From Chelatococcus sp. HY11 (GTDB lineage Bacteria > Pseudomonadota > Alphaproteobacteria > Rhizobiales > Beijerinckiaceae), in NCBI RefSeq assembly GCF_018398335.1, contig NZ_JAHBRX010000001.1:2844001-2908000 (forward strand): a stretch of 64,000 nt of DNA. Reading direction: 5' to 3'. Both the position numbers and the translations under genes were made by a program. Below are positions 1-64,000 of this stretch, in pieces. Within the stretch, counting starts at the first letter, position 1, and each line of letters opens with the position of its first letter. The notes below the pieces were generated by a model that made no database searches, had not been told where the DNA came from, and was given only the letters and a program-made list of their open reading frames with translations.

Positions 1-243
1 CTTCTCGACGGGGATGCCGGCCTTCATCGCCGCCTGGCGGGCCGGGTTCTGGCCCTCGCCCGCTGCAAGCACCTGGCCCAGAATCACCTCATCCACCTCG
101 CTGGCGGCAACGCCGGCCTTGCCCAGCGCCGCGGTGATGGCGGTGGCGCCCAGCACATGGGCCGGCACCGACGCGAAGGATCCGTTAAACGATCCCACGG
201 GCGTGCGCGCCGCCGCAACAATGACGATATCGTCCGAGGCCAT
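1..243 (-). CDS. phaA: Acetyl-CoA acetyltransferase (beta-ketothiolase), N-terminal part
   Basis: Only the first 81 codons are inside the window; the gene continues past base 1. The visible N-terminus begins [20 protein letters not shown] and continues with [19 protein letters not shown], the typical thiolase start. The active-site Cys lies just beyond the window edge. The enzyme condenses two acetyl-CoA to acetoacetyl-CoA, the first step of polyhydroxybutyrate synthesis, or runs the reverse reaction in degradation. The ATG at 243 is preceded by AGGAG at a normal distance. The next gene on the other strand is phaR, so the pair is a standard PHB locus; the order thiolase/phaR is the main reason for the name phaA rather than a generic thiolase. 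Confidence 0.88.
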
Positions 244-375
244 CCTCAGTCTCCTGTTCTGTCCGCGATCCCCGTGAGGTGTCGCAGAGATCTTCTCTTA
301 TAGATGCTATTTGGCTGGCGCATTTGACAGGCGTCAAGCATATCAGGTTCACGCCATGGCCGGGGGCCCTCAGTG

Positions 376-384
376 TGCATTGCA
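376..384. promoter_or_regulatory. TGCNNNGCA motif between phaA and phaR
   Basis: The spacer between the divergent phaA and phaR starts contains TGCATTGCA. PhaR repressors of other alphaproteobacteria bind TGC-N3-GCA-type palindromes, so this is a plausible PhaR autoregulatory site. A similar site lies upstream of bdhA. A 6-base fixed motif occurs by chance fairly often, so support is modest. Confidence 0.35.
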
Positions 385-527
385 AACAAATGAGTTTCCG
401 ATACCCATATAACGTCATATCCTTCCCATGGGAGGAGCTGCGACGCACAAGAGGCTTAAGTAGGCCTAAAGGCTGAAGGTCACAGCCGTTGTAGCTGGGG
501 TTGATAGGGAATCGGACAAAGGCAGCC

Positions 528-1118
528 ATGGCGAATGAAACCAAGCCGGTCGTCATCAAGAAATACGCTAATCGACGCCTCTACCACACGGGCAGCAGCA
601 CCTATGTGACGTTGGAAGATCTGGCCAACATGGTCAGAACCGGTGAAGATTTCGTCGTCTATGATGCGAAAACGAGCGAGGATATCACTCGCTCGGTATT
701 GACCCAGATTATCTTCGAGGAAGAGAATAAGCACGGTGAACACCTTCTGCCCGTTGCTTTCCTCAGGCAGCTCATCCGCTTCTATGGCGACAGCATGCAG
801 GCGCTCGTACCGCGCTATCTCGAATTCTCTATCGATAACCTGACCCGGGACCAGCAGAAGCTGCGAGAGACGATGAGCCAGACTTTCGGTCCAGCCGCCG
901 CCTTCCAGGCGATGGAGGAGCAGGTTCGCGCCAATATGTCCATGTTCAGCGAGGCGCTGCGTCTCTTCACCCCTTTTTCGGCTGCGCCTGGAATTCAACC
1001 CACGCCATCAAGCGCCGCGCCAGCACCGAAATCGCCGACGGACGAGGACGACCTCGGCGAACTGAGGCGTCAGGTGTCGGAAATGCAGGCGAGGCTTGAT
1101 CGGATCGGCAAGGACTGA
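528..1118 (+). CDS. phaR: Polyhydroxyalkanoate synthesis repressor PhaR
   Basis: A protein of 196 residues that represses phasin and PHB genes and is released by binding to nascent polymer. Residues about 6-66 form the PHB/PHA accumulation regulator DNA-binding domain (VIKKYANRRLYHTGSSTYVT, then DFVVYDAKTSEDITRSVLTQ). The PHB_acc domain follows (LLPVAFLRQLIRFYGDSMQ), and then a Pro/Ala-rich tail ending in a short coiled segment (ELRRQVSEMQARLDRI). The ATG at 528 matches the family N-terminus; an in-frame ATG at 501 would add nine residues without family support. It is divergent from the thiolase gene, so the 284-bp spacer must hold both promoters. Confidence 0.95.
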   Translation: MANETKPVVIKKYANRRLYHTGSSTYVTLEDLANMVRTGEDFVVYDAKTSEDITRSVLTQIIFEEENKHGEHLLPVAFLRQLIRFYGDSMQALVPRYLEFSIDNLTRDQQKLRETMSQTFGPAAAFQAMEEQVRANMSMFSEALRLFTPFSAAPGIQPTPSSAAPAPKSPTDEDDLGELRRQVSEMQARLDRIGKD

Positions 1119-1268
1119 TCGGAATAGGCCCGGCCCGGTGGAGCCTGCCTCTTGTCAGGGCGGATGTACCGGGCTTTGCCGCTGATAGAGCCGGGCTTGG
1201 GGAATCCCGATGCACCGCTAACGATCCATCACGCGTCTTCCGGATTGCCGGAAGCGCTGGGCCAGGAC

Positions 1269-2660
1269 CTAGCTCGCCCGCATATCAATGAGCGGTGGCA
1301 GGACGCGGTTACGACGGGCGGTGGAGAGCTGCGGCCCTTCGTCCCACAGGGTGGCGGCGCCGATGTAATCGCCCTGCAGATAGGTCACGCCCCAATCGGC
1401 CAGGATCGATGCTGTTTCGCGATCCTCCACCCACTCCGCAACGGTGGCGATGCCTAGATGCTGGGCGAGTTCCACCAGCGTACGCGTGAAGAAGCGATCC
1501 TCCCTTGACCGGGAGAGGTTGCACACGAAGCTGCCGTCGATCTTGAGAATATCGACGGGGAAGCTCCGGAGATGTCTGAAGGACGTGTGTCCAGAGCCGA
1601 AATCGTCGATCGCGATGGTCACGCCGAGAAGCTTGAGAGTGGCGAGGCGCCCCTGCACGATATGGGGGTCATCGATCGCGGCGGTCTCTGTCAACTCGAC
1701 GATGAGGCGCTGGGCGACGGATGGATTGGCGCCGAGATGAGCCGTGAAAGCCGCCCATGTATCGTTGGTTCGCAGCGTAAGCGGTGAAATATTGATCGCA
1801 AGCCGCTCGGTCGGTGCCTTGATGAGATGGTTCACCGCCAGCTGCAGTACTCGATAGTCGAATAGCGGAATAACACCGTGACGCTCGGCGAGAGGGACAG
1901 CTTCAGCCGCGCCCATGATGGTGCCGTCGGCAAGCCTGATGCGCACGAGGGCTTCGTGGAAGGCAATCTCATGCGTCTTGGCGGAGACCACGGGCTGGCC
2001 CGCGAGCATGACCTGCTGTTCGTTGAGCAGCCGGACAGGATCGACCAGCGTACCGAGCTCGGCTGAATTGACGACGGCCGGCGCCGCCATCTCTTCATGC
2101 GCCATGGTCTGGGTCACGAGCGCAAGGTCGCCGGACCGGTGCACGTCAGCGGATCGCAGCTTGGCCGATCGCAAGGCATCACTGACATTGCGCAGCAATG
2201 CCTCCACGCTGCAGCCCTGATCAGGGACCTGCACCGCGCCCATGCGTACTCTGAGCTGGACCGCCCCTCGCCTTGTCGTCGCGGGGGTGGCCTCGACGGC
2301 GCGCGCCATGCGCTCGGCGATGCCACGAACCTGAGCCACGGGGCAGCCGCGTAGCAGTACCGCGAAGCGGTTGCTGGCATGGCGAATGATCTGGTCACGG
2401 CGACGAGCGACCTTGCCGATGCGCCCGGCAACGATGTTCAGCGCTTCGTCGGCCGCGTCGCTGCCGAACTCACCGTTCAAATCATCGAGATTGTCGAGTG
2501 CCAGAACGAGGAGTGTGAACGAAACGCCGCTGCGCACGGCCTCGCTCATGCCTGAAGACAAAGCTTCGGCGAGATGAGCCCAGTTCGTCATCACACCGGC
2601 AGCCCCCGCATCTGGCGGGCACTCCGACTGCAGATCCCTCATTTGCGCCTTCTGCGCCAT
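1269..2660 (-). CDS. Degenerate GGDEF plus EAL domain protein
   Basis: About 463 residues, probably a cyclic-di-GMP phosphodiesterase. The N-terminal half has the GGDEF fold, but the signature loop reads ASNRFAVLL instead of GGDEFAVLL, so diguanylate cyclase activity is not expected. The C-terminal half (from about residue 210) is an EAL domain with key elements retained: HEALVRIR, NISPL, ELTETA, IDDFGSG, LKIDGSF, AEWVED and LQGDYIG. No membrane segment is visible, so it is likely cytosolic. The longest frame starts with GTG at 2756; its first 32 residues look non-coding. ATGs at 2660 and 2642 are both possible, each with an AAGG upstream. Confidence 0.85.
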   Translation of the reverse strand: MAQKAQMRDLQSECPPDAGAAGVMTNWAHLAEALSSGMSEAVRSGVSFTLLVLALDNLDDLNGEFGSDAADEALNIVAGRIGKVARRRDQIIRHASNRFAVLLRGCPVAQVRGIAERMARAVEATPATTRRGAVQLRVRMGAVQVPDQGCSVEALLRNVSDALRSAKLRSADVHRSGDLALVTQTMAHEEMAAPAVVNSAELGTLVDPVRLLNEQQVMLAGQPVVSAKTHEIAFHEALVRIRLADGTIMGAAEAVPLAERHGVIPLFDYRVLQLAVNHLIKAPTERLAINISPLTLRTNDTWAAFTAHLGANPSVAQRLIVELTETAAIDDPHIVQGRLATLKLLGVTIAIDDFGSGHTSFRHLRSFPVDILKIDGSFVCNLSRSREDRFFTRTLVELAQHLGIATVAEWVEDRETASILADWGVTYLQGDYIGAATLWDEGPQLSTARRNRVLPPLIDMRAS

Positions 2661-2902
2661 CCGATCCGCCTTGGAGGCCCTGCGACAGGCCGCTCTTTCT
2701 TGATCTTGGGAACGGACGCACCGGTTCGCGCTTCCGTACCCTTCGTTCAGGGTCACTATAGCGCATGCTGTTGGGAATTGGTTAATGAAACGTCAAGAAA
2801 TGAAAGGCTTGCCGCCAAATTTACACAATCTACTATAGCGAGCATCTGGAGCAGATTGCACGCAGGCTCATCGAGGAAGCAGATCGCGCAGGCACCATAA
2901 GC

Positions 2903-2924
2903 AAAAAGCCCGGCAGAGCCGGGC
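2903..2924 (-). terminator. Rho-independent terminator of rpmF
   Basis: Read on the minus strand, a 7-bp GC stem (GCCCGGC, loop TCT, GCCGGGC) is followed directly by TTTTT. It lies 30 bp past the rpmF stop codon. Confidence 0.85.
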
Positions 2925-2953
2925 CTTTACGGTAGAAGCAGATCGCTGGGGAG

Positions 2954-3139
2954 TTAGGCTTCAGCGCGCGGCTTCAGCACCTGACGACCACGGTACATGC
3001 CCGTCTTGAGGTCGACGTGGTGCGGACGACGCAGCTCGCCCGAATCCTTGTCCTCGATATAGGTCGGCTGCTTCAGAGCGTCGGCGGACCGGCGCATGCC
3101 ACGCTTCGATGGCGATGTTTTTCTTTTCGGAACGGCCAT
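2954..3139 (-). CDS. rpmF: 50S ribosomal protein L32
   Basis: A 61-residue protein starting [18 protein letters not shown], the invariant L32 N-terminus, and rich in Lys/Arg. It has no Cys pairs, so it is the zinc-independent form usual in alphaproteobacteria. The start at 3139 is fixed by this conserved N-terminus; the upstream extension in the same frame is not conserved. A hairpin terminator follows the stop codon. Confidence 0.97.
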
Positions 3140-3340
3140 GACAAACTCCGCGCGATGAGCCGTGGATAAGCGCGAGCTGCTTCGGGCTCCCGGATCATCC
3201 AGCAATCAAAAGGATGCGGGCTTATACAGGGCCTTCCGCGCTCTGGCTAGCCCCTATGGCAGATTTAAACTCAAGACGTGCCGAAAGGACCGTACCTCCC
3301 GGCGCTGGCAGCAGAATGACCCCATCGGCCAGACCAACGG

Positions 3341-4105
3341 TCATAGTCCTGTGCAGCCAATCGTCGCGCCGGGCATGCGCGCACCGATACGGCCGGCATA
3401 AACGGACATATAGCGAGTTGGACGCCGGGCGTCGCGCTGCAGCGGGTTTGGCAGGGCTGCCGCGAGCAGGGCCGCCTCGCGACGCGACAACTGCCTCGCC
3501 CCCTTGCCGAAATAGTGCCGCGCCGCCGCCTCGGCTCCGAAGATTCCCTCGCCCCATTCAGCGACGTTGAGATAGACCTCCATTGTGCGCGGCTTTCCCC
3601 ACACCACATCGACCATCATCGAGAGCGGAATTTCGAGACCTTTGCGGATGTAGGATCGCCCGGGCCAGAGGAAGACGTTCTTGACGGTCTGCATCGTGAT
3701 GGTGGACGCGCCGCGCGCCGGTCCGTCGTCTCCCGCGCCATCCAGGACATCGTTCAACGCCACCCAGTCCACACCGCCATGGCCGCAGAAACGCGCGTCC
3801 TCCGCAGCGATAACCGCCCTGACGAGCTCGGGCGACATGCTCTCCAGCGGCACCCATTGCCGATCGACGGGCGCCAGGGAAAACCACCGCCCGATCATCA
3901 GCGTCGAGACCGGAGGAACGAAACGATACATGAGCGCGAGGAGGACCGGCAGCGCGAGGACGATGAAGAGAATGCGCCAAACCATCCGGCGAATGGGGAA
4001 GCGACGCTTGGACCTGCGTGTTTTCGTCGGGCCCGTGGCAGCCTCCGCTCCATCAGACGTCGCTGCCTTCTGCACGAGCAAGCGAGAACTCCTCCGGTTG
4101 TTCAT
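3341..4105 (-). CDS. mtgA: Monofunctional biosynthetic peptidoglycan transglycosylase
   Basis: A 254-residue glycosyltransferase family 51 enzyme that polymerises lipid II into glycan strands at the inner membrane. A basic N-terminal tail precedes one membrane anchor (about residues 44-65, ILFIVLALPVLLALMYRFVP). The GT51 motifs are present: AVIAAEDARFCGHGGVDW with the catalytic Glu, GASTITMQTVKNVFLW, and MEVYLNVAEWGEGIFGAEAA with the second Glu. It is divergent from ispA, a pairing that fits a cell-envelope role. The ATG at 4105 is chosen over a GTG two codons upstream. Confidence 0.95.
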   Translation of the reverse strand: MNNRRSSRLLVQKAATSDGAEAATGPTKTRRSKRRFPIRRMVWRILFIVLALPVLLALMYRFVPPVSTLMIGRWFSLAPVDRQWVPLESMSPELVRAVIAAEDARFCGHGGVDWVALNDVLDGAGDDGPARGASTITMQTVKNVFLWPGRSYIRKGLEIPLSMMVDVVWGKPRTMEVYLNVAEWGEGIFGAEAAARHYFGKGARQLSRREAALLAAALPNPLQRDARRPTRYMSVYAGRIGARMPGATIGCTGL

Positions 4106-4282
4106 GACCACCGCCGGACACCCGCCAATCGCGAACGCCGCCCTCGGACGATACGATCGTCACTGCAGCTTAGCCTACACGGGCCGCGGAAAAACAGACC
4201 GAACTGACGTAAGGGGCTGCAAAATTCCGTCAGGCATGCGAAGGACGGCCATGCGGAATGAGGACAGGCAAGGGAGCAGGGC

Positions 4283-5212
4283 TTGCAGAAGGACAGCCAC
4301 GTCGCATTCGCGGATCGCCTGACGCAGGTCGCGGCGGCCGTTGAAAATGCCCTTGCCCGCCACCTCGCCACCGAGCTGCGCGAGGGTGAGATCGCGCGCC
4401 CCGAAAGGCTCATGGCCGCGATGCGCCATGCCGTGCTCGGTGGTGGCAAACGGCTGCGCCCGTTCCTGGTCATCGAAGCCGCCCGGCTTCTCGGACGTGA
4501 CATGGACCATGCGATGAACGCAGCCTGCGCGGTGGAAGTGCTGCATTGCTATTCGCTCGTCCATGACGATTTGCCCGCCATGGATGATGACGACCTCCGG
4601 CGCGGGCGACCGACAGTTCATGTCGCCTTCGACGAGGCAACCGCCATTCTCGCGGGGGACGCCCTGCTGACACTGGCGTTCGAACTCGCGGCGACGCCGC
4701 ACGGCGCCGATGACGCGCGGGTCCATCTTGAACTCGTGCGTGGGCTGGCGCGCGCCGCAGGTCTCGGCGGGATGGTCGGCGGACAGATCCTCGACCTCAC
4801 GGCCGAGGGACGCTACGGCGATGCCCCGCCTGGTGAAGGTGGCATCCGTACCCTGCAAGCCATGAAGACCGGCGCGCTACTCGCCTTCTCCGTCGAGGCC
4901 GGCGCCATTCTCGGCCACGCGACAGCCGGAGAGCGCAGCGCCCTGGTGGCCTATGGCAAGGCCCTCGGCGCGGCCTTCCAGATCGCCGACGACGTGCTCG
5001 ATCGAGAGGCCGACGCGGTGGCTATGGGCAAGCGCACGGCCAAGGATGCGGACAAGGGCAAGGGAACCCTGGTGGACATTCTGGGCTTGCCAGCCGCCCG
5101 CGCTGAGCGGGATGCCATTGCCGCGCAAGCGATCGCGGCGCTGTCGGGCTTCGGCCCACAAGCGGACATCCTGCGCGCCGCCGCGCGTTTCACCGCTGAA
5201 CGGCGGACCTGA
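4283..5212 (+). CDS. ispA: Farnesyl diphosphate synthase (geranyltranstransferase)
   Basis: A 309-residue cytosolic prenyltransferase that builds farnesyl diphosphate from IPP and DMAPP/GPP. Both aspartate-rich motifs are intact: first LVHDDLPAMDDDDLRRGRPT, second FQIADDVLD. GGGKRLRP near residue 53 is also typical. The start is a TTG at 4283 behind a GGGAG; no in-frame ATG lies before residue 45, so the TTG is needed for a full-length enzyme. It converges with kup, the two stops being separated by a 14-bp tandem duplication. Confidence 0.95.
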   Translation: MQKDSHVAFADRLTQVAAAVENALARHLATELREGEIARPERLMAAMRHAVLGGGKRLRPFLVIEAARLLGRDMDHAMNAACAVEVLHCYSLVHDDLPAMDDDDLRRGRPTVHVAFDEATAILAGDALLTLAFELAATPHGADDARVHLELVRGLARAAGLGGMVGGQILDLTAEGRYGDAPPGEGGIRTLQAMKTGALLAFSVEAGAILGHATAGERSALVAYGKALGAAFQIADDVLDREADAVAMGKRTAKDADKGKGTLVDILGLPAARAERDAIAAQAIAALSGFGPQADILRAAARFTAERRT

Positions 5213-5235
5213 TCACACCGGCCTGATCACACTGA
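5208..5235. repeat. 14-bp tandem duplication between ispA and kup stops
   Basis: Two adjacent copies of CCTGATCACAC plus three variable bases, period 14. The copies span the ends of both convergent genes and supply both stop codons. One of several such short duplications in spacers of this window. Confidence 0.7.
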
Positions 5236-7161
5236 CACCTGAGTGCCGACCTCGACGACCCGGCCTGTCGGAATCTGGAAGAAGTCCGTCGCGTCACTCG
5301 CGTTGCGCGCCAGCGCGATGAAGAGCTTGTCCTGCCAAAGGGGCATGCCGGATTGGGCGGCCGGCCGGATGGACCGGCGCGACAGGAAGAATGACGTCGA
5401 CATGATGTCGAACTTGAAGCCGAGCTTGCGCAGGATCGCGAGGCCCCGGGGCACGTTCGGCATTTCCATGTAGCCGAATTTCATCTCGATTCGCCAGAAG
5501 CTGTCCGTCACACGCTCCATGGCCACACGCTCGGCATTGCCGACGCGGGGCGTATCGGCCGTGCGCACCGTCAGGACGACGTTCTTCTCATGAAGAACCT
5601 TGTTGTGCTTCAGGTTGTGCAGCAGGCTCGCGGGTGCCGTGTCCGGATCACTCGTGAGGAAGACCGCCGTGCCCCTGACGCGGTGCGGAGGGCTCTTCTC
5701 CAGCATGGCGATGAGCTCAGTGAGCGGTACATCGGTCTTACGGGTTTTGGCGAAGAGGATCGCGCTACCCCTCACCCATGTCCACATGATGAGGATCAGC
5801 ACAGCCGCCATCATCAGCGGCACGAATCCGCCCGAGAACAGCTTAAGCAGATTGGCGGAGAAGAAGGCGAGGTCGATTGTCAGGAAAGGCGCCATCAGGG
5901 CGGACGCCGCGATGAACGCCCAACGCCAGCCCTTCCAGATGAAAACGATGGCCAGGATGCCGTCCACCACCATCGCCCCGAACACCGAGATGCCATAGGC
6001 ATGCGACAACGCGCTGGACGTCCCGAACATGACGACAAGCAGCAGCACGCCGATCAGAAGCAGTGAATTGACGCGCGGGATATAGAATTGTCCGGAATGC
6101 GACGCCGAAGTGAAGCGGATCAGCATGCGTGGCAGTAGGCCGAGCTGGATGGCTTGGCGCGTGAGCGAGAACGCCCCGGTGATCACCGCCTGGCTGGCAA
6201 TGATCGTGGCCAGCGTCGCCATGCAGATGAAGGGAACCAGGAGCGGCTCCGGCACCATGCGATAGAACGGGTTGTCGGCGGCGGCGGGGTTGCTCAGCAC
6301 CAGCGCGCCTTGCCCGAAATAGTTGAGCACCAGCGCCGGAAACACGAAGCCGAGCCAAGCCGCTCGTATCGGACCGCGCCCGAAATGCCCAAGGTCGGCG
6401 TAGAGCGCCTCGGCACCCGTGACCGACAGACAGACGGCCCCGAGAATGAAAAGCGCGATACCCGGGTGATGCACGAGAAAGGCGATGCCGTGGATCGGAT
6501 TGATCGCCCGGAACACGTCCGGGTCGTCGGCAATATGGATAAGGCCAAGGCCGGCAAGGCTCAGGAACCACAACGCCATGATCGGCCCGAAGAACGCCGC
6601 CACCTTGCCGGTCCCCCGGCTCTGGACCGCGAACAACGCGATCAGGATCACGAGGGTGATCGGCACGACGAAGGGGTCGAGTTCGGGTGTCGTGAGCTTG
6701 ACGCCCTCCACCGCCGACAGCACCGAGATCGCCGGCGTGATGACGGCGTCGCCGTAAAAAAGCGCCGCCCCCACGGCGCCGAGCATCAGGATGGCCATGC
6801 GGCCCTTGCGAATGCTGCGCTGAACGAGCGCCACAAGCGTGAGCGTGCCGCCCTCGCCGTTGTTATCCGCCCTCAGCAGGACCAGCACATATTTGCAGGT
6901 CACGACCAGGATGAGAGACCACAGGATGAGAGACAGGACGCCGAGCACGGTTTCCCGCAGCGTCACCGCCGAGCCCCCGGTCGCGACAGCTATCGCCTCG
7001 CGCATCGCATAAAGCGGGCTCGTGCCGATGTCGCCGAAGACGACACCCACAGCACCCAGCATCAGGATGGGAAAGGAAGCTGAATGGGATTGGCCTTCGC
7101 CTTCATCGCCATCGACGACGTCGGCGCCGTCCCGCTCTCTCAAAGCCGCATCTTTATGCAT
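5227..7161 (-). CDS. kup: Low-affinity potassium uptake protein Kup
   Basis: A 644-residue proton-coupled potassium importer of the inner membrane (HAK/KUP/KT family). After a 30-residue cytosolic lead come the family hallmark [18 protein letters not shown], then about twelve hydrophobic segments up to residue 450. The C-terminal cytosolic domain of about 190 residues ends with FFLSRRSI and a Lys/Phe-rich strand. [18 protein letters not shown] and the [19 protein letters not shown] region are conserved. The length is normal for the family. It stands alone with its own promoter in the 235-bp spacer after ispG. Confidence 0.95.
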
Positions 7162-7396
7162 GGAGACCTGCTCCGGGGTCGGCTTTCAGCAAGGACACCC
7201 GAAGGTCGCTCATCTGACCCGAGCCCCTCGGCGCATCTGCGGCGGATGGGAGCCCGCAATGCGTGATGCATCAACGCTCAAGCTTAAACACAGTTCCAAC
7301 GATTGCCGGCGAACCCACATAGGCACCCCACCCCGTGAAATCGACCGAACCGGTTCTGTGCCTCATGCGGCAGCCCTGCCCTTGGGGGGACACGTG

Positions 7397-8680
7397 CTAT
7401 TCGGCCGCACGCCTCTCGCCCATGCCGAAACGCCGCTCGATATAGTCTGATACCAGCGCCTTGAAGTCGGCGGCGAGCGTTGGCCCGCGCAGTGTCATCG
7501 CCTTGGCGCCATCGATGAAGACGGGAGCAGCCGGCATCTCGCCCGTTCCTGGCAGCGAAATGCCGATATCGGCATGTTTCGACTCGCCAGGGCCGTTGAC
7601 GATGCAGCCCATGACCGCGACGTTCAGCGCCTCGACGCCGGGATAGCGCGCCTTCCATTCCGGCATGGACGTGGAAATCCATGTCTGGATGTCACGCGCC
7701 AGTTCCTGAAAGACGGTCGACGTGGTCCGCCCGCAGCCAGGACAGGCCGCGACCAGTGGTACGAAGGTGCGGAAGCCCATGGTCTGCAGGAGTTCCTGCG
7801 CCGCCTTCACCTCCACCGTGCGGTCGCCGCCGGGCTCGGGCGTGAGCGAAAAACGGATGGTGTCGCCGATACCGTCCTGCAGGAGAATGCCCAGGGCGGC
7901 CGAGGAGGCCACGATGCCCTTGGAGCCCATGCCCGCCTCGGTGAGGCCGAGGTGGAGCGCATAATCGGAACGGCGGGCAAGCTCGCGGTAAACCGCGATC
8001 AGGTCCTGAATGGCGGACACTTTCGCCGACAGGATGATGCGATTACGCGGCAACCCGATCTCCTCGGCCCGCGCCGCCGACAGAAGCGCGGACTGGATCA
8101 TCGCCTCCTGGGTCACGGTGCGTGCCGGCAAGGGGCGCGCCGCTATCGCGTTCGCGTCCATCAGGCGGGTCAGGAGTTCCTGGTCGAGTGAGCCCCAGTT
8201 GGCGCCGATACGCACGGCCTTGCCGCGCCGCGCCGCTTCCTCGACGATCATCCCGAATTGCCGGTCCTTCTTCTCCTTGAAGCCGACGTTGCCGGGGTTG
8301 ATGCGATATTTGTCCAGCGCCTCGGCGCAAGCGGGATGGTCCGCCAGCAGCTTGTGGCCGATGAAGTGAAAATCGCCGACGATCGGCACATCGACGCCAC
8401 GGGCGCGCAATTTGTCCCGGATGTGCGGAACAGCGCGCGCCGCCTCGTCGCGGTCGACCGTGATGCGCACGAGTTCAGACCCCGCCCGCGCCAGCGCGGC
8501 GACCTGCGCCACCGTGCCATCGATGTCGGCGGTATCCGTATTGGTCATGGACTGGACAGCGACGGGGGCGCCGCCGCCCACCACCACGTTCCCGACAGTC
8601 ACCCCCACCGTGCGGTGGCGCGGCCGCGGACCACTCAGTTCAGGCATTGAATCAGGCAGGGCCATCAGGGCGGAACTCAT
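7397..8680 (-). CDS. ispG: 4-hydroxy-3-methylbut-2-en-1-yl diphosphate synthase
   Basis: A 427-residue [4Fe-4S] enzyme of the non-mevalonate (MEP) isoprenoid pathway that converts MEcPP to HMBPP. The TIM-barrel part contains [14 protein letters not shown] and [12 protein letters not shown]. The C-terminal iron-sulfur part has [16 protein letters not shown] and [11 protein letters not shown], giving the three cluster cysteines. This is the bacterial single-insert form. The ATG at 8680 begins [11 protein letters not shown]. It supplies precursors for the farnesyl diphosphate synthase encoded 3.5 kb away. Confidence 0.96.
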
Positions 8681-8741
8681 GGGTGGACACTCTTATCCGC
8701 CGGGGCGGAGCACTTCAAGACGCAGACGCGATGGGCATGGT

Positions 8742-8771
8742 GGCTATTGCCCTGGAGGCTATCGCCTTGGA
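8742..8771. repeat. 15-bp tandem duplication between zur and ispG
   Basis: GGCTATTGCCCTGGA is followed at once by GGCTATCGCCTTGGA, two mismatches in 15, and a fainter third unit. It sits just past the end of zur. Confidence 0.6.
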
Positions 8772-8774
8772 GCC

Positions 8775-9338
8775 TCACGCCTTCGCACCACAATGGCCAC
8801 AGAGCCCCGTGATCTCGATCACCTCCGCCCGTGGCGTAAACCGCGCCTTGCGGCGGATGCCCTGCATAGCGGCGCTGAGCTCGGGCGAGGATATCTCGTC
8901 CACGCCGCCACAGCTCTCGCAGATCAGGAAGATCACGAGCTCGTCCGCGGCATGCTGATGCGGGCAGGCCACGAAGGCATTCTGCGTGGCGAGCTTGTGA
9001 ATGAGGCCATGTTCGAGAAGAAAGTCCAGGGCCCGATAGACGGTGATCGGCGCCATGCGACGTTCGTGACGCCGGGCCAGATCCTCCACAAGGTCATAGG
9101 CTCCCATGGGGCGATGGGTAGCGAGCAACGTCTCGAGAACCTCACGGCGAATAGGCGTCAGCCGTACGCCCAGCCGCTCGCACAGGGCTTCCGCCGCGGC
9201 GAGCGCCTGCGGTGCCTGGGCCGCACGCTCTTGCGCATGATCGCAATCATCCTCGTGGGAATGGCCATGCGCATCGCCATGGACATGCCCCTGATGGCCC
9301 GTGTCGCCCGGGTGCTGACCCGTACGGGATGAAGCCAT
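8775..9338 (-). CDS. zur: Zinc uptake regulator Zur (Fur family) with His-rich N-terminus
   Basis: A 187-residue Fur-family repressor. The winged-helix DNA-binding part contains LTPIRREVLETLLATHRPMG and MAPITVYRALDFLLEHGLI. The metal domain has FVACPHQHA and the structural zinc cysteines ICESCGG and GLCGHCGAKA, the Zur-like pattern. Before the DNA-binding domain is an extension of about 35 residues rich in His and Asp (GHVHGDAHGHSHEDDCDHAQ), a probable extra metal-binding tail. The ATG at 9338 is chosen; a GTG at 9386 would add 16 unconserved residues. Divergent from bdhA across 478 bp. Confidence 0.87.
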   Translation of the reverse strand: MASSRTGQHPGDTGHQGHVHGDAHGHSHEDDCDHAQERAAQAPQALAAAEALCERLGVRLTPIRREVLETLLATHRPMGAYDLVEDLARRHERRMAPITVYRALDFLLEHGLIHKLATQNAFVACPHQHAADELVIFLICESCGGVDEISSPELSAAMQGIRRKARFTPRAEVIEITGLCGHCGAKA

Positions 9339-9816
9339 CGTCTCGTGAACCGAATTCTTGGAAATCGTCACTGCCGGCAATCTCACCTCGCTTGCCGTTG
9401 CCCCACCCGCCGCTGCCGACCCGCCGCGCCCCTGAATGAGCGGATCGGACCATACCGGCTCGCACCGCCGGGCTCCCGTATCCCAATCACTTGCGTATCA
9501 TGGACCATACACGATGCGCCAGTGTGGCCGGGATCCCATGCCGCCTCCCCTTACATCGTGACGACCATCGGTAACTTGAAGGGGCCGTGCGACCTCCCTG
9601 TGACAACGCCTTCATGCAAGAGTGATAAGGCCACGGCGCTTTGCAGTTGCATCGCAGCATGCGAGTAGTATGGCTTGGCAGATTGCAAGACCTGGCAGCC
9701 TGACTTAGGCACTCACTCGGCGGCCTGCAAAAGCTGGCAGCCGATCGGATGCCCTCGAAGAGGCTTCCTTCCCTCGCCTCATGATCACGCTTTGATTTTC
9801 CCTGAGGAGTAACATC
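9339..9816. other. Spacer between zur and bdhA
   Basis: 478 bp with no convincing gene. It should hold the promoters of both divergent genes. The half nearest bdhA contains TGCATCGCA (9648-9656) and two related stretches ending CTGGCAGCC (9684-9700 and 9726-9742), 42 bp apart. These resemble TGC/GCA-type PhaR sites. Confidence 0.5.
9648..9656. promoter_or_regulatory. TGCNNNGCA motif upstream of bdhA
   Basis: TGCATCGCA lies 160 bp before the bdhA start in a TGC-rich stretch. It has the same form as the motif between phaA and phaR. Possible PhaR control of 3-hydroxybutyrate oxidation; inferred only from the motif and the shared pathway. Confidence 0.3.
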
Positions 9817-10602
9817 ATGTCACTGAAATCGCGGACGGCTGTCGTGACCGGATCAACGAGCGGCATCGGGCTTGCCATAGCGCGCGCTCTCGCCAGCGAC
9901 GGTGCCAATGTGGTGATCAACGGTTTCGGCGACGCGGCAGCGATCGAAAAGGAGCGCAGCAGCATCGAGAAGGACTTCGGCGTCAAGGCCGCCTATGTCG
10001 CGGCTGATCTCACCAAGGGTGAGGAATGCGCCAAGCTGATCACCGAGGCGGAAAAAACGTTTGGCACGGTCGACGTGCTCGTCAACAACGCCGGCATCCA
10101 GCATGTGGCGCCGATCGAGGAGTTTCCGCCGGAAAAGTGGGACATGATCATCGCCCTGAACCTCTCGGCGGCGTTCCATGCCACCCGCGCCGCCGTGCCG
10201 GGCATGAAGGCGCGCAAATGGGGCCGCATCATCAATACCGCCTCGGCCCATGCCCTTGTCGCCTCGCCTTTCAAGGTGGCCTATGTCGCGGCCAAGCACG
10301 GCATCGCCGGGCTGACCAAGACCGTGGCGCTCGAGACGGCGACCTTCGGCATCACCTGCAACGCCATATGCCCCGGCTATGTCTGGACGCCGCTGGTGGA
10401 AAAGCAGATCCCCGACACGGCAAAGGCCCGCGGCATGACGGAAGAGCAGGTAAAGCGCGACGTGCTGCTTGCCGCCCAGCCCACCAAGGAATTCGTGACG
10501 GTGGAAGAAGTGGCGGCGCTCGCCCTGTTTCTCGCGTCCGACGCGGCCCGCTCGATCACCGGCTCGCTGCAGCAGATCGATGGCGGCTGGGTCGCCGAAT
10601 GA
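9817..10602 (+). CDS. bdhA: 3-hydroxybutyrate dehydrogenase
   Basis: A 261-residue classical short-chain dehydrogenase that oxidises D-3-hydroxybutyrate to acetoacetate with NAD, the step after PHB depolymerisation. The nucleotide site is TGSTSGIG, with NNAG at about 90. The catalytic Ser and Tyr-x3-Lys lie in ASAHALVASPFKVAYVAAKH. TPLVEKQIPDTAKARGM and the substrate Gln/His region are characteristic of BdhA. The Shine-Dalgarno GAGGAG is seven bases before the ATG. It is followed within 15 bp by a CitE-like lyase gene, so the two are probably co-transcribed. Confidence 0.93.
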   Translation: MSLKSRTAVVTGSTSGIGLAIARALASDGANVVINGFGDAAAIEKERSSIEKDFGVKAAYVAADLTKGEECAKLITEAEKTFGTVDVLVNNAGIQHVAPIEEFPPEKWDMIIALNLSAAFHATRAAVPGMKARKWGRIINTASAHALVASPFKVAYVAAKHGIAGLTKTVALETATFGITCNAICPGYVWTPLVEKQIPDTAKARGMTEEQVKRDVLLAAQPTKEFVTVEEVAALALFLASDAARSITGSLQQIDGGWVAE

Positions 10603-10615
10603 CGGGCATAGGAGG

Positions 10616-11500
10616 ATGACGCGTCCAGCATCGCAACCGGCGCCGGCCGGCCCGCTGCATTGTGTCCTTTACATGCCGGCCAGCAATCGCCGCGCGATCG
10701 AAAAAGCACGGTCGCTCAATGCCGATGCCATCATCCTCGACCTGGAGGACGCGGTCGCGCCCGCCATGAAAGCGGAGGCACGAGGGGCGATGCGTGACGC
10801 ACTCGACCCTGCCGGCCCGCTGGCCGGCCTTCGCGTCGTCCTGCGCATTAACGGCCTCGACACCGACTTCGGTGCGGATGATGTCGCGGCGCTCGCCTAC
10901 GCGCCGCGCTGGCCGGATGCGGTCCTCATCCCGAAGGTCTCCAGCCCGGACCATCTCGACAGTGTCGGTACCGCCATGCGCCGGGCGGGAGCGCCGGGCG
11001 ACTTGGCGCTATGGGCGATGATCGAGACGCCGGCGGCGCTCCTGAACCTCCGCGACATCGTCACAGCGGCGCGGGAAACCGGCCTCGCCTGCCTCGTGGT
11101 CGGCGCGAACGATATCGCCAAGGAAACGCGCATGCGCGTGGGGCCAGGCCGCGCGACGCTCCTGCCATTGCTGTCATCCATCGTCGTCGCGGCGCGCGCC
11201 GGCGGCCTCACCGTGCTTGATGCGGTCTATAACGCGATCGGAGACGCGGAGGGCTTTGCTGCCGAATGTGCGCAAGGGCGCGACCTCGGCTTCGACGGCA
11301 AGACGGTGATCCATCCGAGCCAGATCGCTGCGGCAAAGGCCGCCTTCGCGCCTTCCGCCGACGAGATCGCCGAGGCGGAGGCTATCGTCGCGGCCTTCGC
11401 CCTGCCCGAGAACGCGCGTGCCGGCGCCATTTCACTTGATGGGCGGATGGTTGAACGGCTTCATCTCGCCATGGCTGATCGCGTTCTGGCCGAGCGGTAA
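10616..11500 (+). CDS. HpcH/HpaI-type CoA ester lyase (CitE-like)
   Basis: A 294-residue TIM-barrel lyase of the citrate-lyase-beta/malyl-CoA-lyase superfamily. Signatures are LYMPASNRRAIEKA, ADAIILDLEDAVAP (metal Asp/Glu), LRINGLDTDF, AMIETPAALLNLRDI and GFDGKTVIHPSQI. Members cleave or form 3-hydroxyacyl-CoA esters with glyoxylate, acetate or pyruvate; the exact substrate cannot be read here. The ATG at 10616 touches GGAGG directly, an unusually tight spacing; an in-frame ATG at 10580 inside bdhA is the alternative. Its position after bdhA suggests a role near acetyl-CoA or butyrate metabolism. Confidence 0.85.
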   Translation: MTRPASQPAPAGPLHCVLYMPASNRRAIEKARSLNADAIILDLEDAVAPAMKAEARGAMRDALDPAGPLAGLRVVLRINGLDTDFGADDVAALAYAPRWPDAVLIPKVSSPDHLDSVGTAMRRAGAPGDLALWAMIETPAALLNLRDIVTAARETGLACLVVGANDIAKETRMRVGPGRATLLPLLSSIVVAARAGGLTVLDAVYNAIGDAEGFAAECAQGRDLGFDGKTVIHPSQIAAAKAAFAPSADEIAEAEAIVAAFALPENARAGAISLDGRMVERLHLAMADRVLAER

Positions 11501-11536
11501 CGCCCCGCCAGCGCGACACGATCCGAGATACAGGAA

Positions 11537-11565
11537 AAGGGCGCCTGATAAGGCGCCCTTCTCTT
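11537..11565. terminator. Bidirectional hairpin terminator
   Basis: A 10-bp perfect stem (AAGGGCGCCT, loop GATA, AGGCGCCCTT) followed by CTCTT on the plus strand. It sits between the convergent CitE-like gene and ppa, overlapping the very end of ppa. Confidence 0.75.
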
Positions 11566-12100
11566 ACGCGCCCTTCTTGTTCGCGCGCTCGATGGCCTGC
11601 CGGATAAGGTCCTTCGCCTCCTCGGCATCGCCCCAGCGCGCGATCTTCACCCATTTGTTGGGTTCGAGATCCTTGTAGTGCTCGAAGAAATGCTCGATCT
11701 GCTTAAGCGTGATCTCCGGCAGGTCGCTGTAGTTCTGCACCCGGTCGTAACGCTTCGTCAGCTTGGGCGCGGGAACCGCGATGATCTTCTCGTCGCCACC
11801 GGATTCGTCCTCCATCAGGAGGACCCCGACCGGGCGGCAGGCCATGACGGCGCCGGGGATGATCGCGCGCGTATTGGCGATCAGCACATCGCAGGGGTCG
11901 CCATCGTCCGACAGCGTGTGCGGAATGAAGCCGTAGTTGCCGGGGTAGCGCATCGCCGTATAGAGGAAGCGGTCCACCACCAGGGTTCCGGCCTCCTTGT
12001 CGAGCTCATACTTGATAGGCTCGCCACCGATGGGCACCTCAATCACGACATTGATGGTATCGGGGGGATTGGAGCCGATCTTGACGGCATCGAGACGCAT
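11564..12100 (-). CDS. ppa: Inorganic pyrophosphatase (family I)
   Basis: A 178-residue soluble enzyme that hydrolyses pyrophosphate to phosphate. Conserved active-site stretches are [39 protein letters not shown] (the DGDPCDVL metal signature) and DEKIIAVP, with late HYKDLEP. The length is normal. It stands alone on this strand with an ATG at 12100 after AGAGGT. Confidence 0.96.
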
Positions 12101-12270
12101 AGGGACCTCTTACGCATTGTTGCATTGCACCATGTCGGCGAGCGTTCATAACCGCCCGCGCCATGGGGCCGCAAGCCCCGAATAGCCAGCCAATCAAATT
12201 TGCGCCATGGCGCGAAACGGCATTGCCGCGGTTGCGCGTAGCCCGGCACCGCACGGGCGCCATCCCAGGC

Positions 12271-12777
12271 CTATGCGAAAGTGAAGGCTACCTTTTCCAG
12301 CGTCACACCGCTGAAACGCACCGGTGCCGTGCCGGCACGCCGGCCGCCCAATCGCTCGTAGAACGCGCAGGCCCGTGCATTGTCAGCCAGGGCCCAGACC
12401 ACGAGGCCCTTGAGGCCACTGGATGCGAGATCGCGACGAGCCGTGGCAAACAGCCGCGTGCCGAAGCCAAGGCCCTGGAACAATGGATCGAGATAGAGCT
12501 CGTCGATTTCGCCGCGCTGGGTCATGTTCAACGTGCGGCTCGGGCCGTAGCTGACATAACCGCCGATGCGGTCTCCGAGATCGAGAACGAGAAGAGGACG
12601 CTCGCGGCGTATCATCGCGGACCACCAGACCGGTCCGCGCTTGGCGATCATGCGTTCCAGCGCAAGACCCGGGAGGACGCCACGGTAAGCTTCCCTCCAG
12701 GCTGCGTCATGCACGTCTGTGAGGCCCGGCACATCGGCGGGGACAGGACGACGGACACTGACGACGAGCTCACCCAT
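12271..12777 (-). CDS. GNAT-family N-acetyltransferase
   Basis: A 168-residue protein with the GNAT fold. VRRPVPADVPGLTDVHDAAW starts the domain, EIDELYLDPLFQGLGFGTRL holds the acetyl-CoA site (Q-x-x-G-x-G/A), and VVWALADNARACAFYERLGG is the C-terminal motif. The residue AWREAYRG helix is common in bacterial GNATs of unknown substrate. It could acetylate a small molecule or a protein N-terminus; the sequence does not decide. It is separate from its neighbours. Confidence 0.85.
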   Translation of the reverse strand: MGELVVSVRRPVPADVPGLTDVHDAAWREAYRGVLPGLALERMIAKRGPVWWSAMIRRERPLLVLDLGDRIGGYVSYGPSRTLNMTQRGEIDELYLDPLFQGLGFGTRLFATARRDLASSGLKGLVVWALADNARACAFYERLGGRRAGTAPVRFSGVTLEKVAFTFA

Positions 12778-13021
12778 GGAGATAATCTAAGGCCATATCG
12801 GGGTCTGCGACAAGGGCCGCGAAAGCGGGTAGCTGCGGCTTGACTAAAATCTCCTTCACAACATTGAGAAATGGCCGGCGAATGCTCAGATTGCACGGGT
12901 ACCGGCACGCGGAGCGACATCGCTCCGCCGCGCCCCATCCCCACATCCTGGACCGGCGATGATTGCCGGTTCGCCAGAGGCCTGCTATGGGCGGGACCAT
13001 AAAGGCTGATTTCGAGGATCC

Positions 13022-13744
13022 GTGCTCAACCGTTTACTGAAGCCCGAATTGCGCTACGCCCGGCGCATGGCCCGCATCGCCCGATGGGATCGCCCGCTCG
13101 GCGGGTTCCTCGACCGCGCGAATGCCTTCGCCAGCATGCTGTTCGTTGATCACGGCATCTTCCGCGTCGTTTATCTCAATCGCCACCGGGTGACCGATCG
13201 CTTCTGGCGCGCGGCCCAACCCACGCCAGCGCAGTTGCGCGCCATCGCCCGGCAGGGGATTCGGACGATCATCAATCTGCGTGGAGGCCGCGACTATGGC
13301 TCCTGGCCACTTGAGCGCGACGCCTGCGCCGCCGCCGGCCTCAGCCTGAAGGAGTTCGTCTTGCGCTCGCGCGAGGCGCCGGAGAAGGAAACCCTGTTCG
13401 CGGCGCGTGACCTCCTGGCGGATCTCGACTATCCGGTTCTCGTCCATTGCAAGTCCGGCGCCGATCGCGCCGGCTTCATGGCCGCGCTCTTCCTTATGAT
13501 CGCGGAGAAAAAGCCGGTGGCCGAGGCCAAACGCCAGCTTTCAGCCCGCTATGGCCATTTCCGCTTCGCCAAGACCGGCATTCTCGACGCCTTCCTCGAT
13601 CTCTACGAGCGCGAGGGGGAGGCCAAGGGCATCGATTTCTTCACATGGGTGGAAGAGCACTACGATCCCGAGGCGTTGAAACGCGATTTCAAGACACGTT
13701 TCTGGTCCGACGTGGTCGTCGACCGCATGCTGCGGCGCGAGTAG
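13022..13744 (+). CDS. Dual-specificity/tyrosine phosphatase-like protein
   Basis: 240 residues of the Cys-dependent protein phosphatase superfamily. The P-loop VLVHCKSGADRAGFMAALF (about residue 140) has the catalytic Cys and Arg of C-x5-R, and a general-acid Asp is plausible upstream. GIRTIINLRGGRDYGSW is typical of the bacterial branch. The start is a GTG at 13022 behind GAGGATCC. It could act on phosphoproteins, phosphoinositides or lipid-linked phosphates. It converges with an MsbA-like exporter, whose stop is 3 bp away; a lipid or envelope link is possible but unproven. Confidence 0.85.
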   Translation: MLNRLLKPELRYARRMARIARWDRPLGGFLDRANAFASMLFVDHGIFRVVYLNRHRVTDRFWRAAQPTPAQLRAIARQGIRTIINLRGGRDYGSWPLERDACAAAGLSLKEFVLRSREAPEKETLFAARDLLADLDYPVLVHCKSGADRAGFMAALFLMIAEKKPVAEAKRQLSARYGHFRFAKTGILDAFLDLYEREGEAKGIDFFTWVEEHYDPEALKRDFKTRFWSDVVVDRMLRRE

Positions 13745-13747
13745 GTC

Positions 13748-15529
13748 TCACACGGGCTCCGTCTCACCATCATCGGCCAGCTGCAGCCGATGGAAATTGG
13801 CGTAAAGCCCGCCCGCCGCGACCAGATCGTCATGACGGCCCGTCTCGGCGATCCGGCCGCGATCCATCACCACGATGAGGTCAGCCTGCCGCACCGTCGA
13901 GAGCCTGTGGGCGATGACCAGCGTCGTGCGGCCCTGCATCAGCTCCGCCAGAGCATCCTGCACCAGCCGCTCGGATTCGGCGTCCAGCGCCGATGTCGCC
14001 TCGTCGAGCAGCAGGATCGGCGCGTTCTTGAGAATGGCGCGGGCCAGCGACAGCCTTTGGCGCTCGCCACCGGAAAAGCGCGAGCCGCGATCGCCCGCGC
14101 GTGTCTCGTAGCCCTCGGGCAGCCGCATGATGAAATCATGCGCCGCCGCGGCGCGGGCCGCGGCCTCGATCTCCGCGTCGCTCGCGCCAGGACGGCCGAA
14201 GGCGATGTTGGCGCGGATGGTATCGTCGAAGATCACCACATCCTGGCTGACCACCGAGATCGACGAGCGCAGGCTCGCCACCGTCACGTCACGCACGTCC
14301 TGACCATCGATCGTCACGGAGCCGCCCGTGACGTCATAGAGGCGCGGAACGAGCGCCATCAGCGTCGACTTGCCAGAGCCGGAACGGCCGACGAGCGCGG
14401 CGGTCCGGCCAGCGGGCAAGGTCAGGCTGATCCCATCCAGGGCGGAGGCTTCCGCATTATAGGCGAAGCGCACATCCGTGAAGGCGAGCTCGCCCTTGCC
14501 GAGCGACAGCGGCCTCGCACCCGGCTTGTCGACGATGGTCGCCGGCTCGTCCATGACCCCATAGAAGCGCTTCAGCGCCGACATCGCTTCCTGCACGATC
14601 GCGTTGAGGTTGCCGAGCGTGCGGATGGGCTGGGCCGCCATCAGAAGGGCCGTCACGAAGCCGGTGAAATCACCGACGGTGCTTGTTCCGGCAAGAATGC
14701 GCCAGCCGGTGTAGGCCAGCACCGCCGCGATGGCGAGACCGCCGGCGACTTCAAGAAGCGGATCCAACCGGGCGCGGGCGTTGGCGGCCTTCATCTTGAG
14801 GTCGCGCACCTTCTCGAAGGCCCCGCGCGCCTGATCCTTCAGGTAGCCCTCCAATCCGAAGGTCTTGGCCACGCGCGCGCCGCCCAGGCTCTCGGAAACG
14901 AGGCTCGCCATCGCGCCGATTTCTTCCTGCGTCGACGTCGCGACGCGCCGCAAACGCTTGCCGAGTTTGGCGATCGGGCGGCTGGCGAAGGGCGCGATCG
15001 CGCCGGCGAGAAGCGTAAGGACCGGATCGATCCACAGCATCGCGATGACGAGCGCGATCATTGTGGCGCCATCGCGCAGCAGCACGGTGAAGACCCGCGC
15101 CATCGCTTCCTTGATATAGATGAAATCGGTGCTGAAGCGCTGGGTGAGCATGGCGGGGCTCTCGCGCGAGAGCTGCGCCAGATCGCCGTCGATGAGATGC
15201 GCGTAAAGCGCGCTCTGCATGTCGGCTTCGATGCGGGTGACCACCTTGTTGGTCAGCACCGTCTGGAAATACATGGCGAAGCCGCGCACAAGGGTCGCCG
15301 CGATGACGATCAGCGGCGCAAGCAGCAACGCGCGCTCATCCTTGGCCGTAAACGCGTCGAACGCTTTGGAGATAAGGATCGGGTAGGTGCCTGTTGTCGC
15401 CGCGACCACGACGACGAGTACAAGGGAAAGGGCCAGCGTCGGCCAATGCGGCTTCACCCACTCGTGCCAAAGACGCACGAGCATGGGAATTGTATCGCCG
15501 GACAGCTCGGGCAGCTTGATCGATTTCAT
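13748..15529 (-). CDS. MsbA-like ABC exporter (fused permease and ATPase)
   Basis: 593 residues: a six-helix exporter membrane domain (about 1-330) fused to an ATP-binding domain. Walker A is VGRSGSGKST, the signature is FSGGERQRLSLARAI, Walker B is APILLLDEATSALD, and the H-loop is VIAHRLSTV. The family flips lipid A or other lipids, or exports drugs. The adjoining methyltransferase and glycosyltransferase genes on the same strand favour an envelope lipid or polysaccharide role. The name msbA is not assigned because paralogs are common. Confidence 0.9.
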   Translation of the reverse strand: MKSIKLPELSGDTIPMLVRLWHEWVKPHWPTLALSLVLVVVVAATTGTYPILISKAFDAFTAKDERALLLAPLIVIAATLVRGFAMYFQTVLTNKVVTRIEADMQSALYAHLIDGDLAQLSRESPAMLTQRFSTDFIYIKEAMARVFTVLLRDGATMIALVIAMLWIDPVLTLLAGAIAPFASRPIAKLGKRLRRVATSTQEEIGAMASLVSESLGGARVAKTFGLEGYLKDQARGAFEKVRDLKMKAANARARLDPLLEVAGGLAIAAVLAYTGWRILAGTSTVGDFTGFVTALLMAAQPIRTLGNLNAIVQEAMSALKRFYGVMDEPATIVDKPGARPLSLGKGELAFTDVRFAYNAEASALDGISLTLPAGRTAALVGRSGSGKSTLMALVPRLYDVTGGSVTIDGQDVRDVTVASLRSSISVVSQDVVIFDDTIRANIAFGRPGASDAEIEAAARAAAAHDFIMRLPEGYETRAGDRGSRFSGGERQRLSLARAILKNAPILLLDEATSALDAESERLVQDALAELMQGRTTLVIAHRLSTVRQADLIVVMDRGRIAETGRHDDLVAAGGLYANFHRLQLADDGETEPV

Positions 15530-15559
15530 GGCGACCGCGCTAGCACACCACAGGGCGAC

Positions 15560-16249
15560 TCACAACGCGGAGGCTTCTGATAGCGCCCCTCCGCAGCGAA
15601 ACTGCCAGACGCAGGATTGCTTGATCTCGCTGTCCTCCAGCGCGCGTGTCACCGGGACGCGGTAAGTCGCGAGGGCTTCCAGTCGGTCCTTGGGCAGATA
15701 GCTGCGCCCGGGATCACCGATCAGCACGGTTGCCCCCCGCACCGCCAGCGACGAGAGCCACCCGCTGACGCGCGCGGCGAGATCGCGCTCATAGAAGATA
15801 TCGCCAGCGAGAACCACGTCCCAGCCTTCGTCGAGGCCGATGATATCCCGCGTCATCGGCGTCACCGCAACGCCGTTCACGGCGGCATTGAGGCCGATGG
15901 CGGAGACAGCGAAGCCATCGATATCCGCGCATGTCACATCGACACCACCGGCGCGCGCCGCCGCGATGCCGACGAGCCCTGAACCCGCCGCGAAATCAAG
16001 CACCCGCCTGCCACGCACGACATCCGGATTGTCGATGACATAGCGCGCCAGCGCCTGCCCGCCAGCCCAGGCAAAAGCCCAGAACGGCGGCGGCAAGCCG
16101 AGGGTGCCGATCTCCTCCTCGGTCTTCTGCCAGAGCTCGGTTGCCTCGTCGGCGACATAGAGACTGATCTCCGGCGCATGAGGCACGGGCAGGAGGCGGG
16201 TATGCGCCTCGATGAAGGCGCGCCGTTCCGCCGCGGTGTCGCCGATCAT
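15560..16249 (-). CDS. Class I SAM-dependent methyltransferase (ETF-beta lysine methyltransferase-like)
   Basis: 229 residues. The SAM-binding motif VLDFAAGSGLVGIAAARAG is followed by VTCADIDGFAVSAIGLNAAVNG and WDVVLAGDIFYERDLA, the DxFY-type post-motif seen in METTL20/Nnt1-like lysine methyltransferases. WAGGQALARYVIDNP is also typical of that branch. Its ATG overlaps the stop of the upstream glycosyltransferase gene (ATGA), so the two are translationally coupled. The substrate is probably a protein, but a small molecule cannot be excluded. Confidence 0.85.
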   Translation of the reverse strand: MIGDTAAERRAFIEAHTRLLPVPHAPEISLYVADEATELWQKTEEEIGTLGLPPPFWAFAWAGGQALARYVIDNPDVVRGRRVLDFAAGSGLVGIAAARAGGVDVTCADIDGFAVSAIGLNAAVNGVAVTPMTRDIIGLDEGWDVVLAGDIFYERDLAARVSGWLSSLAVRGATVLIGDPGRSYLPKDRLEALATYRVPVTRALEDSEIKQSCVWQFRCGGALSEASAL

Positions 16250-17406
16250 GGCTTCACCTCCGCTCGGCCGATCGAGGCCGATTCTTCCAGAAGTCCGGCG
16301 TAAAGGCGGCCTACCGCGTCCATGACATGGCGTTCCGTGTAACCCGTCAGGATGCGGCTGCGGGCAGCGCCACCGAACCGCGCCACAAGCGCCGGATCAG
16401 CAGCGAGGCGCTGCAAGGCATCGGCAAGGGCACCCGCCTCGGCCGGCACCACGAACCCTTCGACCTCATCCCGCACCAGGCTGCGACAGCCGGGCACGTC
16501 GGTCGTCACGAGAGCCTTGCCGCAGATGGCGCCTTCGAGAAGCGTGCGCGGCAGCCCCTCCCCCCCTCGCGACGGCAGAAGGCAGACATGATGGCCGCGC
16601 CATACCGCCGCCGGGTCCCGCGTCGGGCCATGCCAGTGAATGCCGGGGATCTCCCCCCAGGCCCGAAGACGCTCAGCCGGCACAGCCTTGGGATTGGATG
16701 GATCAGGGGCACCATAGAGCGACAGCGTCACATCGGCCCCCGCAAGGCGCGCGCGGCGCACGGCCTCGACGGCGAGGTCGATGCCCTTTGACCACAGCAT
16801 ACGCGCCACAACGGCCACCTTGAGCGGCGGCAGGGCCGGCATGGGCGCCACCGGATAGGCTTGCGGATCGACCCCCGCGCCACCGACGATCAACACCCGT
16901 GGATCGACGGGGCTGAGCCCCAGCACCCGCGGATCATCCTCGTTTTCAAACAGATAGCGCGTTCCCTCACCGTCCAGCGGCCCGCGCAGAACGCCGCTGA
17001 GCCCGAGACGCGCCAGCCGGCCGACGAGATCCCTCCGCGCACCGAAGAAGCCGAAGCCGGTGACCGCATAGACACGATTGCGAATCTTCGCGAAGCGCGC
17101 GGCGAGGCCACCGAGCAGGATCACCCTGAGCGCGATGCAGTGCAGGATATCGGGGCGCTCATCCCTGAGGATCTGAATGAGTGTCCTGAGATAGCGCAGG
17201 ACAGCCAGGGGATTGAGGCTGCGCCGCTCGGCATCGAGCGCGATGACGCGCGCGCCTGTGGCTTCGATCTCGGCGCGGTGCGCACGCACGCGTGTCACCA
17301 CCGTGACATCGAGGCCCATCTCCCGCGCTTTCCGGGCCATCGGCAGGAAATGCGAGACGAAGAACCAGTCTTCAGTGATGAGGAACAGGATGGAGCGGGC
17401 TGTCAC
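16246..17406 (-). CDS. Glycosyltransferase, GT4-like
   Basis: 386 residues with the GT-B fold. The N-terminal half begins SILFLITEDWFFVSHFLPMA, the pattern of WcaA/GT4 transferases from surface polysaccharide clusters. The C-terminal half has VAVVARMLWSKGIDLAVEAV, CLLPSRGGEGLPRTLLEGAI and the nucleotide-sugar E-x7-E motif, then VTTDVPGCRSLV. It transfers a sugar from a nucleotide donor, probably at the cytosolic face of the membrane. The start is GTG at 17406. It overlaps the methyltransferase gene by four bases. Confidence 0.9.
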   Translation of the reverse strand: MTARSILFLITEDWFFVSHFLPMARKAREMGLDVTVVTRVRAHRAEIEATGARVIALDAERRSLNPLAVLRYLRTLIQILRDERPDILHCIALRVILLGGLAARFAKIRNRVYAVTGFGFFGARRDLVGRLARLGLSGVLRGPLDGEGTRYLFENEDDPRVLGLSPVDPRVLIVGGAGVDPQAYPVAPMPALPPLKVAVVARMLWSKGIDLAVEAVRRARLAGADVTLSLYGAPDPSNPKAVPAERLRAWGEIPGIHWHGPTRDPAAVWRGHHVCLLPSRGGEGLPRTLLEGAICGKALVTTDVPGCRSLVRDEVEGFVVPAEAGALADALQRLAADPALVARFGGAARSRILTGYTERHVMDAVGRLYAGLLEESASIGRAEVKP

Positions 17407-17426
17407 GATAGGGCGAACCGGTTGAA

Positions 17427-17482
17427 CGTGGCTTGGTCGGCGTGGCTTGGTCAGACCTGACTTATTTCAGACCTGACTTGGA
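17427..17482. repeat. Two adjoining short tandem duplications
   Basis: CGTGGCTTGGTC occurs twice with a period of 14 (17427-17440, 17441-17454). TCAGACCTGACTT then occurs twice with a period of 16 (17451-17466, 17467-17482). They lie in the spacer upstream of the glycosyltransferase. Confidence 0.7.
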
Positions 17483-17574
17483 TAGAGCTTGGTTGAGTTG
17501 AACCCAGGCTCGCGCCCCTTACCATCCACGCTCACGTCCCCGCAATCGCCATCGATGCCACAAACGCTCGCAAC

Positions 17575-17596
17575 CGCGGCCGGCAAGCCGGCCGCG
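17575..17596. repeat. 10-bp inverted repeat past the UxaA-family dehydratase gene
   Basis: Perfect arms CGCGGCCGGC and GCCGGCCGCG separated by AA. Located 19-40 bp beyond the minus-strand stop codon, where a transcript end is expected, but no T-run follows on either strand. Confidence 0.55.
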
Positions 17597-17614
17597 ATCA
17601 CACCTTTCGCATCG

Positions 17615-19156
17615 TCACATGGTCGCGCCGACTTGCCACGGTACGAATTCGGTGTCGCCGTAACCGTTTTCCTCGGACTTCGAGCGCTCGCCCGAAGCGA
17701 CCTTCAGGACCTTCTCGAAGATCTCCTTGCCCTTGTCGGCAATCGAGACCCCGTCGAGCACATCGCCGCAGTTGAGATCCATGTCATCGATCATGCGCTC
17801 GTACATGACGGTGTTCGTCGCGATCTTGATCGAAGGGGTCGGCTTGCAGCCATAGGCGGAGCCGCGACCGGTGGTGAAGCAGAGCACATTGGCGCCGCCA
17901 GCCACCTGCCCGGTGGCCGAGACCGGATCGTAGCCGGGCGTGTCCATGTAGACAAAGCCATGCCGGTCGATGGGCTCGGCATAGTGATAGACGCCGGCGA
18001 GCGTCTTCGTGCCGCCCTTGGCGGCCGCGCCCAGTGACTTCTCGAGGATCGTGGTGAGGCCGCCAGCCTTGTTGCCGGGCGATGGATTGTTGTTCATCTC
18101 CATCTTGTTGCGGGCGGTGTAATCCTCCCACCATTGGATCATGGAGACGAGCTTCTCGCCGGTCGCGCGATCGGCCGCGCGGCGCGTGAGCAGATGCTCC
18201 GCCCCATAGATCTCGGGCGTTTCCGACAGGATGGCGGTACCGCCCTGGTGGACGAGGATATCAACCGCCGCGCCAAGCGCGGGATTGGCCGTGATGCCGG
18301 AGTAGCCGTCGGACCCGCCGCACTGCAGCGCCAGCACGATCTCGGAGGCCGGCACCGTGGTGCGCTTGGCCTGCCCCACGATTGGCAACATGTCGCGGAT
18401 GGCCTCGACGCCCGCGGCAACCGTCTTTTTGGTGCCGCCGACATCCTGGATGACGAAGGAGCGGAAGGTGTCGCTCTCCTTCACACCATAAGCCTCCATC
18501 CAGCGGCTGATCTGGAAGCCCTCGCAGCCGAGACCCACCATGAGGACGCCGGCCATGTTGGGGTTCGTGGCATAGCCCCATTGGGTGCGCTTGAGGATCT
18601 CATAGCCCTCGCCCTTCACATCGAGGGCACAGCCGCCCCCGTGCACCAGCGGGATAACGCCATCGATACTGGGGTGATCGTCAAGAAGGCCAGAGCGCTC
18701 GATCTCCTTGGCGATGTAGCGCGCCACGGTCGCCGAGCAATTCACGGACGTGAGGATGCCGATGTAGTTGCGCGTGCCGACCTTGCCATTGGCGCGGCGG
18801 AAGCCCTGGAAGGTCGCCTGCTCGGCAAGCGGCAGCACGGGCTCTTCGCGCGCATCCTCGGCAAAATGATACTCTCGCGCGAACTCATGCATCTCGACAT
18901 TGTGTTCGTGCACCCAATCGCCGGGGGCAATCGCGCTGGAGGCAAAGCCGATGATCTGCCCGAACTTGCGGACCGGCTCGCCCTGAGTGATCGGCACGAT
19001 CGCCATCTTGTGGCCGCGCGGCACGCGCGCCGTCGCAACCACGCCTTCGGCCACAGCGCCCGGCTCGATCGGATCGACGGCAACGATGATGTTGTCGGCG
19101 TCATTCAGCCGGATGGTGCGGGAAGCCCGGGGGCGGTCCGAAACTAACTGATCCAT
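17615..19156 (-). CDS. UxaA/GarD-family sugar-acid dehydratase
   Basis: 513 residues: an N-terminal SAF domain (about 1-95) fused to the UxaA large domain, the full-length architecture of altronate and galactarate dehydratases. Conserved stretches are GKVGTRNYIGILTSVNCSAT, LVHGGGCALDV, MVGLGCEGFQIS, ALQCGGSDGYSGITANPALG and FTTGRGSAYGCKPTPSIKIA; the Cys residues fit a metal site. It dehydrates an aldonic or aldaric acid to a 2-keto-3-deoxy acid. The neighbouring FucU and aldose dehydrogenase suggest that the physiological substrate could be a (deoxy)aldonate such as L-fuconate rather than galactarate. A palindrome lies upstream. Confidence 0.88.
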   Translation of the reverse strand: MDQLVSDRPRASRTIRLNDADNIIVAVDPIEPGAVAEGVVATARVPRGHKMAIVPITQGEPVRKFGQIIGFASSAIAPGDWVHEHNVEMHEFAREYHFAEDAREEPVLPLAEQATFQGFRRANGKVGTRNYIGILTSVNCSATVARYIAKEIERSGLLDDHPSIDGVIPLVHGGGCALDVKGEGYEILKRTQWGYATNPNMAGVLMVGLGCEGFQISRWMEAYGVKESDTFRSFVIQDVGGTKKTVAAGVEAIRDMLPIVGQAKRTTVPASEIVLALQCGGSDGYSGITANPALGAAVDILVHQGGTAILSETPEIYGAEHLLTRRAADRATGEKLVSMIQWWEDYTARNKMEMNNNPSPGNKAGGLTTILEKSLGAAAKGGTKTLAGVYHYAEPIDRHGFVYMDTPGYDPVSATGQVAGGANVLCFTTGRGSAYGCKPTPSIKIATNTVMYERMIDDMDLNCGDVLDGVSIADKGKEIFEKVLKVASGERSKSEENGYGDTEFVPWQVGATM

Positions 19157-19297
19157 GGACGGATTTCCTCAAGCCGCGGATATCTCGGCTCGCTCCTTCG
19201 ATTTCATCGCACAAATTGTCATGGGCGGCGCAATACGCAAGAGCCACCACGCCACGCCACCCGCTCTCCTGGATTCATTCCAATCGAGCAGTTACGC

Positions 19298-19309
19298 CTA
19301 ACATGTTAG
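19298..19309. promoter_or_regulatory. 12-bp palindrome upstream of the UxaA-family gene
   Basis: CTAACATGTTAG is a perfect palindrome located 142 bp before the dehydratase start, in a locally AT-rich stretch. Candidate repressor site; no regulator gene is adjacent. Confidence 0.4.
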
Positions 19310-19349
19310 ATCCGCGTAAACGAGCCTTCTCGTCAATGGCATCCGCGAC

Positions 19350-19799
19350 CTATTCCGCCAGGATCACGCCCTTGCGAACGAGAAAACAGCCGTAGGGCCG
19401 GAGGTCTCCGACCTGCACCACGGCGAAAGCTTTCCGCGCGGCATCATAGAACGCAAAGCGTTCGATCCCCTCCGCCGGCAATGGTCGTCCCGCCGTGGCG
19501 TCGACCACGCGCTGGACCTCCTGCTGGATGGGGGGCACCGTATCGCGATCGCCGACAACCTCCATACGCCGGACGGGATCGGACACGAAATCATCGATCG
19601 GCAGAACCGACAGAACGGCCTCCACAGCCCGGGCCAGAGGCAACGCCGGCAACCGCACGAGCTTGCCCGACGCCGTCGCGCGCGCCACCGCCTCCGCCGG
19701 GAAATTGGCGTCGACGATGGCGAGGTCATCGCCATGCCCCATCGCGGCGAGAACCCACAGGAGATCCGGCGTCAGCAGCGGATCAATGCCCTTGAGCAT
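19350..19799 (-). CDS. fucU: L-fucose mutarotase-type protein (RbsD/FucU family)
   Basis: 149 residues. The start MLKGIDPLLTPDLLWVLAAMGHGDDLAIVDANFP is split here only for description: the LKGIDPLLTP lead and the catalytic His in MGHGDDLA are FucU hallmarks, and PYGCFLVRKGVI near the end carries the conserved Tyr. The family interconverts alpha and beta anomers of fucose or ribose. Shine-Dalgarno GAGGA is well placed. It lies between the dehydratase and an aldose dehydrogenase on the same strand, consistent with an oxidative deoxy-sugar pathway in which the mutarotase supplies the anomer used by the dehydrogenase. Confidence 0.88.
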   Translation of the reverse strand: MLKGIDPLLTPDLLWVLAAMGHGDDLAIVDANFPAEAVARATASGKLVRLPALPLARAVEAVLSVLPIDDFVSDPVRRMEVVGDRDTVPPIQQEVQRVVDATAGRPLPAEGIERFAFYDAARKAFAVVQVGDLRPYGCFLVRKGVILAE

Positions 19800-19837
19800 G
19801 CGTTTTCCTCATCAGTCAGTCAGGTGTGGACGGGCCA

Positions 19838-19884
19838 AAGCATAATCCGACCGGAGTGCAACGCGGATTGATAAGATTATGCTT
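19838..19884. promoter_or_regulatory. Spaced inverted repeat upstream of fucU
   Basis: Perfect 10-bp arms AAGCATAATC (19838-19847) and GATTATGCTT (19875-19884), 27 bp apart, lie 39-85 bp before the fucU start. The size and spacing fit two operator half-sites or an activator pair on one face of the helix. The arms are AT-rich, unlike the flanks. Confidence 0.5.
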
Positions 19885-19967
19885 GAAATAAAAGAGCTTC
19901 GAGCGCCGATCCGGTGGAAACAGAGCGAAATGCGCTCTCTGATGCGCGTTGAGCGCGCTCGCGGCCG

Positions 19968-21125
19968 TCATCCCGGCACCGGCGCCTCGGATTGCAGCAA
20001 GCCTTTTTGCTTGAGATCAGCCCAGAGGGCGGTCGGCACGGGCGTGGCGAAGGCTGCGATATTGGCGCGTACCTCCTCCGGCGCGACGCCGCCGAGAATG
20101 AGCGTCGCGACCGCCGGATGCCCCAGCGCGAACTGCATCGCGGCCTTGGCGAGCGGCACGCCATGCGCCTCGCAGACAGCCTCGATCGCCGCCACACGGT
20201 CCATGATCGGTTGCGGCGCCGGCTTGTAATTATAGCGTGCGCCAGGAACCGCGCCGGTGGCGAGAATACCGGAATTGAACACGCCGCCCAGCATGACGCC
20301 CACTTTACGCTCCAGCGCCAGGGGCAGGAAGCTCTCCAGGGCGGGTTGTTCCAACAACGAATAGCGCCCGGCCAGCAGAACACAGTCTATATCGGCCATG
20401 CGCACGAAGCGCTCGCACATATCCGCCTCATTGACGCCAATGCCGATGGCGCGCACGACGCCTTCGTCACGCAGCCGCCTCAAGGCCGGATAGGCCCCCT
20501 TCATCACGTCCGCGACCCGCCCCTCGATGGCGTCAGCGCCGTGGGTCCATACGTCGATATCGTGGACAAGGACGATCTCGACATGGTCAGTCCCCAAGCG
20601 CAGCAAGGATTGCTCGAGCGACCGCAGCGTGCCGTCATAGGAATAGTCGAACCGCGCGCGATGCGGCAGGCCGCCAGCGAAACCAGGCGCGGCCACGTCC
20701 TTGACCGTCCCCTTGGCGCCGTCCGAGGACACAGGCGCCGGGGACGGACGCCACGGGTCCATCACGCGACCAACCTTGGTCGAGACGATCACCTCATCAC
20801 GCGGCAGGCGGCGCAGCCCGGTGCCTAGGCGATGCTCAGCGAGGCCGCTGCCATAGAGCGGAGAGCTGTCGAACAGGCGGATCCCCCCTTCGACAGCCGC
20901 GGCGATCGTCGCCAGCGCCGCGTCTTCATCGAGCCGCTGGTAAAGATCCCCAAGCGGCGCGGTGCCAAAGCCGAGCACGGGGACATCGAGATCCGTCCCA
21001 CCAAGGTGGCGCCTCGCGATAGCGTCTTGTGTCGCCGCAACTGCAGAGCCGGGCCTTTGCGGATCAGCCTTGTCCCGGTCGAGATTTTCTTGTTTGGATT
21101 TTTCCTGCGAGATGTCTGACGTCAT
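19968..21125 (-). CDS. Aldo/keto reductase, D-threo-aldose 1-dehydrogenase-like
   Basis: About 385 residues. An N-terminal lead of about 40 residues, rich in charged and Gln residues, precedes the AKR barrel. The barrel contains LGFGTAPLGDLYQRLDEDAA, FDSSPLYGSGLAEHRLG (catalytic Asp and Tyr), VSTKVGRV (Lys) and IVLVHDID (His). The lead motif and the loop with the RVMDPWRP stretch match the L-fucose dehydrogenase/pyridoxal 4-dehydrogenase branch. It would oxidise an aldose at C1 to a lactone with NAD(P). The ATG at 21125 lacks a strong ribosome site; longer frames to 21368 look non-coding. Confidence 0.87.
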   Translation of the reverse strand: MTSDISQEKSKQENLDRDKADPQRPGSAVAATQDAIARRHLGGTDLDVPVLGFGTAPLGDLYQRLDEDAALATIAAAVEGGIRLFDSSPLYGSGLAEHRLGTGLRRLPRDEVIVSTKVGRVMDPWRPSPAPVSSDGAKGTVKDVAAPGFAGGLPHRARFDYSYDGTLRSLEQSLLRLGTDHVEIVLVHDIDVWTHGADAIEGRVADVMKGAYPALRRLRDEGVVRAIGIGVNEADMCERFVRMADIDCVLLAGRYSLLEQPALESFLPLALERKVGVMLGGVFNSGILATGAVPGARYNYKPAPQPIMDRVAAIEAVCEAHGVPLAKAAMQFALGHPAVATLILGGVAPEEVRANIAAFATPVPTALWADLKQKGLLQSEAPVPG

Positions 21126-21463
21126 GGGCGCGGCACCGGTCAATACGGCTGGAATGCAACCATGGACATACCAGAATTTGGACGAACGGGGGGAGGCAAA
21201 TCGCTCCAACCGCGAATTCGTGGCGCGCCATCCGCACATGGCTTGTCCGGTTGCCGAAATCCTGCCGTTCTTTGCAAAAATCAGCCCACGATAAGCGCTG
21301 AGGACAACTCCACGCCCCCGTTTCACAGGTTGAGCTGCCAACGGAAGAAGGCTAGGCTCTACGCGCATTTATAAGACGTTTAATATACTCTCAATATTAT
21401 CCCGTTAGATATTTATTAACGATACTGATCTTTAATTGAGTGATTGCAAGATAGGGGGCTGCC
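21126..21463. other. AT-rich spacer before an orphan gene
   Basis: 338 bp without a convincing gene. The last 100 bp are far more AT-rich than the rest of the window (runs such as TTAATATACTC and ATATTTATTAACG). It should hold the promoters of the divergent aldo/keto reductase and the orphan gene at 21464. Confidence 0.5.
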
Positions 21464-21940
21464 ATGGGCTATGCGTGGCCAACGTCATTTTCCAATATTG
21501 AAGAAGCCGATCACGCTGTAAATATTACCCATGATGCAGACCAGCTGACTATCTCCTTTTCGTGGGCTTTTCCGGTCATTCATGACGTGGTCAACCCGGT
21601 CTATGCTCATATTCTGCGAAATAACCCGGAGCTATCCGAGCAATTGAGCCGGATTCACGGGGCAGCGATCATGACGCTCCTCGCCGATACGAGCTGCGAC
21701 AGGCAATCGATCATCACATGCCTCTACCAGACTTATGATCGACTGGGCCTCGACCGCAGGCAGTGCGTCGCGCTGCACAACATCATCATGAATGAACTGA
21801 CGGCCGTGATCGCCCTTCGCAATCGCCAGTCACCGCGCCGACGCGCGGAGCTTGAGGCCGTCATAGCCCTGCGGCTCGGACTGATCGATGAGAAATCGCG
21901 TTGGCGCACCCCTCCCGGAGGCGCACGCCGCGCGGCGTGA
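21464..21940 (+). CDS. Hypothetical protein, mostly helical
   Basis: 158 residues that I do not recognise. It is predicted soluble and helical: residues about 40-80 (FPVIHDVVNPVYAHILRNNP) and 85-135 (QSIITCLYQTYDRLGLDRRQ, then an MNELTAVIALRN helix) look amphipathic, and the tail is basic. There is no signal peptide or membrane segment. GATAGGGGG lies just before the ATG, a good ribosome site, which supports real translation. The first third and the upstream region are more AT-rich than neighbours, a possible sign of acquisition. It stands alone. Confidence 0.6.
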   Translation: MGYAWPTSFSNIEEADHAVNITHDADQLTISFSWAFPVIHDVVNPVYAHILRNNPELSEQLSRIHGAAIMTLLADTSCDRQSIITCLYQTYDRLGLDRRQCVALHNIIMNELTAVIALRNRQSPRRRAELEAVIALRLGLIDEKSRWRTPPGGARRAA

Positions 21941-21991
21941 GAGCAGACACATCCCGGGCAAGACGTGGGTGGTGAGACCGGCCTTGCCTCG

Positions 21992-22228
21992 TCAGAATGC
22001 CTTGAACGTGATGAGCGTCCGCGTATCCGCGATACCCGGCACGGTCTGCACCTTCTGGGCGACGAAGTGGCCGATGTCCACATCCGCGTCGACATGGAAC
22101 TTCACAAGTATGTCGTAGTCCCCCGCGATCGAATAGATTTCCGAGGCGATCTCGCGATCGGCGATCTCGCTGGCAACCTCGTAAGTTCTACCCAGCTTGC
22201 ATTTTATCTGTACGAAGAAGGTCTGCAT
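21992..22228 (-). CDS. Stand-alone Lrp/AsnC ligand-binding (RAM) domain protein
   Basis: 78 residues consisting only of the alpha-beta RAM domain of Lrp/AsnC regulators: FVQIKCKLGRTYEVASEIAD, then EIYSIAGDYDILVKFHVDAD, and a final VPGIADTRTLITFKAF. The winged-helix DNA-binding half is absent; the ATG at 22228 with GAGGAG seven bases upstream shows that the short form is the real gene. Such proteins form dimers or higher rings that bind small molecules such as amino acids and may co-assemble with full-length Lrp proteins. Confidence 0.88.
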   Translation of the reverse strand: MQTFFVQIKCKLGRTYEVASEIADREIASEIYSIAGDYDILVKFHVDADVDIGHFVAQKVQTVPGIADTRTLITFKAF

Positions 22229-22321
22229 TCCCGAACTCCTCGGAAGAGCGATGACGGGCTCATGGCTTGATGTGTGGATCGGATCCTTCCAGAAGCACGC
22301 CCCTGCTTCCAGAAGGCGCGT

Positions 22322-22876
22322 TCAGTGCTCGCGAGCGAAGAGGGATGGCTGGACCCGCCGCGTCGCTTCGGCAACGCAGCCCGCCGCGACCGCCTTGATG
22401 AGATCGCCCGGCACGAACAGAAGGCTGCCCAGCGCGGCCTGCTGAAGGCTGAGTTTCGCCGAAAAGGCGAGCCAGGCTATGCCGAACGCATAGACGACCA
22501 CGATGCCGCCGATAATGGAGGCGGCCATCGCGGCCCAGAGAACAGGCAGGCGCGAAAGCCGCGCCATCGTCCAGCCGGTGACGGCGACGCCGGGTATCCA
22601 GCCGATGAGAAAACCTGCCGTCGGCCCCGCGAGCACGCCGATGCCGCCTCGTCCCCCGGCGAGAAGAGGCGCCCCCAGCAACACGACCACGATGAACAGG
22701 CAGACGGCAGCGGTGCCATAGCGCGCGCCGAGCAATACGCCCGCCAGCATCACCCCAAGCGTCTGCATGGTGATCGGCACGCCAGCCACGAAGGGGAGAT
22801 TGAAAGCCGGAAACAGGCCGAGCACGGCGAGAAGGGCCGCGAAAAGAGCGATGCGTACGAGATGACGCGTTTCCAT
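22322..22876 (-). CDS. bioY: Biotin ECF transporter S component BioY
   Basis: 184 residues with six predicted membrane helices. Signature features are the RIALFAALLAVLGLFPAF first helix, VPITMQTLGVMLAGVLLGAR (the substrate-loop region), and GPTAGFLIGWIPGVAVTGW. It binds biotin in the inner membrane and joins with BioM and BioN to form an energy-coupling-factor importer. It is the last gene of bioM-bioN-bioY; its ATG follows the bioN stop by two bases. Confidence 0.95.
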   Translation of the reverse strand: METRHLVRIALFAALLAVLGLFPAFNLPFVAGVPITMQTLGVMLAGVLLGARYGTAAVCLFIVVVLLGAPLLAGGRGGIGVLAGPTAGFLIGWIPGVAVTGWTMARLSRLPVLWAAMAASIIGGIVVVYAFGIAWLAFSAKLSLQQAALGSLLFVPGDLIKAVAAGCVAEATRRVQPSLFAREH

Positions 22877-22878
22877 GC

Positions 22879-23544
22879 CTACTCCCTGTCGCGGCGATCG
22901 GTTGATGATTCTGCCGGTGCCGAGCGCCGCTTGTGCCTTCTAGCTTCTCGCGATGAAAAGCCTCGCGCGTCAAGCGATTCCGATACATGATCGGCCATCA
23001 CGAGCGTTTCCGCCACAAAGTTCGCAACGAGGCGCAGCGGCCGGCGACGACTAGACCGGGCGCGCCAGGCTTCCTCCCGGGTCTGCCAGAGGGCGAGCAG
23101 CACCGGCACGAAACGCAACACGAGCGCGACGGCGAGGGATAACCGTTCCGGATCAAGCCCGAAAAGGCGCAGCGGGCGCAATACCGGTTCCACCGCCGCC
23201 ATCAGCGCGCGCAGCGTCGTCGTCATCGTGACGAGATCGGCGGCCAGGACCATGAGGACAATGCGCAATATCGATACGGCCGCCGCCTCCCAGCTGTCAG
23301 CCCAGACCTGCAGGAGCCCGATGCCGACAAGGATGGGCACGAGCGGCTTCAGCGCCGTGACATGCATGAGGGCCTCGCGCCCCAGCGTCCCGTAGATGCT
23401 CAGCACGACGCAGAGGCCAAGCATGAGCAGGCGCCAGTCGGAAACCGGCAGTACGGCGATGCTGATCGCGGCGACAGCGATGAGCTTCGCGCCGGCAGGT
23501 ACCCGGTGCAACCAGGTCGGGCGCGCGAGATAGGCCGAGATCAT
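22879..23544 (-). CDS. bioN: Biotin ECF transporter T component BioN
   Basis: 221 residues of the EcfT/CbiQ family. Several membrane helices cover residues about 15-130 (LIAVAAISIAVLPVSDWRLL onward). The two conserved coupling-helix Ala-Arg-Gly-type motifs appear as EEAWRARSSR and ESLDARGFSSREARR. The protein couples BioM ATP hydrolysis to BioY. The ATG at 23544 overlaps the bioM stop (ATGA); the longer upstream frame is only the bioM antiphase. Confidence 0.92.
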   Translation of the reverse strand: MISAYLARPTWLHRVPAGAKLIAVAAISIAVLPVSDWRLLMLGLCVVLSIYGTLGREALMHVTALKPLVPILVGIGLLQVWADSWEAAAVSILRIVLMVLAADLVTMTTTLRALMAAVEPVLRPLRLFGLDPERLSLAVALVLRFVPVLLALWQTREEAWRARSSRRRPLRLVANFVAETLVMADHVSESLDARGFSSREARRHKRRSAPAESSTDRRDRE

Positions 23545-24257
23545 GGCGCCATGGCGCGGCGCGCGGCCGCCTCGTGATAAGCCGGCAGGATACGATCGGG
23601 AGAGCCATCGTCCACGATCCGACCGCGCTCCAGCCAGACGACGCGATCGCAATCCGCCAGCAGCTCCAGATCATGGCTGGCCATGACGATCTGCAGCGGC
23701 AGCTCCCTGATCAGCCGCCGGAACGCCATGCGCATCGGCAGATCGAGACTGGCGAAAGGCTCGTCAAGGAGCAGCAGCGAAGGCCGCGCCGCCAGTACGC
23801 TGATGATCGCGACCCGCTGGCGCTCACCGCCCGACAGTTCATGCACCGCCCTGCTCTCCCAGCCTGGACAGCCGTGCTCGGCAAGACAACGCGCGGCTTC
23901 AGCCTCTGCCGCGCGGCCCTTCAGTCCGCCATTGCCGAAGGCGAAGGCGACCTCCTCACCCACCGTCGGAAAAATGATCTGATGGTCGGGATTCTGGAAC
24001 ACAAAGCCAATGTCGCCCGGCAGTTCCCTCCGGTGGCGACGCGTGTCGCGTGCGCCGAACCATACCTCGCCACTATCCGGCAGAATGAGGCCGTTGATCA
24101 GCCGCAGCAGGGAGCTTTTGCCGGAGCCGTTGTCCCCGATCAGCCCGACCCGCCGTTCGGAGAGCGTCAGATCAAGTCCATCGAAGAGTTTGCGTCCGCC
24201 ACGCGACAGCTCAACCCGATCAAACCTGATGCGGTGCGGACGGGAGGTCTCGGTCAT
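23541..24257 (-). CDS. bioM: Biotin ECF transporter ATPase BioM
   Basis: 238 residues, the ABC ATPase of the biotin importer. Walker A LIGDNGSGKSSLLRL, Q-loop GFVFQNPDHQIIFPTVGEEV (the ECF-type PDHQ), signature HELSGGERQRVAI, Walker B LLLLDEPFASLD and the switch His in IVMASHDLELL are all intact. The start at 24257 (MTETSRPHRI) is chosen over a longer frame with an unconserved Cys/Arg-rich lead. First gene of bioMNY; no BioR-type TTATNNATAA site was seen in the 120 bp upstream. Confidence 0.93.
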   Translation of the reverse strand: MTETSRPHRIRFDRVELSRGGRKLFDGLDLTLSERRVGLIGDNGSGKSSLLRLINGLILPDSGEVWFGARDTRRHRRELPGDIGFVFQNPDHQIIFPTVGEEVAFAFGNGGLKGRAAEAEAARCLAEHGCPGWESRAVHELSGGERQRVAIISVLAARPSLLLLDEPFASLDLPMRMAFRRLIRELPLQIVMASHDLELLADCDRVVWLERGRIVDDGSPDRILPAYHEAAARRAMAP

Positions 24258-24378
24258 TGCAGGCACACCCTCCTCAGCGGGCGATGACAAAAGCCGGGAT
24301 GAATGGACATGACAACGTCCGCATCCTCTGATGTCGGTGAACGCATCCGCGAGAGGGCGGCCTTTCGCGGCGAGCCTC

Positions 24379-25314
24379 TCACCGCAGACGCAGCGGCGAG
24401 CGCGGGTCAACCAGCAGCCACAACGTCCCGGCGATCGATGCGACGCCTATGGCGCCGAAGGATATGGCATCGCTTGCCGCCCAGTCCGGTGCCTCGAAGG
24501 GCCGCGCCTGGAACAGCGCCACCGGATTGCTGACCCCCTGATGGGACACGATAAGGAAGGCGAACAGGTTCGCGCCAAAATGCATGCCCATCGCGGCCCC
24601 AAGATCGCCGGTGATGACGACCGCGATGACCGTCACCACGGCGAAGGCGGCGATATTCGCGAGGAGAGCTGCGTTCATCCAGCCCGTCGCCTCCGAATCC
24701 CAATGGAGAAGGGTGAAGATGAGGGTGGGGATGCCCGCCCAGATCCATGGACTAGCGAAGCGCGCTCCGAGGATCTGCATGATATAGCCCCGGAACAGAA
24801 CCTCCTCCGCTGAAGTCTGGACCAGCAGGATGACAACGAAGGGCAAGAGCCAGACGAGCCAGGTACCGAAGCCGATATCACCGGGAGCGAGTGAGGGGTC
24901 CACCACGTAGGCCGCGAATTCCGCGATGAAGCTCGCGAAGAGCGCCGCGAGGGTCCCGCGGACGAAATGATCCTGCGTAACACGCCCATCGGCGCCGAGC
25001 ACACTCGCCGGAGGGCGCTTCTGCAACCGCGCCAGCGCCAGCCAGACGCCAATCCAGATGGTTCCGATGGACGCCAGCATGATGAACATGCCGCTCGGGG
25101 TCGCCAGGAGGTCGGCGGTCGTCAGAAAAGCCTCCTCCCCGCTTGCCTCGCCGTCCGCGAAGCTGAAGAAAAGGCTCGCAAAGGCCACGATGAAGAACTG
25201 CGCGATAAAGCAGATCAGGACCGTGACAACGCAGCCAGCGACGAGAAGCCCGATGCCGAGACGCCCCTCACGCGCATTGTCGAGGTAACGGATGAAGGGA
25301 GGCCGGCTCTGCAT
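24379..25314 (-). CDS. CPBP-family intramembrane metalloprotease
   Basis: About 311 residues with about eight membrane helices. The three catalytic motifs of the CAAX-protease/bacteriocin-processing family are present in order: SAEEVLFRGY (EExxxR), FTLLHWD (FxxxH) and MGMHFGANLFAF (HxxxN/D). These proteins cleave within membranes; bacterial roles include prenylated-peptide processing, toxin immunity and regulated proteolysis. The start at 25314 (MQSRPPFIRYL) is chosen because the upstream frame is Arg/Gly-rich and non-coding in look. A GTG two codons earlier is an alternative. Confidence 0.9.
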   Translation of the reverse strand: MQSRPPFIRYLDNAREGRLGIGLLVAGCVVTVLICFIAQFFIVAFASLFFSFADGEASGEEAFLTTADLLATPSGMFIMLASIGTIWIGVWLALARLQKRPPASVLGADGRVTQDHFVRGTLAALFASFIAEFAAYVVDPSLAPGDIGFGTWLVWLLPFVVILLVQTSAEEVLFRGYIMQILGARFASPWIWAGIPTLIFTLLHWDSEATGWMNAALLANIAAFAVVTVIAVVITGDLGAAMGMHFGANLFAFLIVSHQGVSNPVALFQARPFEAPDWAASDAISFGAIGVASIAGTLWLLVDPRSPLRLR

Positions 25315-25723
25315 GCTCACACCACATGATCCGATCGCGGGATACGCGAAAATCTCCGAAGGGGCTCGCCTATCACCAGGGCGAAGATCCGCAATCCATC
25401 GTTTTTCCCGGCCGTCGCGGCCGGAAGCGCCAGGAGCCTCACGACTCCCTATCACCCCGGCCCGACGGTCAATACACACGAACCGGCGATATTGTGAAGC
25501 CCTTCCCCGGAGAGCTCGCACGCGGGCGGGCCGTCAAACGAAGATATCCTGCGACGACATCTTGGGGCCCGATCCTGTTCGCGAGCCCTGGCAAACGGAC
25601 ATCGCGTCAGCCGCGATTCGCATAAGCCAGCCGATCCTCTTTATCATCGCATCATCAGTGGCGCATTTCCCCTGACGGGAGCTTAGGCTAGGCTAAAGCG
25701 TTTTCCTATCTTCGGGGCCGCCC
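25315..25723. other. Spacer between CPBP protease and deaminase-like genes
   Basis: 409 bp between two divergent starts. No supported gene. Near the deaminase start, GCTTAG and CTAAAGC flank a short spacer at 25681-25699, a weak inverted repeat. The rest shows nothing I can name. Confidence 0.45.
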
Positions 25724-27265
25724 TTGCGCCGTATTCTCTGGATCATTCTCCTACTCGCTGCGATCGGGCTTCTCGCACGTGTCGTTGTCGTCATGCGCAA
25801 CAGCTCCGAAATAGCGACGGCGGCTTATTTCGAGCGAGCACGTGAGGATCACTCGCGCATGCGGGCCTTGCTGCGCCGCATGCCGAAAGGCGGCGATCTC
25901 CACACGCATCTGTCCGGCGCGGTCTATGCGGAACGCTTTGTCGCATGGGCGATACGCGACGGGCTTTGCCTGAGGCGCTCCGACATGACGCTGGTGGCGC
26001 CACCCGCGGGCACCTCCCAGGATCAGCCGTGCGGCGCGGACCCATCCGCCATACCTGTCTCAGAGGCCGTATCCGGGCGAAATGGCCAGACGAACTACGA
26101 TCTCCTGATCAATGCCCTGTCCATGCGCTGGTTCCTGCCCTCGCGCGAGGTCCCGTCGGGACACGACCAGTTCTTCGGAACGTTCGCCAAGTTCAATGCC
26201 GCCACCGGCGGAGACCATTGGGATCAGACCGCGCAAAGCATGGCTGAGATGACGGTAGACCAGCTGCGGCAGTACGATGCCGAGGCGGTGCAGTATGTGG
26301 AGTTCATGGCGACCTTCTTTGAAGGGGACCAGCGGCAACGGATGGCGCAGGCGATACCCGAGGTGGCCGAGCCTACCGTGATGCTGGAGGCGCTCGAACG
26401 CCAAGGCCTTGCCGAACTGGTGGCGGCGAGAGCCGAGCAGCTCTCCGCCATGGTCAAGCGGATCGAGAGCCTGCGGGACTGTGGATCCGACAAGCGGAAA
26501 GCCGGTTGTGGCGTCACCTTCCGTTTCATCGCGCAGATCAATCGAAACAGCGCGCCCGCGGAAGTCTTCGCGCAGACGGCGCTCGCCGCGGCGCTGGTCC
26601 GCAAGGCGCCGCACATCGTGGTGGGCATCAACTATGTCGGGCCTGAAGACTACCGGATCTCATTACGGGACTATCGAACCCACATGAGCTGGATCCGCTA
26701 TCTCGCCCGCGACGACGTGCCCGTCGCGCTGCACGCCGGCGAATTGTGGATGGGGCTCGTTCCACCGCCCGATCTCGAATTCCATATCCGCGATGCCGTC
26801 GAGACGGCCGGAGCCCGTCGGATCGGCCATGGCACAGCTGTTGTCTTCGAGCGCGACATGGACAGCCTGCTCGCGGAGATGCGCCGCCGTGGCGTCACCA
26901 TCGAAATCGCGCTGACATCGAGCGATGTCATCCTCGGCGTGCGCGGCAAGGAACATCCGATTTCGATCTATCTCGCCTCGGGTGTGCCCGTGGTGCTTGC
27001 GACAGACGACGCGGGCGTTTCCCGCATCGATCTTGGCAATGAATACTACCGCGCCGCCCGCGACCATGGCCTTGGCTATCGGCAGCTCAAGGCCATCGCC
27101 CGGAACGCCATCGCGCATTCGTTTCTGGCAGGCGATGAGAAGCAGAAGGAACTCGACCGGCTCGACAGCTCATTCGCCGCATTCGAGCAGACCGTGTCGT
27201 CAGAGCAACCCGCGTTTGCCCGGCTCAGGGCGCTGGGGCGCGCGCTCTTTTCCACCGGAGCCTGA
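25724..27265 (+). CDS. Membrane-anchored adenosine-deaminase-like amidohydrolase
   Basis: 513 residues. An N-terminal hydrophobic segment (residues 4-22, ILWIILLLAAIGLLARVVVV) is an uncleaved anchor or a signal peptide, so the enzyme likely faces the periplasm. The deaminase core has MPKGGDLHTHLSGAVYAERF (two zinc His), ALHAGELW (His and catalytic Glu), ARRIGHGTAV (His) and LATDDAGVSR (metal Asp). The Pro of the usual DDP is replaced by Ala. The large insertion between the first and second motifs and the exported location resemble ADGF-type secreted adenosine deaminases. The start is TTG at 25724; the next ATG would cut off the anchor. Confidence 0.87.
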   Translation: MRRILWIILLLAAIGLLARVVVVMRNSSEIATAAYFERAREDHSRMRALLRRMPKGGDLHTHLSGAVYAERFVAWAIRDGLCLRRSDMTLVAPPAGTSQDQPCGADPSAIPVSEAVSGRNGQTNYDLLINALSMRWFLPSREVPSGHDQFFGTFAKFNAATGGDHWDQTAQSMAEMTVDQLRQYDAEAVQYVEFMATFFEGDQRQRMAQAIPEVAEPTVMLEALERQGLAELVAARAEQLSAMVKRIESLRDCGSDKRKAGCGVTFRFIAQINRNSAPAEVFAQTALAAALVRKAPHIVVGINYVGPEDYRISLRDYRTHMSWIRYLARDDVPVALHAGELWMGLVPPPDLEFHIRDAVETAGARRIGHGTAVVFERDMDSLLAEMRRRGVTIEIALTSSDVILGVRGKEHPISIYLASGVPVVLATDDAGVSRIDLGNEYYRAARDHGLGYRQLKAIARNAIAHSFLAGDEKQKELDRLDSSFAAFEQTVSSEQPAFARLRALGRALFSTGA

Positions 27266-27365
27266 GGCGCTGCCGACGCGCGAACAGGTTCAGCGCATCA
27301 AGCTCACGCCAAAGTCCCGAAATTGTGAGGATCGCCTTGGAATTCCCGCCAGCCTTTCAGGAGGC

Positions 27366-27441
27366 TGGTGGAGCTGAGGGGAATCGAACCCCTGACCTCT
27401 GCAGTGCGATTGCAGCGCTCTCCCATCTGAGCTACAGCCCC
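27366..27441 (-). tRNA. tRNA-Ala (anticodon CGC)
   Basis: Reading the minus strand, a complete cloverleaf can be folded: acceptor GGGGCTG with CAGCTCC, D-arm TAGCTCAGATGGGAGAGC, anticodon stem CTGCA/TGCAG with loop ATCGCAC giving anticodon CGC, T-arm with GGTTCGATTCC, and an encoded A-CCA end. It reads GCG alanine codons. A short inverted repeat (CCAGCCT/AGGCTGG) overlaps the 3' end. Confidence 0.93.
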
Positions 27442-27626
27442 CGACCCGGCGGGTTTGCGCGTTGTAGGGCGGCTCCATGGGCAATGTCAATCGTCCAGAA
27501 CGGAGACTCCCACGAATTGTTCAAGGCCGGTCTGCGCCAAACGCGGCCCCGCCTTTCGCGCACTATTCTTGTGCCGCCGGGATACCACGGCTACACAGAC
27601 CCGGTGATGCAACGTCAGGCGCGCCC

Positions 27627-27917
27627 ATGATCTCTATCATCAATCTCCTTCTTACGGTTATCGACATCTACTCCTATCTCGTCATCGCCTCGGCGATCAT
27701 GAGCTGGCTGGTGGCTTTCAACGTGATCAATCCGCGCAACGACATCGTGCGGGCCATTGGCAATTTCCTGTACCAGATCACGGAACCCGCGCTGCGACCG
27801 ATCCGCAACATCCTCCCCAATCTCGGCGGCGTCGATATCTCTCCGGTGATTCTGTTGCTGCTGTTGTGGTTCATCTCCAGTCTGATCCGGGAATATGCCT
27901 ACAGCCTTCTCATCTGA
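27627..27917 (+). CDS. YggT-family membrane protein
   Basis: 96 residues with two hydrophobic segments (about 3-26 and 70-90) and the YggT signature between them: NPRNDIVRAIGNFLYQITEP, followed by ALRPIRNILPNLGGVDISP. The role is poorly known; homologs are linked to osmotic shock response and to membrane assembly. It overlaps the next gene (DUF167) by 23 bp, the conserved YggT-YggU pairing. The ATG at 27627 is the only one fitting the family start. Confidence 0.93.
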   Translation: MISIINLLLTVIDIYSYLVIASAIMSWLVAFNVINPRNDIVRAIGNFLYQITEPALRPIRNILPNLGGVDISPVILLLLLWFISSLIREYAYSLLI

Positions 27918-28284
27918 GGTCTATCCTTCTTTGGAGACATATCCCTGGCGTGCCGAAGGGGCGGGCACTCTCATCGTCAGCGTGCGCTTGACGCCGCGAG
28001 GGGGACGCGATGCACTCGACGGCTGCGCCGTGCTGTCGGATGGTCGCGCCGTCATCAAGGCCCGCGTCCGGGTGGCAGCCGAAGATGGCGCGGCGAACGC
28101 CGCGCTCATGGCGATGCTGGCGAAGGCGGCCGGGCTGCCGGCCTCGGCGGCCAGCTTGAAAAGCGGCCACCGTATGCGTCTGAAGACAGTTGCGCTGGTG
28201 GGCAACGCAACAGATATAGCCGGGCGCCTCGCCACAGCGCTTGGTACGGTATCGCAGAGCAGTGATCGAGGAGCAGGCCAGTGA
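27895..28284 (+). CDS. DUF167 (YggU-family) protein
   Basis: 129 residues. The DUF167 core appears as [18 protein letters not shown], then [20 protein letters not shown] and [19 protein letters not shown], the small alpha-beta fold of YggU. The function is unknown. It begins inside yggT and ends overlapping the folD start (GTGA), so the three are translationally coupled. The first 15 residues are poorly conserved and the true start may be slightly downstream. Confidence 0.9.
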
Positions 28285-29174
28285 GCGCCACAATTATCGA
28301 CGGCAAGGCTTTCGCGGCTGGCTTGCGCGAACGCGTCACAGGCGCGGTCGCCGCTTTCAGCGCCACCACTGGCCAGGTTCCCGGCCTTGCTGTCGTGCTG
28401 GTGGGCGAGGATCCGGCGAGCCAAGTTTACGTACGGTCGAAAGCCAAGCAGACGGTCGAGATCGGCATGCGCTCCATCGAGCACAAGCTGCCCGCGAGCG
28501 TGAGCCAGCAGGATCTGGAGGCGCTGGTACGCCGCCTCAACGCCGACGATGCGGTTGACGGCATCCTCGTCCAGCTGCCCCTTCCCGCCGGCCTCGACGC
28601 GACACCGGTCATCGCCGCGATCGATCCGCTCAAGGACGTGGACGGCCTCACGGACGCCAGCGCGGGGCGCCTCGCGAGCGGTCGCATCGGCCTTGTACCC
28701 TGCACGCCGCTCGGCTCGATGATGCTCATCAACTCCGTGGCGCCTGATATCTCCGGGGCCGAGGCCGTCGTCGTCGGCCGCTCCAATCTCGTCGGCAAGC
28801 CGATCGCGCAGCTCCTTCTCCAACAGAATGCCACCGTGACGATCGCCCATTCACGGACGCGCGACCTCGCGGCGGTGTGCCGCCGCGCCGATATCCTCGT
28901 GGCCGCCGTCGGCCGTCCCCATATGATCGGCGCAGAGCATGTGAAGGACGGTGCCATCGTCATAGACGTCGGCATCAACCGCATCCCGGCGCCCGAGCTT
29001 GGCGAGGGCAAGACGCGTCTCATCGGCGACGTCGCCTTCGAGGCGGCGCGGGCCAAGGCGCGCGCGATCACCCCCGTACCCGGTGGGGTCGGCCCGATGA
29101 CCATCGCCTGTCTGTTGAGGAACACGCTGACCGCAGCGCGGCTGCGTCGGGGCCTCGAAGACACAGTCGTGTAG
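28281..29174 (+). CDS. folD: Methylenetetrahydrofolate dehydrogenase/cyclohydrolase
   Basis: 297-residue bifunctional enzyme of one-carbon metabolism that interconverts 5,10-methylene-, methenyl- and 10-formyl-tetrahydrofolate with NADP. Motifs are [14 protein letters not shown] (catalytic Tyr and Lys), [41 protein letters not shown] (nucleotide site) and the C-terminal [16 protein letters not shown]. The start is GTG at 28281, overlapping the DUF167 stop. Confidence 0.96.
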
Positions 29175-29190
29175 CTAAGCATTTCGGACC

Positions 29191-29688
29191 ATGGCCATGA
29201 CGACGCCAGTTCGCCTGCCGCAGGACACCGCGCTTCTCATTCTCAGCCCAGGCACGACCGCGCAGGCGCTCCATCAGGAGCCGCTAGCCGCAGTGATCGC
29301 CTCCTGGCGTGCAGCGGACATGCCGCGCGCCATCCTGACGCCGATGCAGGATCCCGTTTCGGATACGGACGCCGACATCCCCGTGATGACTCATGGCGCG
29401 GCCGGCATCTTTTCCGACACCGATCTCGATCCGCGCCTGACGGCGGCCGGTATCACGACCGTCGTGCTGGCCTCCGCCGGCGATCCCGCTCGTCTCCTGC
29501 AAGGTGGCGCTGAAGCAGCGCGCCTTGGCTATCGCGTCATCCTCATGACCGACGGAGACGCTGCGTCTGACGCGTTCGCGTCTGTTGCAGATGCGAAAAT
29601 CGCCTCTCCCGCCGCGATCACCGCCGGTATCGCGCTATCGGCGGGGCGGAAAAGACCCTGGCCGACCGCTCCAGCCAACGCTTTGTAA
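29191..29688 (+). CDS. Isochorismatase-fold protein lacking the catalytic triad
   Basis: 165 residues with the outline of the cysteine-hydrolase/isochorismatase fold: TALLILSPG at the first strand, FSDTDLDPRLTAAGITTVVL, then AARLGYRVILMTDGDAAS. At the aligned positions the usual Asp of ALLVID is Ser, the Lys before the TDLD stretch is missing, and the nucleophile Cys is Ala (ASAGDPARL). It should therefore not hydrolyse amides in the known way and may bind a ligand or partner instead. It follows folD by 16 bp and precedes the sdh operon. Distant homology read by eye; moderately sure. Confidence 0.65.
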   Translation: MAMTTPVRLPQDTALLILSPGTTAQALHQEPLAAVIASWRAADMPRAILTPMQDPVSDTDADIPVMTHGAAGIFSDTDLDPRLTAAGITTVVLASAGDPARLLQGGAEAARLGYRVILMTDGDAASDAFASVADAKIASPAAITAGIALSAGRKRPWPTAPANAL

Positions 29689-29871
29689 AAATTAACGTAT
29701 ATGCGCTTCAAAGAAACTTGAAGGGGACGGAAAATGACAGAATCTCGATTTTGTCACCAAGCCACCCCCCTTACCGCATTGCGATTGCCGCCCATATTGA
29801 GTACCAACCGGAACAACTTCGACTAACTCTAGACTACCCACCTGTTCCGAGAGGTCTCCGGAGACCCGCCC

Positions 29872-30285
29872 ATGGCCGAGGCCAAAGCGCCCACGTCCCA
29901 ACCGGCTCACAGCCGGCCTCTTTCTCCCCATCTGCAAGTCTGGCGTTGGACCTGGACGATGGCGATGTCGGTTGCCCACCGTGTCACCGGTGGCGCGCTC
30001 TATGTCGGCACCCTCATTCTTGTCATCTGGCTTGTCGCATTGGCCAGCGGCCCGCGCGCCTTCGAATGGGTGCAGTGGTTCATGGGGTCCTGGCTCGGCT
30101 ATCTTATCCTGTTCGGCTACACTTGGGCGCTGCTGCACCACATGATGGGTGGCCTCCGTCATTTCATGTGGGATTTCGGCCGCGGCTTCGAGCCGAAAGA
30201 GCGCCTCCTGCTGGCCCAGGGCAGCCTCATCGCGTCCGCCGCGCTCACGCTTCTCGTGTGGGTCGTCGGCCTGAGCCTGAGCTGA
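29872..30285 (+). CDS. sdhC: Succinate dehydrogenase cytochrome b556 subunit
   Basis: 137 residues with three membrane helices. The lead RPLSPHLQVWRWTWTMAMSV and the motif SVAHRVTGGAL are the SdhC signature; LHHMMGGLRHFMWD on the second helix carries the likely haem-ligand His. With SdhD it anchors complex II and forms the quinone site. First gene of sdhCDAB, with GGAG in a good position before the ATG. The promoter must lie in the 183 bp upstream, which is AT-rich around 29689-29720. Confidence 0.95.
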   Translation: MAEAKAPTSQPAHSRPLSPHLQVWRWTWTMAMSVAHRVTGGALYVGTLILVIWLVALASGPRAFEWVQWFMGSWLGYLILFGYTWALLHHMMGGLRHFMWDFGRGFEPKERLLLAQGSLIASAALTLLVWVVGLSLS

Positions 30286-30294
30286 GGGAGCGCC

Positions 30295-30690
30295 ATGTCA
30301 CAGTTCAAGTTCTCCATTCGCACCCCGGCTGGCCGCGTCCGTGGCCTCGGCTCGGCGAAATCCGGCACGGAACACTTCTGGATGCAGCGGCTGACCGCCG
30401 TCGCCAACGTGCCGCTGGCGATCGCCTTCATCATCATCGTCGTGTCGGTGGCCGGTCGTGATTTCGAGGATGCGCGCCTTGCCATCAGCCAGCCGCTGAT
30501 CGCCATTCTGCTGCTTCTCTTCATTCTGTCGGGCGTCATTCACATGCGCATCGGCATGCAGGTCATCATCGAGGACTACGTGCATTCTGAAGGTGCCAAG
30601 GTCGTCGCCGTGATGGCCAACACCTTCTTCGCCGTCGTCATTGGTGCGGCCGCGACCTTTGCGGTTCTCAAGATCGCCTTCGGGATTTAA
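30295..30690 (+). CDS. sdhD: Succinate dehydrogenase membrane anchor subunit
   Basis: 131 residues with three membrane helices. The start has TPAGRVRGLGSAKSGTEHFW and MQRLTAVANVPLAI, the alphaproteobacterial SdhD pattern, and HMRIGMQVIIEDYVHSEGAK near residue 85 with the haem-side His and the conserved DY. It follows sdhC by nine bases and precedes sdhA by three. Confidence 0.95.
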   Translation: MSQFKFSIRTPAGRVRGLGSAKSGTEHFWMQRLTAVANVPLAIAFIIIVVSVAGRDFEDARLAISQPLIAILLLLFILSGVIHMRIGMQVIIEDYVHSEGAKVVAVMANTFFAVVIGAAATFAVLKIAFGI

Positions 30691-30693
30691 GTC

Positions 30694-32541
30694 ATGGCTC
30701 AGGCGTCCCAGACCACGACCTTTGGCGCATCCACGCCCAGCATCAACGGTCGTGCCTATCCGATCACGGATCACACCTTCGACGTGATCATCGTCGGTGC
30801 CGGCGGCGCCGGCCTGCGCGCGACCGTCGGCTGCAGTCAGGCTGGCCTCAGGACAGCCTGCATCACCAAGGTGTTCCCCACGCGCTCGCATACCGTCGCC
30901 GCCCAGGGCGGCGTTGCCGCCTCGCTCGCCAACATGGGCCCGGACAACTGGCAATGGCACATGTACGATACCGTCAAGGGATCGGACTGGCTGGGTGATC
31001 AGGACTCCATCGAGTATCTCGTGCGCAACGCGCCCGCCGCCGTCTATGAGCTCGAACATTGGGGCGTGCCCTTCTCGCGCACCGAGGACGGCCGGATCTA
31101 CCAGCGGCCTTTCGGCGGGATGACCACGGATTTCGGCAAGGGCCCGCCCGCCCAGCGCACCTGCGCCGCCGCTGACCGCACCGGACATGCCATCCTGCAC
31201 ACGCTGTATGGCCAGGCTGTCCGCAACAACACCGAATTCTTCATCGAGTACTTCGCCATCGACCTCATCATGGATGAGGAAGGCCGCTGCCGCGGCGTGA
31301 TCGCTCTCAAGCTCGACGACGGCACCCTCCACCGCTTCCGCGCGCATCTCGTGATGCTGGCGACCGGCGGCTACGGCCGCGCCTATTTCTCGGCCACATC
31401 AGCCCACACCTGCACGGGCGACGGCAATGCGATGGTGCTCCGCGCCGGCCTGCCCTTGCAGGACATGGAATTCGTGCAGTTCCATCCGACCGGCATCTAC
31501 GGTTCGGGCTGCCTGATCACCGAGGGTGCGCGTGGCGAGGGCGGCTATCTTACCAATTCCGAGGGCGAGCGCTTCATGGAGCGCTATGCCCCGTCGGTGA
31601 AGGATCTGGCGCCGCGCGACATGGTCTCACGGTCCATGACGATGGAAATCCGCGAGGGTCGTGGCGTCGGCAAGGACAAGGACCACATCTTCCTGCATCT
31701 CGATCATCTCGATCCGGCCGTCCTGCACGAGCGCCTGCCCGGCATCTCGGAATCGGCGAAGATCTTCGCGGGCGTCGATGTGACCAAGGAGCCGATCCCG
31801 GTTCTGCCGACAGTGCATTACAACATGGGCGGCATCCCCACGAACTACCACGGCGAGGTCGTGACGCTGAAGGATGGCAATCCGGACTTCATCGTCCCGG
31901 GCCTGATGGCGCTTGGCGAAGCTGCCTGCGTGTCGGTGCATGGCGCCAACCGCCTCGGTTCCAACTCGCTGATCGATCTCGTGGTGTTCGGCCGCGCCGC
32001 CGGCCTTCGCGCCGCCGAGCTTGTCAAGCCCGGCGAGGCGCACGCCAATCTCCCGGCCAATTCGGCCGAGATGTCGCTGAGCCGCCTCGACAAGTTCCGC
32101 TACGCGAGCGGCGGCACGCCGACTGCCGAACTGCGCCTGCAGATGCAGCGCACCATGCAGTCGAACTGCGCCGTGTTCCGCACCGGCGAGGTGCTGGAAG
32201 AGGGCCGGGCCTTGATCAAGGAAGTCTGGACAGGCGCGGCCGACGTCAAGGTCACCGACCGCTCGCTGATCTGGAATTCCGATCTCGTCGAGACGCTGGA
32301 ATTCGACAATCTCATCACCCAGGCCGTCGTGACCATGGAAGGTGCGGCCAACCGCACCGAAAGCCGTGGCGCCCATGCCCGCGAGGACTATGCGAGCCGC
32401 GACGACGTGAACTGGATGAAGCACACCCTGGCCTGGGTCGACGAGACGAAGAAAAGCGTCACGCTCGATTACCGGCCGGTCCACAGCTACACCATGTCGA
32501 ACGAGATCCAGTATATCGAGCCCAAGGCTCGCGTTTATTGA
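30694..32541 (+). CDS. sdhA: Succinate dehydrogenase flavoprotein subunit
   Basis: 615 residues, the catalytic subunit that oxidises succinate to fumarate. FAD site [12 protein letters not shown], covalent-FAD His in [15 protein letters not shown], substrate residues in [20 protein letters not shown], and [15 protein letters not shown] and [19 protein letters not shown] are intact. The C-terminal helical domain has a typical [13 protein letters not shown]. Normal length, third gene in the operon. Confidence 0.97.
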
Positions 32542-32583
32542 TCGCGTTGGCTCGCCCTGCCGGCGGTCGTTGAGGTTCAGGAT

Positions 32584-33369
32584 ATGGCCGAATTCGCCCT
32601 TCCCAAAAATTCCCGGATGACTGAAGGCAAGGTGTGGCCGAAGCCGGCCGGCGCCAAGCACACGACCGATTTCCGCGTTTACCGCTGGGATCCGGACACG
32701 GGCGAGAACCCGAGGATCGACACCTATACGGTGGATCGGGACGATTGCGGCCCGATGGTGCTCGACGCCATCATCTGGATCAAGAACAAGGTCGATCCCA
32801 CGCTGACCTTCCGGCGCTCCTGCCGCGAAGGCATCTGCGGCTCCTGCGCCATGAACATCGACGGCGCCAACACGCTTGCCTGCACCAAGGGCATCGACGA
32901 GGTCGAGCGCAAAGGCGTCGTGAAGATCTATCCCTTGCCGCATATGCCGGTGGTGAAGGATCTCGTTCCCGATCTCACGCGCTTCTACGCCCAGCATGCC
33001 TCGATCGAGCCCTGGCTCCAGACGACGACGCCAGCTCCCGAAAAGGAGTGGCGGCAGAGCCACGAGGACCGTCAGAAGCTCGACGGTCTTTATGAATGCA
33101 TTCTCTGCGCCTGCTGTTCGACCTCCTGCCCAAGCTACTGGTGGAATGGCGATCGCTATCTCGGCCCGGCCGCGTTGCTGCAGGCCTATCGCTGGCTGAT
33201 CGATTCGCGCGACGAGGCTACAGGGGAGCGTCTGGACCAGCTGGAGGACCCCTTCCGCCTCTATCGCTGCCACACGATCATGAATTGTGCGAATGTGTGC
33301 CCGAAGGGCCTCAACCCTGCGAAGGCCATCGCAGAGATCAAGCAGATGATGGTCGTTCGCCAGGTTTGA
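32584..33369 (+). CDS. sdhB: Succinate dehydrogenase iron-sulfur subunit
   Basis: 261 residues carrying three clusters: [2Fe-2S] in [16 protein letters not shown] plus a later Cys, [4Fe-4S] in [16 protein letters not shown], and [3Fe-4S] with [17 protein letters not shown]. It links the flavin in SdhA to quinone in SdhCD. A GAGG precedes the ATG. The stop is followed immediately by a palindromic hairpin. Confidence 0.97.
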
Positions 33370-33370
33370 C

Positions 33371-33408
33371 GGCAGCGCAGATCTGCGCTGCCAAGATCTG
33401 CGCTGCCA
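33371..33408. repeat. Palindrome and 15-bp tandem repeat after sdhB
   Basis: Two adjacent copies of AGATCTGCGCTGCCA (33379-33393, 33394-33408). The first copy is also half of a perfect 22-bp palindrome (33371-33392), and the first arm can pair over 13 bp with the second copy (33371-33383 with 33395-33407). It begins two bases past the sdhB stop, so it probably acts as the 3' end hairpin of the sdh transcript, though no T-run follows. Confidence 0.7.
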
Positions 33409-33457
33409 TGTCTGACCGCTGGCCCACATGGCCGGCCCGTGGCATTGGGAGGCAATA

Positions 33458-33829
33458 ATGATTGACCATCTGAGCCTTCAAGTTTCCGACTATGCCAAGG
33501 CCAAAGCCTTCTACGAAAGGGCTTTGGCACCTCTCGGCTATAGCGTGGCGATGGAATTCGCGGACGCCACGGCGGGCTTCGGGCGTGACGGGAAGCCCGA
33601 CTTCTGGATCGCCGCGGGTGGTCCGGTCGCTCCACCCATACACGTCGCCTTCCGCGCAGAGAACCACGCCGCCGTCGACGCTTTCCATGCCGCGGCACTG
33701 GCGGCCGGCGCGACAGACAACGGTGAGCCGGGCCTGCGGCCTCATTATCATCCCAATTATTATGGTGCTTTCGTGCGGGATCCGGACGGCCACAATATCG
33801 AGGCCGTGTGTCATACCGAAGCCGCATAG
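33458..33829 (+). CDS. VOC-family (glyoxalase/bleomycin-resistance fold) protein
   Basis: 123 residues, one vicinal-oxygen-chelate domain of two beta-alpha-beta-beta-beta units. MIDHLSLQVSDYAKAKAFYE supplies the first metal His, IHVAFRAENHAAVDAFHAA the second unit, and FVRDPDGHNIEAVCH the conserved DPDGH/N-E metal stretch. Likely a metal-dependent lyase, dioxygenase or isomerase of unknown substrate. Shine-Dalgarno GGAGG at 33448. Confidence 0.9.
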   Translation: MIDHLSLQVSDYAKAKAFYERALAPLGYSVAMEFADATAGFGRDGKPDFWIAAGGPVAPPIHVAFRAENHAAVDAFHAAALAAGATDNGEPGLRPHYHPNYYGAFVRDPDGHNIEAVCHTEAA

Positions 33830-33970
33830 GCTGGTTTTGATAGCCATGGTTAATGGTTGACGGTGCTCAGTGCTTGCTCAATGCCTCTGCTTAAGGCACA
33901 CCATTGAGGGAGTTCCGAGCTGACGCGGGTCTTGACCGAACTCGGGCGAGTTTGCGGGAGAGCGCAGAGG

Positions 33971-34618
33971 ATGCAGTTGATCGTGCGTGATTTTGGACCC
34001 AAATGGCCCGTCGTGGCGGCCGTGATGCTGCTTGGCCTTGGCGCCTGCACAAGCTCCGATCGTTTCTCCGACCGGTCCGGCGGCGTCCAGCCCCGCCCCG
34101 GTAGTAATTCGCGCGCCATCAGCGACGATATGGAGCCGATTGCGCCAGGCCCCGCCCCAACGGTCATCGCGAGCCCCTTGCCGCCGGCGCCCGGCACGTC
34201 GGTTGCCTCGGATCCGAACTTTCCGACGCCCGGCGCGCCTGCGCCTGTCGATCCCATGCTTGGCCAGCCAAAGCCCGACAACATGGCAAACCTTGGAACG
34301 CCCGGGAGCGGCGCGAGCGCACCGACGCCGCGCGCGCCGACATCGCGCACCGCGATCACCGGCACCTGGACCGCGCGTGAGGCAACCGGCGGCTCGTGTC
34401 GCGTGACGCTGTCGAGTTCTCCGTCGCTGGACCTGTATCGCGCGTCAACATCGGGCTGCGCCAACAAGGATCTGCAGAGCGTCAATGCCTGGGATCTGCG
34501 CGACGACGAGGTTTATCTCTATTCCCGCGGCAGCGTTGTCGCCCGCCTCAAGGGCGGCTCAGGCGCTTATAATGGCGTGATCGCCAAGTCCGGCGCTCCT
34601 GTGACGATCTCTCGCTGA
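33971..34618 (+). CDS. Omp19-type outer-membrane lipoprotein (AprI/Inh protease-inhibitor domain)
   Basis: 215 residues. The signal peptide ends in the lipobox LLGLGAC, so Cys is lipidated. A Pro/Gly/Ala-rich low-complexity stretch (about 45-140) follows, then a C-terminal inhibitor domain starting ITGTWTAREATGGSCRVTLS with two Cys and ending VARLKGGSGAYNG. This is the layout of Brucella Omp19, which inhibits host proteases. In a free-living relative it may protect against metalloproteases. The ATG at 33971 gives a proper signal; an upstream TTG would not. Confidence 0.88.
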   Translation: MQLIVRDFGPKWPVVAAVMLLGLGACTSSDRFSDRSGGVQPRPGSNSRAISDDMEPIAPGPAPTVIASPLPPAPGTSVASDPNFPTPGAPAPVDPMLGQPKPDNMANLGTPGSGASAPTPRAPTSRTAITGTWTAREATGGSCRVTLSSSPSLDLYRASTSGCANKDLQSVNAWDLRDDEVYLYSRGSVVARLKGGSGAYNGVIAKSGAPVTISR

Positions 34619-34625
34619 TCCGGTA

Positions 34626-35438
34626 TCAGCCGGCCCCAGGCGCCATTTTCCCGGGGATCGCCATTGGGGATCCCGTCGGTATTCCTTGGAGCCATCGCTT
34701 CAGAAACGTATCAAGCCAGGCCACGACGGCGCCATCGTATATGAAACGGCCGCTGTGGTGGAGCCGGGCCTCCTGCGCGCCCGGTAGAGCGAGCCGCTCC
34801 ACGCCACGCGTCGTCCAGCGATAGACCATGGCGTGCGTCACCTCCGGGTGAAACTGGAAACCGAAGGCGGCAGGACCAACCTGGATGGCCTGCACGGGAA
34901 AGTCCGTCCCCGTAGCGAGGACTGATACGCCGGCCGGATCGTCAAGCCCCTCGCGGTGCCACTGATAGACATGGGACGGCCAGGGTACGCCGAGGCGGCT
35001 GGCGAAGTCTTCTCCGGCGAAAGTGGGATGAATCGGGAAATAGCCGATTTCGGCCCGCCCCTCGGCATGTGCGGCTACGCGTCCACCCATATGCTTGACG
35101 AGCATCTGCGCGCCGAGGCAAAGGCCGAGAAAGGGCTTCTCCGCCTTGAGAACACGCCCGATCCAACCGATCTCCCCGCGTAGCCAGGGCTCGTCGTCAT
35201 TGGCGCTCATCGGGCCGCCGAAGATCACGACGCCGTCGTGGAATTCAAGCGTATCCGGCAGTGGATCCCCGAAGCGCGGGCGGCGTATATCGAGAGCATG
35301 CCCCTGAGCGGCGATCAGACGCCCCACCCGTCCGGGCGTGGAATGCTCCTGGTGCAGGACCACGAGGACCGGTTGCCTCGCCCGAGCCTGGCCCGTCGAT
35401 GGGCGGATGTCCAAGGAACGGGCCGTTCTATCGTGCAT
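34626..35438 (-). CDS. Class I glutamine amidotransferase-like protein
   Basis: 270 residues. The GATase fold shows VVIFGGPMSANDDEPWLRGE, the nucleophile elbow LGLCLGAQMLV with Cys, and FGFQFHPEVTH with His and Glu, so the triad is complete. There is no synthetase domain. It resembles GMP-synthase-like stand-alone GATases and gamma-glutamyl hydrolase relatives; the substrate is unknown. It ends four bases downstream of the start-proximal TerB-like gene stop and is likely co-transcribed with it. Confidence 0.87.
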   Translation of the reverse strand: MHDRTARSLDIRPSTGQARARQPVLVVLHQEHSTPGRVGRLIAAQGHALDIRRPRFGDPLPDTLEFHDGVVIFGGPMSANDDEPWLRGEIGWIGRVLKAEKPFLGLCLGAQMLVKHMGGRVAAHAEGRAEIGYFPIHPTFAGEDFASRLGVPWPSHVYQWHREGLDDPAGVSVLATGTDFPVQAIQVGPAAFGFQFHPEVTHAMVYRWTTRGVERLALPGAQEARLHHSGRFIYDGAVVAWLDTFLKRWLQGIPTGSPMAIPGKMAPGAG

Positions 35439-35441
35439 GCT

Positions 35442-35939
35442 TCAACGATCCTCAGGTGAATGAAGAGGCTGACGGCGTAGATCGGCGACGACCGCTTCAT
35501 CGAGGCCCAGCAGGCGTGCCAGCTGCCAGATCAGATCGTCCTCGAGCTCGCGCACTTCACCATCGGCCTGCGCCAGATCCCACGCCAGATGGAGAAGACG
35601 CGTTCTTGCGGCGATATCAAGGCGTCGGCGCAAGGGTGCGATCAGCGTTTCGACATCGGCGCTGCCCCGATCCGCCAGATCGCCCTGCGCGGCCAGCGCC
35701 TCGGCATCAGTGGACGTGAGGGAAAACTCGTCTCTCAGCACCGCTTCCAGGCGCGCCCATTCGGCCGGGACAATCACACCGTCGATCCGGGCGACATGCA
35801 CCAGCAATGTCGCAAGGGCAAGCCGCTCATCATCGCCCTCAGCGGCGCTCGTTTTTGCATCACCGCTGCCTACGCGCTCGACGAGTTCACGCACGAGTGC
35901 GAGGAGTGACAACGGGTTGTAAGGCGAGGCTTTCGTCAT
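35442..35939 (-). CDS. TerB-family protein
   Basis: 165 residues of the tellurite-resistance TerB/DUF533-like helical fold. LALATLLVHVARIDGVIVPA holds the first acidic DG motif, and LHLAWDLAQADGEVRELEDD the second, giving paired metal sites. There are no other ter genes nearby, so a general stress or membrane-associated role is more likely than tellurite resistance. The ATG at 35939 is chosen; a TTG seven codons earlier is possible. Confidence 0.87.
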   Translation of the reverse strand: MTKASPYNPLSLLALVRELVERVGSGDAKTSAAEGDDERLALATLLVHVARIDGVIVPAEWARLEAVLRDEFSLTSTDAEALAAQGDLADRGSADVETLIAPLRRRLDIAARTRLLHLAWDLAQADGEVRELEDDLIWQLARLLGLDEAVVADLRRQPLHSPEDR

Positions 35940-36087
35940 AAACAGCAGATCCCAGACCAACCGGGAACAGGGAGGTGGCCTTCCCGGCCATCAAATACCG
36001 ATTCTCTTCAGCTGGCGTGAACATAAAAGCAAGAATGGCGCCAGTTCCGAAGATAGCCGGCATCGCCCTCGCCTCTCGGCCAGGGAA

Positions 36088-36801
36088 CTAGCGGCCGTTA
36101 GCCTGCCGCCATGCCGCATAGTCGGTCTGCGTCTGGGGATCTGTGGGCGGGTAAAGACCGAGGATTGAACGGCCCTTCAGGACCTCCTGCTGGACGAAGT
36201 CCTCAAAGGCGGTCATTTCCACCGCCTCGCTCGCGATCTCATTAGCGAGATGGGCGGGAATGACGATCACCCCCTCACCATCGCCGACAACGACATCACC
36301 GGGAAACACGGCGACATCGCCGCAACCGATGGGCACGTTGATATCGAGCGCCTGATGGTGGGTCAGATTGGTGGGAGCGGAAGGGCGGTGGTGATAGGCC
36401 GGGATCGCCAACGCCGCGATATCGGGGCTGTCGCGAAAGCCGCCGTCGGTCACGACACCAGCGACCCCGCGCATCATGAGCCGGGAGACAAGAATGGCGC
36501 CAGCCGATGCCGCACGTGCGTCCTTGCGGCTGTCGAAAACCATTACAGAGCCCGGCGGGCATTCTTCGACGGCCTTGCGCTGCGGGTGAGAACGATCACG
36601 AAAGACGTCGATGGTGTTCAGATCCTCGCGCGCCGGGATATAGCGAAGCGTGAAAGCTTCGCCCACCATGTTGTCGCCCTTGAACTGCAAGGGGCTGACA
36701 TCCTGGATGAACTGATTGCGCAATCCCCGCTTGAACAGCGCCGTGCTCAGCGTCGCGGTGCTCACGGATTTCAGCTTCTGGCGGGTTTCTGCAGACAGCA
36801 T
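36088..36801 (-). CDS. RraA-like / HMG-CHA aldolase family protein
   Basis: 237 residues of the RraA/class II pyruvate aldolase fold. The catalytic region is AGAILVSRLMMRGVAGVVTD followed by GGFRDSPDI, where the Arg and Asp needed for metal binding and aldol cleavage are present (true RraA proteins that only inhibit RNase E often lack the full set). VGDGEGVIVIP is typical. The family splits 4-hydroxy-4-methyl-2-oxoglutarate or related acids into pyruvate plus a 2-oxoacid. It is divergent from a PEP-mutase/isocitrate-lyase-superfamily gene and close to a carboxylate transporter, which supports a catabolic aldolase role. Confidence 0.85.
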   Translation of the reverse strand: MLSAETRQKLKSVSTATLSTALFKRGLRNQFIQDVSPLQFKGDNMVGEAFTLRYIPAREDLNTIDVFRDRSHPQRKAVEECPPGSVMVFDSRKDARAASAGAILVSRLMMRGVAGVVTDGGFRDSPDIAALAIPAYHHRPSAPTNLTHHQALDINVPIGCGDVAVFPGDVVVGDGEGVIVIPAHLANEIASEAVEMTAFEDFVQQEVLKGRSILGLYPPTDPQTQTDYAAWRQANGR

Positions 36802-36814
36802 CGGCTTCTCCGGC

Positions 36815-36840
36815 TTGCGTGATCTGATTGCGTGATCTGA
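36815..36840. repeat. 13-bp tandem duplication upstream of the RraA-like gene
   Basis: TTGCGTGATCTGA occurs twice without a gap and the next three bases start a third unit. It lies 14-39 bp before the start codon on the minus strand, inside the untranslated leader or promoter. Confidence 0.75.
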
Positions 36841-37019
36841 TTGGATGCCTGTAAGGCGTCACTCCCGCCCGGGATAATGAGCGAGAAGCCCGCCCAAGGC
36901 CACAGTCAGAGGTCGATCTTACCGAAAATTTGTCTGATGTCCGATGAATAGGCATGCCATCGCAACCGGCTCTCGCGATAAGGGTAAGAGGGCAGCCTCC
37001 TGCCGACAAGATTTCAATT

Positions 37020-37031
37020 CTTGTCTACGAG
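37020..37031. promoter_or_regulatory. Operator-like site upstream of the lyase gene
   Basis: CTTGTCTACGAG agrees at 9 of 12 bases with CTTGTATGCAAG, the reverse complement of the palindrome upstream of tctB. Candidate weak site for the GntR/FCD regulator encoded at 38022-38702. Confidence 0.3.
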
Positions 37032-37114
37032 GATGGTATTTCTGTGTACATCAATGCGACAGAACCCTAGAACTAAGCCTTGATGGCAACGGGTCTTGTT
37101 ACAGGAGCCTTCAC

Positions 37115-38020
37115 ATGAGCCGACGCTCGACGTTCCGGGAACTCGTCGATGACCGGAACTTGCTGGTGATGCCGGGGGCCTATGACGGGCTTTCGGCGCG
37201 TATCATCGAGGCGGAAGGATTCCATGCCCTCGTCGCCGGGGGCTATGCGGCGATCGGCTCGATGATGGGCGAGCCTGACGGTGGCCAATCGAACATGCGT
37301 GACATGGTCGATCATTACGCCCGTATCGTCGGCGCCGTCGAAATCCCCGTCTATGTCGACGCGGATACCGGCTTCGGCGGTGTGCACAATGTCGCGAAGG
37401 CGGTTCGTGCTCTTGAGGCGACAGGGGCGGCCGGTCTCTTCTTCAGCGACCAGGTCTTTCCTAATCGCTGCGGTTATTTGCCGGGCAAGCAGGTCGTACC
37501 GGTCGAGGTCATGTTGGCGCGCATCGCGGCCGCGCTCGATGCCAGGACGGACGCGCACTTCTTCATCGGCACGCGCACAGATTGCCTAAGCCTGACGGGG
37601 CTCGACGATGCGATCGAGCGCTGTCAGATGTTCGTCGAGGCCGGCGTTGACATGGCCAAACCCCAGGGTGCCGATACGCGCGCGCAGATCGCCCGTTCGA
37701 TGGCGGAAATACCCGGCCCCCATTTCGCCACGCTGTCACAGGCGGCCGGTAACCATCCAACAGGCCTCGAGGGAATGCGAGAGCTGGGGGTCGCGGCCGT
37801 CACGATGCCATCGATCAGCTTGTTTGCGGCGGCTCAGGGTGTGCGCAGGGCAATTGCCAAGCTGGCAGCGACCGGGAGCGCGGCTGATCTCGCGGATCAG
37901 CTCATGCCACTACCAGAGTACTATGAACTGGTCGGGTTAGACGCGTTCCAGTCCAGGGAGAAATCCTACGACGATCGCGCTGCCGCCATCGTCGCGCGGC
38001 GGAAGCGGGCCAGGATTTAG
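37115..38020 (+). CDS. PEP mutase / isocitrate lyase superfamily lyase
   Basis: 301 residues with the superfamily TIM barrel. Visible features are LLVMPGAYDGLSARIIEAEG, the metal-binding IPVYVDADTGFGG, the gating loop FPNRCGYLPGKQVVP with the general-acid Cys (the usual following His is Tyr), and FFIGTRTDCLSLTGLDDAIE. Members cleave 2-methylisocitrate, dimethylmalate or oxaloacetate to give pyruvate, or rearrange phosphonates. No phosphonate genes are nearby. With a LeuCD-type hydratase in the same island, cleavage of an alkyl-substituted malate to pyruvate plus an acid is the best guess. ACAGGAG precedes the ATG. Confidence 0.87.
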   Translation: MSRRSTFRELVDDRNLLVMPGAYDGLSARIIEAEGFHALVAGGYAAIGSMMGEPDGGQSNMRDMVDHYARIVGAVEIPVYVDADTGFGGVHNVAKAVRALEATGAAGLFFSDQVFPNRCGYLPGKQVVPVEVMLARIAAALDARTDAHFFIGTRTDCLSLTGLDDAIERCQMFVEAGVDMAKPQGADTRAQIARSMAEIPGPHFATLSQAAGNHPTGLEGMRELGVAAVTMPSISLFAAAQGVRRAIAKLAATGSAADLADQLMPLPEYYELVGLDAFQSREKSYDDRAAAIVARRKRARI

Positions 38021-38021
38021 G

Positions 38022-38702
38022 TCAGCGACCGGCCTGGTCGTCCGTATCGTCGAGGTGCAACGATGCGATGAAGTCGTTGAACTGCTCACCTTGCATGATG
38101 ATGTGGGATCGCAGCAGGCCGGATGCGCGCTCGCCATCCATCGCGAAAATCGCATCCACGATCTGCTCATGCTCGGCAAAGGAGACGTGCATGCGTTTGC
38201 GAAAGCGTTGGCGCCGACGACGGTAGGGCTTCAACCGCCTGTGCAACGCGGTGGCCTGTTCAATCAGGAAATCGTTGTGGCTCGCCGCGTAGATGGCAAA
38301 GTGGAAAGCCTCGTTCTCCTCATAGTAGGTCACCGAGTCATCACGCGCCACGGCATCGGCACAGGCCGCGTGGCGGATCGAGATCGCCACCCGGTCGGCA
38401 TCCGTATATCTGCGCGCCGCCAGACGGCCGGCCATGCTTTCGTATTCCGCCATCACCTCGAACATCTGGACGAGGCGCTCCGGCCCAATCTGCGCGACGA
38501 TGGCGCCGCGGCGCGGGCGGATCTCCACCAGCCCGATTGAAGCCAGTTGCATCAACGCCTCGCGTACCGGCGTTCGCGAGACACCGAACCGCTCCGCGAC
38601 CGACACTTCATCCATGCGCTGCCCGGGGAGGAATACGCCGTTGACGATATCCTCCTCGATCTTGTTGCGCAGCTTGTTCCGCGAATTCGGCGCTACATCC
38701 AT
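38022..38702 (-). CDS. GntR-family regulator with FCD ligand domain
   Basis: 226 residues. The N-terminal winged helix contains GVFLPGQRMDEVSVAERFGV and SRTPVREALMQLASIGLVEI. The C-terminal FCD domain is all-helical with metal-ligand residues in the EYESMAGRLAARR helix and paired His later (AIYAASHND, SFAEHEQIVDAI). Regulators of this type respond to carboxylic acids and usually repress adjacent catabolic genes. It is divergent from tctB across 224 bp and converges with the lyase gene, one base apart. Likely controls the 36-49 kb island. Confidence 0.92.
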   Translation of the reverse strand: MDVAPNSRNKLRNKIEEDIVNGVFLPGQRMDEVSVAERFGVSRTPVREALMQLASIGLVEIRPRRGAIVAQIGPERLVQMFEVMAEYESMAGRLAARRYTDADRVAISIRHAACADAVARDDSVTYYEENEAFHFAIYAASHNDFLIEQATALHRRLKPYRRRRQRFRKRMHVSFAEHEQIVDAIFAMDGERASGLLRSHIIMQGEQFNDFIASLHLDDTDDQAGR

Positions 38703-38832
38703 TCAACCGACGCTCCGTCCCGGCACCAATCCGTACGACGCATAAACCTGTCCGCGCATGATGACAGCACACAAACGCGGCGCCTCTTGATTTAACCCCG
38801 GCACGCCCCGCGTGCAATACGAAACAAATCAT

Positions 38833-38844
38833 CTTGCATACAAG
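38833..38844. promoter_or_regulatory. GntR/FCD-type palindromic operator candidate
   Basis: CTTGCATACAAG is a near-perfect palindrome (10 of 12 positions symmetric) close to the TTGTATACAA pattern bound by FCD-type GntR repressors. It lies between the divergent regulator and tctB genes, 14 bp upstream of the tctB -35 box. Similar sites occur in two other spacers of the island. Confidence 0.55.
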
Positions 38845-38857
38845 AATTCGATTTATG

Positions 38858-38902
38858 TTGACGAAAATGGTTGTGCTGCATAAATTTGCACCATAAAGTG
38901 CA
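38858..38902 (+). promoter_or_regulatory. Sigma-70-like promoter of tctBAC with inverted repeat
   Basis: TTGACG (38858-38863), 17-bp spacer, TAAATT (38881-38886). An inverted repeat TGCAC/GTGCA with a 6-bp spacer (38887-38902) directly follows the -10 box and would cover the start of transcription, a repressor-like position. Confidence 0.6.
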
Positions 38903-38926
38903 TAATATTCAGGGGGGTCGTCCTTT

Positions 38927-39400
38927 ATGTCACGACTTGGCAGCATCGTCCGCGACGGGGATATCGTTTCCGGCGCTCTCCTGGCGGCGTTGGGTACCTA
39001 CATCATTTCAAGGGCTTCCACCTGGGACTATATGACCGCGAACGGGCCGGGACCTGGCTTTTTCCCCCTGTGGTACGGCATCTGTATCGTGGCGCTGTCG
39101 CTGGCGCTGGTCGGACACGCTCTTTTCAAAGGCATCAGCGAGACTCATGAGCCAATCGACTGGCGGGGCGTTGGCCGTGCCATCGTCACCTGGCTCGCCT
39201 TCGTCATCGCGACGGCTCTGATGCCCTTTCTCGGCTTCGTCATCGCCTTCACGCTGCTTTGCCTCTGCCTGATCCACATCGTCTTCCGGCAGCCACTGCT
39301 GCGGGCAATCGTGGCGTCCGTGGCGATCACCGCGGTCTTCAAGCTCATATTTGTCGTCTTGTTGCAGCTCGATCTGCCCATCGGCCCGCTAGGTATCTAA
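38927..39400 (+). CDS. tctB: Tripartite tricarboxylate transporter small membrane subunit
   Basis: 157 residues with four hydrophobic segments. SGALLAALGTYIISRASTWD and GPGPGFFPLWYGICIVALSL give the TctB start with its conserved PGFFP motif. TctB, TctA and the periplasmic TctC form a secondary transporter for di- and tricarboxylates and other organic acids. It precedes tctA by three bases. An AGGGGGG ribosome site lies before the ATG. Confidence 0.92.
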   Translation: MSRLGSIVRDGDIVSGALLAALGTYIISRASTWDYMTANGPGPGFFPLWYGICIVALSLALVGHALFKGISETHEPIDWRGVGRAIVTWLAFVIATALMPFLGFVIAFTLLCLCLIHIVFRQPLLRAIVASVAITAVFKLIFVVLLQLDLPIGPLGI

Positions 39401-39403
39401 ATC

Positions 39404-40915
39404 ATGGACATTATCAACGGGCTCGCCCATGGCTTCGGCATCGCGCTGGTGCCGCAGAACCTGCTCTGGTGCTTCGTCGGGTGCTTTCTGGGAACCGTCG
39501 TCGGAATTCTGCCGGGCCTCGGACCCGCGGCGACGATCGCCATCTTGATGCCCCTCACACTGAACATGGATCCAGCCGGCGGCATCATCATGCTGACGGG
39601 CATCTACTACGGCGCCAAATATGGGGGCTCGACAACATCGATCCTGCTCAACATGCCGGGCGAGTCGAGCTCGGTCGTGTCCTGCATCGACGGTTACCAG
39701 ATGGCGCGCAACGGGCGTGCCGGCGCGGCGCTCGGCATCGCGGCGATCGCGTCCTTCATCGCCGGCACCGTGGGCATCGTGCTGCTCACGCTCGTCGCCC
39801 CGGCGGTCGCCCGCTTCGCACTGTCCTTCTCGGCGCCGGAATATTTCGCGTTGATGGCCTTCGGCCTCTCGCTGGTTGTCCTGCTGTCGGGAGCCTCGCT
39901 GCTCAAGGGCCTGCTCGCGCTGCTCGTTGGCCTGTGGCTATCGACCATCGGCATCGATCTCTTCTCCGCGCAGTCACGCTTCACGTTCGGCCGCAGTGAA
40001 CTTCTCGGCGGGCTCGACTTCGTCGTGATCGCCATCGGTGTCTTTGCCATCGCGGAAATCCTGACCACCATCCAGCACCGGCAGGAAGGCACGCTGATTC
40101 CCGTGCCGAAGGGCTTCCGCAATCTCCTGCCAAGCCGCGAGGAGTTGAAGGCGTCGCGCTTCGCGTTCGTGAACGGCTCGTTCACGGGATTCATCATCGG
40201 CGTGCTGCCGGGAGCCGGGTCGGCGATCGCATCCTTTATCGCCTATGGCATCGAGAAGGCTGTCTCGAAGCGCAAGGAGATGTTCGGCAAGGGGGCGCCG
40301 GAAGGGCTGGCAGCGCCGGAAGGCGCGAATAACGCGGATACCGGCGGCGCACTCGTTCCCCTGCTGACACTCGGCATCCCGGGCGGCGGCACCACCGCCA
40401 TTCTGTTGTCGGCGCTCGTTCTCTGGGGCATCCGTCCCGGGCCACTGATGATCACGGAATCACCGGATATCTTTTGGGGCCTCGTTGCCTCCATGTATGT
40501 CGGCAACGTCGTCCTGCTTCTTCTCAACCTGCCGCTCGTTCCGCTCTTCGCGCAGCTCTTGCGCGTGCCGACATGGATCCTGTTTCCCGTCATCTTCGGC
40601 CTGTCGATCATCGGGGCTTACAGCGTCTCGGAGCGCATCTTCGACGTCGAACTCCTGGCGGCCTTCGGTCTGCTCGGCTTCCTGATGGCGAAGACGGGTT
40701 TCCCGAGCGCACCGCTCATCCTCGGCTTTGTGCTTGGCGACGCGATGGAACGCGCGCTACGCCAATCGCTGATGATGTCGCAGGGCGATCTCACGACCTT
40801 CTTCCAGCGTCCCATCTCGCTGGTCCTACTGATAGCGGCGGTCGTCATCCTGCTGTTGCCGCTGGTCAGCTGGTTCAATCGTGCCCGTGTCCGGGCCATC
40901 AGCGAAGGCGCGTGA
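39404..40915 (+). CDS. tctA: Tripartite tricarboxylate transporter large membrane subunit
   Basis: 503 residues with about eleven membrane helices. The family motif is seen twice: CFLGTVVGILPGLGPAATIA near residue 30 and FTGFIIGVLPGAGSAIASFI near residue 265. YYGAKYGGSTTSILLNMPGE and NNADTGGALVPLLTLGIPGG are also characteristic. It is the translocating subunit; substrate choice is set by TctC. Second gene of tctBAC. Confidence 0.95.
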   Translation: MDIINGLAHGFGIALVPQNLLWCFVGCFLGTVVGILPGLGPAATIAILMPLTLNMDPAGGIIMLTGIYYGAKYGGSTTSILLNMPGESSSVVSCIDGYQMARNGRAGAALGIAAIASFIAGTVGIVLLTLVAPAVARFALSFSAPEYFALMAFGLSLVVLLSGASLLKGLLALLVGLWLSTIGIDLFSAQSRFTFGRSELLGGLDFVVIAIGVFAIAEILTTIQHRQEGTLIPVPKGFRNLLPSREELKASRFAFVNGSFTGFIIGVLPGAGSAIASFIAYGIEKAVSKRKEMFGKGAPEGLAAPEGANNADTGGALVPLLTLGIPGGGTTAILLSALVLWGIRPGPLMITESPDIFWGLVASMYVGNVVLLLLNLPLVPLFAQLLRVPTWILFPVIFGLSIIGAYSVSERIFDVELLAAFGLLGFLMAKTGFPSAPLILGFVLGDAMERALRQSLMMSQGDLTTFFQRPISLVLLIAAVVILLLPLVSWFNRARVRAISEGA

Positions 40916-40947
40916 AGCTTACAAACAAGTATCCATAGGAGGAACGC

Positions 40948-41931
40948 ATGAAACTCTCGGCCTTGCTGGCGACGGCGGTCGTCGCCACCCTATCGTTTAC
41001 CTCTGTATCGACAGCGCAGGCACAGTTTACGCCGAAACGCCCACTGGAAATCGCGGTCCACGCCGGCCCGGGATCGGGCAATGACGTTTTCGCCCGTGCC
41101 TTGATCACGGTGATCGACAAGAACAAGCTCTCGCCCGTTCGGATTCAGGTCGCCAACAAGCCCGGCGGCGGCAGCACGACCGCGGCCGCCTATCTGGCAA
41201 GCAAGGCCGGTAATGAGAACACGTTGGGCGTGTTCACGAACATCTGGATAACGGATCCACTCGTCTCCGCCGAAGCGACGAACCCGCTAACCAGCATGAC
41301 GCCTGTCGCGCTGGTCATCCGCGAGCCCGGCCTTATCGCGGTCAAGGCCGATTCGCCCTACAAGACGCTTCAGGACTTCATCGACGCCGCCAAGGCCGCG
41401 CCGGGCAAGCTCAGCCAGTCCGGCGGGTCGGTTCTCGCGCGTGAGAACGTTCTGCGCCAGTTGCTGATGGGCGCGACCGGTGCTGACTGGCAGTTCATAT
41501 CGTTTCCCTCGGGCGGCGAGCGGCTTTCGGCGTTGCTTGGCGGTCACGTCAACATGATGATCGTGGAGCCCGGTGAGGCGACTTCCCAGGTCCGAAGTGG
41601 CGCGATGCGCGTGATCGCGGCCGTGGCCGACAAGCGGCTCCCGGGCTTCCCTGATGTTCCGACGCTCCAGGAGGCGGGCTTCAACATTCCGAACCTGCCG
41701 CAGATCCGCGGCATCGTCGCGCCTCCCGGCACGCCGAAGGAAGTGGTCGCGTATTACAGCGACATGATCCGGAAGGCGACCGAGACGCAGGAATGGAAGG
41801 ACTATGTAGCCGAAAACGGCTTCGAGCCTGCCTTCACGACTCCCGAGGAAACCTTGAAATTCATTACCGAATACACTGAACAGCTGCGAGGTATCCTTGA
41901 GAAGGCCGGTATCAAGCTCGTCGCACGCTGA
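40948..41931 (+). CDS. tctC: Tripartite tricarboxylate transporter substrate-binding protein (Bug family)
   Basis: 327 residues. A signal peptide of about 29 residues ends with STAQAQF. The mature protein has HAGPGSGNDVFARALI at the ligand loop, VANKPGGGSTTAAAYLASKA, a middle hinge and PGTPKEVVAYYSDMIRKATE. It is secreted to the periplasm and delivers an organic acid to TctAB. In place of the usual sequence after PGG it has GSTTAA, which is normal for Bug proteins. AGGAGG lies before the ATG. Confidence 0.93.
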   Translation: MKLSALLATAVVATLSFTSVSTAQAQFTPKRPLEIAVHAGPGSGNDVFARALITVIDKNKLSPVRIQVANKPGGGSTTAAAYLASKAGNENTLGVFTNIWITDPLVSAEATNPLTSMTPVALVIREPGLIAVKADSPYKTLQDFIDAAKAAPGKLSQSGGSVLARENVLRQLLMGATGADWQFISFPSGGERLSALLGGHVNMMIVEPGEATSQVRSGAMRVIAAVADKRLPGFPDVPTLQEAGFNIPNLPQIRGIVAPPGTPKEVVAYYSDMIRKATETQEWKDYVAENGFEPAFTTPEETLKFITEYTEQLRGILEKAGIKLVAR

Positions 41932-41953
41932 GGCTTTCTCGTACAACGTCAGC

Positions 41954-41990
41954 AGCAGCCAGTTCCACGGGGAGCTGGCTGCTTCTCTTT
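41954..41990 (+). terminator. Rho-independent terminator after tctBAC
   Basis: A 13-bp stem with one G-T pair (AGCAGCCAGTTCC with GGAGCTGGCTGCT, loop ACGG) followed by TCTCTTT. It separates the transporter operon from the metallo-beta-lactamase-fold gene. Confidence 0.85.
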
Positions 41991-42010
41991 ATCCTTCACG
42001 CGAGGCAGGA

Positions 42011-42898
42011 ATGCTGTGCCAGTCCCACCAGTTCGGTGACCTCCGCATCACGCGTGTCCTGGAGATGTCCGGGCCGACCCATGATCCTGCCTTCCTTTTT
42101 CCGGATCTGCCGGCGATCGCGCTTCAAGACGAAACCGGCTGGCTCGCTCCTCATCACTATCAGCCGTCGATCGACCGGCTCGTCGTCACGATTCAAATCT
42201 GGATGGTGCAGTTCGGCACGACCACCGTGCTCATCGACCCCGGTATCGGCAACGGAAAGACCCGCCCCGCCGAACGCCAGAATAGGCTGAATACGCTTGC
42301 TCCCGCCTGGCTCGCCGCAGCGGGCGCGACTGGGGACAGCGTCACGGACGTCATCCTGACCCATCTGCATGCTGACCATGTCGGCGGGTGCACGCTTATG
42401 CAGGACAGTGCCTGGCGGCCGGCGTTTCCCAATGCGCGCCACCATATCCCGCATGCGGAATTCGACTATGTGCGCGAGCGTTACGTGGCGGGCGAGACAG
42501 GCATCAACAGCGGTGCCTGGGCCGACAGCGTGATCCCGCTCATCGATGCCGGCCTTGTCGACCTCTTCGCGCCGGGCGATCACCTGCTTGGGCGGTTCGA
42601 GGTCGAGGATGCGGCCGGCCACACACCCGGGCAAGTCACGCTGTGGCTGAACGACGGGTCAGGCGGAAGCGCCGTCTTCGCGGCCGACATCATGCACAGT
42701 CCGCTCCAGATCCGCTTTCCCGCGCTCAACACCCGCTACTGCATCTGGCCCGAGCGCGCCCGGCAGACGCGGGCCGCGTTCCTGGCGCGCGCGGCGCGCA
42801 GCCGGGCCATCGTCATGCCCATGCATTTCGGATGGCCCTACCGCGGGCTTGTCGCGCGAAACGGCGACGATTACGCCTTCACGCCGCTTGACTGGTGA
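42011..42898 (+). CDS. Metallo-beta-lactamase-fold hydrolase
   Basis: 295 residues. The zinc motif THLHADHVGGC (HxHxDH) lies near residue 118, followed by later ligands in EDAAGHTPGQVTLW, FAADIMHSP and MPMHFGWPYRG. The arrangement matches lactonase or N-acyl-homoserine-lactonase-like MBL hydrolases. A start at 42011 with GAGGCAGG is supported. In this island it could open a lactone or thioester. Its last 28 bp overlap the convergent alpha/beta-hydrolase gene. Confidence 0.9.
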   Translation: MLCQSHQFGDLRITRVLEMSGPTHDPAFLFPDLPAIALQDETGWLAPHHYQPSIDRLVVTIQIWMVQFGTTTVLIDPGIGNGKTRPAERQNRLNTLAPAWLAAAGATGDSVTDVILTHLHADHVGGCTLMQDSAWRPAFPNARHHIPHAEFDYVRERYVAGETGINSGAWADSVIPLIDAGLVDLFAPGDHLLGRFEVEDAAGHTPGQVTLWLNDGSGGSAVFAADIMHSPLQIRFPALNTRYCIWPERARQTRAAFLARAARSRAIVMPMHFGWPYRGLVARNGDDYAFTPLDW

Positions 42899-43674
42899 AG
42901 ATCACGAAGGGCGCCGGCGACTGCTTCCGGCGCCTGCAGGATCATGATGTGACCGCTTTCAACGACACGCAGGTCGCAATTCGCGATTCCTGCGACGTCG
43001 GCACGGACGTGGCCCACCGGACGCAACAGGTCGCGTGTGCCGGCCAGCACCAGCACCGGACACTCCAGCTTCGACTTCGCCTCCGTGACGTCGACGTTGG
43101 CCAGCATGGCGTTTGCCTGCTCATAGCAGAACGGATCAATGGCCAGGAAACGGGACCGGTATTCGTCGTAGACTGCGCGGTCCGTGATCGTGTCTTCCGG
43201 GAAAGAGCGCTCAAATACAACGTCGATGATCAAGCGCATACCTTCGCGGCAGGCCTTCGCACCGCGTTGGAGGAGATAGTCTCGCCTGTCGGGATTGGCT
43301 TTCAGCGCCGGCGAGCACAGCAGAAGCTGCTCGACGTCCCGGCCCAGCAGGGCCGCGAGCTCAACGGCGATCGCGGCGCCGGAGGCTATGCCGGCGATCG
43401 TGTAGGGGGCATCGAGGCCAGCCGCCGCAATCACGGCAAGGGTATCTGCCGCCATTGTCGTGACATCGAAGGGCTGCCGGACCTTTTCAGAAAGCCCCGC
43501 GCCGCGCTGGTCCGCGCGCAACACGCGATAGCCGTCACCCAGCCGCTTCAAGACCTCGTCCCAGCTGTCCGATGTCCCGGACAGCTCGTGGATCAGGACC
43601 AGGCTCCTGCCGGATCCCGAGAGCTTGTAATGGAGGCTGACGCCATCGCGTTCCGTCCAGTGCAGTTCCGTCAT
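42871..43674 (-). CDS. Alpha/beta-hydrolase-fold protein, nucleophile Ser replaced (1)
   Basis: 267 residues with the full alpha/beta-hydrolase outline: RSLVLIHELSGTSDSWDEVL, YRVLRADQRGAGLSEKVRQP, ELAALLGRDVEQLLLCSP, a late VLVLAGTRDLLRPVG (acid Asp region) and VVESGHIMILQAPE (His). The nucleophile elbow reads TIAGIASGAAIAVEL; aligned with G-H-S-x-G-G the nucleophile is Ala. The oxyanion HG is HE. It resembles 3-oxoadipate enol-lactonases but probably is not a standard esterase. Its ATG overlaps the stop of the upstream paralog (ATGA). Confidence 0.83.
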   Translation of the reverse strand: MTELHWTERDGVSLHYKLSGSGRSLVLIHELSGTSDSWDEVLKRLGDGYRVLRADQRGAGLSEKVRQPFDVTTMAADTLAVIAAAGLDAPYTIAGIASGAAIAVELAALLGRDVEQLLLCSPALKANPDRRDYLLQRGAKACREGMRLIIDVVFERSFPEDTITDRAVYDEYRSRFLAIDPFCYEQANAMLANVDVTEAKSKLECPVLVLAGTRDLLRPVGHVRADVAGIANCDLRVVESGHIMILQAPEAVAGALRDLHQSSGVKA

Positions 43675-44477
43675 GCCGCCCTCGCAGGGAGGATACGCTC
43701 CATGAAGGAGAGTAGTTGCGCGGCTATGAAATCCGGCTGCTCCGGCAAGGCGGCATGGCTGGCATGGGGTATGACGACCACGGTCACGCGATCGCCCAGC
43801 TCTTTCTTGAAGATCTCCGCGTCCTCGACATGGGCGAGGGGATCGGTATCCGGCTGCAGATAGAGCAACGGCCCTGTGCCGCCGGCATAGTCCTCGCTGC
43901 GCGGCGTCTGGTCACCGGCGTGTCGCTGGGCGGCCAACACCTCCGGATACCAATCCTTCAACCAACCCGTCGGGTCGTTGCCGGGCGCGAAAAATGCAAA
44001 ACGCAGCGCTTCGAGCCTCTCATCGTCCGGCAGGTCGGCATTGGCGCTTGCCCGGATAGCCGCGCGCATCTTCGGGCCGCTGGGGGCAATGCCGACATTG
44101 GCCGCGATGATCGATATGCCACTGATCAGATCCGGCCGATCGGTCGCGAGCATGCGCGTTACGCGGTTGCCAAAGGCATGTCCCGCCACGAAGGCCGGAC
44201 CGCCGCCGTAGGCCTCGATCACGGTCGCGATATCGGCGGCACAATCGTGCAGGTCTTTGTAAGGAGCCGGCGACCTGCTGCGGCCGATGCCGCGAGGCTG
44301 CGGCCGCAGCACGGTGTAGCCGCGCTCCGCGACGATGCGGGCGATGGGATCGAAGTCCGTCGCCGGGCGGCCAAGCGACGGCAGCATGACGACCAGCGGA
44401 CCTTCGCCCTGTTTCAGAACTTCAAGCGTGGCCTCCGCGCCGCGCGTGATCATCTCGGCCGATACGGTTGCGCTCAT
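43671..44477 (-). CDS. Alpha/beta-hydrolase-fold protein, nucleophile Ser replaced (2)
   Basis: 268 residues. LVVMLPSLGRPATDFDPIAR, YTVLRPQPRGIGRSRSP, then the elbow FVAGHAFGNRVTRML, where the canonical GHSxG Ser is Ala (codon GCC). A late Asp region (LLYLQPDTDPLAHVED) and IPHASHAALPEQPDF with His remain. GGGAG five bases before 44477 supports this start; an ATG at 44495 overlapping the AbrB-like stop has no ribosome site. It may catalyse a reaction that does not need the Ser, such as an addition, lyase or cofactor-free oxygenation step. Part of a four-gene operon. Confidence 0.83.
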   Translation of the reverse strand: MSATVSAEMITRGAEATLEVLKQGEGPLVVMLPSLGRPATDFDPIARIVAERGYTVLRPQPRGIGRSRSPAPYKDLHDCAADIATVIEAYGGGPAFVAGHAFGNRVTRMLATDRPDLISGISIIAANVGIAPSGPKMRAAIRASANADLPDDERLEALRFAFFAPGNDPTGWLKDWYPEVLAAQRHAGDQTPRSEDYAGGTGPLLYLQPDTDPLAHVEDAEIFKKELGDRVTVVVIPHASHAALPEQPDFIAAQLLSFMERILPARAA

Positions 44478-44491
44478 ATCGTCTCCCATCG

Positions 44492-45538
44492 TCATGGATT
44501 TCTGTTGTCGAAAAGCTGGAACATCAGCGGCGCCAGAACCATCGTGCCGACGATCCGGCAGATCTGGGTCGTGACGACAAAGGCGACCTCGAAGCCTATC
44601 GCATAGGCCAGCAGCGTGATTTCCACCAAACCGCCGGGCGACAGCGCCAGGATGAGGGTCGGCACGTCGAAGCTGACGAGTTGGCTGCAGGCGAACGCCG
44701 TCGCGACCGCGAGGCCGATCAGCACGAGTGACCAAAGCGCGCCCTGCACCATGGTGCGGCCGAGCTCACGATGAGTGGTGCCGCCCAATCGCGAGCCGAC
44801 GATAGCGCCGATCGTCACCTGAACCAGCGCGACCAGCCACGCTGGCGGCTGCGCGCCTGTCAAACCGCTCGCATGTGCCACGGCGCTGAACAGCAGCGCG
44901 GCGACCATCGCACCGCCCACCAAACGGAAGGCATTGCGCGTGAAATATCCGCCAACAGCGCAGGCGCCAAGGATGAGCCAGTCGAGAGGCGCGATAGTGG
45001 CGCTATGGCTGGCGGTGACCGCGACATTGCCACCGTTCACGGGCCCCGCGACAAGCGCCTGGACCAGGAAGGGCACGCAGAAGATGACGGTGATGACCCG
45101 TGCCGAATGAACAAGCGCGAGCTTGCGACTGTCCGCGCCGAGCGAGCCTCCCAACAGCGTGAGTTCGCCGAGGCCTCCGGGAAAGCTCGCGAAGAGTGCC
45201 GTCCCCCGATCGAATTTGCACAGACGCTGGAAGTAGAGCCAGCCAAGGAACGCGGTGGCCAGCGTGTAAAGGAGCATCGCGGGGATGATCGGCCACCAGA
45301 GAACAATGTTGCCCAGCACCTCCGCCGTGAAGGTGCTTCCAGCCAACACGCCGACGACCGGGCGCGCGACGTGCCGGACCTGGGCTGGAATGAGGAACGG
45401 GCTGCCCAAGGCCGCAGCGATCCCCACGGCGGTCAGTGAGCCGAGCGTCCAGGGCAATGGCAGATGGAGGAACAGAAATACCGCGCCGCCACAGGCTCCG
45501 ATCAGCAACGCGCCGATTGCGTGGAGAACGGCCGGCAT
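44492..45538 (-). CDS. AbrB-family (COG3180) membrane permease
   Basis: 348 residues with about ten membrane helices in two repeats. VRHVARPVVGVLAGSTFTAE and FASFPGGLGELTLLGGSLGA in the first repeat are echoed by LALSPGGLVEITLLAYAIGF in the second; the paired PGGL-E motifs are the family hallmark. Older annotations call it ammonia monooxygenase, but it looks like a transporter. It may import or export an intermediate of the island. It starts two bases past the stop of the upstream CMD-family gene. Confidence 0.88.
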   Translation of the reverse strand: MPAVLHAIGALLIGACGGAVFLFLHLPLPWTLGSLTAVGIAAALGSPFLIPAQVRHVARPVVGVLAGSTFTAEVLGNIVLWWPIIPAMLLYTLATAFLGWLYFQRLCKFDRGTALFASFPGGLGELTLLGGSLGADSRKLALVHSARVITVIFCVPFLVQALVAGPVNGGNVAVTASHSATIAPLDWLILGACAVGGYFTRNAFRLVGGAMVAALLFSAVAHASGLTGAQPPAWLVALVQVTIGAIVGSRLGGTTHRELGRTMVQGALWSLVLIGLAVATAFACSQLVSFDVPTLILALSPGGLVEITLLAYAIGFEVAFVVTTQICRIVGTMVLAPLMFQLFDNRNP

Positions 45539-45540
45539 CT

Positions 45541-46110
45541 TCAGCCGGCCGCCTCAAGCGTCGCGTCGACCGACTCCTGCCAGTCGGGCTGCTCGGCATC
45601 TGCATAGCCGGCATGGATAACCATGGCGAGCAGCCCATAATACCCGCACAGGCAGACGATCTCGAGAGCCCCCTCACGCCCGAAAACCTCAGCGACCCTT
45701 TGAAATTGCGCGTCATCCAGCTTGCCGGAATGGAGCACGGACCGGGCGGCTTCGAGCGCGACGCGCTGCGCATGTGTGAGCGCCTCAACGTTTTCTCCCC
45801 GTGCCAGCCCGGCCAGCGCCGTGACATCCAACCCGGCCTTGCGGGCCAGTGGCGCATGAGCGAGCCATTCATAGGGACAACGCCAGAATTCGGCCGCCGC
45901 GAGGGTGACCAGCTCCCGCACATCCGCCGCCACAGCCCCCTTGAAACGCAGCCATTCACCGAGGTCGGCAACGCGTTGCGCGAGCTCGGGCGCCGGCAGG
46001 AGATTGAGGAATGGCCGGCCGATCTTGCCCCGTGCGCTGCCCCGCAGCTGTTGCGCGAAGGCTTGCTGTCGCTCGTCCCACTCGGTCTCGGCGATCTCGA
46101 ATCGGCTCAT
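45541..46110 (-). CDS. Carboxymuconolactone decarboxylase (AhpD-like) family protein
   Basis: 189 residues, helical CMD fold. The core is ELVTLAAAEFWRCPYEWLAH with Glu, one Cys and the YEW-x2-H motif; the AhpD CxxC pair is absent, so it belongs to the non-peroxidase branch. LVIHAGY-like end (LLAMVIHAGYADAEQP) is also typical. The start at 46110 is set by GGAGG six bases upstream. First gene of the operon with the AbrB-like permease and two alpha/beta-hydrolase proteins; together with those it resembles pcaC/pcaD neighbours, but residue changes argue against true protocatechuate enzymes. Confidence 0.87.
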   Translation of the reverse strand: MSRFEIAETEWDERQQAFAQQLRGSARGKIGRPFLNLLPAPELAQRVADLGEWLRFKGAVAADVRELVTLAAAEFWRCPYEWLAHAPLARKAGLDVTALAGLARGENVEALTHAQRVALEAARSVLHSGKLDDAQFQRVAEVFGREGALEIVCLCGYYGLLAMVIHAGYADAEQPDWQESVDATLEAAG

Positions 46111-46198
46111 GCGCATCCTCCACACCCGCGGAAAGCTTGTACGGGAAATCGATCGATTAATACACTAGTCGGAGTTTTAAAAATGCACTATCATAAAT

Positions 46199-46210
46199 CT
46201 CGTATGCAAT
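46199..46210. promoter_or_regulatory. Operator-like site upstream of the enoyl-CoA hydratase gene
   Basis: CTCGTATGCAAT matches the reverse complement of the tctB-upstream palindrome at 10 of 12 bases. It lies 10-22 bp before the ATG at 46221, in the spacer shared with the divergent CMD-family operon. The bases before it, TGCACTATCATAAA, also echo the tctB promoter region (TGCACCATAAA). Confidence 0.45.
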
Positions 46211-46220
46211 CTGAGGGAAA

Positions 46221-46955
46221 ATGCTCACAATTGCCGATAGCGGACCGCGACTGGTCAGGGTGGAAGCGGCTATCGCCTGGATTGAACTGGGCGGGGCCAA
46301 CACCGGAAATATGCTGACGCGTCAACAGATGACGATGCTCAGTGAGGCGATCCGCTTGGCGGGCGCTGATCCCGATGTCTCGGTTGTCGCAATTGCGCCC
46401 GGAGGGGGGGCTTTCTGCCTCGGCCGCAATGGCAAGGGAGAGCCGGCGGAAGCCCTCCCTTGGGACGCGCGCCAGAGGCAGATGGGTGTGACGCTGGACG
46501 TCTACGACGCCATCGCGGCGTGTCCAATCCCTGTCGTCGCTTGTGTCCAAGGCAACGCCATCGGCTTCGGCGCGGCGCTCGCCGGAGGATGCGACATTAC
46601 CCTTGCGGCGCGCAGCGCGCGTTTTGCCTTGCCTGAGATCAAGCATTCGATTCCGGCGACGCTCGCCATGTCCGCGCTCATACGCAAGATACCCGAGAAG
46701 GCTCTGGCGCATCTGATCTATTCAGGCGAGGAGATTTCAGCTGAGGACGCCCTGGCGCTTGGTCTGGTGAGCAAGGTATTCCCGGCGGAGACCTTCGAGG
46801 AGAGTTGCTCCGCCTATCTCCTAGCTCTCGCGTCGCGCAAGCGGCTGCTGCTGGAGACGATCAAGCGGTATATCGGTAAAGCGCCCCAGCTATCCCCTGA
46901 AATGGCTTCCGAATATGCCGGTACGCTGATGGCTCTGGTAAAGCCGAGCCTATAG
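46221..46955 (+). CDS. Enoyl-CoA hydratase/isomerase family protein
   Basis: 244 residues of the crotonase fold. The oxyanion loop is VVAIAPGGGAFCLGRNGKGE, followed by VACVQGNAIGFGAALAGGCD and FALPEIKHSIPATLAMSAL, which carries one likely catalytic Glu. The second Glu typical of hydratases is not clear, so isomerase, hydrolase or lyase activity on a CoA ester is also possible. It leads a plus-strand run with the LeuC/LeuD-type genes and faces the CMD-family operon. Confidence 0.87.
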   Translation: MLTIADSGPRLVRVEAAIAWIELGGANTGNMLTRQQMTMLSEAIRLAGADPDVSVVAIAPGGGAFCLGRNGKGEPAEALPWDARQRQMGVTLDVYDAIAACPIPVVACVQGNAIGFGAALAGGCDITLAARSARFALPEIKHSIPATLAMSALIRKIPEKALAHLIYSGEEISAEDALALGLVSKVFPAETFEESCSAYLLALASRKRLLLETIKRYIGKAPQLSPEMASEYAGTLMALVKPSL

Positions 46956-47020
46956 ACCCAGATCCGATTTATAAGCCGAGCAAGTCCGCAACAGACGGAC
47001 TTGCCGCAGGAGAGGCAGCG

Positions 47021-48427
47021 ATGGTCGCCCGAACGCTCTTTCACAAGATCTGGGAAGCCCATCTCGTGGCGCGGCGGATCGACGGTCGCGAGATCATCTA
47101 CATGGACCGCAATATCGTCCATGAATTGCACGGCCCCAAGGCATTCGAGAAGCTGCGCAAGGCGGCGCGTCGGGTTCGGCGGCCGGACCTGACCTTCGCG
47201 GTTCAGGACCACACGATCTCCAGCCAGCCTGACCGCGACGACACGACGAACCCGGAAGGCACGCCGTTCCTGCGGGCGCAACGCGCTGGTGCGGCTGAAT
47301 TCGGCTTTCGCATTTTTGACGTCGGTGATCCCGACCAGGGCATTTCCCACGTCATCGGGCCCGAACTCGGCATGGTGCTGCCGGGCGCGACCCATTGCGT
47401 GCCGGATAGTCACGCGGCAACGGTCGGTGCGCTCGGCGCGCTGTCCTTCGGCTGCGGAACGACCGAGCTCGAACATGTGCTGGCGACCCAGGTCCTCGCG
47501 ATGAAGAGGCCGAAGACCATGCGCATCAACCTCGAGGGCAGGTTGCAGCCGCATGTGACGGCAAAGGACGTGGCCCTGCATATCGTCGGCACGCTCGGCG
47601 TCTCCGGGGCAAACGGGCACGCCGTGGAATATGCCGGCCCCGTGGTGCGTGCCATGGGCATCGAAGCGCGCATGACGTTGTGCAACCTCACTGTCGAGAT
47701 GGGTGGACGCAGCGGATTCGTCGCGGCCGATGAGACCACTTTGTCCTGGCTGGAGGGAAGGCCGTTCGCCCCGGTCGGCGAGGACTGGAACCGCGCCCTG
47801 GCCTACTGGCGCACCATGCATTCGGACGAAGGCGCGCGATTCGACCGGGATCTCACAATCGACTGCAGCGCGCTTGAGCCGCAGATTACATGGGGCATTA
47901 CGCCGGGACAGGTGATCGGGATCCGGGACAGCGTCCCGGCTTCGCTCGGCGAGGAGGCTTCCGACCAGCACGCGTTCACCAAGGCGCTGACCTACATGGA
48001 CCTCCAGGCCGGCGAACCGCTGCAGGGCCTGAAGGTGGACAGGGTCTTCATCGGATCCTGCACCAACGGCCGTATTCCTGACCTGCAGGAGGCGGCCGCC
48101 ATCGTGCGTGGCCGCAAGGTCGCTGAAGGCGTAGTCGCCATGATCTCGCCAGGCTCGACGATCGTGCGCCGCGAGGCCGAGGCCCTTGGCCTTGACACCG
48201 TCTTCCGCGATGCGGGTTTCTACTGGGCGGAATCGGCCTGTTCGATGTGCGCAGGTGGAAACGGCGATCGCGGGCGTCCCGGGGAACGGGTGATTTCAAC
48301 GACGAACCGCAATTTCGAAGGCCGGCAGGGTCCCGGTGTGCGCACCCATCTGGTGAGCCCGGGAATGGCCGCAGCGGCGGCCATCGCCGGCGCCATCGTC
48401 GACGTTCGCCAACTTGCGGAGGCGTAA
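47021..48427 (+). CDS. LeuC/aconitase-family hydratase, large subunit
   Basis: 468 residues of the 3-isopropylmalate dehydratase large-subunit type. The [4Fe-4S] ligands are in FIGSCTNGRIPDLQEAA and CSMCAGGNGDRGRPGERVIS; THCVPDSHAATVGALGALSF and TNRNFEGRQG are conserved. The enzyme adds or removes water on a substituted maleate/malate. No leuB or leuA is near, and a carboxylate transporter and pyruvate-forming lyases are, so a catabolic substrate (dimethylmaleate, citraconate or similar) is more likely than leucine synthesis. CAGGAG precedes the ATG. Adjacent to the small subunit. Confidence 0.9.
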   Translation: MVARTLFHKIWEAHLVARRIDGREIIYMDRNIVHELHGPKAFEKLRKAARRVRRPDLTFAVQDHTISSQPDRDDTTNPEGTPFLRAQRAGAAEFGFRIFDVGDPDQGISHVIGPELGMVLPGATHCVPDSHAATVGALGALSFGCGTTELEHVLATQVLAMKRPKTMRINLEGRLQPHVTAKDVALHIVGTLGVSGANGHAVEYAGPVVRAMGIEARMTLCNLTVEMGGRSGFVAADETTLSWLEGRPFAPVGEDWNRALAYWRTMHSDEGARFDRDLTIDCSALEPQITWGITPGQVIGIRDSVPASLGEEASDQHAFTKALTYMDLQAGEPLQGLKVDRVFIGSCTNGRIPDLQEAAAIVRGRKVAEGVVAMISPGSTIVRREAEALGLDTVFRDAGFYWAESACSMCAGGNGDRGRPGERVISTTNRNFEGRQGPGVRTHLVSPGMAAAAAIAGAIVDVRQLAEA

Positions 48428-49057
48428 ATGCAGGCTTTCACGACGGCGACCGGTGCGGCCGTCCCACTGCTCGAGGACGATATCAACACGGACGAGATCT
48501 CGCCGATCCAGCTCGCCCGCAAGCTTCAGCCCGACTATCGCAAAATGCTCTTCATGCGTGCCCGCTGGGACGACAAAGGCGAGCCCGTGCCGAGCCATGT
48601 GCTGAATCAGCCGCAATTCCAGAATCCGGCGATTCTGGTAACGGGCGCCAATTTCGGTTGCGGCAGCTCTCGCGAAGCCGCGGTCTGGGCGCTTCTCGCC
48701 AATGGTATTTCCTGCGTCGTGGCACCGAGCCTCGCCGATCAGTTCCGCGAGAATTGCCTGCAGAATGGCGTGCTGCCGATAACCCTTGACAAGGCGAGCT
48801 TCGCCACCCTGGCCAAGCGTGTCGTAGACGCCGACGGCGCGCCGTTCACCGCCGACCTTGAAAGCCAGACCCTCTCCGGGCCCGGCGGCGACCCTATCCC
48901 CTTCGCGATACCCGCCGCGGAACGATTGGTCCTTCTCGAAGGCCTGGACGACATCGGCCTGACGTCCAAACACTTGCCGGACATCGAAGCCTGGGAAGCC
49001 CGGACCGCAGCCGAGACGCCGTGGTATCAAAACGCCCGCGATGGACGCATCCCGTGA
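48428..49057 (+). CDS. LeuD/aconitase-family hydratase, small subunit
   Basis: 209 residues. AVPLLEDDINTDEISPIQLA is the swivel-domain start and GANFGCGSSREAAVWALLAN the substrate loop, with PSLADQFRENCLQNGVLPI after it. It starts at the base after the large-subunit stop, so the two are coupled. The usual LeuD residues that contact the isopropyl group cannot be judged by eye. End of the catabolic island. Confidence 0.92.
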   Translation: MQAFTTATGAAVPLLEDDINTDEISPIQLARKLQPDYRKMLFMRARWDDKGEPVPSHVLNQPQFQNPAILVTGANFGCGSSREAAVWALLANGISCVVAPSLADQFRENCLQNGVLPITLDKASFATLAKRVVDADGAPFTADLESQTLSGPGGDPIPFAIPAAERLVLLEGLDDIGLTSKHLPDIEAWEARTAAETPWYQNARDGRIP

Positions 49058-49588
49058 CGAAGGGCGATGTCGTTAGCTACTTTTCAGTATTTTCTTCGAC
49101 CCGCGCCACAAATACCTGAGCCCTGCCAGCAATCGCGCTGGCATCAATGCCCGGAATACACACGCGTTTGTGCCTCCCGCGATGGATCTTCGTAGCGTTC
49201 TCCGACCAATGTAAAACGCTTGGCCGGCCGACATACCGGGCCTGCGCCATGACAGAGGAACTCCGCCTTCCAACCGGACTGGAGAATACTCACGTCAATT
49301 TGCCGGAATGAGGCGCAGCCAGAGCGGCAGGTCCTTCCGCCGAGCAGATATCACGGCGGCTTGACCGCATCCGCGATACGGCTCTTTAGCCAGCCCCCCG
49401 GGACAATTTGGCGGCCGGTCGACTGCGGCAGGGTTTGGGCACAGCTCGCCTGACGTTGTCCGCCGTCGTGCCACGAGACCAGACCCGGGCGCTATCGGGT
49501 GGCTCTCCGATTGGCTCCGTCCGGACGAAACGTCTCGCCGCCTCCCCTCCCATAAGCCTCTCCGATCGAGGATGTGATTTATCCGCGC
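49058..49588. other. Spacer between the island and the oxygenase operon
   Basis: 531 bp with no supported gene before the promoter. Short open frames exist on both strands but lack ribosome sites and recognisable motifs. Possibly the remains of an inactivated gene; I see no terminal inverted repeats or transposase motifs. Confidence 0.4.
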
Positions 49589-49618
49589 TTGACACTCCAT
49601 GCATTCGGAGTCCAGAAT
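49589..49618 (+). promoter_or_regulatory. Sigma-70-like promoter of the oxygenase operon
   Basis: A perfect -35 TTGACA (49589-49594) and a -10-like CAGAAT (49613-49618), 18 bp apart. It lies 32 bp before the oxygenase start and is followed directly by an inverted repeat. Confidence 0.55.
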
Positions 49619-49619
49619 T

Positions 49620-49636
49620 CTGTATCCCGTATACAG
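49620..49636. promoter_or_regulatory. Inverted-repeat operator candidate at the oxygenase promoter
   Basis: CTGTAT and ATACAG arms with a 5-bp spacer (CTGTATCCCGTATACAG). Located just after the -10 box, where binding would block initiation. The GTAT/ATAC core suits a GntR/FCD regulator, and one is encoded in the same operon (58005-58769). Confidence 0.55.
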
Positions 49637-49649
49637 AGGTGGGCAGATC

Positions 49650-50912
49650 ATGGATTTTTCACTCAGCGCCGAACAACGCGAATGGGTTGAACGGGCCCGC
49701 GCGCTCGGCCCCCTGCTCCAGGCCAATGCTGACAGGTACGACCGGGAAGCCGCCTTTCCCGAAGAGAACTTCGTGGAACTGAAGAAGCAAAAATTCCATC
49801 TTCTGCAGGTTCCCAAAGAATTCGGCGGCTTCAACCCGCAGCGGCGCGGAAGCCTGGGAATGACCCAATTCGCAGTTGCTGAAGAACTTGCACGTATATG
49901 CCCAACAACTGCCTGGAACCTGTTGATTCACTTCCACCAGGTCGGTCTTGTCAGCCGCATGGGCAGCAAGGCTCAAAAAGAGAGGTGGCTTGGCCAGATC
50001 GTCAACGACGATGCCTTGATGGGGTCTTTGGGCAGCGAGGTCAATCCACGTCAGTTCAAGGCAGAGAACGTTGCGACGAAACTGACCTTCGATTCTCTCT
50101 TCGAGCCGGTCGATGGCGGCTTTCGGGCCACGGGCGAGAAGCATTTCTGCTCGATGGCGCCGGCAGCCGACCTCCTCGCCTTCTGGGCTCTCGCCCCCGG
50201 GGCGAAAAGCAATGGCGAAGGTCTGGTCATTTCGATCGTGCCGCGCACCGCGGCCGGCCTCACCTTTGACGACAGCTGGAGCGAATCCATCGGCCTGCGC
50301 GGCACGGTCTCCTGGACCGCGAAACTGGATAACGTGTTCATCCCCTGGCAGGACGTCATGGGCGAGCCGGGCGACTTCGTTCAGAAGGATCCCTACACCT
50401 ACGAGTGCTCGCACGCCGCCCATCTCGTTGGCTGCGCTCAGGGCATCGTCGACAACATCATCGAGTTCATCAAAGCCCGGAACTACCTCAGCCGCGACGA
50501 AGTGCTGATGTATAATCTCGCGGAAATCGAGTCCGGCATCCAGGCCGCTCGCGCATCCTACATGTATGCCGTGTGGCTATGGGATCAGGAACGCTTTGAC
50601 GAGGCAATCCTCGCATCATATCGTGCGCTGCACACGTCCAAGAAAGTGGCCCTCAACGCAGCCGACAAGGCCTTCGAGATCTGCGGCGCACGCGCGCTGT
50701 TTACCTTCCATCCCTTCGAGCGCTTCTGGCGCGAAGTGAAGGCCAGCATGCTGCACACACGCGATACGCAGCTGATGGGACAACTTGCAGCAGGCATTCT
50801 CGACGGAGGGCGTCAATTCTCAAAAACAAAGTATGGTCAAAAGCTTGATCAGCCGAAGACATGGCGTGATTTTGGCTTCAACCCGCAGGAAAAGATTTCT
50901 GCTATCGCGTAA
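49650..50912 (+). CDS. Flavin-dependent monooxygenase of acyl-CoA dehydrogenase fold
   Basis: 420 residues. Start MDFSLSAEQREWVERARALG, helical N-domain, then the beta-domain with DALMGSLGSEVNPRQFKAEN and FRATGEKHFCSMAPAADLLAF, ending with a C-terminal four-helix domain (ICGARALFTFHPFERFWREV, then LHTRDTQLMGQL). The acyl-CoA-dehydrogenase catalytic Glu is not evident, and the type-2 C-domain with the final HTRD stretch is typical of two-component oxygenases (HpaH, DszC, HsaA type) that use reduced FMN/FAD from a partner. A flavin reductase gene lies 4.3 kb downstream in the same run, supporting this reading. Confidence 0.82.
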   Translation: MDFSLSAEQREWVERARALGPLLQANADRYDREAAFPEENFVELKKQKFHLLQVPKEFGGFNPQRRGSLGMTQFAVAEELARICPTTAWNLLIHFHQVGLVSRMGSKAQKERWLGQIVNDDALMGSLGSEVNPRQFKAENVATKLTFDSLFEPVDGGFRATGEKHFCSMAPAADLLAFWALAPGAKSNGEGLVISIVPRTAAGLTFDDSWSESIGLRGTVSWTAKLDNVFIPWQDVMGEPGDFVQKDPYTYECSHAAHLVGCAQGIVDNIIEFIKARNYLSRDEVLMYNLAEIESGIQAARASYMYAVWLWDQERFDEAILASYRALHTSKKVALNAADKAFEICGARALFTFHPFERFWREVKASMLHTRDTQLMGQLAAGILDGGRQFSKTKYGQKLDQPKTWRDFGFNPQEKISAIA

Positions 50913-50947
50913 ATAGTCGGTATTCTCATCAATAACAGGGGAACACA

Positions 50948-52036
50948 ATGACCGATAAGACGCATTCTGATGGCACAACCCGCCGATCGACCTATTCACG
51001 CCGGTCGGTCATAGGCGGCATCGCGGTTGGAGCGGCGGCGATCGCCGCTCCTAATGTCATCCGCGCCCAAAGCGGCGGCCGTGTTCTGGTGCGGACCTCG
51101 GGAGGGTCGTACCAGGATGCATTGCAAGCCGGCACCTGGAACAGTTTCACGCAGAAAACCGGCATCGAGGTTGTCGGCGTCGCGGCCAATACCGGCAAGT
51201 TGCTGGCTATGGTGGAGGCCGGATCACGTGAGCTCGATATTGTCGAGGGCAATGCCGTCGCCATCCTGACGCTTCAGTCCAAAGGCGCACTACAGCCCTT
51301 GGACGTATCGCGCTTCGAATACACCGACCCCAAAGATATCGGCACGGTGGGGCCAGACTTCATCAGCTATGCCTCTTTTGCCGAGGCTCTTGTCTACAAC
51401 ACGGATGCCTTCCCGAAAACCCATCCGACGGACTGGAAGCAATTCTGGGATGTGAACAGCTTTCCCGGCAAGCGGATGCTGCAGGATGCAAAGGCCATCG
51501 CGCCCAACCTCGAATTCGCGCTTCTCGCCGACGGTGTCCCGGTGGAGCAGCTCTATCCGCTGGATATCGATCGCGCCTTTGCCAAGCTCAAACAGATCAA
51601 ACCGCATATCGTGAAATTTTTCGATAGCGGCGCGCTCGGCGCATCCCTTCTGGCGGAAAAAACCGCGGTCCTGGGAAGTCTCTGGACCAATCGCGTGGAG
51701 GCCCTTCGCAAAGGCGGAGCGCCGCTGGCGGTCGAATGGAACCAGGCGATGCGTCTCACGGAATATACCGCCGTGCTGAAGAACGCTCCCAACCGCGACG
51801 CGGCCTTGCGCCTTCTCGACTACTCATCCAGCCCCGAGGCGCAAGCCAGGACATTGCCGCAAATCGGGCTCAGCCCCGAAAACAAGCGTGCGTTCGAATA
51901 TATATCTCAAGATGTCGCCGAGACCCTGCCGACCTTCCCGGCGATTGCCCAGAAGGGCTTCGAACAGAATGCCGACTGGTGGTTGAAGAACAGAGCGCAG
52001 GTCGCAACCCGCTGGGAAGAGTTTCTTCTCGGATGA
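50948..52036 (+). CDS. Tat-exported ABC transporter substrate-binding protein (PotD-like)
   Basis: 362 residues. The N-terminus has a twin-arginine signal: YSRRSVIGG followed by a hydrophobic stretch and cleavage near RAQSGG. The mature protein is of the polyamine/iron-type binding family, with VLVRTSGGSYQDALQAGTWN, a variable hinge, DVNSFPGKRMLQD and a closing LPTFPAIAQKGFEQNADWWL. Tat export implies that the protein folds before secretion. It works with the ATPase and two permeases that follow. It starts 35 bp after the oxygenase gene. Confidence 0.9.
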   Translation: MTDKTHSDGTTRRSTYSRRSVIGGIAVGAAAIAAPNVIRAQSGGRVLVRTSGGSYQDALQAGTWNSFTQKTGIEVVGVAANTGKLLAMVEAGSRELDIVEGNAVAILTLQSKGALQPLDVSRFEYTDPKDIGTVGPDFISYASFAEALVYNTDAFPKTHPTDWKQFWDVNSFPGKRMLQDAKAIAPNLEFALLADGVPVEQLYPLDIDRAFAKLKQIKPHIVKFFDSGALGASLLAEKTAVLGSLWTNRVEALRKGGAPLAVEWNQAMRLTEYTAVLKNAPNRDAALRLLDYSSSPEAQARTLPQIGLSPENKRAFEYISQDVAETLPTFPAIAQKGFEQNADWWLKNRAQVATRWEEFLLG

Positions 52037-52246
52037 AGCGTCGTGGCAGTGCGCCGCCATCGCGGCGTACTGCCACCGCTCGTGAACAGAGCGAAGACTC
52101 TAGGGCTGAAAGCCCTGCCACTCCAATGCTGACCCGGTTTACATTGAAGTCATGCGGGTCATCGCCGGCCTTGGCGGCACATTAACACCTGACTTCCGCT
52201 CCTTTCACGTCTCGACGCAGCCAGTCCATTTTGAGAGCAGCAGGGT

Positions 52247-53395
52247 ATGTCGATGAGCCACATGCAGGACGGAGCAGGCGGAACCCCCATCGTCCTCGAA
52301 AATCTTTGGAAAACTTATGCCAGCTTCGTGGCTGTGAGCGGAATTGACCTCTCCGTCGGCGCAGGCCAGTTCTGCACGGTTCTCGGCCCGAGCGGTTCGG
52401 GCAAGACGACCACATTGATGATGATCGCCGGTTTTGTCGCGCCGACCCGTGGCCGCATTCTTGTCTCCGGCCGGGACATCGCGGCGCTTCCACCGCAGAA
52501 GCGTGATCTCGGTGTCGTATTTCAGAACTATGCGCTTTTCCCCCACATGACAGTCTTCGACAATGTTGCCTTTCCGCTTGTCATGCGTCGTGTCCCCCAG
52601 GCGGAAATCGCCCAGCGTGTCGCGCGGATGCTTGAAACCGTGGAGCTCGCGGGCCTTGGCAAACGGTATCCGCGTGAATTGTCCGGTGGCCAGCAGCAGC
52701 GCGTCGCCCTGGCGCGCGCGCTTGTGTTCGAGCCACGCGTCCTCTTGATGGATGAGCCCCTGGGCGCGCTTGACAAGAAACTGCGCTCATCCCTTCAAAT
52801 CGAATTGAAGGCTCTGCAACGCCGCCTCGACGTCACCGTGATCTACGTCACCCATGATCAGGAGGAGGCCCTGACCATGGCTGACCAGATCGTCGTCATG
52901 CAGGGCGGGCGTATCGAGCAGAGCGGTTCACCGGAAGATCTCTATGATCGCCCCGCGACCGCATTTGTCGCCGGCTTCATGGGCGACACAAACCTTGTGC
53001 GCGGCGTCGTCATGGCGACGCATGCCGACGGAACCTTGCGCATCGACCATCCGACCGGACGTCGGATCATCGCCCGCGCCAACGGCTTCCAGGCCGGGGA
53101 CCATGTCGCAGCGTCGCTGCGGCCTGAAAGTCTCAGCATCGAGAGCAACGACGGCGCGGACGAGCCGGAGAATGCCTGGGAGGGGCGTATAGCAGCGGTC
53201 ACCTACCTCGGCGACGCCATTCGATACCATGTGGCCGTGGGCGAGAACCGGCCGGCGCTCATGGAAACACTCGTAGTCAAGGCCGCGCGCCAGAGCATGG
53301 AACATCGACGATTTGCCGAAGGCGATGCGGTGCGTGTGCGGTGGTCGCGGGCCGACGCCCGCATCCTGCCACCGGCTGCTGCCGGAGGGCACTGA
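52247..53395 (+). CDS. ABC transporter ATPase (PotA-like)
   Basis: 382 residues. Walker A is VLGPSGSGKTTTLMMIAG, Q-loop DLGVVFQNYALFPHMTVFDN, signature RELSGGQQQRVALARAL, Walker B PRVLLMDEPLGALDK, switch His VTHDQEEALTMAD. The last 110 residues form a TOBE regulatory domain (HVAASLRPESLSIE). It powers import of the compound bound by the preceding protein. A second ATG lies two codons inside. The 210-bp gap before it is the only large gap within the run and may hold an internal promoter or attenuator. Confidence 0.94.
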   Translation: MSMSHMQDGAGGTPIVLENLWKTYASFVAVSGIDLSVGAGQFCTVLGPSGSGKTTTLMMIAGFVAPTRGRILVSGRDIAALPPQKRDLGVVFQNYALFPHMTVFDNVAFPLVMRRVPQAEIAQRVARMLETVELAGLGKRYPRELSGGQQQRVALARALVFEPRVLLMDEPLGALDKKLRSSLQIELKALQRRLDVTVIYVTHDQEEALTMADQIVVMQGGRIEQSGSPEDLYDRPATAFVAGFMGDTNLVRGVVMATHADGTLRIDHPTGRRIIARANGFQAGDHVAASLRPESLSIESNDGADEPENAWEGRIAAVTYLGDAIRYHVAVGENRPALMETLVVKAARQSMEHRRFAEGDAVRVRWSRADARILPPAAAGGH

Positions 53396-53398
53396 AAC

Positions 53399-54316
53399 AT
53401 GACCCTTCAAGTGGACAGTCAAGGCAGCGTGGGCGTCTCCGAATCCGCAGCGAATGGCACGGTAAATGGTGACGGGACAAAAGCATCGTGGCGCGGCGGG
53501 CAGCTTTGGCTGCTGTTGCCCGCGCTGGCATTGCTGGCGATATTCTTCGCTTATCCCCTGTTTGACGTCGTACTGCGCTCCTTCCGCGACAGCCAGGGCG
53601 GCTTCACAACACAGAACTATGAGGCGTTCTTTTCTCGCGCGATCTACATCCGCGTGCTACTGCTGACTATAGAAATCGCCTTCCTGACGACCGTCTTCAG
53701 TCTTATCGTAGGTTACCCCCTCGCCTACGTCCTCGCCAATTCCGGCCCGACAGTCCGCTCGTTCATGATGCTATGCGTCATGCTGCCGTTCATGACGAGT
53801 ATTCTCGTGCGTACTTACGGCTGGATGGTGATCCTGAGGCCGAATGGCATCGTCAACACTGCCCTGGCGACGCTTGGCTTGGGCGAGATACAGCTCATCT
53901 ACAACCGTGGCGGACTGATGATCGGCATGGTCTATACCATGCTGCCCTATATGGTGCTCACGCTTTACAGCGTCATGCGCGGCATCGACGGGCGCTTCGT
54001 CGCGGTCGCGCAGAGCCTGGGCGCCGGGCGCTGGTCGGCGTTCTGGCGGATCTATTTCCCGCTCAGCATGCCAGGTGTTGCGGGCGGCTCATTGCTTGTC
54101 TTCATTCTGGCGGCTGGCTTTTATATTACCCCCCGGCTCATGGGTGGCGATCGCGACCAGATGTTGGCCTCGATCATCGCGTATCAGGTCGATGTTCTAT
54201 TGAACTTCAACTTTGCTTCCGCGATTGCCGTCATCCTGCTCATCATCACGTTGGCTTGTTTCGGCCTGTATGCCCGTATCGTCGGGCTGAAGCAGCTCCT
54301 TACCAGCAAGGTGTAG
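53399..54316 (+). CDS. ABC transporter permease (PotB-like)
   Basis: 305 residues with six membrane helices after a 35-residue cytosolic lead. LLLPALALLAIFFAYPLFDV is the first helix and the EAA coupling loop is VAVAQSLGAGRWSAFWRIYF with PLSMPGVAGG following. It pairs with the next permease. It starts four bases after the ATPase stop. Confidence 0.94.
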   Translation: MTLQVDSQGSVGVSESAANGTVNGDGTKASWRGGQLWLLLPALALLAIFFAYPLFDVVLRSFRDSQGGFTTQNYEAFFSRAIYIRVLLLTIEIAFLTTVFSLIVGYPLAYVLANSGPTVRSFMMLCVMLPFMTSILVRTYGWMVILRPNGIVNTALATLGLGEIQLIYNRGGLMIGMVYTMLPYMVLTLYSVMRGIDGRFVAVAQSLGAGRWSAFWRIYFPLSMPGVAGGSLLVFILAAGFYITPRLMGGDRDQMLASIIAYQVDVLLNFNFASAIAVILLIITLACFGLYARIVGLKQLLTSKV

Positions 54317-54318
54317 CC

Positions 54319-55116
54319 ATGGGATCGGACGCGCTCATCAATCCTAGCCTGCCGGTCCGGATCGCCGCCTGGGTCATGCTCGCCTTCCTCATGGCGCCGG
54401 TACTGATCATCATCCCGGTGTCCTTCAGCTCGGCGCAATACCTCAGCTTTCCGCCGCCAGGGTTCTCCTTGCAGTGGTATGAACGGTTTTTCGGCAACAA
54501 GGACTGGCTGTCAGCCATCTGGGTCAGCGTACAGGTCGCGACCTTGTCGGCTGGCCTCACGATCGTCGTCTCCACACTCGCCGCGATCCCGCTGGCACGC
54601 AGCGATTTTTCACGCAAGACCCTGGTTTACGGGCTGTTGCTCGCTCCCATGATCGTGCCGGTGATCATCACCGCGATCGCGCTCTATTTCGTCTTCGCGC
54701 GGATCGGGATGGGCGGGACGGTTATCGCGATCGCGATAGGCCATACCATCGTTGTCATGCCGATCGCGATCGTCGTCTTGTCCGCGACGCTCCAAGGCGT
54801 GGATTCGCGGCTCGAGAACGCCGCGATGAGCCTCGGTGCCAGCCGGTTCCAGGCTTTCCGCAAAGTCACCCTGCCGCTGATCGCGCCCGGCATCATCTCG
54901 GCGGGCCTGTTCGCGTTCCTCACCTCCTTCGATGAACTCGTGATCCCGCTTTTCCTGGGAGGCCCCAACGCGCAGACATTGGCGGTGCGGATCTGGAACA
55001 GCGTCATGCTGGAGATCGAGCCTACGATCGCAGCCGTATCCACGTTTCTCATCGCCCTGACGGTCCTCGTCATGATTGCCGCAAACCTCGTGAAGAAGGC
55101 ACGACGCTGGGCCTGA
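54319..55116 (+). CDS. ABC transporter permease (PotC-like)
   Basis: 265 residues with six membrane helices. AWVMLAFLMAPVLIIIPVSF starts the protein, YLSFPPPGFSLQWYERFFGN is the characteristic first periplasmic loop, and the EAA loop reads ENAAMSLGASRFQAFRKVTL. The ATG at 54319 follows the previous stop by two bases; longer in-frame starts lie inside the PotB-like gene. Confidence 0.94.
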   Translation: MGSDALINPSLPVRIAAWVMLAFLMAPVLIIIPVSFSSAQYLSFPPPGFSLQWYERFFGNKDWLSAIWVSVQVATLSAGLTIVVSTLAAIPLARSDFSRKTLVYGLLLAPMIVPVIITAIALYFVFARIGMGGTVIAIAIGHTIVVMPIAIVVLSATLQGVDSRLENAAMSLGASRFQAFRKVTLPLIAPGIISAGLFAFLTSFDELVIPLFLGGPNAQTLAVRIWNSVMLEIEPTIAAVSTFLIALTVLVMIAANLVKKARRWA

Positions 55117-55136
55117 GAAAAGTGACGCCCTTTACT

Positions 55137-55178
55137 TTGGAAGTCCTGGCTTGGAAGTCCTGACTTTCGAAATCCTGG
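55137..55178. repeat. Three 14-bp tandem units before the flavin reductase
   Basis: TTGGAAGTCCTGGC, TTGGAAGTCCTGAC and the more diverged TTCGAAATCCTGGC follow one another without gaps. They fill the 89-bp gap between the permease and reductase genes. Confidence 0.8.
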
Positions 55179-55205
55179 CGCCAGAACGCGCAATGGAGAT
55201 CAGCA

Positions 55206-55733
55206 ATGACCATGCGTCATGACCCGACTATCGGCGACGCTGTCTCATCGACGGCATTCCGGGAGATCATGAGCTCCTTCCCGACAGGGGTGACAGTGAT
55301 CACGACCCGTAGTGCCGAGGGAAAGCCGGTGGGGCTCACTGCGAATGCCGTCAGTTCGGTATCGCTCAATCCGCCGCAGCTGCTGATTTGCCTGGGGCGG
55401 GATCGCTTCACGGCCCAGGTGATTGCCGAAAGCGAGCGTTTCGCGGTCAATTTTCTCGACCGGAGCCAACAGGCTGTCGCTGAACTGTTCGCCTCCCACG
55501 TGGACGACAAATTCGCGGGACTTCGCGTCACCGAGGGAGAACTTGGCTTGCCCTTGATCGCCGGCGCGCTGGCTTACGCCGAGTGTCAGGTCGTGAAAAC
55601 GATTGAGACCGGTGATCACCTGATCTTCGTCGGCCTTGTCTTGCGCGGTGAAGCTGACGGTGGTGTCCCCCTCATGTTCTTCAGGCGCCACTACGGGGAG
55701 TGGCCCTCCAGGCAGCAGGAAGCATCAACATGA
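55206..55733 (+). CDS. Flavin reductase (HpaC/DIM6-NTAB family)
   Basis: 175 residues with the FMN-binding split barrel. FREIMSSFPTGVTVITTRSA, GLTANAVSSVSLNPPQLLIC, RFAVNFLDRSQQAVAELFAS and the late DHLIFVGLVL stretch match NAD(P)H:flavin reductases that feed reduced flavin to a separate oxygenase. The best partner is the acyl-CoA-dehydrogenase-fold protein at the head of this run. Its stop overlaps the next start (ATGA). Confidence 0.92.
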   Translation: MTMRHDPTIGDAVSSTAFREIMSSFPTGVTVITTRSAEGKPVGLTANAVSSVSLNPPQLLICLGRDRFTAQVIAESERFAVNFLDRSQQAVAELFASHVDDKFAGLRVTEGELGLPLIAGALAYAECQVVKTIETGDHLIFVGLVLRGEADGGVPLMFFRRHYGEWPSRQQEAST

Positions 55734-56830
55734 ACGACCTTGTCTTGGATCGCGTCTCATCGCTGCAGGACGGATTGACACAGCACGGCGTCGATCTGGC
55801 GATCATCGCGCCGTCCGCCGAGATGTACCACCTGATCGGCCGAAAGCTGCCCTTGACCGAACGTTTTAACGCGGTTTTGCTGCCGAGATCCGGGCGACCT
55901 CGCATCATCGTTCCGCGTCTTCAGGTTCCCCTTGTGCAGGACCTCGCTCATATTTTTGATGTCCAGGCCTGGGGAGAGACCGACACACCCCTCGCGCGCG
56001 TCGCCGCCTATGGGGAGGACATCGGCGCGCGGACGATTGCCGTGAACGGCCATTTCTGGAGCTCGTTTCTGCTGCGTTTGCAAAACCTGCGCCCGCAAGC
56101 TCGTTTCGTCGACGCCTCGCCCATCACGGCTGCCGCCCGTCTGCACAAGGACGAACGGGAAATTGCCCTGTTGACCGACGCGGCGCGCCGCTTCGATGCG
56201 ATCTGGGCCGACTTTTTCGCGAATGGACGCCTTGTCGGCGTCACCGAGCGGGATGTGGTGCGCCAGATCGGCGAGCGCGTTGCCGGGCAAGGCTTCGATC
56301 CGATGGCCTGGTGCGATGTCGGCAGCGGCCCGAACGGTGCCTCGCCCCTTCATCACCATTCCGATCGGGTCATTCAACCCGGCGATCCCGTGGTCATCGA
56401 TTTCGCCGCGACCCTCGATGGCTACTACATGGACACCTGCCGGACGCCCGTGGCGGGTGAGCCGGATCCATCCTTTGTCGTGATCTACGACGTCGTCAAC
56501 GCGGCCCTTGAGGCCGCGTCCCATGCGATCCGCCCCGGAGTGGAAGCGCAGGCGATCGACCGCGCCGCCCGCCAAGTCATCGAGGCGGCCGGACATGGCC
56601 CACAGTTTCTGCACAGGCTCGGCCATGGCCTGGGGATCGAGGCCCATGAAGAGCCCTACATCATTGATGGCAACGCACTCAAGCTCGCGCCCGGCATGGT
56701 TTTTTCCAACGAGCCCGGCATCTACATCGAGGGGCGCTGGGGCGTGCGTATCGAGAACATCATGCTTGTCACCAATGAAGGCGGACGGTCGTTCAACGAC
56801 GCGACCCGCGCGCTCACAGTCATGCGATAA
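55730..56830 (+). CDS. M24-family metallopeptidase (Xaa-Pro-dipeptidase-like)
   Basis: 366 residues: an N-terminal creatinase domain (about 1-130) and a C-terminal pita-bread domain. All five metal ligands are visible: two Asp in VIDFAATLDGYYMDTCRT, His in HRLGHGLGIEAHEEP, Glu in VFSNEPGIYIEG and Glu in VRIENIMLV. It should cleave a Xaa-Pro or other C-N bond with two metal ions. It overlaps the reductase stop and is followed by a second M24 gene of a different branch. Confidence 0.93.
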   Translation: MNDLVLDRVSSLQDGLTQHGVDLAIIAPSAEMYHLIGRKLPLTERFNAVLLPRSGRPRIIVPRLQVPLVQDLAHIFDVQAWGETDTPLARVAAYGEDIGARTIAVNGHFWSSFLLRLQNLRPQARFVDASPITAAARLHKDEREIALLTDAARRFDAIWADFFANGRLVGVTERDVVRQIGERVAGQGFDPMAWCDVGSGPNGASPLHHHSDRVIQPGDPVVIDFAATLDGYYMDTCRTPVAGEPDPSFVVIYDVVNAALEAASHAIRPGVEAQAIDRAARQVIEAAGHGPQFLHRLGHGLGIEAHEEPYIIDGNALKLAPGMVFSNEPGIYIEGRWGVRIENIMLVTNEGGRSFNDATRALTVMR

Positions 56831-56842
56831 GAGGAAATGAGG

Positions 56843-57991
56843 ATGAGCGTGGCCCCTGAAGCGGATACGGCCCACAGGGCCTTCCCGACGACTGAATACG
56901 AGGCAAGGATCGCCAAGGTGCGAGGCGAGATGCGGGCTCGCGGCGCGGATGTCCTGCTCGTCGATTGCGTCGAGCACATGGCTTATCTGTTCGGCTATGT
57001 ACCGCCAGCGGCGATCTACCAACCGGCCCTTCTGCCGCTTGACGGCGATCCGGTCGTGATTGTCCGGACACTCGACGCGCCGACGTTCACCGAGCAATCT
57101 TGGGTGAAGGACTATGTTTCCTTCGGCGATGATGAAGACCCAGTCGCGATTCTGACAGGCGTGGTTCAAAAACGAGGATGGGCGGGCCGTTCGATCGCTG
57201 TGGAGTTCGACTCGCATTTTCTCCCCGTCGGGCGCTTCCGCGCGATCGAGAGCGCCTTGCCGGACGCCCGATTTGTCGATTTTTCCAAGGTGATCTGGGA
57301 AATTCGCCTCATCAAGTCGGAACGTGAAATCGCCTATTTACGGGAGGCCTCACGGATTGCCGATGCCGCGCTGATCGCCAGCATCAACGCGGCGGCGCCC
57401 GGCGTCAGTGAGCGCGAATGTGCCGCGGTTTTGTATGCGACGGCCTTGCGCGAGGGCGCGGACAATGGGCGCAGCGCATTGCTCGCGGCGGGCAAGAGAA
57501 CCGATTCCTTGCATGGGCGCCTCGGTGACCACCGCTTTGAGCACGGCGACATCCTGCATGTGGAATCAATCCCCCTCGTCCGTGGTTATGGCGCGCGGAT
57601 CATGCGCTCGACCGTGCTGGGTGAGCCTGAGCCTGATCTCGCACGCGCCGCCAGCATTCTGCTCGCGGCGCAGCAGGCGCAGTTCGAGGCGATGAAGCCC
57701 GGCGCCCCGGCCCGTGACGTGGATAGGATCCTGCGCCGCGCTGTGCTTGATTCGGGATTGCGCGAGACCTATACGAACTTCACCGGGTACACCTTGGGAT
57801 ATATAGGATTGCCGAAGACCAGCGACTTCACGCGTGCTTTCCTCCCGCAATCGGACTGGACGCTCGAAGCTGGCATGGTCTTTCATATGTACACATACGC
57901 ACAGGGTCTTGCTTTTAGTGATACGATACTGGTGACACCTGCAGGCGCCGAGCGGCTTACCAAGTCGGATCGCCGCCTTTTCGTGCGGTAG
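56843..57991 (+). CDS. M24-fold protein of the creatinase/ectoine-hydrolase branch, metal ligands lost
   Basis: 382 residues with the creatinase N-domain and pita-bread C-domain. Aligned with its neighbour, the five metal positions are changed: HVESIPLVRGYGARIMRST replaces both Asp, FTGYTLGYIGLP replaces the His, GMVFHMYTYAQG and AFSDTILVT replace the two Glu. Creatinase is also a metal-free member, with the same GMVFH type of ending, so hydrolysis of a guanidino or cyclic amide bond is possible. The start at 56843 has GAGGA seven bases upstream; an ATG at 56837 is too close to it. Confidence 0.88.
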   Translation: MSVAPEADTAHRAFPTTEYEARIAKVRGEMRARGADVLLVDCVEHMAYLFGYVPPAAIYQPALLPLDGDPVVIVRTLDAPTFTEQSWVKDYVSFGDDEDPVAILTGVVQKRGWAGRSIAVEFDSHFLPVGRFRAIESALPDARFVDFSKVIWEIRLIKSEREIAYLREASRIADAALIASINAAAPGVSERECAAVLYATALREGADNGRSALLAAGKRTDSLHGRLGDHRFEHGDILHVESIPLVRGYGARIMRSTVLGEPEPDLARAASILLAAQQAQFEAMKPGAPARDVDRILRRAVLDSGLRETYTNFTGYTLGYIGLPKTSDFTRAFLPQSDWTLEAGMVFHMYTYAQGLAFSDTILVTPAGAERLTKSDRRLFVR

Positions 57992-58004
57992 CAATGGAAC
58001 AGCG

Positions 58005-58769
58005 ATGAGCTTCGACAAGATAAAGGCGCGCAATACGATTGTGCCCCAAGTGTATGAGCAGCTGAAGCGTGCCATCCTGCGTGGCACACTTCCGCCAGGT
58101 ACCCGACTTGTCGAAAGCCGCGTTGCCGAGGATTTCGGCGTGAGCCGCACGCCCGTGCGTGACGCCATCTCCCGCCTTTTGGCCCAGGGCTTCGTGAAGG
58201 AGGATGGCACCGCCAAGGTGGTCGCGGACATGGCCACCGAACTGCACGAGATATTCGGCATTCGCCAGGTGCTGGAGGGTTATGCCGCGCGCCTTGCCGC
58301 CGAACATGCCACCGATATCGAGATCGATGAAATCGATGCCGTCTGCCATGCCAGCATCGCGGCCATCGATTCCACGTCCATTGCCGAGCGCGCCGCGCTG
58401 AACAACATCTTCCACGGGGCGATCGCGCGGGCCTCCCACCGCCATCGGCTGATCAAGATCATCGGCGATTTTTACGAATATGCGATCACCGAGGAGATGC
58501 TTCCCTTCTATGGTCGCTCCGATTCAGAGACGCACGCGGAACAACATCTGGCCATACTCAAAGCCCTCCGGGCCCGTGACGGCGACGCGGCCCAGGCGGC
58601 GATGATAGCCCATATCCAGGCGGTCGGCGCGACGGTTGAGGAGGCGGTTCGCCGCGTTCGCAGCGACGAGAACGCTGACATGCCGATATCCAATCCTTCC
58701 GAGCATTTGTCGGCAGTCAAGCAGGCCCAGGAAGAACTCGCGGCCCGTTTGACGCCCTCCAGCCTTTAG
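58005..58769 (+). CDS. GntR-family regulator with FCD domain
   Basis: 254 residues. The winged helix contains VYEQLKRAILRGTLPPGTRL and FGVSRTPVRDAISRLLAQGF; the FCD domain follows with EIFGIRQVLEGYAARLAAEH and His/Asp ligands (HGAIARASHRHRL, AEQHLAILKAL). It sits inside the operon it probably controls; the inverted repeat at 49620-49636 is the likely operator. The ligand is expected to be the transported compound or a product of it. Confidence 0.93.
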   Translation: MSFDKIKARNTIVPQVYEQLKRAILRGTLPPGTRLVESRVAEDFGVSRTPVRDAISRLLAQGFVKEDGTAKVVADMATELHEIFGIRQVLEGYAARLAAEHATDIEIDEIDAVCHASIAAIDSTSIAERAALNNIFHGAIARASHRHRLIKIIGDFYEYAITEEMLPFYGRSDSETHAEQHLAILKALRARDGDAAQAAMIAHIQAVGATVEEAVRRVRSDENADMPISNPSEHLSAVKQAQEELAARLTPSSL

Positions 58770-58779
58770 GAGCGTGATC

Positions 58780-59064
58780 ATGCCCGCCTATGTCGTCATC
58801 GAGGTCGAGGTTACCGATCCCACGGTCTATGAGGAATACCGGGTCCAGGTACCCGCCACGATACAGAAACATGGCGGCAAACCCTTGGCGCGTGGTTTCA
58901 CGGAGCGTCTTGAGGGGGATACGCCGTTCAACCGCATGTCGGTGATCGAATTTCCCGATGCCGAGACCGCCCGGACTTGGTTCGAGTCCGATGAGGTTCG
59001 GATCTTGAATGCCCTGCGCCAGAAGAGTGCCCGCTCCTCGGCAAAGCTGATCGTGCCCAGCTGA
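58780..59064 (+). CDS. DUF1330 family protein
   Basis: 94 residues with a dimeric ferredoxin-like fold: MPAYVVIEVEVTDPTVYEEY, then TIQKHGGKPLARGFTERLEG and the RMSVIEFPDAETARTWFESD end. Function unknown; relatives often accompany oxygenases and catabolic genes. The ATG at 58780 follows AGGAG by eight bases. Eleven bases after the GntR stop. Confidence 0.9.
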   Translation: MPAYVVIEVEVTDPTVYEEYRVQVPATIQKHGGKPLARGFTERLEGDTPFNRMSVIEFPDAETARTWFESDEVRILNALRQKSARSSAKLIVPS

Positions 59065-59164
59065 CAGCTGTGGTCGTCCCGACCGCGGCGCTCCAGCCCG
59101 TGACACAGTTTTCCGTTCGTTGGAGCAGGCAGCTCCTGCGAGGTTTCGACTCGGAGTAAAAGCG

Positions 59165-60322
59165 ATGGCCGACGCGGATCTGGAAAAAGCGCTCGCAGCA
59201 TGGTTCGCCGAGCGACAAGACGCCATGGTCGTATTATTGGCAGATCTCGTGAATATCGACAGCAACACCCTGGATAAAAAGGGAGTTGATGCAGTCGGCG
59301 CACGCATCATCCACTTCCTCGATGCCGCAGGGGTCCAAAGCGATATCATTCCCCATGAGACGTTCGGCGACATCATTCGCGCGACCGTCCCCTCGGGCGA
59401 CCGCAACAATGCCCCGGTGATGCTGCTCGGCCATCGGGATACGGTTTTCCCGAGCGGCGAGGTATCTCGGCGTCCCTTCACCATCCTTGGCGACCGCGCC
59501 TATGGCCCGGGCGTCGCCGACATGAAGGGAGGGCTGGTCATCAACGCCTTCGTTCTCGCGGCGATGGCGGCGCTGGGAATCGCGCGCAGGCCTGTCGTAG
59601 GCCTGTTCACGGGGGACGAGGAGATCGCATCGCCCTGGTCCCGCGATGTCATCGCCCGGGAGGTCGCGGGCATGAGGGCGGTCTTCAACGGCGAGCCCGG
59701 CCGTCCGAGCGGCAATGTGACCGTCGGGCGCAAGGGTGGACTGTTCATGCGCATCGACGTCCGTGGTCGCGCCGCTCATTCCGGATCGCATTTCAGCCAC
59801 GGTATCAGCGCCATCGAGGCGCTGGCGCGAAAGACCATCCGGCTTCACGCCCTGACGGACCTCGAAGCCGGGACGACCGTGAATGTCGGCGTCGTCGGTG
59901 GTGGATTGACGCTCAATACCGTGGCTCCGGACGCCTTCGCGGAGCTTGACCTTCGCTATATCGAGCCCAGCGAGCGGGACCGCATGCTCGCCGCGGTGCA
60001 GGCCATCGTCGATGAAGAGGACGTGGCTGGCTCGAGTGCCGAGCTGACGATCACCGGCGAATTCCTGCCCCTGGTGCAGTCGGAAGCCGAACGCGCGCTC
60101 TACGCGATCTATGACACCGCAGCCGTGTCGCTCGGCTGCCACTTCGGCGAGGAGTTCTCCGGCGGCTGCTCGGATGCGGGCATTCCCTGCGCTCAAGGCA
60201 TTGCCACCCTCTGCGGGGTTGGTCCTGTCGGAGGTGGGTCCCATACGGAGGAAGAATATATCGAGCTCGATACGCTTTTAACGCGTGCCCAAACGCTCGC
60301 GCTCACCGTGGCCCGGCTTTAG
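59165..60322 (+). CDS. M20-family metallopeptidase / amidohydrolase
   Basis: 385 residues of the glutamate carboxypeptidase (CPG2)/acetylornithine deacetylase type. Metal and catalytic residues: VMLLGHRDTVFP (His and Asp), YGPGVADMKGGL (bridging Asp), LFTGDEEIASPWSR (general-base Glu and ligand), FNGEPG and the final GGGSHTEEEYIEL (His). The middle lid domain has FMRIDVRGRAAHSGSHFSHG. No signal peptide, so cytosolic. It would remove an acyl or aminoacyl group after import. Last gene of the plus-strand run. Confidence 0.93.
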   Translation: MADADLEKALAAWFAERQDAMVVLLADLVNIDSNTLDKKGVDAVGARIIHFLDAAGVQSDIIPHETFGDIIRATVPSGDRNNAPVMLLGHRDTVFPSGEVSRRPFTILGDRAYGPGVADMKGGLVINAFVLAAMAALGIARRPVVGLFTGDEEIASPWSRDVIAREVAGMRAVFNGEPGRPSGNVTVGRKGGLFMRIDVRGRAAHSGSHFSHGISAIEALARKTIRLHALTDLEAGTTVNVGVVGGGLTLNTVAPDAFAELDLRYIEPSERDRMLAAVQAIVDEEDVAGSSAELTITGEFLPLVQSEAERALYAIYDTAAVSLGCHFGEEFSGGCSDAGIPCAQGIATLCGVGPVGGGSHTEEEYIELDTLLTRAQTLALTVARL

Positions 60323-60438
60323 CCCCGGCATCGAAACGTTCTCGCGCCGCGCGGAGGGCGCAAAGACGACCAGACAATCGGAGCAGGCAAACTGCCGGCC
60401 GTGACAGCTGGAAACGCCGAATCTCGATTGAAACCAGA

Positions 60439-60482
60439 GCATTTTCGAGCGAAGCGGAAACCGGTTCGCGTGAAGAAAATGC
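60439..60482. repeat. Interspersed palindromic repeat, element A
   Basis: Outer arms GCATTTTC and GAAAATGC and inner arms GCGAA and TTCGC enclose AAACCGG. The sequence (AGCATTTTCGAGCGAAGC, GAAACCGGTTCGCGTGAAG) matches, from memory, an abundant intergenic element of Rhizobiales genomes. The tail GTAAAACAAA runs to 60493. Confidence 0.75.
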
Positions 60483-60493
60483 GTAAAACAAAA

Positions 60494-60539
60494 CCTAGAG
60501 AATTACCGATGAACTCCGGTTCACCGGAAATTCTCTAGG
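60494..60539. repeat. Interspersed palindromic repeat, element B (long hairpin)
   Basis: Arms CCTAGAGAATT (60494-60504) and AATTCTCTAGG (60529-60539) with further pairing CCG/CGG and TGAAC/GTTCA inside and a TCCG loop, nearly fully paired over 46 bp. It overlaps the last codons and provides the TAG stop of the minus-strand reductase gene. Confidence 0.8.
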
Positions 60540-61617
60540 GGAGGATTCGGCGGCGCCGGAAGTCTTCCAGCTGGGCCAGGATCATATCTCCGGTGTCCAG
60601 AATTTCATGGAAGCCCGCCTTCCTGATCTTGGTCGTCGAGGAGATGACATCATAATCCCAACTGAAGACGAAATCGGCGAAGGCCCAGGAAGCGACCTGG
60701 TTTAGGGGCAAGGGCCGCAGCTCGTTCTCCCGCACGATATCATTCCAGACCTCACCCTTGTCGGCCATCCACTGGATGAGCGACATGTGCCTGACGCGGC
60801 CGACTTCCATGCCAAAATGGCGTGCCACGTTCGGCCATATGTCCTCCCAGCGGAAGACATCGCCATTCGTGACGTTGAAAGCCTGGTTCTCGGCCTGCTT
60901 CGACTGGCACATCCAGAAGATCGATTTTGCCAGCACCTCCGCGTCCGACAGTTCCTGGAGACTGGTGTAGTGACCAGGCTTTCCCGGAAAATCCAGGGGC
61001 AATCCCAGATGACGGCATATCGCGGCATAGGCCCCGATCGTCGAAATGAAATTCGGGCCAGCCCTGTCCCTCGTGCCGGTGATGACGTTGGGCCGGCTGG
61101 TTGACCATGACCAGTCGCCCTTGGCCGACGCTTCCTCCAGAAACTTCTGCTGGCTGAAATAGTAGTTCGGCGGCATATGGCCAGCATCCGCTTCCACCAT
61201 CGGCGTCCTGACCGGCCCGATGTGTATCCCGTACCATTTGCTTCCCATGACGGCGTGGACGTGACGCAGATCCGGGCCGCGCGCGGCGTTCACGATGTTC
61301 TCCAGCATGGCGAGATTAGGCTGAACGTCCTCGATCCCGACCCTCTCGTAAGGCTTCATCGCGGTATAGAGCGAGTGGGGCGCGCGAGCGGCGTAGACGA
61401 TATGGGTAAAGTCCCGTCCAGCGACGGCTTCTCTGCAGGATTCGAAATCAAGGAGATCAGCGCTCACATAGCTCACATTTGGCTGAGAGCTTTCGGGCGG
61501 CCTGCGACACAGGCCCGTCACTTTCCACCCTGGAGTAGCGCCTACGATATCAATGAGAAACTGGGTCGCTACGCCAGTCGCTCCCGCAATCAGCATATGA
61601 CGTGCCGGTTCGGACAT
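60535..61617 (-). CDS. PRISE-family short-chain reductase (progesterone 5-beta-reductase/iridoid-synthase-like)
   Basis: 360 residues of the extended SDR fold. The nucleotide site is LIAGATGVATQFLID with the following Arg pair GLCRRPP for NADPH. The PRISE catalytic pair appears as MGSKWYGIH (Lys) and NYYFSQQKFLEE (Tyr), with SWSTSRPNVITG and FNVTNGDVFRWEDIWP, all close to the plant pattern. The family does 1,4-reduction of enones. GGGAGG precedes the ATG at 61617. The stop lies within a palindromic repeat, so the C-terminus may have been changed by its insertion. Confidence 0.88.
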   Translation of the reverse strand: MSEPARHMLIAGATGVATQFLIDIVGATPGWKVTGLCRRPPESSQPNVSYVSADLLDFESCREAVAGRDFTHIVYAARAPHSLYTAMKPYERVGIEDVQPNLAMLENIVNAARGPDLRHVHAVMGSKWYGIHIGPVRTPMVEADAGHMPPNYYFSQQKFLEEASAKGDWSWSTSRPNVITGTRDRAGPNFISTIGAYAAICRHLGLPLDFPGKPGHYTSLQELSDAEVLAKSIFWMCQSKQAENQAFNVTNGDVFRWEDIWPNVARHFGMEVGRVRHMSLIQWMADKGEVWNDIVRENELRPLPLNQVASWAFADFVFSWDYDVISSTTKIRKAGFHEILDTGDMILAQLEDFRRRRILP

Positions 61618-61873
61618 GCTACCTCCCAAAGAATGCTTTTTTAAATCATCTAAATGATTATCCAACGCTGTCAAGACGCGGCGACGTTTCGTTGCGCGTC
61701 GCCATGAGCGAAGGCGCTCGGGGCCATCGCCAAGCAACATCGTTCACCGCGCTCCCACGCACGGTGCTAAAACCGGCTGTCGGTGATTTTGCAATATCTG
61801 GGGCGGCCCTGCCGCCGGTAGCGCCCGGCAGGGACGAGGATCGTCGAGGCGCGATGAGCCTGTGGGGCACAAA
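61618..61873. other. Spacer upstream of the PRISE reductase
   Basis: 256 bp with no supported gene, followed by a large hairpin. The part next to the reductase (61636-61670) is AT-rich with AAATCATCTAAATGATT, a possible promoter/operator: ATCATCTAAATGAT has the arms ATCAT and ATGAT. Confidence 0.45.
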
Positions 61874-61914
61874 TGTCACAGCCCCCGGGCGCCGCGCGCG
61901 CCGGGGCTGTGACA
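61874..61914. terminator. Long GC-rich hairpin past the NIPSNAP gene
   Basis: A 12-bp perfect stem (TGTCACAGCCCC with GGGGCTGTGACA) encloses a 17-base GC-only loop that can pair further. It starts 22 bp beyond the minus-strand stop codon and is followed on that strand by only ATTTG, so a factor-independent end is possible but weak. Confidence 0.6.
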
Positions 61915-61935
61915 AGCCAAAGTCTGGCTTGATCC

Positions 61936-62247
61936 CTATCGCGCCGCGAACGGAACCGAACGGAAGATCTGGCTGTCCTTGCTCTGAATGAGGGGATGCA
62001 GTTCTTCGCTCATGGTCTTGAAGCTTTCATCCGCATAGAGCGCCTTTCGCCTGACCTCTCGATCCTCCCAGCTTACATAGCCGAAGATCTGGACCACCTG
62101 CTCGATCGGTCCTGTTTCGGAGGTGAGGAAGCCGATGCATTCGCCCAGATATTGCTTCTGCAACGCGAAGCCTATCCGCTCGAAAGCCTTGAGATATTGA
62201 GCCATTGTACCTGAGCGAAACGTATAGGTGCGAATCTCGACGATCAT
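61936..62247 (-). CDS. NIPSNAP-family protein
   Basis: 103 residues with the dimeric ferredoxin-like NIPSNAP fold: MIVEIRTYTFRSGTMAQYLK, then ECIGFLTSETGPIEQVVQIF and YVSWEDREVRRKAL. Cytosolic; bacterial members are common next to oxygenases and reductases, but the activity is not established. The ATG at 62247 fits the family start; the longer frame is Arg/Ser-rich and non-coding in look. Between the Lrp regulator and the PRISE reductase on the same strand. Confidence 0.9.
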   Translation of the reverse strand: MIVEIRTYTFRSGTMAQYLKAFERIGFALQKQYLGECIGFLTSETGPIEQVVQIFGYVSWEDREVRRKALYADESFKTMSEELHPLIQSKDSQIFRSVPFAAR

Positions 62248-62308
62248 CGTGGGGCGATCCAAATTTGAGCGTCGTCGGCCGACGCGGCGATGGGATATGC
62301 GTGATGTT

Positions 62309-62854
62309 CTACTCGGGGTCGTCGACCGAGGCGGACTGGAATCCTTCCTCCTGTTCAAGCCCGAACCAGGTTTCCCAGGTCCAAGAACTCTTCAGCGTCT
62401 CCACCTGCGGGAAGACCTCGACCGAGGTAATATGCGGCATCTGCGCCGGCATTTCCTTGCGGATGAAATGATGCAGCGAGTTCATCGTCGTGTGCAGGCT
62501 CTGCACGATAATGTCGGCGCTGCCGAAGGAAATCGACACAAAGCGGACGGACGGATACTCGGCGATCCGGCGGGCATAGTCGTCGACATGGGCCGGCGGC
62601 ACCTTGAGGTGAATGAGGGCGACGACGTCGAAGCCAAGCGCGATGAAATTGCCAACGGCGGCAATGCGGATGAGACCTGAGTCCGTCAGGCGGCTGACAC
62701 GCTGGCGAACAGTCGCCTCGGACACCTTTAAGTCGCGGGCGATCTCACGGTAGGGCTGGCGGCCGTTCTGGGAAAGCGCGGCGATGATGCGCTTGTCCAG
62801 TGCATCGAGATTCAGACCGTTCACGTCACCTTCCCCCTGCTTCGCAATGGGCAT
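62309..62854 (-). CDS. Lrp/AsnC-family transcriptional regulator
   Basis: 181 residues. The helix-turn-helix part is LDKRIIAALSQNGRQPYREI, DLKVSEATVRQRVSRLTDSG, then the RAM domain with FIALGFDVVALIHLKVPPAH and ADIIVQSLHTTMNSLHHFI. A tail of about 25 residues rich in Trp and acidic residues follows. It is divergent from an ABC binding-protein gene, and the 163-bp spacer has repeats suited to Lrp binding. The ATG at 62854 is chosen over a TTG at 62866. Confidence 0.92.
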   Translation of the reverse strand: MPIAKQGEGDVNGLNLDALDKRIIAALSQNGRQPYREIARDLKVSEATVRQRVSRLTDSGLIRIAAVGNFIALGFDVVALIHLKVPPAHVDDYARRIAEYPSVRFVSISFGSADIIVQSLHTTMNSLHHFIRKEMPAQMPHITSVEVFPQVETLKSSWTWETWFGLEQEEGFQSASVDDPE

Positions 62855-62885
62855 CTTGCTGCTCAAAAATTCCTACTTTGCGCAT

Positions 62886-62951
62886 TAGATTCGCATATGA
62901 ATCTATTGACTGCGTATCAAATCGAAGTTTAGCATTATGCATTGCGTATCA
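62886..62951. promoter_or_regulatory. Promoter with inverted and direct repeats between lrp-type and binding-protein genes
   Basis: An inverted repeat TAGATTC/GAATCTA with a 6-bp centre (62886-62905) abuts TTGACT (62906-62911), which with TAGCAT 18 bp on (62930-62935) forms a likely promoter for the plus-strand gene. TGCGTATCA occurs at 62911-62919 and 62943-62951, 32 bp or three helical turns apart, framing the promoter. This suits a multimeric Lrp-type regulator. Confidence 0.6.
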
Positions 62952-63017
62952 TAAAGTCACTTTTGCGCAAATGCACAGCCAAGGGCGTCAAAAGCGACAA
63001 ACAGAGAGGGTGCAACA

Positions 63018-64000
63018 ATGGCGGCGAAAGCCCTGTTATTCGCGACAAGTCTCATTGCGGCAGCCGTGGCGAGTGCCTCGCCGACGTTTGCGCAGGCCGA
63101 ACGGGATGGAAAGATCTCATTCTTCATGTTCGCAGGGTCCGGCTCAGATGTGGTTCCGAAGGAAGTCATCGCTGACTATCTCAAGAAGAACCCCAAGGCT
63201 GGCATTGATATCGTCGAGACGACAAACGCGATCATCTATCCGAAGATGGTCACCGCTCGTCGTACGACACCGGACCAGCCGCTCGTCCATTGTGGCTTCT
63301 TCAATGCCGACACGATCAATCGTGGTGACGCCGATGACATGTGGGAGACGCTGAACAAGGCGAACATCCCTAACATGGCGAACACGCTGGATACCTATGC
63401 GCGTCCCGAGGCACGCGGGGTTCCCTATCAGGCGATGGGGATCGGTCTTCTCTATAACACGCGCGTCATGAAAGAGCCGCCGACCTCCTGGAGCGTGCTC
63501 TGGAGCCCAGACAGCCGGGGCAAGATCGTTACTTTCGACAACGACTTGCGGCTTGTCGGCCTTGTCTCGAAGCTCAATGGCGCCGATGAGAAGAACCCCG
63601 ACACGGGCTTCAAGCTCCTGTCCGAGAATGCCAAGAATTTTCGCGCGCTGGTGGATTCCAATGACGCGCTGAAAAACCTGGTCATCAGCGGCGACGCGCC
63701 GATCGCACCGTGGTTCTCGTCCGTCTCCGATGTCTGGATCAAGGAAGGCTCTCCGGTGGGCTTTGCCGTGCCGAAAGAGGGTGCGATCGCATTCCCGATC
63801 TACATGGCGATCGCCAAGGGCGTCACGCCGGCCCAGCGCGCCGTCTGCGAGGATCTGCTCAATGAGCTCCTCACGCCGGATCGGGCTGGCCGCTACGCGC
63901 TCGTCACCTCTTCGGTTCCGCTCGTGACCAACGCCACCCTGTCCAAGGAGCAGGTCGAGAACCCGATCCTCAATCCTGCCATCGCAAAGAACGCCATTCA
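63018..64000 (+). CDS. ABC transporter substrate-binding protein (PotD/iron-type), 5' part
   Basis: At least 327 codons; the gene runs past the window end. A Sec signal peptide ends at SPTFAQA. The mature start DGKISFFMFAGSGSDVVPKE is followed by YPKMVTARRTTPDQP, ARGVPYQAMGIGLLYNTRV and a long GAIAFPIYMAIAKGV stretch, typical of type II periplasmic binding proteins for iron or polyamine-like ligands. AGAGGG is seven bases before the ATG. It is divergent from the Lrp-type regulator and very probably leads an ABC importer operon outside the window. Confidence 0.9.
   Translation, partial: MAAKALLFATSLIAAAVASASPTFAQAERDGKISFFMFAGSGSDVVPKEVIADYLKKNPKAGIDIVETTNAIIYPKMVTARRTTPDQPLVHCGFFNADTINRGDADDMWETLNKANIPNMANTLDTYARPEARGVPYQAMGIGLLYNTRVMKEPPTSWSVLWSPDSRGKIVTFDNDLRLVGLVSKLNGADEKNPDTGFKLLSENAKNFRALVDSNDALKNLVISGDAPIAPWFSSVSDVWIKEGSPVGFAVPKEGAIAFPIYMAIAKGVTPAQRAVCEDLLNELLTPDRAGRYALVTSSVPLVTNATLSKEQVENPILNPAIAKNAI

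Follow-up and report, generated by a model that had tools for sequence, protein, structure and literature searches.

The window, a 64,000-nucleotide stretch of the Chelatococcus sp. HY11 genome, contains two adjacent reverse-strand genes, P0001 and P0002, whose open reading frames share 4 bp (ATGA) and whose products are alpha/beta-hydrolase-fold proteins with an alanine at the nucleophile position (Table 1). Both belong to an operon in the order CMD-like gene, AbrB-family gene, P0002, P0001, which faces a metallo-beta-lactamase-fold gene as well as a transcription unit that includes crotonase and LeuC/LeuD-like genes, while genes for a PEP-mutase-type lyase and a tripartite tricarboxylate transporter (TctBAC) lie nearby. 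A block homologous to TctBAC is found in loci L073 and L075. For the metallo-beta-lactamase-fold gene, a role as 4-pyridoxolactonase is unsupported, as its PDB matches are organophosphorus hydrolases and AHL or dihydrocoumarin lactonases. Downstream of the LeuCD-like genes, positions 49599-55733 encode a DszC/SfnB-type acyl-CoA-dehydrogenase-like flavin monooxygenase, ABC transporter components and a flavin reductase, possibly representing a two-component monooxygenase of the P0001/P0002 pathway or of a neighbouring one.

Table 1. Genes and residues at the P0001/P0002 locus, in window coordinates.
Feature	Position	Strand	Length	Remark
PEP mutase / isocitrate lyase superfamily lyase	36944..38020	+		PrpB-like, below cut-off
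Tripartite tricarboxylate transporter TctB, TctA, TctC	38927..41931	+		named from protein sequence
Metallo-beta-lactamase-fold, lactonase-like protein	41897..42898	+		recurrent P0001-family neighbour; likelier start 42011
P0001, PcaD-like alpha/beta-hydrolase-fold protein	42871..43674	-	267 aa	elbow Ala (AGIASGA)
P0001 H242	42949..42951	-		triad histidine kept
P0001 R218	43021..43023	-		just after catalytic Asp; 100% in Ala family, mostly Thr in Ser relatives
P0001 D215	43030..43032	-		triad acid kept, after strand 207-212
P0001 A97	43384..43386	-		codon GCC, nucleophile position
P0001 E30	43585..43587	-		oxyanion loop; 92% in Ala family, Ser/Gly in Ser relatives
P0002, alpha/beta-hydrolase-fold protein, second family	43671..44477	-	268 aa	elbow Ala (AGHAFGN)
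P0002 H241	43755..43757	-		triad histidine kept
P0002 D212	43842..43844	-		triad acid kept
P0002 A101	44175..44177	-		codon GCC, nucleophile position
P0002 R37	44367..44369	-		PSLGR motif; invariant in Ala and Thr subfamilies
AbrB-family membrane protein (PF05145)	44492..45538	-		P0001/P0002 operon
Carboxymuconolactone decarboxylase (CMD)-family protein	45541..46125	-		first gene of the operon
Crotonase (enoyl-CoA hydratase/isomerase family)	46221..46955	+		divergent from CMD gene
LeuC-like aconitase-family large subunit	47021..48427	+
LeuD-like small subunit	48428..49057	+

The initial annotation described P0001 and P0002 as adjacent hydrolase-fold proteins in which alanine replaces the nucleophilic serine, and the open reading frames, the GCC codons and the alignment of the serine column all agree with this description. 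Both proteins match the Pfam families Abhydrolase_6, Hydrolase_4 and Abhydrolase_1 well above cut-off and carry the fold and domain of the alpha/beta-hydrolase superfamily, and an HMM-guided alignment with serine-containing relatives places A97 and A101 in the Ser column. The structural models proposed as a check put each alanine at the strand-helix elbow: in the AlphaFold model of P0001, which has a pLDDT of 81.1 and is of moderate quality with only five sequences behind it, A97 sits at the turn between strand 91-96 and a helix starting at 99, and in that of P0002 (pLDDT 95.9) A101 lies between strand 95-100 and helix 102-113. The acid and histidine of the triad, whose regions had looked retained, are present in both proteins and invariant family-wide (D215/H242 in the P0001 family, D212/H241 in the P0002 family). 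An elbow nucleophile (Ser, Asp or Cys) is absent from P0001, from P0002 and throughout their families. Among the PF00561 proteins of the host genome with a resolvable elbow, 17 present Ser and two Asp, and Ala occurs only in P0001 and P0002; one further elbow is unreadable and one apparent 'Ala' (L236) is a misaligned VAHSYG. Another residue might serve as the nucleophile, for instance S34 in the oxyanion loop of P0002, which is invariant in a 48-sequence alignment, or a shifted serine. This reading is highly improbable: the S34 position is occupied by Gly in 14% of a broader set, and Ser98 of P0001 is dismissed as a register-shifted nucleophile because its position varies between V, S, A, L and I in the family.

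The alanine is conserved in both families. All relatives of P0002 with at least approximately 39% identity present Ala in a GHA[FY]G motif, and every member of the P0001 clade has Ala. Within the taxonomic family of the host, P0002 relatives down to 41% identity read GHAFG or GHAYG, and the P0001 relatives that keep Ala form one block that extends down to about 30% identity. In a scan of 84,980 species, 80/80 fetched P0002 relatives, from Alpha-, Beta- and Gammaproteobacteria, Actinobacteria and one Rokubacterium, contain Ala, a result that is partly biased by the use of GHA[FY]G in one of the two search patterns. A class-wide profile search, run for each of the two families, is therefore the cleaner test: for the P0002 family, all 14 of 14 matches at or above 195 bits present Ala, followed at 78 bits or less by proteins with Ser or Asp; for the P0001 family, matches at or above 241 bits present Ala, and the 27 that come next, none of them above 163 bits, invariably carry Ser. 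The nearest relatives outside the families carry Ser, Asp or Thr and lie beyond a sharp score gap. Orthologs with Ser, named at the outset as a refutation, did not turn up: all close orthologs present Ala. Within the genus, dN/dS ranges from 0.03 to 0.10, and the family-wide Ala together with these low values argues against local decay. Decay of former hydrolases, to which the loss of the nucleophile alone might point, is contradicted by intact reading frames, intact operons, low dN/dS and an Ala that is invariant across Proteobacteria and Actinobacteria, and we give it next to no credence. The proposed selection for a role independent of the serine is borne out by the fixation of Ala over many genera, the low dN/dS and the conservation of new residues around the site. 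On sequence grounds, P0001 and P0002 each represent a separate, undescribed family in which Ala is fixed and the His-Asp pair kept, and no description of such a Ser-less family came up in a literature search. Both proteins are probably working enzymes with a different chemistry in breakdown pathways and not broken copies.

Whether serine was lost once or twice was addressed with a tree of 79 rows from which the elbow columns were left out. Here, the P0001 relatives group together (SH-aLRT 98) within the Ser-containing PcaD-like proteins, and the P0002 relatives make up a second clade (SH-aLRT 99) with a group that presents Thr at the elbow. The cap residue G145 is common to P0001 and its Ser relatives and absent from the P0002 family. 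The AU test rejects an Ala-only clade (p 2e-8) because the Thr rows fall inside it, and it is compatible with a single Ala+Thr clade (p 0.29). The independent loss put forward by the initial annotation is therefore only partly upheld: two separate losses are favoured by the profile scores, by shared features of the cap and by the parsimony tree but are not proven, and we infer independence rather than demonstrate it because the AU test leaves room for one Ala+Thr clade. Whether there was one origin or two, the change to Ala is an ancient property of each family and not a recent loss in this pair. The Thr group, with the motif GKTYG(N), is a more distant sister of the P0002 family that shares its Arg residues (L059:9643-10455, L060:3584-4408, L061:9580-), and some of its copies have an apparent N-terminal leader. 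Tandem arrangements were also observed: genome G204 encodes a P0002-family duplicate (L245:7409-8209, 8230-9018) flanked by ABC substrate-binding proteins of the peptide type, of which duplicate the second copy apparently reads GQAFGN instead of GHAYGN, and at L057:8664-10239 and L058:8908- a Ser-type hydrolase (GLSFGG) adjoins a divergent Ala-type one (GCAIGA), a further Ala/Ser tandem.

Around the altered site, each family presents residues of its own. In the P0001 family these are E30 and R218 (Table 1), of which E30 is not universal, with Gly in Microvirga. The analysed set of the P0002 family shows no variation at R37, D41, R108, H100 and W172; two of these residues, R37 and R108, also occur in the Thr group. 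The positive charges among these residues suggest an anionic substrate.

The gene contexts of the two families in other genomes were surveyed with a crude ORF caller and tblastn probes, with annotation partly by eye, and the following counts are to be read accordingly. Within 7 kb of 86 P0002-family genes, a CMD-like gene is found in about 20 cases, a crotonase in 23 and a 4-sulfomuconolactone-hydrolase-like amidohydrolase in 18; CaiB, GST and acyl-CoA dehydrogenase genes also occur at loci of this family, and because of this heterogeneity a single reaction for all of them is not implied. At four Rhodococcus loci, a catechol 1,2-dioxygenase gene scoring over cut-off lies about 77 bp upstream of the P0002 homolog, and a fifth match is weak. 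In L099, L109, L112 and L116 of this genus (around 7200-10750), an HpaB-type monooxygenase and the catechol 1,2-dioxygenase are directly followed by the P0002 homolog, an arrangement that makes a good system for finding the substrate. In Siccirubricoccus, protocatechuate-dioxygenase genes stand beside the P0002 relative. Neighbours of the P0001 family encode metallo-beta-lactamase-fold proteins, BKACE (beta-keto-acid cleavage) enzymes and 3-oxoacid CoA-transferases, and plasmid pUSP2 of Aminobacter sp. MSH1 (L249:9492-13880) carries the annotated row TctA, TctB, Ala hydrolase, TctC, BKACE and metallo-beta-lactamase-fold protein. The same plasmid has a P0002-family gene (39534-40346) about 30 kb from its P0001-family gene. 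On a Massilia plasmid and in Lichenibacterium, the Ala protein is accompanied by a Ser-containing PcaD-like protein and a CMD gene, and therefore another gene could cover ordinary enol-lactone hydrolysis. The Massilia putida plasmid operon (L250:8989-11816) comprises the Ala hydrolase, a 197-aa protein without Pfam match, the Ser PcaD-like protein and the CMD gene. Both families thus sit in catabolic clusters with ring-fission, lactone and beta-keto-acid genes. The block of the window is found again in Devosia enhydra, and Microvirga antarctica has it in a rearranged form. Devosia enhydra (L073) belongs to another family of the order and has nearly the same cluster, with 84% identity for P0002 and 72% for P0001, a likeness that suggests movement of the cluster by horizontal transfer.

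Regarding the coupling of the pair, the two families co-occur in 5/149 family genomes (Fisher test, p 4e-6 when counted by genome and 0.014 when counted by genus). They are coupled in at least five genera; besides Devosia and Microvirga, neighbouring genes of both families were seen in Lichenibacterium minor and in genome G325, whose pair locus includes thiolase, GST and 3-oxoacid CoA-transferase genes. The coupling noted initially thus recurs, but it is weak as evidence of a heteromer: nearly all of the 80 P0002-family loci are without a P0001-family gene, and many P0001-family loci have no P0002-family gene nearby. An obligate heteromer is rejected as a general explanation, because each family mostly occurs alone. 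This bears on the broader idea that the two proteins are catalytically silent partners, acting in binding, as scaffold, chaperone or regulator, or as a heterodimer with one composite site. The absence of the nucleophile from both, the translational coupling through the 4-bp overlap and the co-occurrence of the families are in line with it, but the invariant Asp and His speak against silence and the mostly solitary families against a heterodimer, leaving this idea improbable.

From conservation and gene context, we infer that the Ser-less families comprise His-Asp enzymes performing non-covalent acid/base catalysis on ring-fission or lactone-type intermediates, a proposal that we hold to be about evenly balanced between right and wrong. 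The His-Asp pair would act as general base or acid with no acyl-enzyme formed, and an anionic substrate would be bound and polarised by E30 and R218 in P0001 and by R37, R108, D41 and W172 in P0002. The resulting chemistry would be of the isomerisation, hydration or C-C/C-O lyase type, with lactone or keto-acid intermediates. In the window operon, P0001 and P0002 would work in sequence on one pathway, not necessarily in one complex, and this pathway would feed the LeuCD-like hydratase and the PEP-mutase-type lyase. More tentatively, and as a possibility that we would not yet bet on, the two families may have evolved separately, each turning from a Ser hydrolase into an acid/base isomerase, lyase or cycloisomerase that relies on His-Asp, and both may have gained a permanent place in ortho-cleavage or beta-ketoadipate-like pathways of a non-classical kind, in some cases within one operon. 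The genome label 'alpha/beta hydrolase' implies for these proteins a Ser mechanism that is closed to them. As conserved families without the Ser, with a clear genetic setting and specific residues to target, the two offer a testable case of a hydrolase fold gaining non-hydrolytic chemistry, and both point to uncharacterised steps in bacterial aromatic or lactone breakdown.

Several known systems share the fold. One of them is represented by the cofactor-free dioxygenases of the HOD/AqdC kind, where AqdC and some others naturally present an elbow Ala with a His-Asp pair and a dispensable Ser (PMC10548524), and an Ala 'hydrophobic elbow' in P0001 and P0002 could likewise favour O2. The acid of HOD, D126, is located 25 residues past S101 (PMC10548524), but the equivalent positions are P122 in P0001 and A126 in P0002, whose families have their acid where it classically lies, after the later strand. 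In addition, the 60 top PDB matches shown for each family profile include neither HOD nor AqdC, and an N-heteroaromatic ring-cleavage context was not seen near the two families, so that a dioxygenase function is very doubtful. The best single-sequence PDB match of P0002 is E-2-(acetamidomethylene)succinate hydrolase (PDB 3kxp, E 1.9e-10; TM 0.79, 21% identity), which differs in its elbow Ser (GHSLG) and matches in sequence only over the N-terminal half. RutD, a putative aminoacrylate hydrolase (TIGR03611; PDB 3v48) from the same broad PcaD-like neighbourhood, shares with P0001 and P0002 the Ala at the nucleophile position (GHALG, confirmed in the E. coli sequence) and the retained Asp and His, and is an example of how a protein with an Ala elbow may still contribute to hydrolysis. 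By analogy, the His-Asp pair could activate water directly on a reactive enamine or enol-lactone, with hydrolysis or hydration proceeding without a covalent step. The P0001 profile matches RutD at 89.7 bits and neighbouring genes act on lactones, but P0001 and P0002 score only 60.4 and 26.4 against the TIGR03611 cut-off of 238.5, RutD falls on a long branch outside both Ala clades, and none of the other rut operon genes (RutA, RutB, RutC) was recognised by eye in the window or the loci read. Direct activation of water is thus rather unlikely, though the strongest rival to non-covalent acid/base catalysis. By profile, the protein of known structure nearest to the P0001 family is PcaD, the 3-oxoadipate enol-lactonase (TIGR02427; PDB 2xua), at 153.7 bits, although neither P0001 (129.2) nor P0002 (34.7) reaches the TIGR02427 cut-off of 255.85. 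Since the RutD and PcaD models are missed widely and the acid position of HOD is not shared, P0001 and P0002 are assigned to the fold superfamily only, as a variant without nucleophile. In fold, PcaD and P0001 are close (TM 0.85/0.87), with the same cap region, Asp and His and an aromatic ring-fission context in common, and they differ where PcaD presents the Ser and P0001 presents Ala, E30 and R218.
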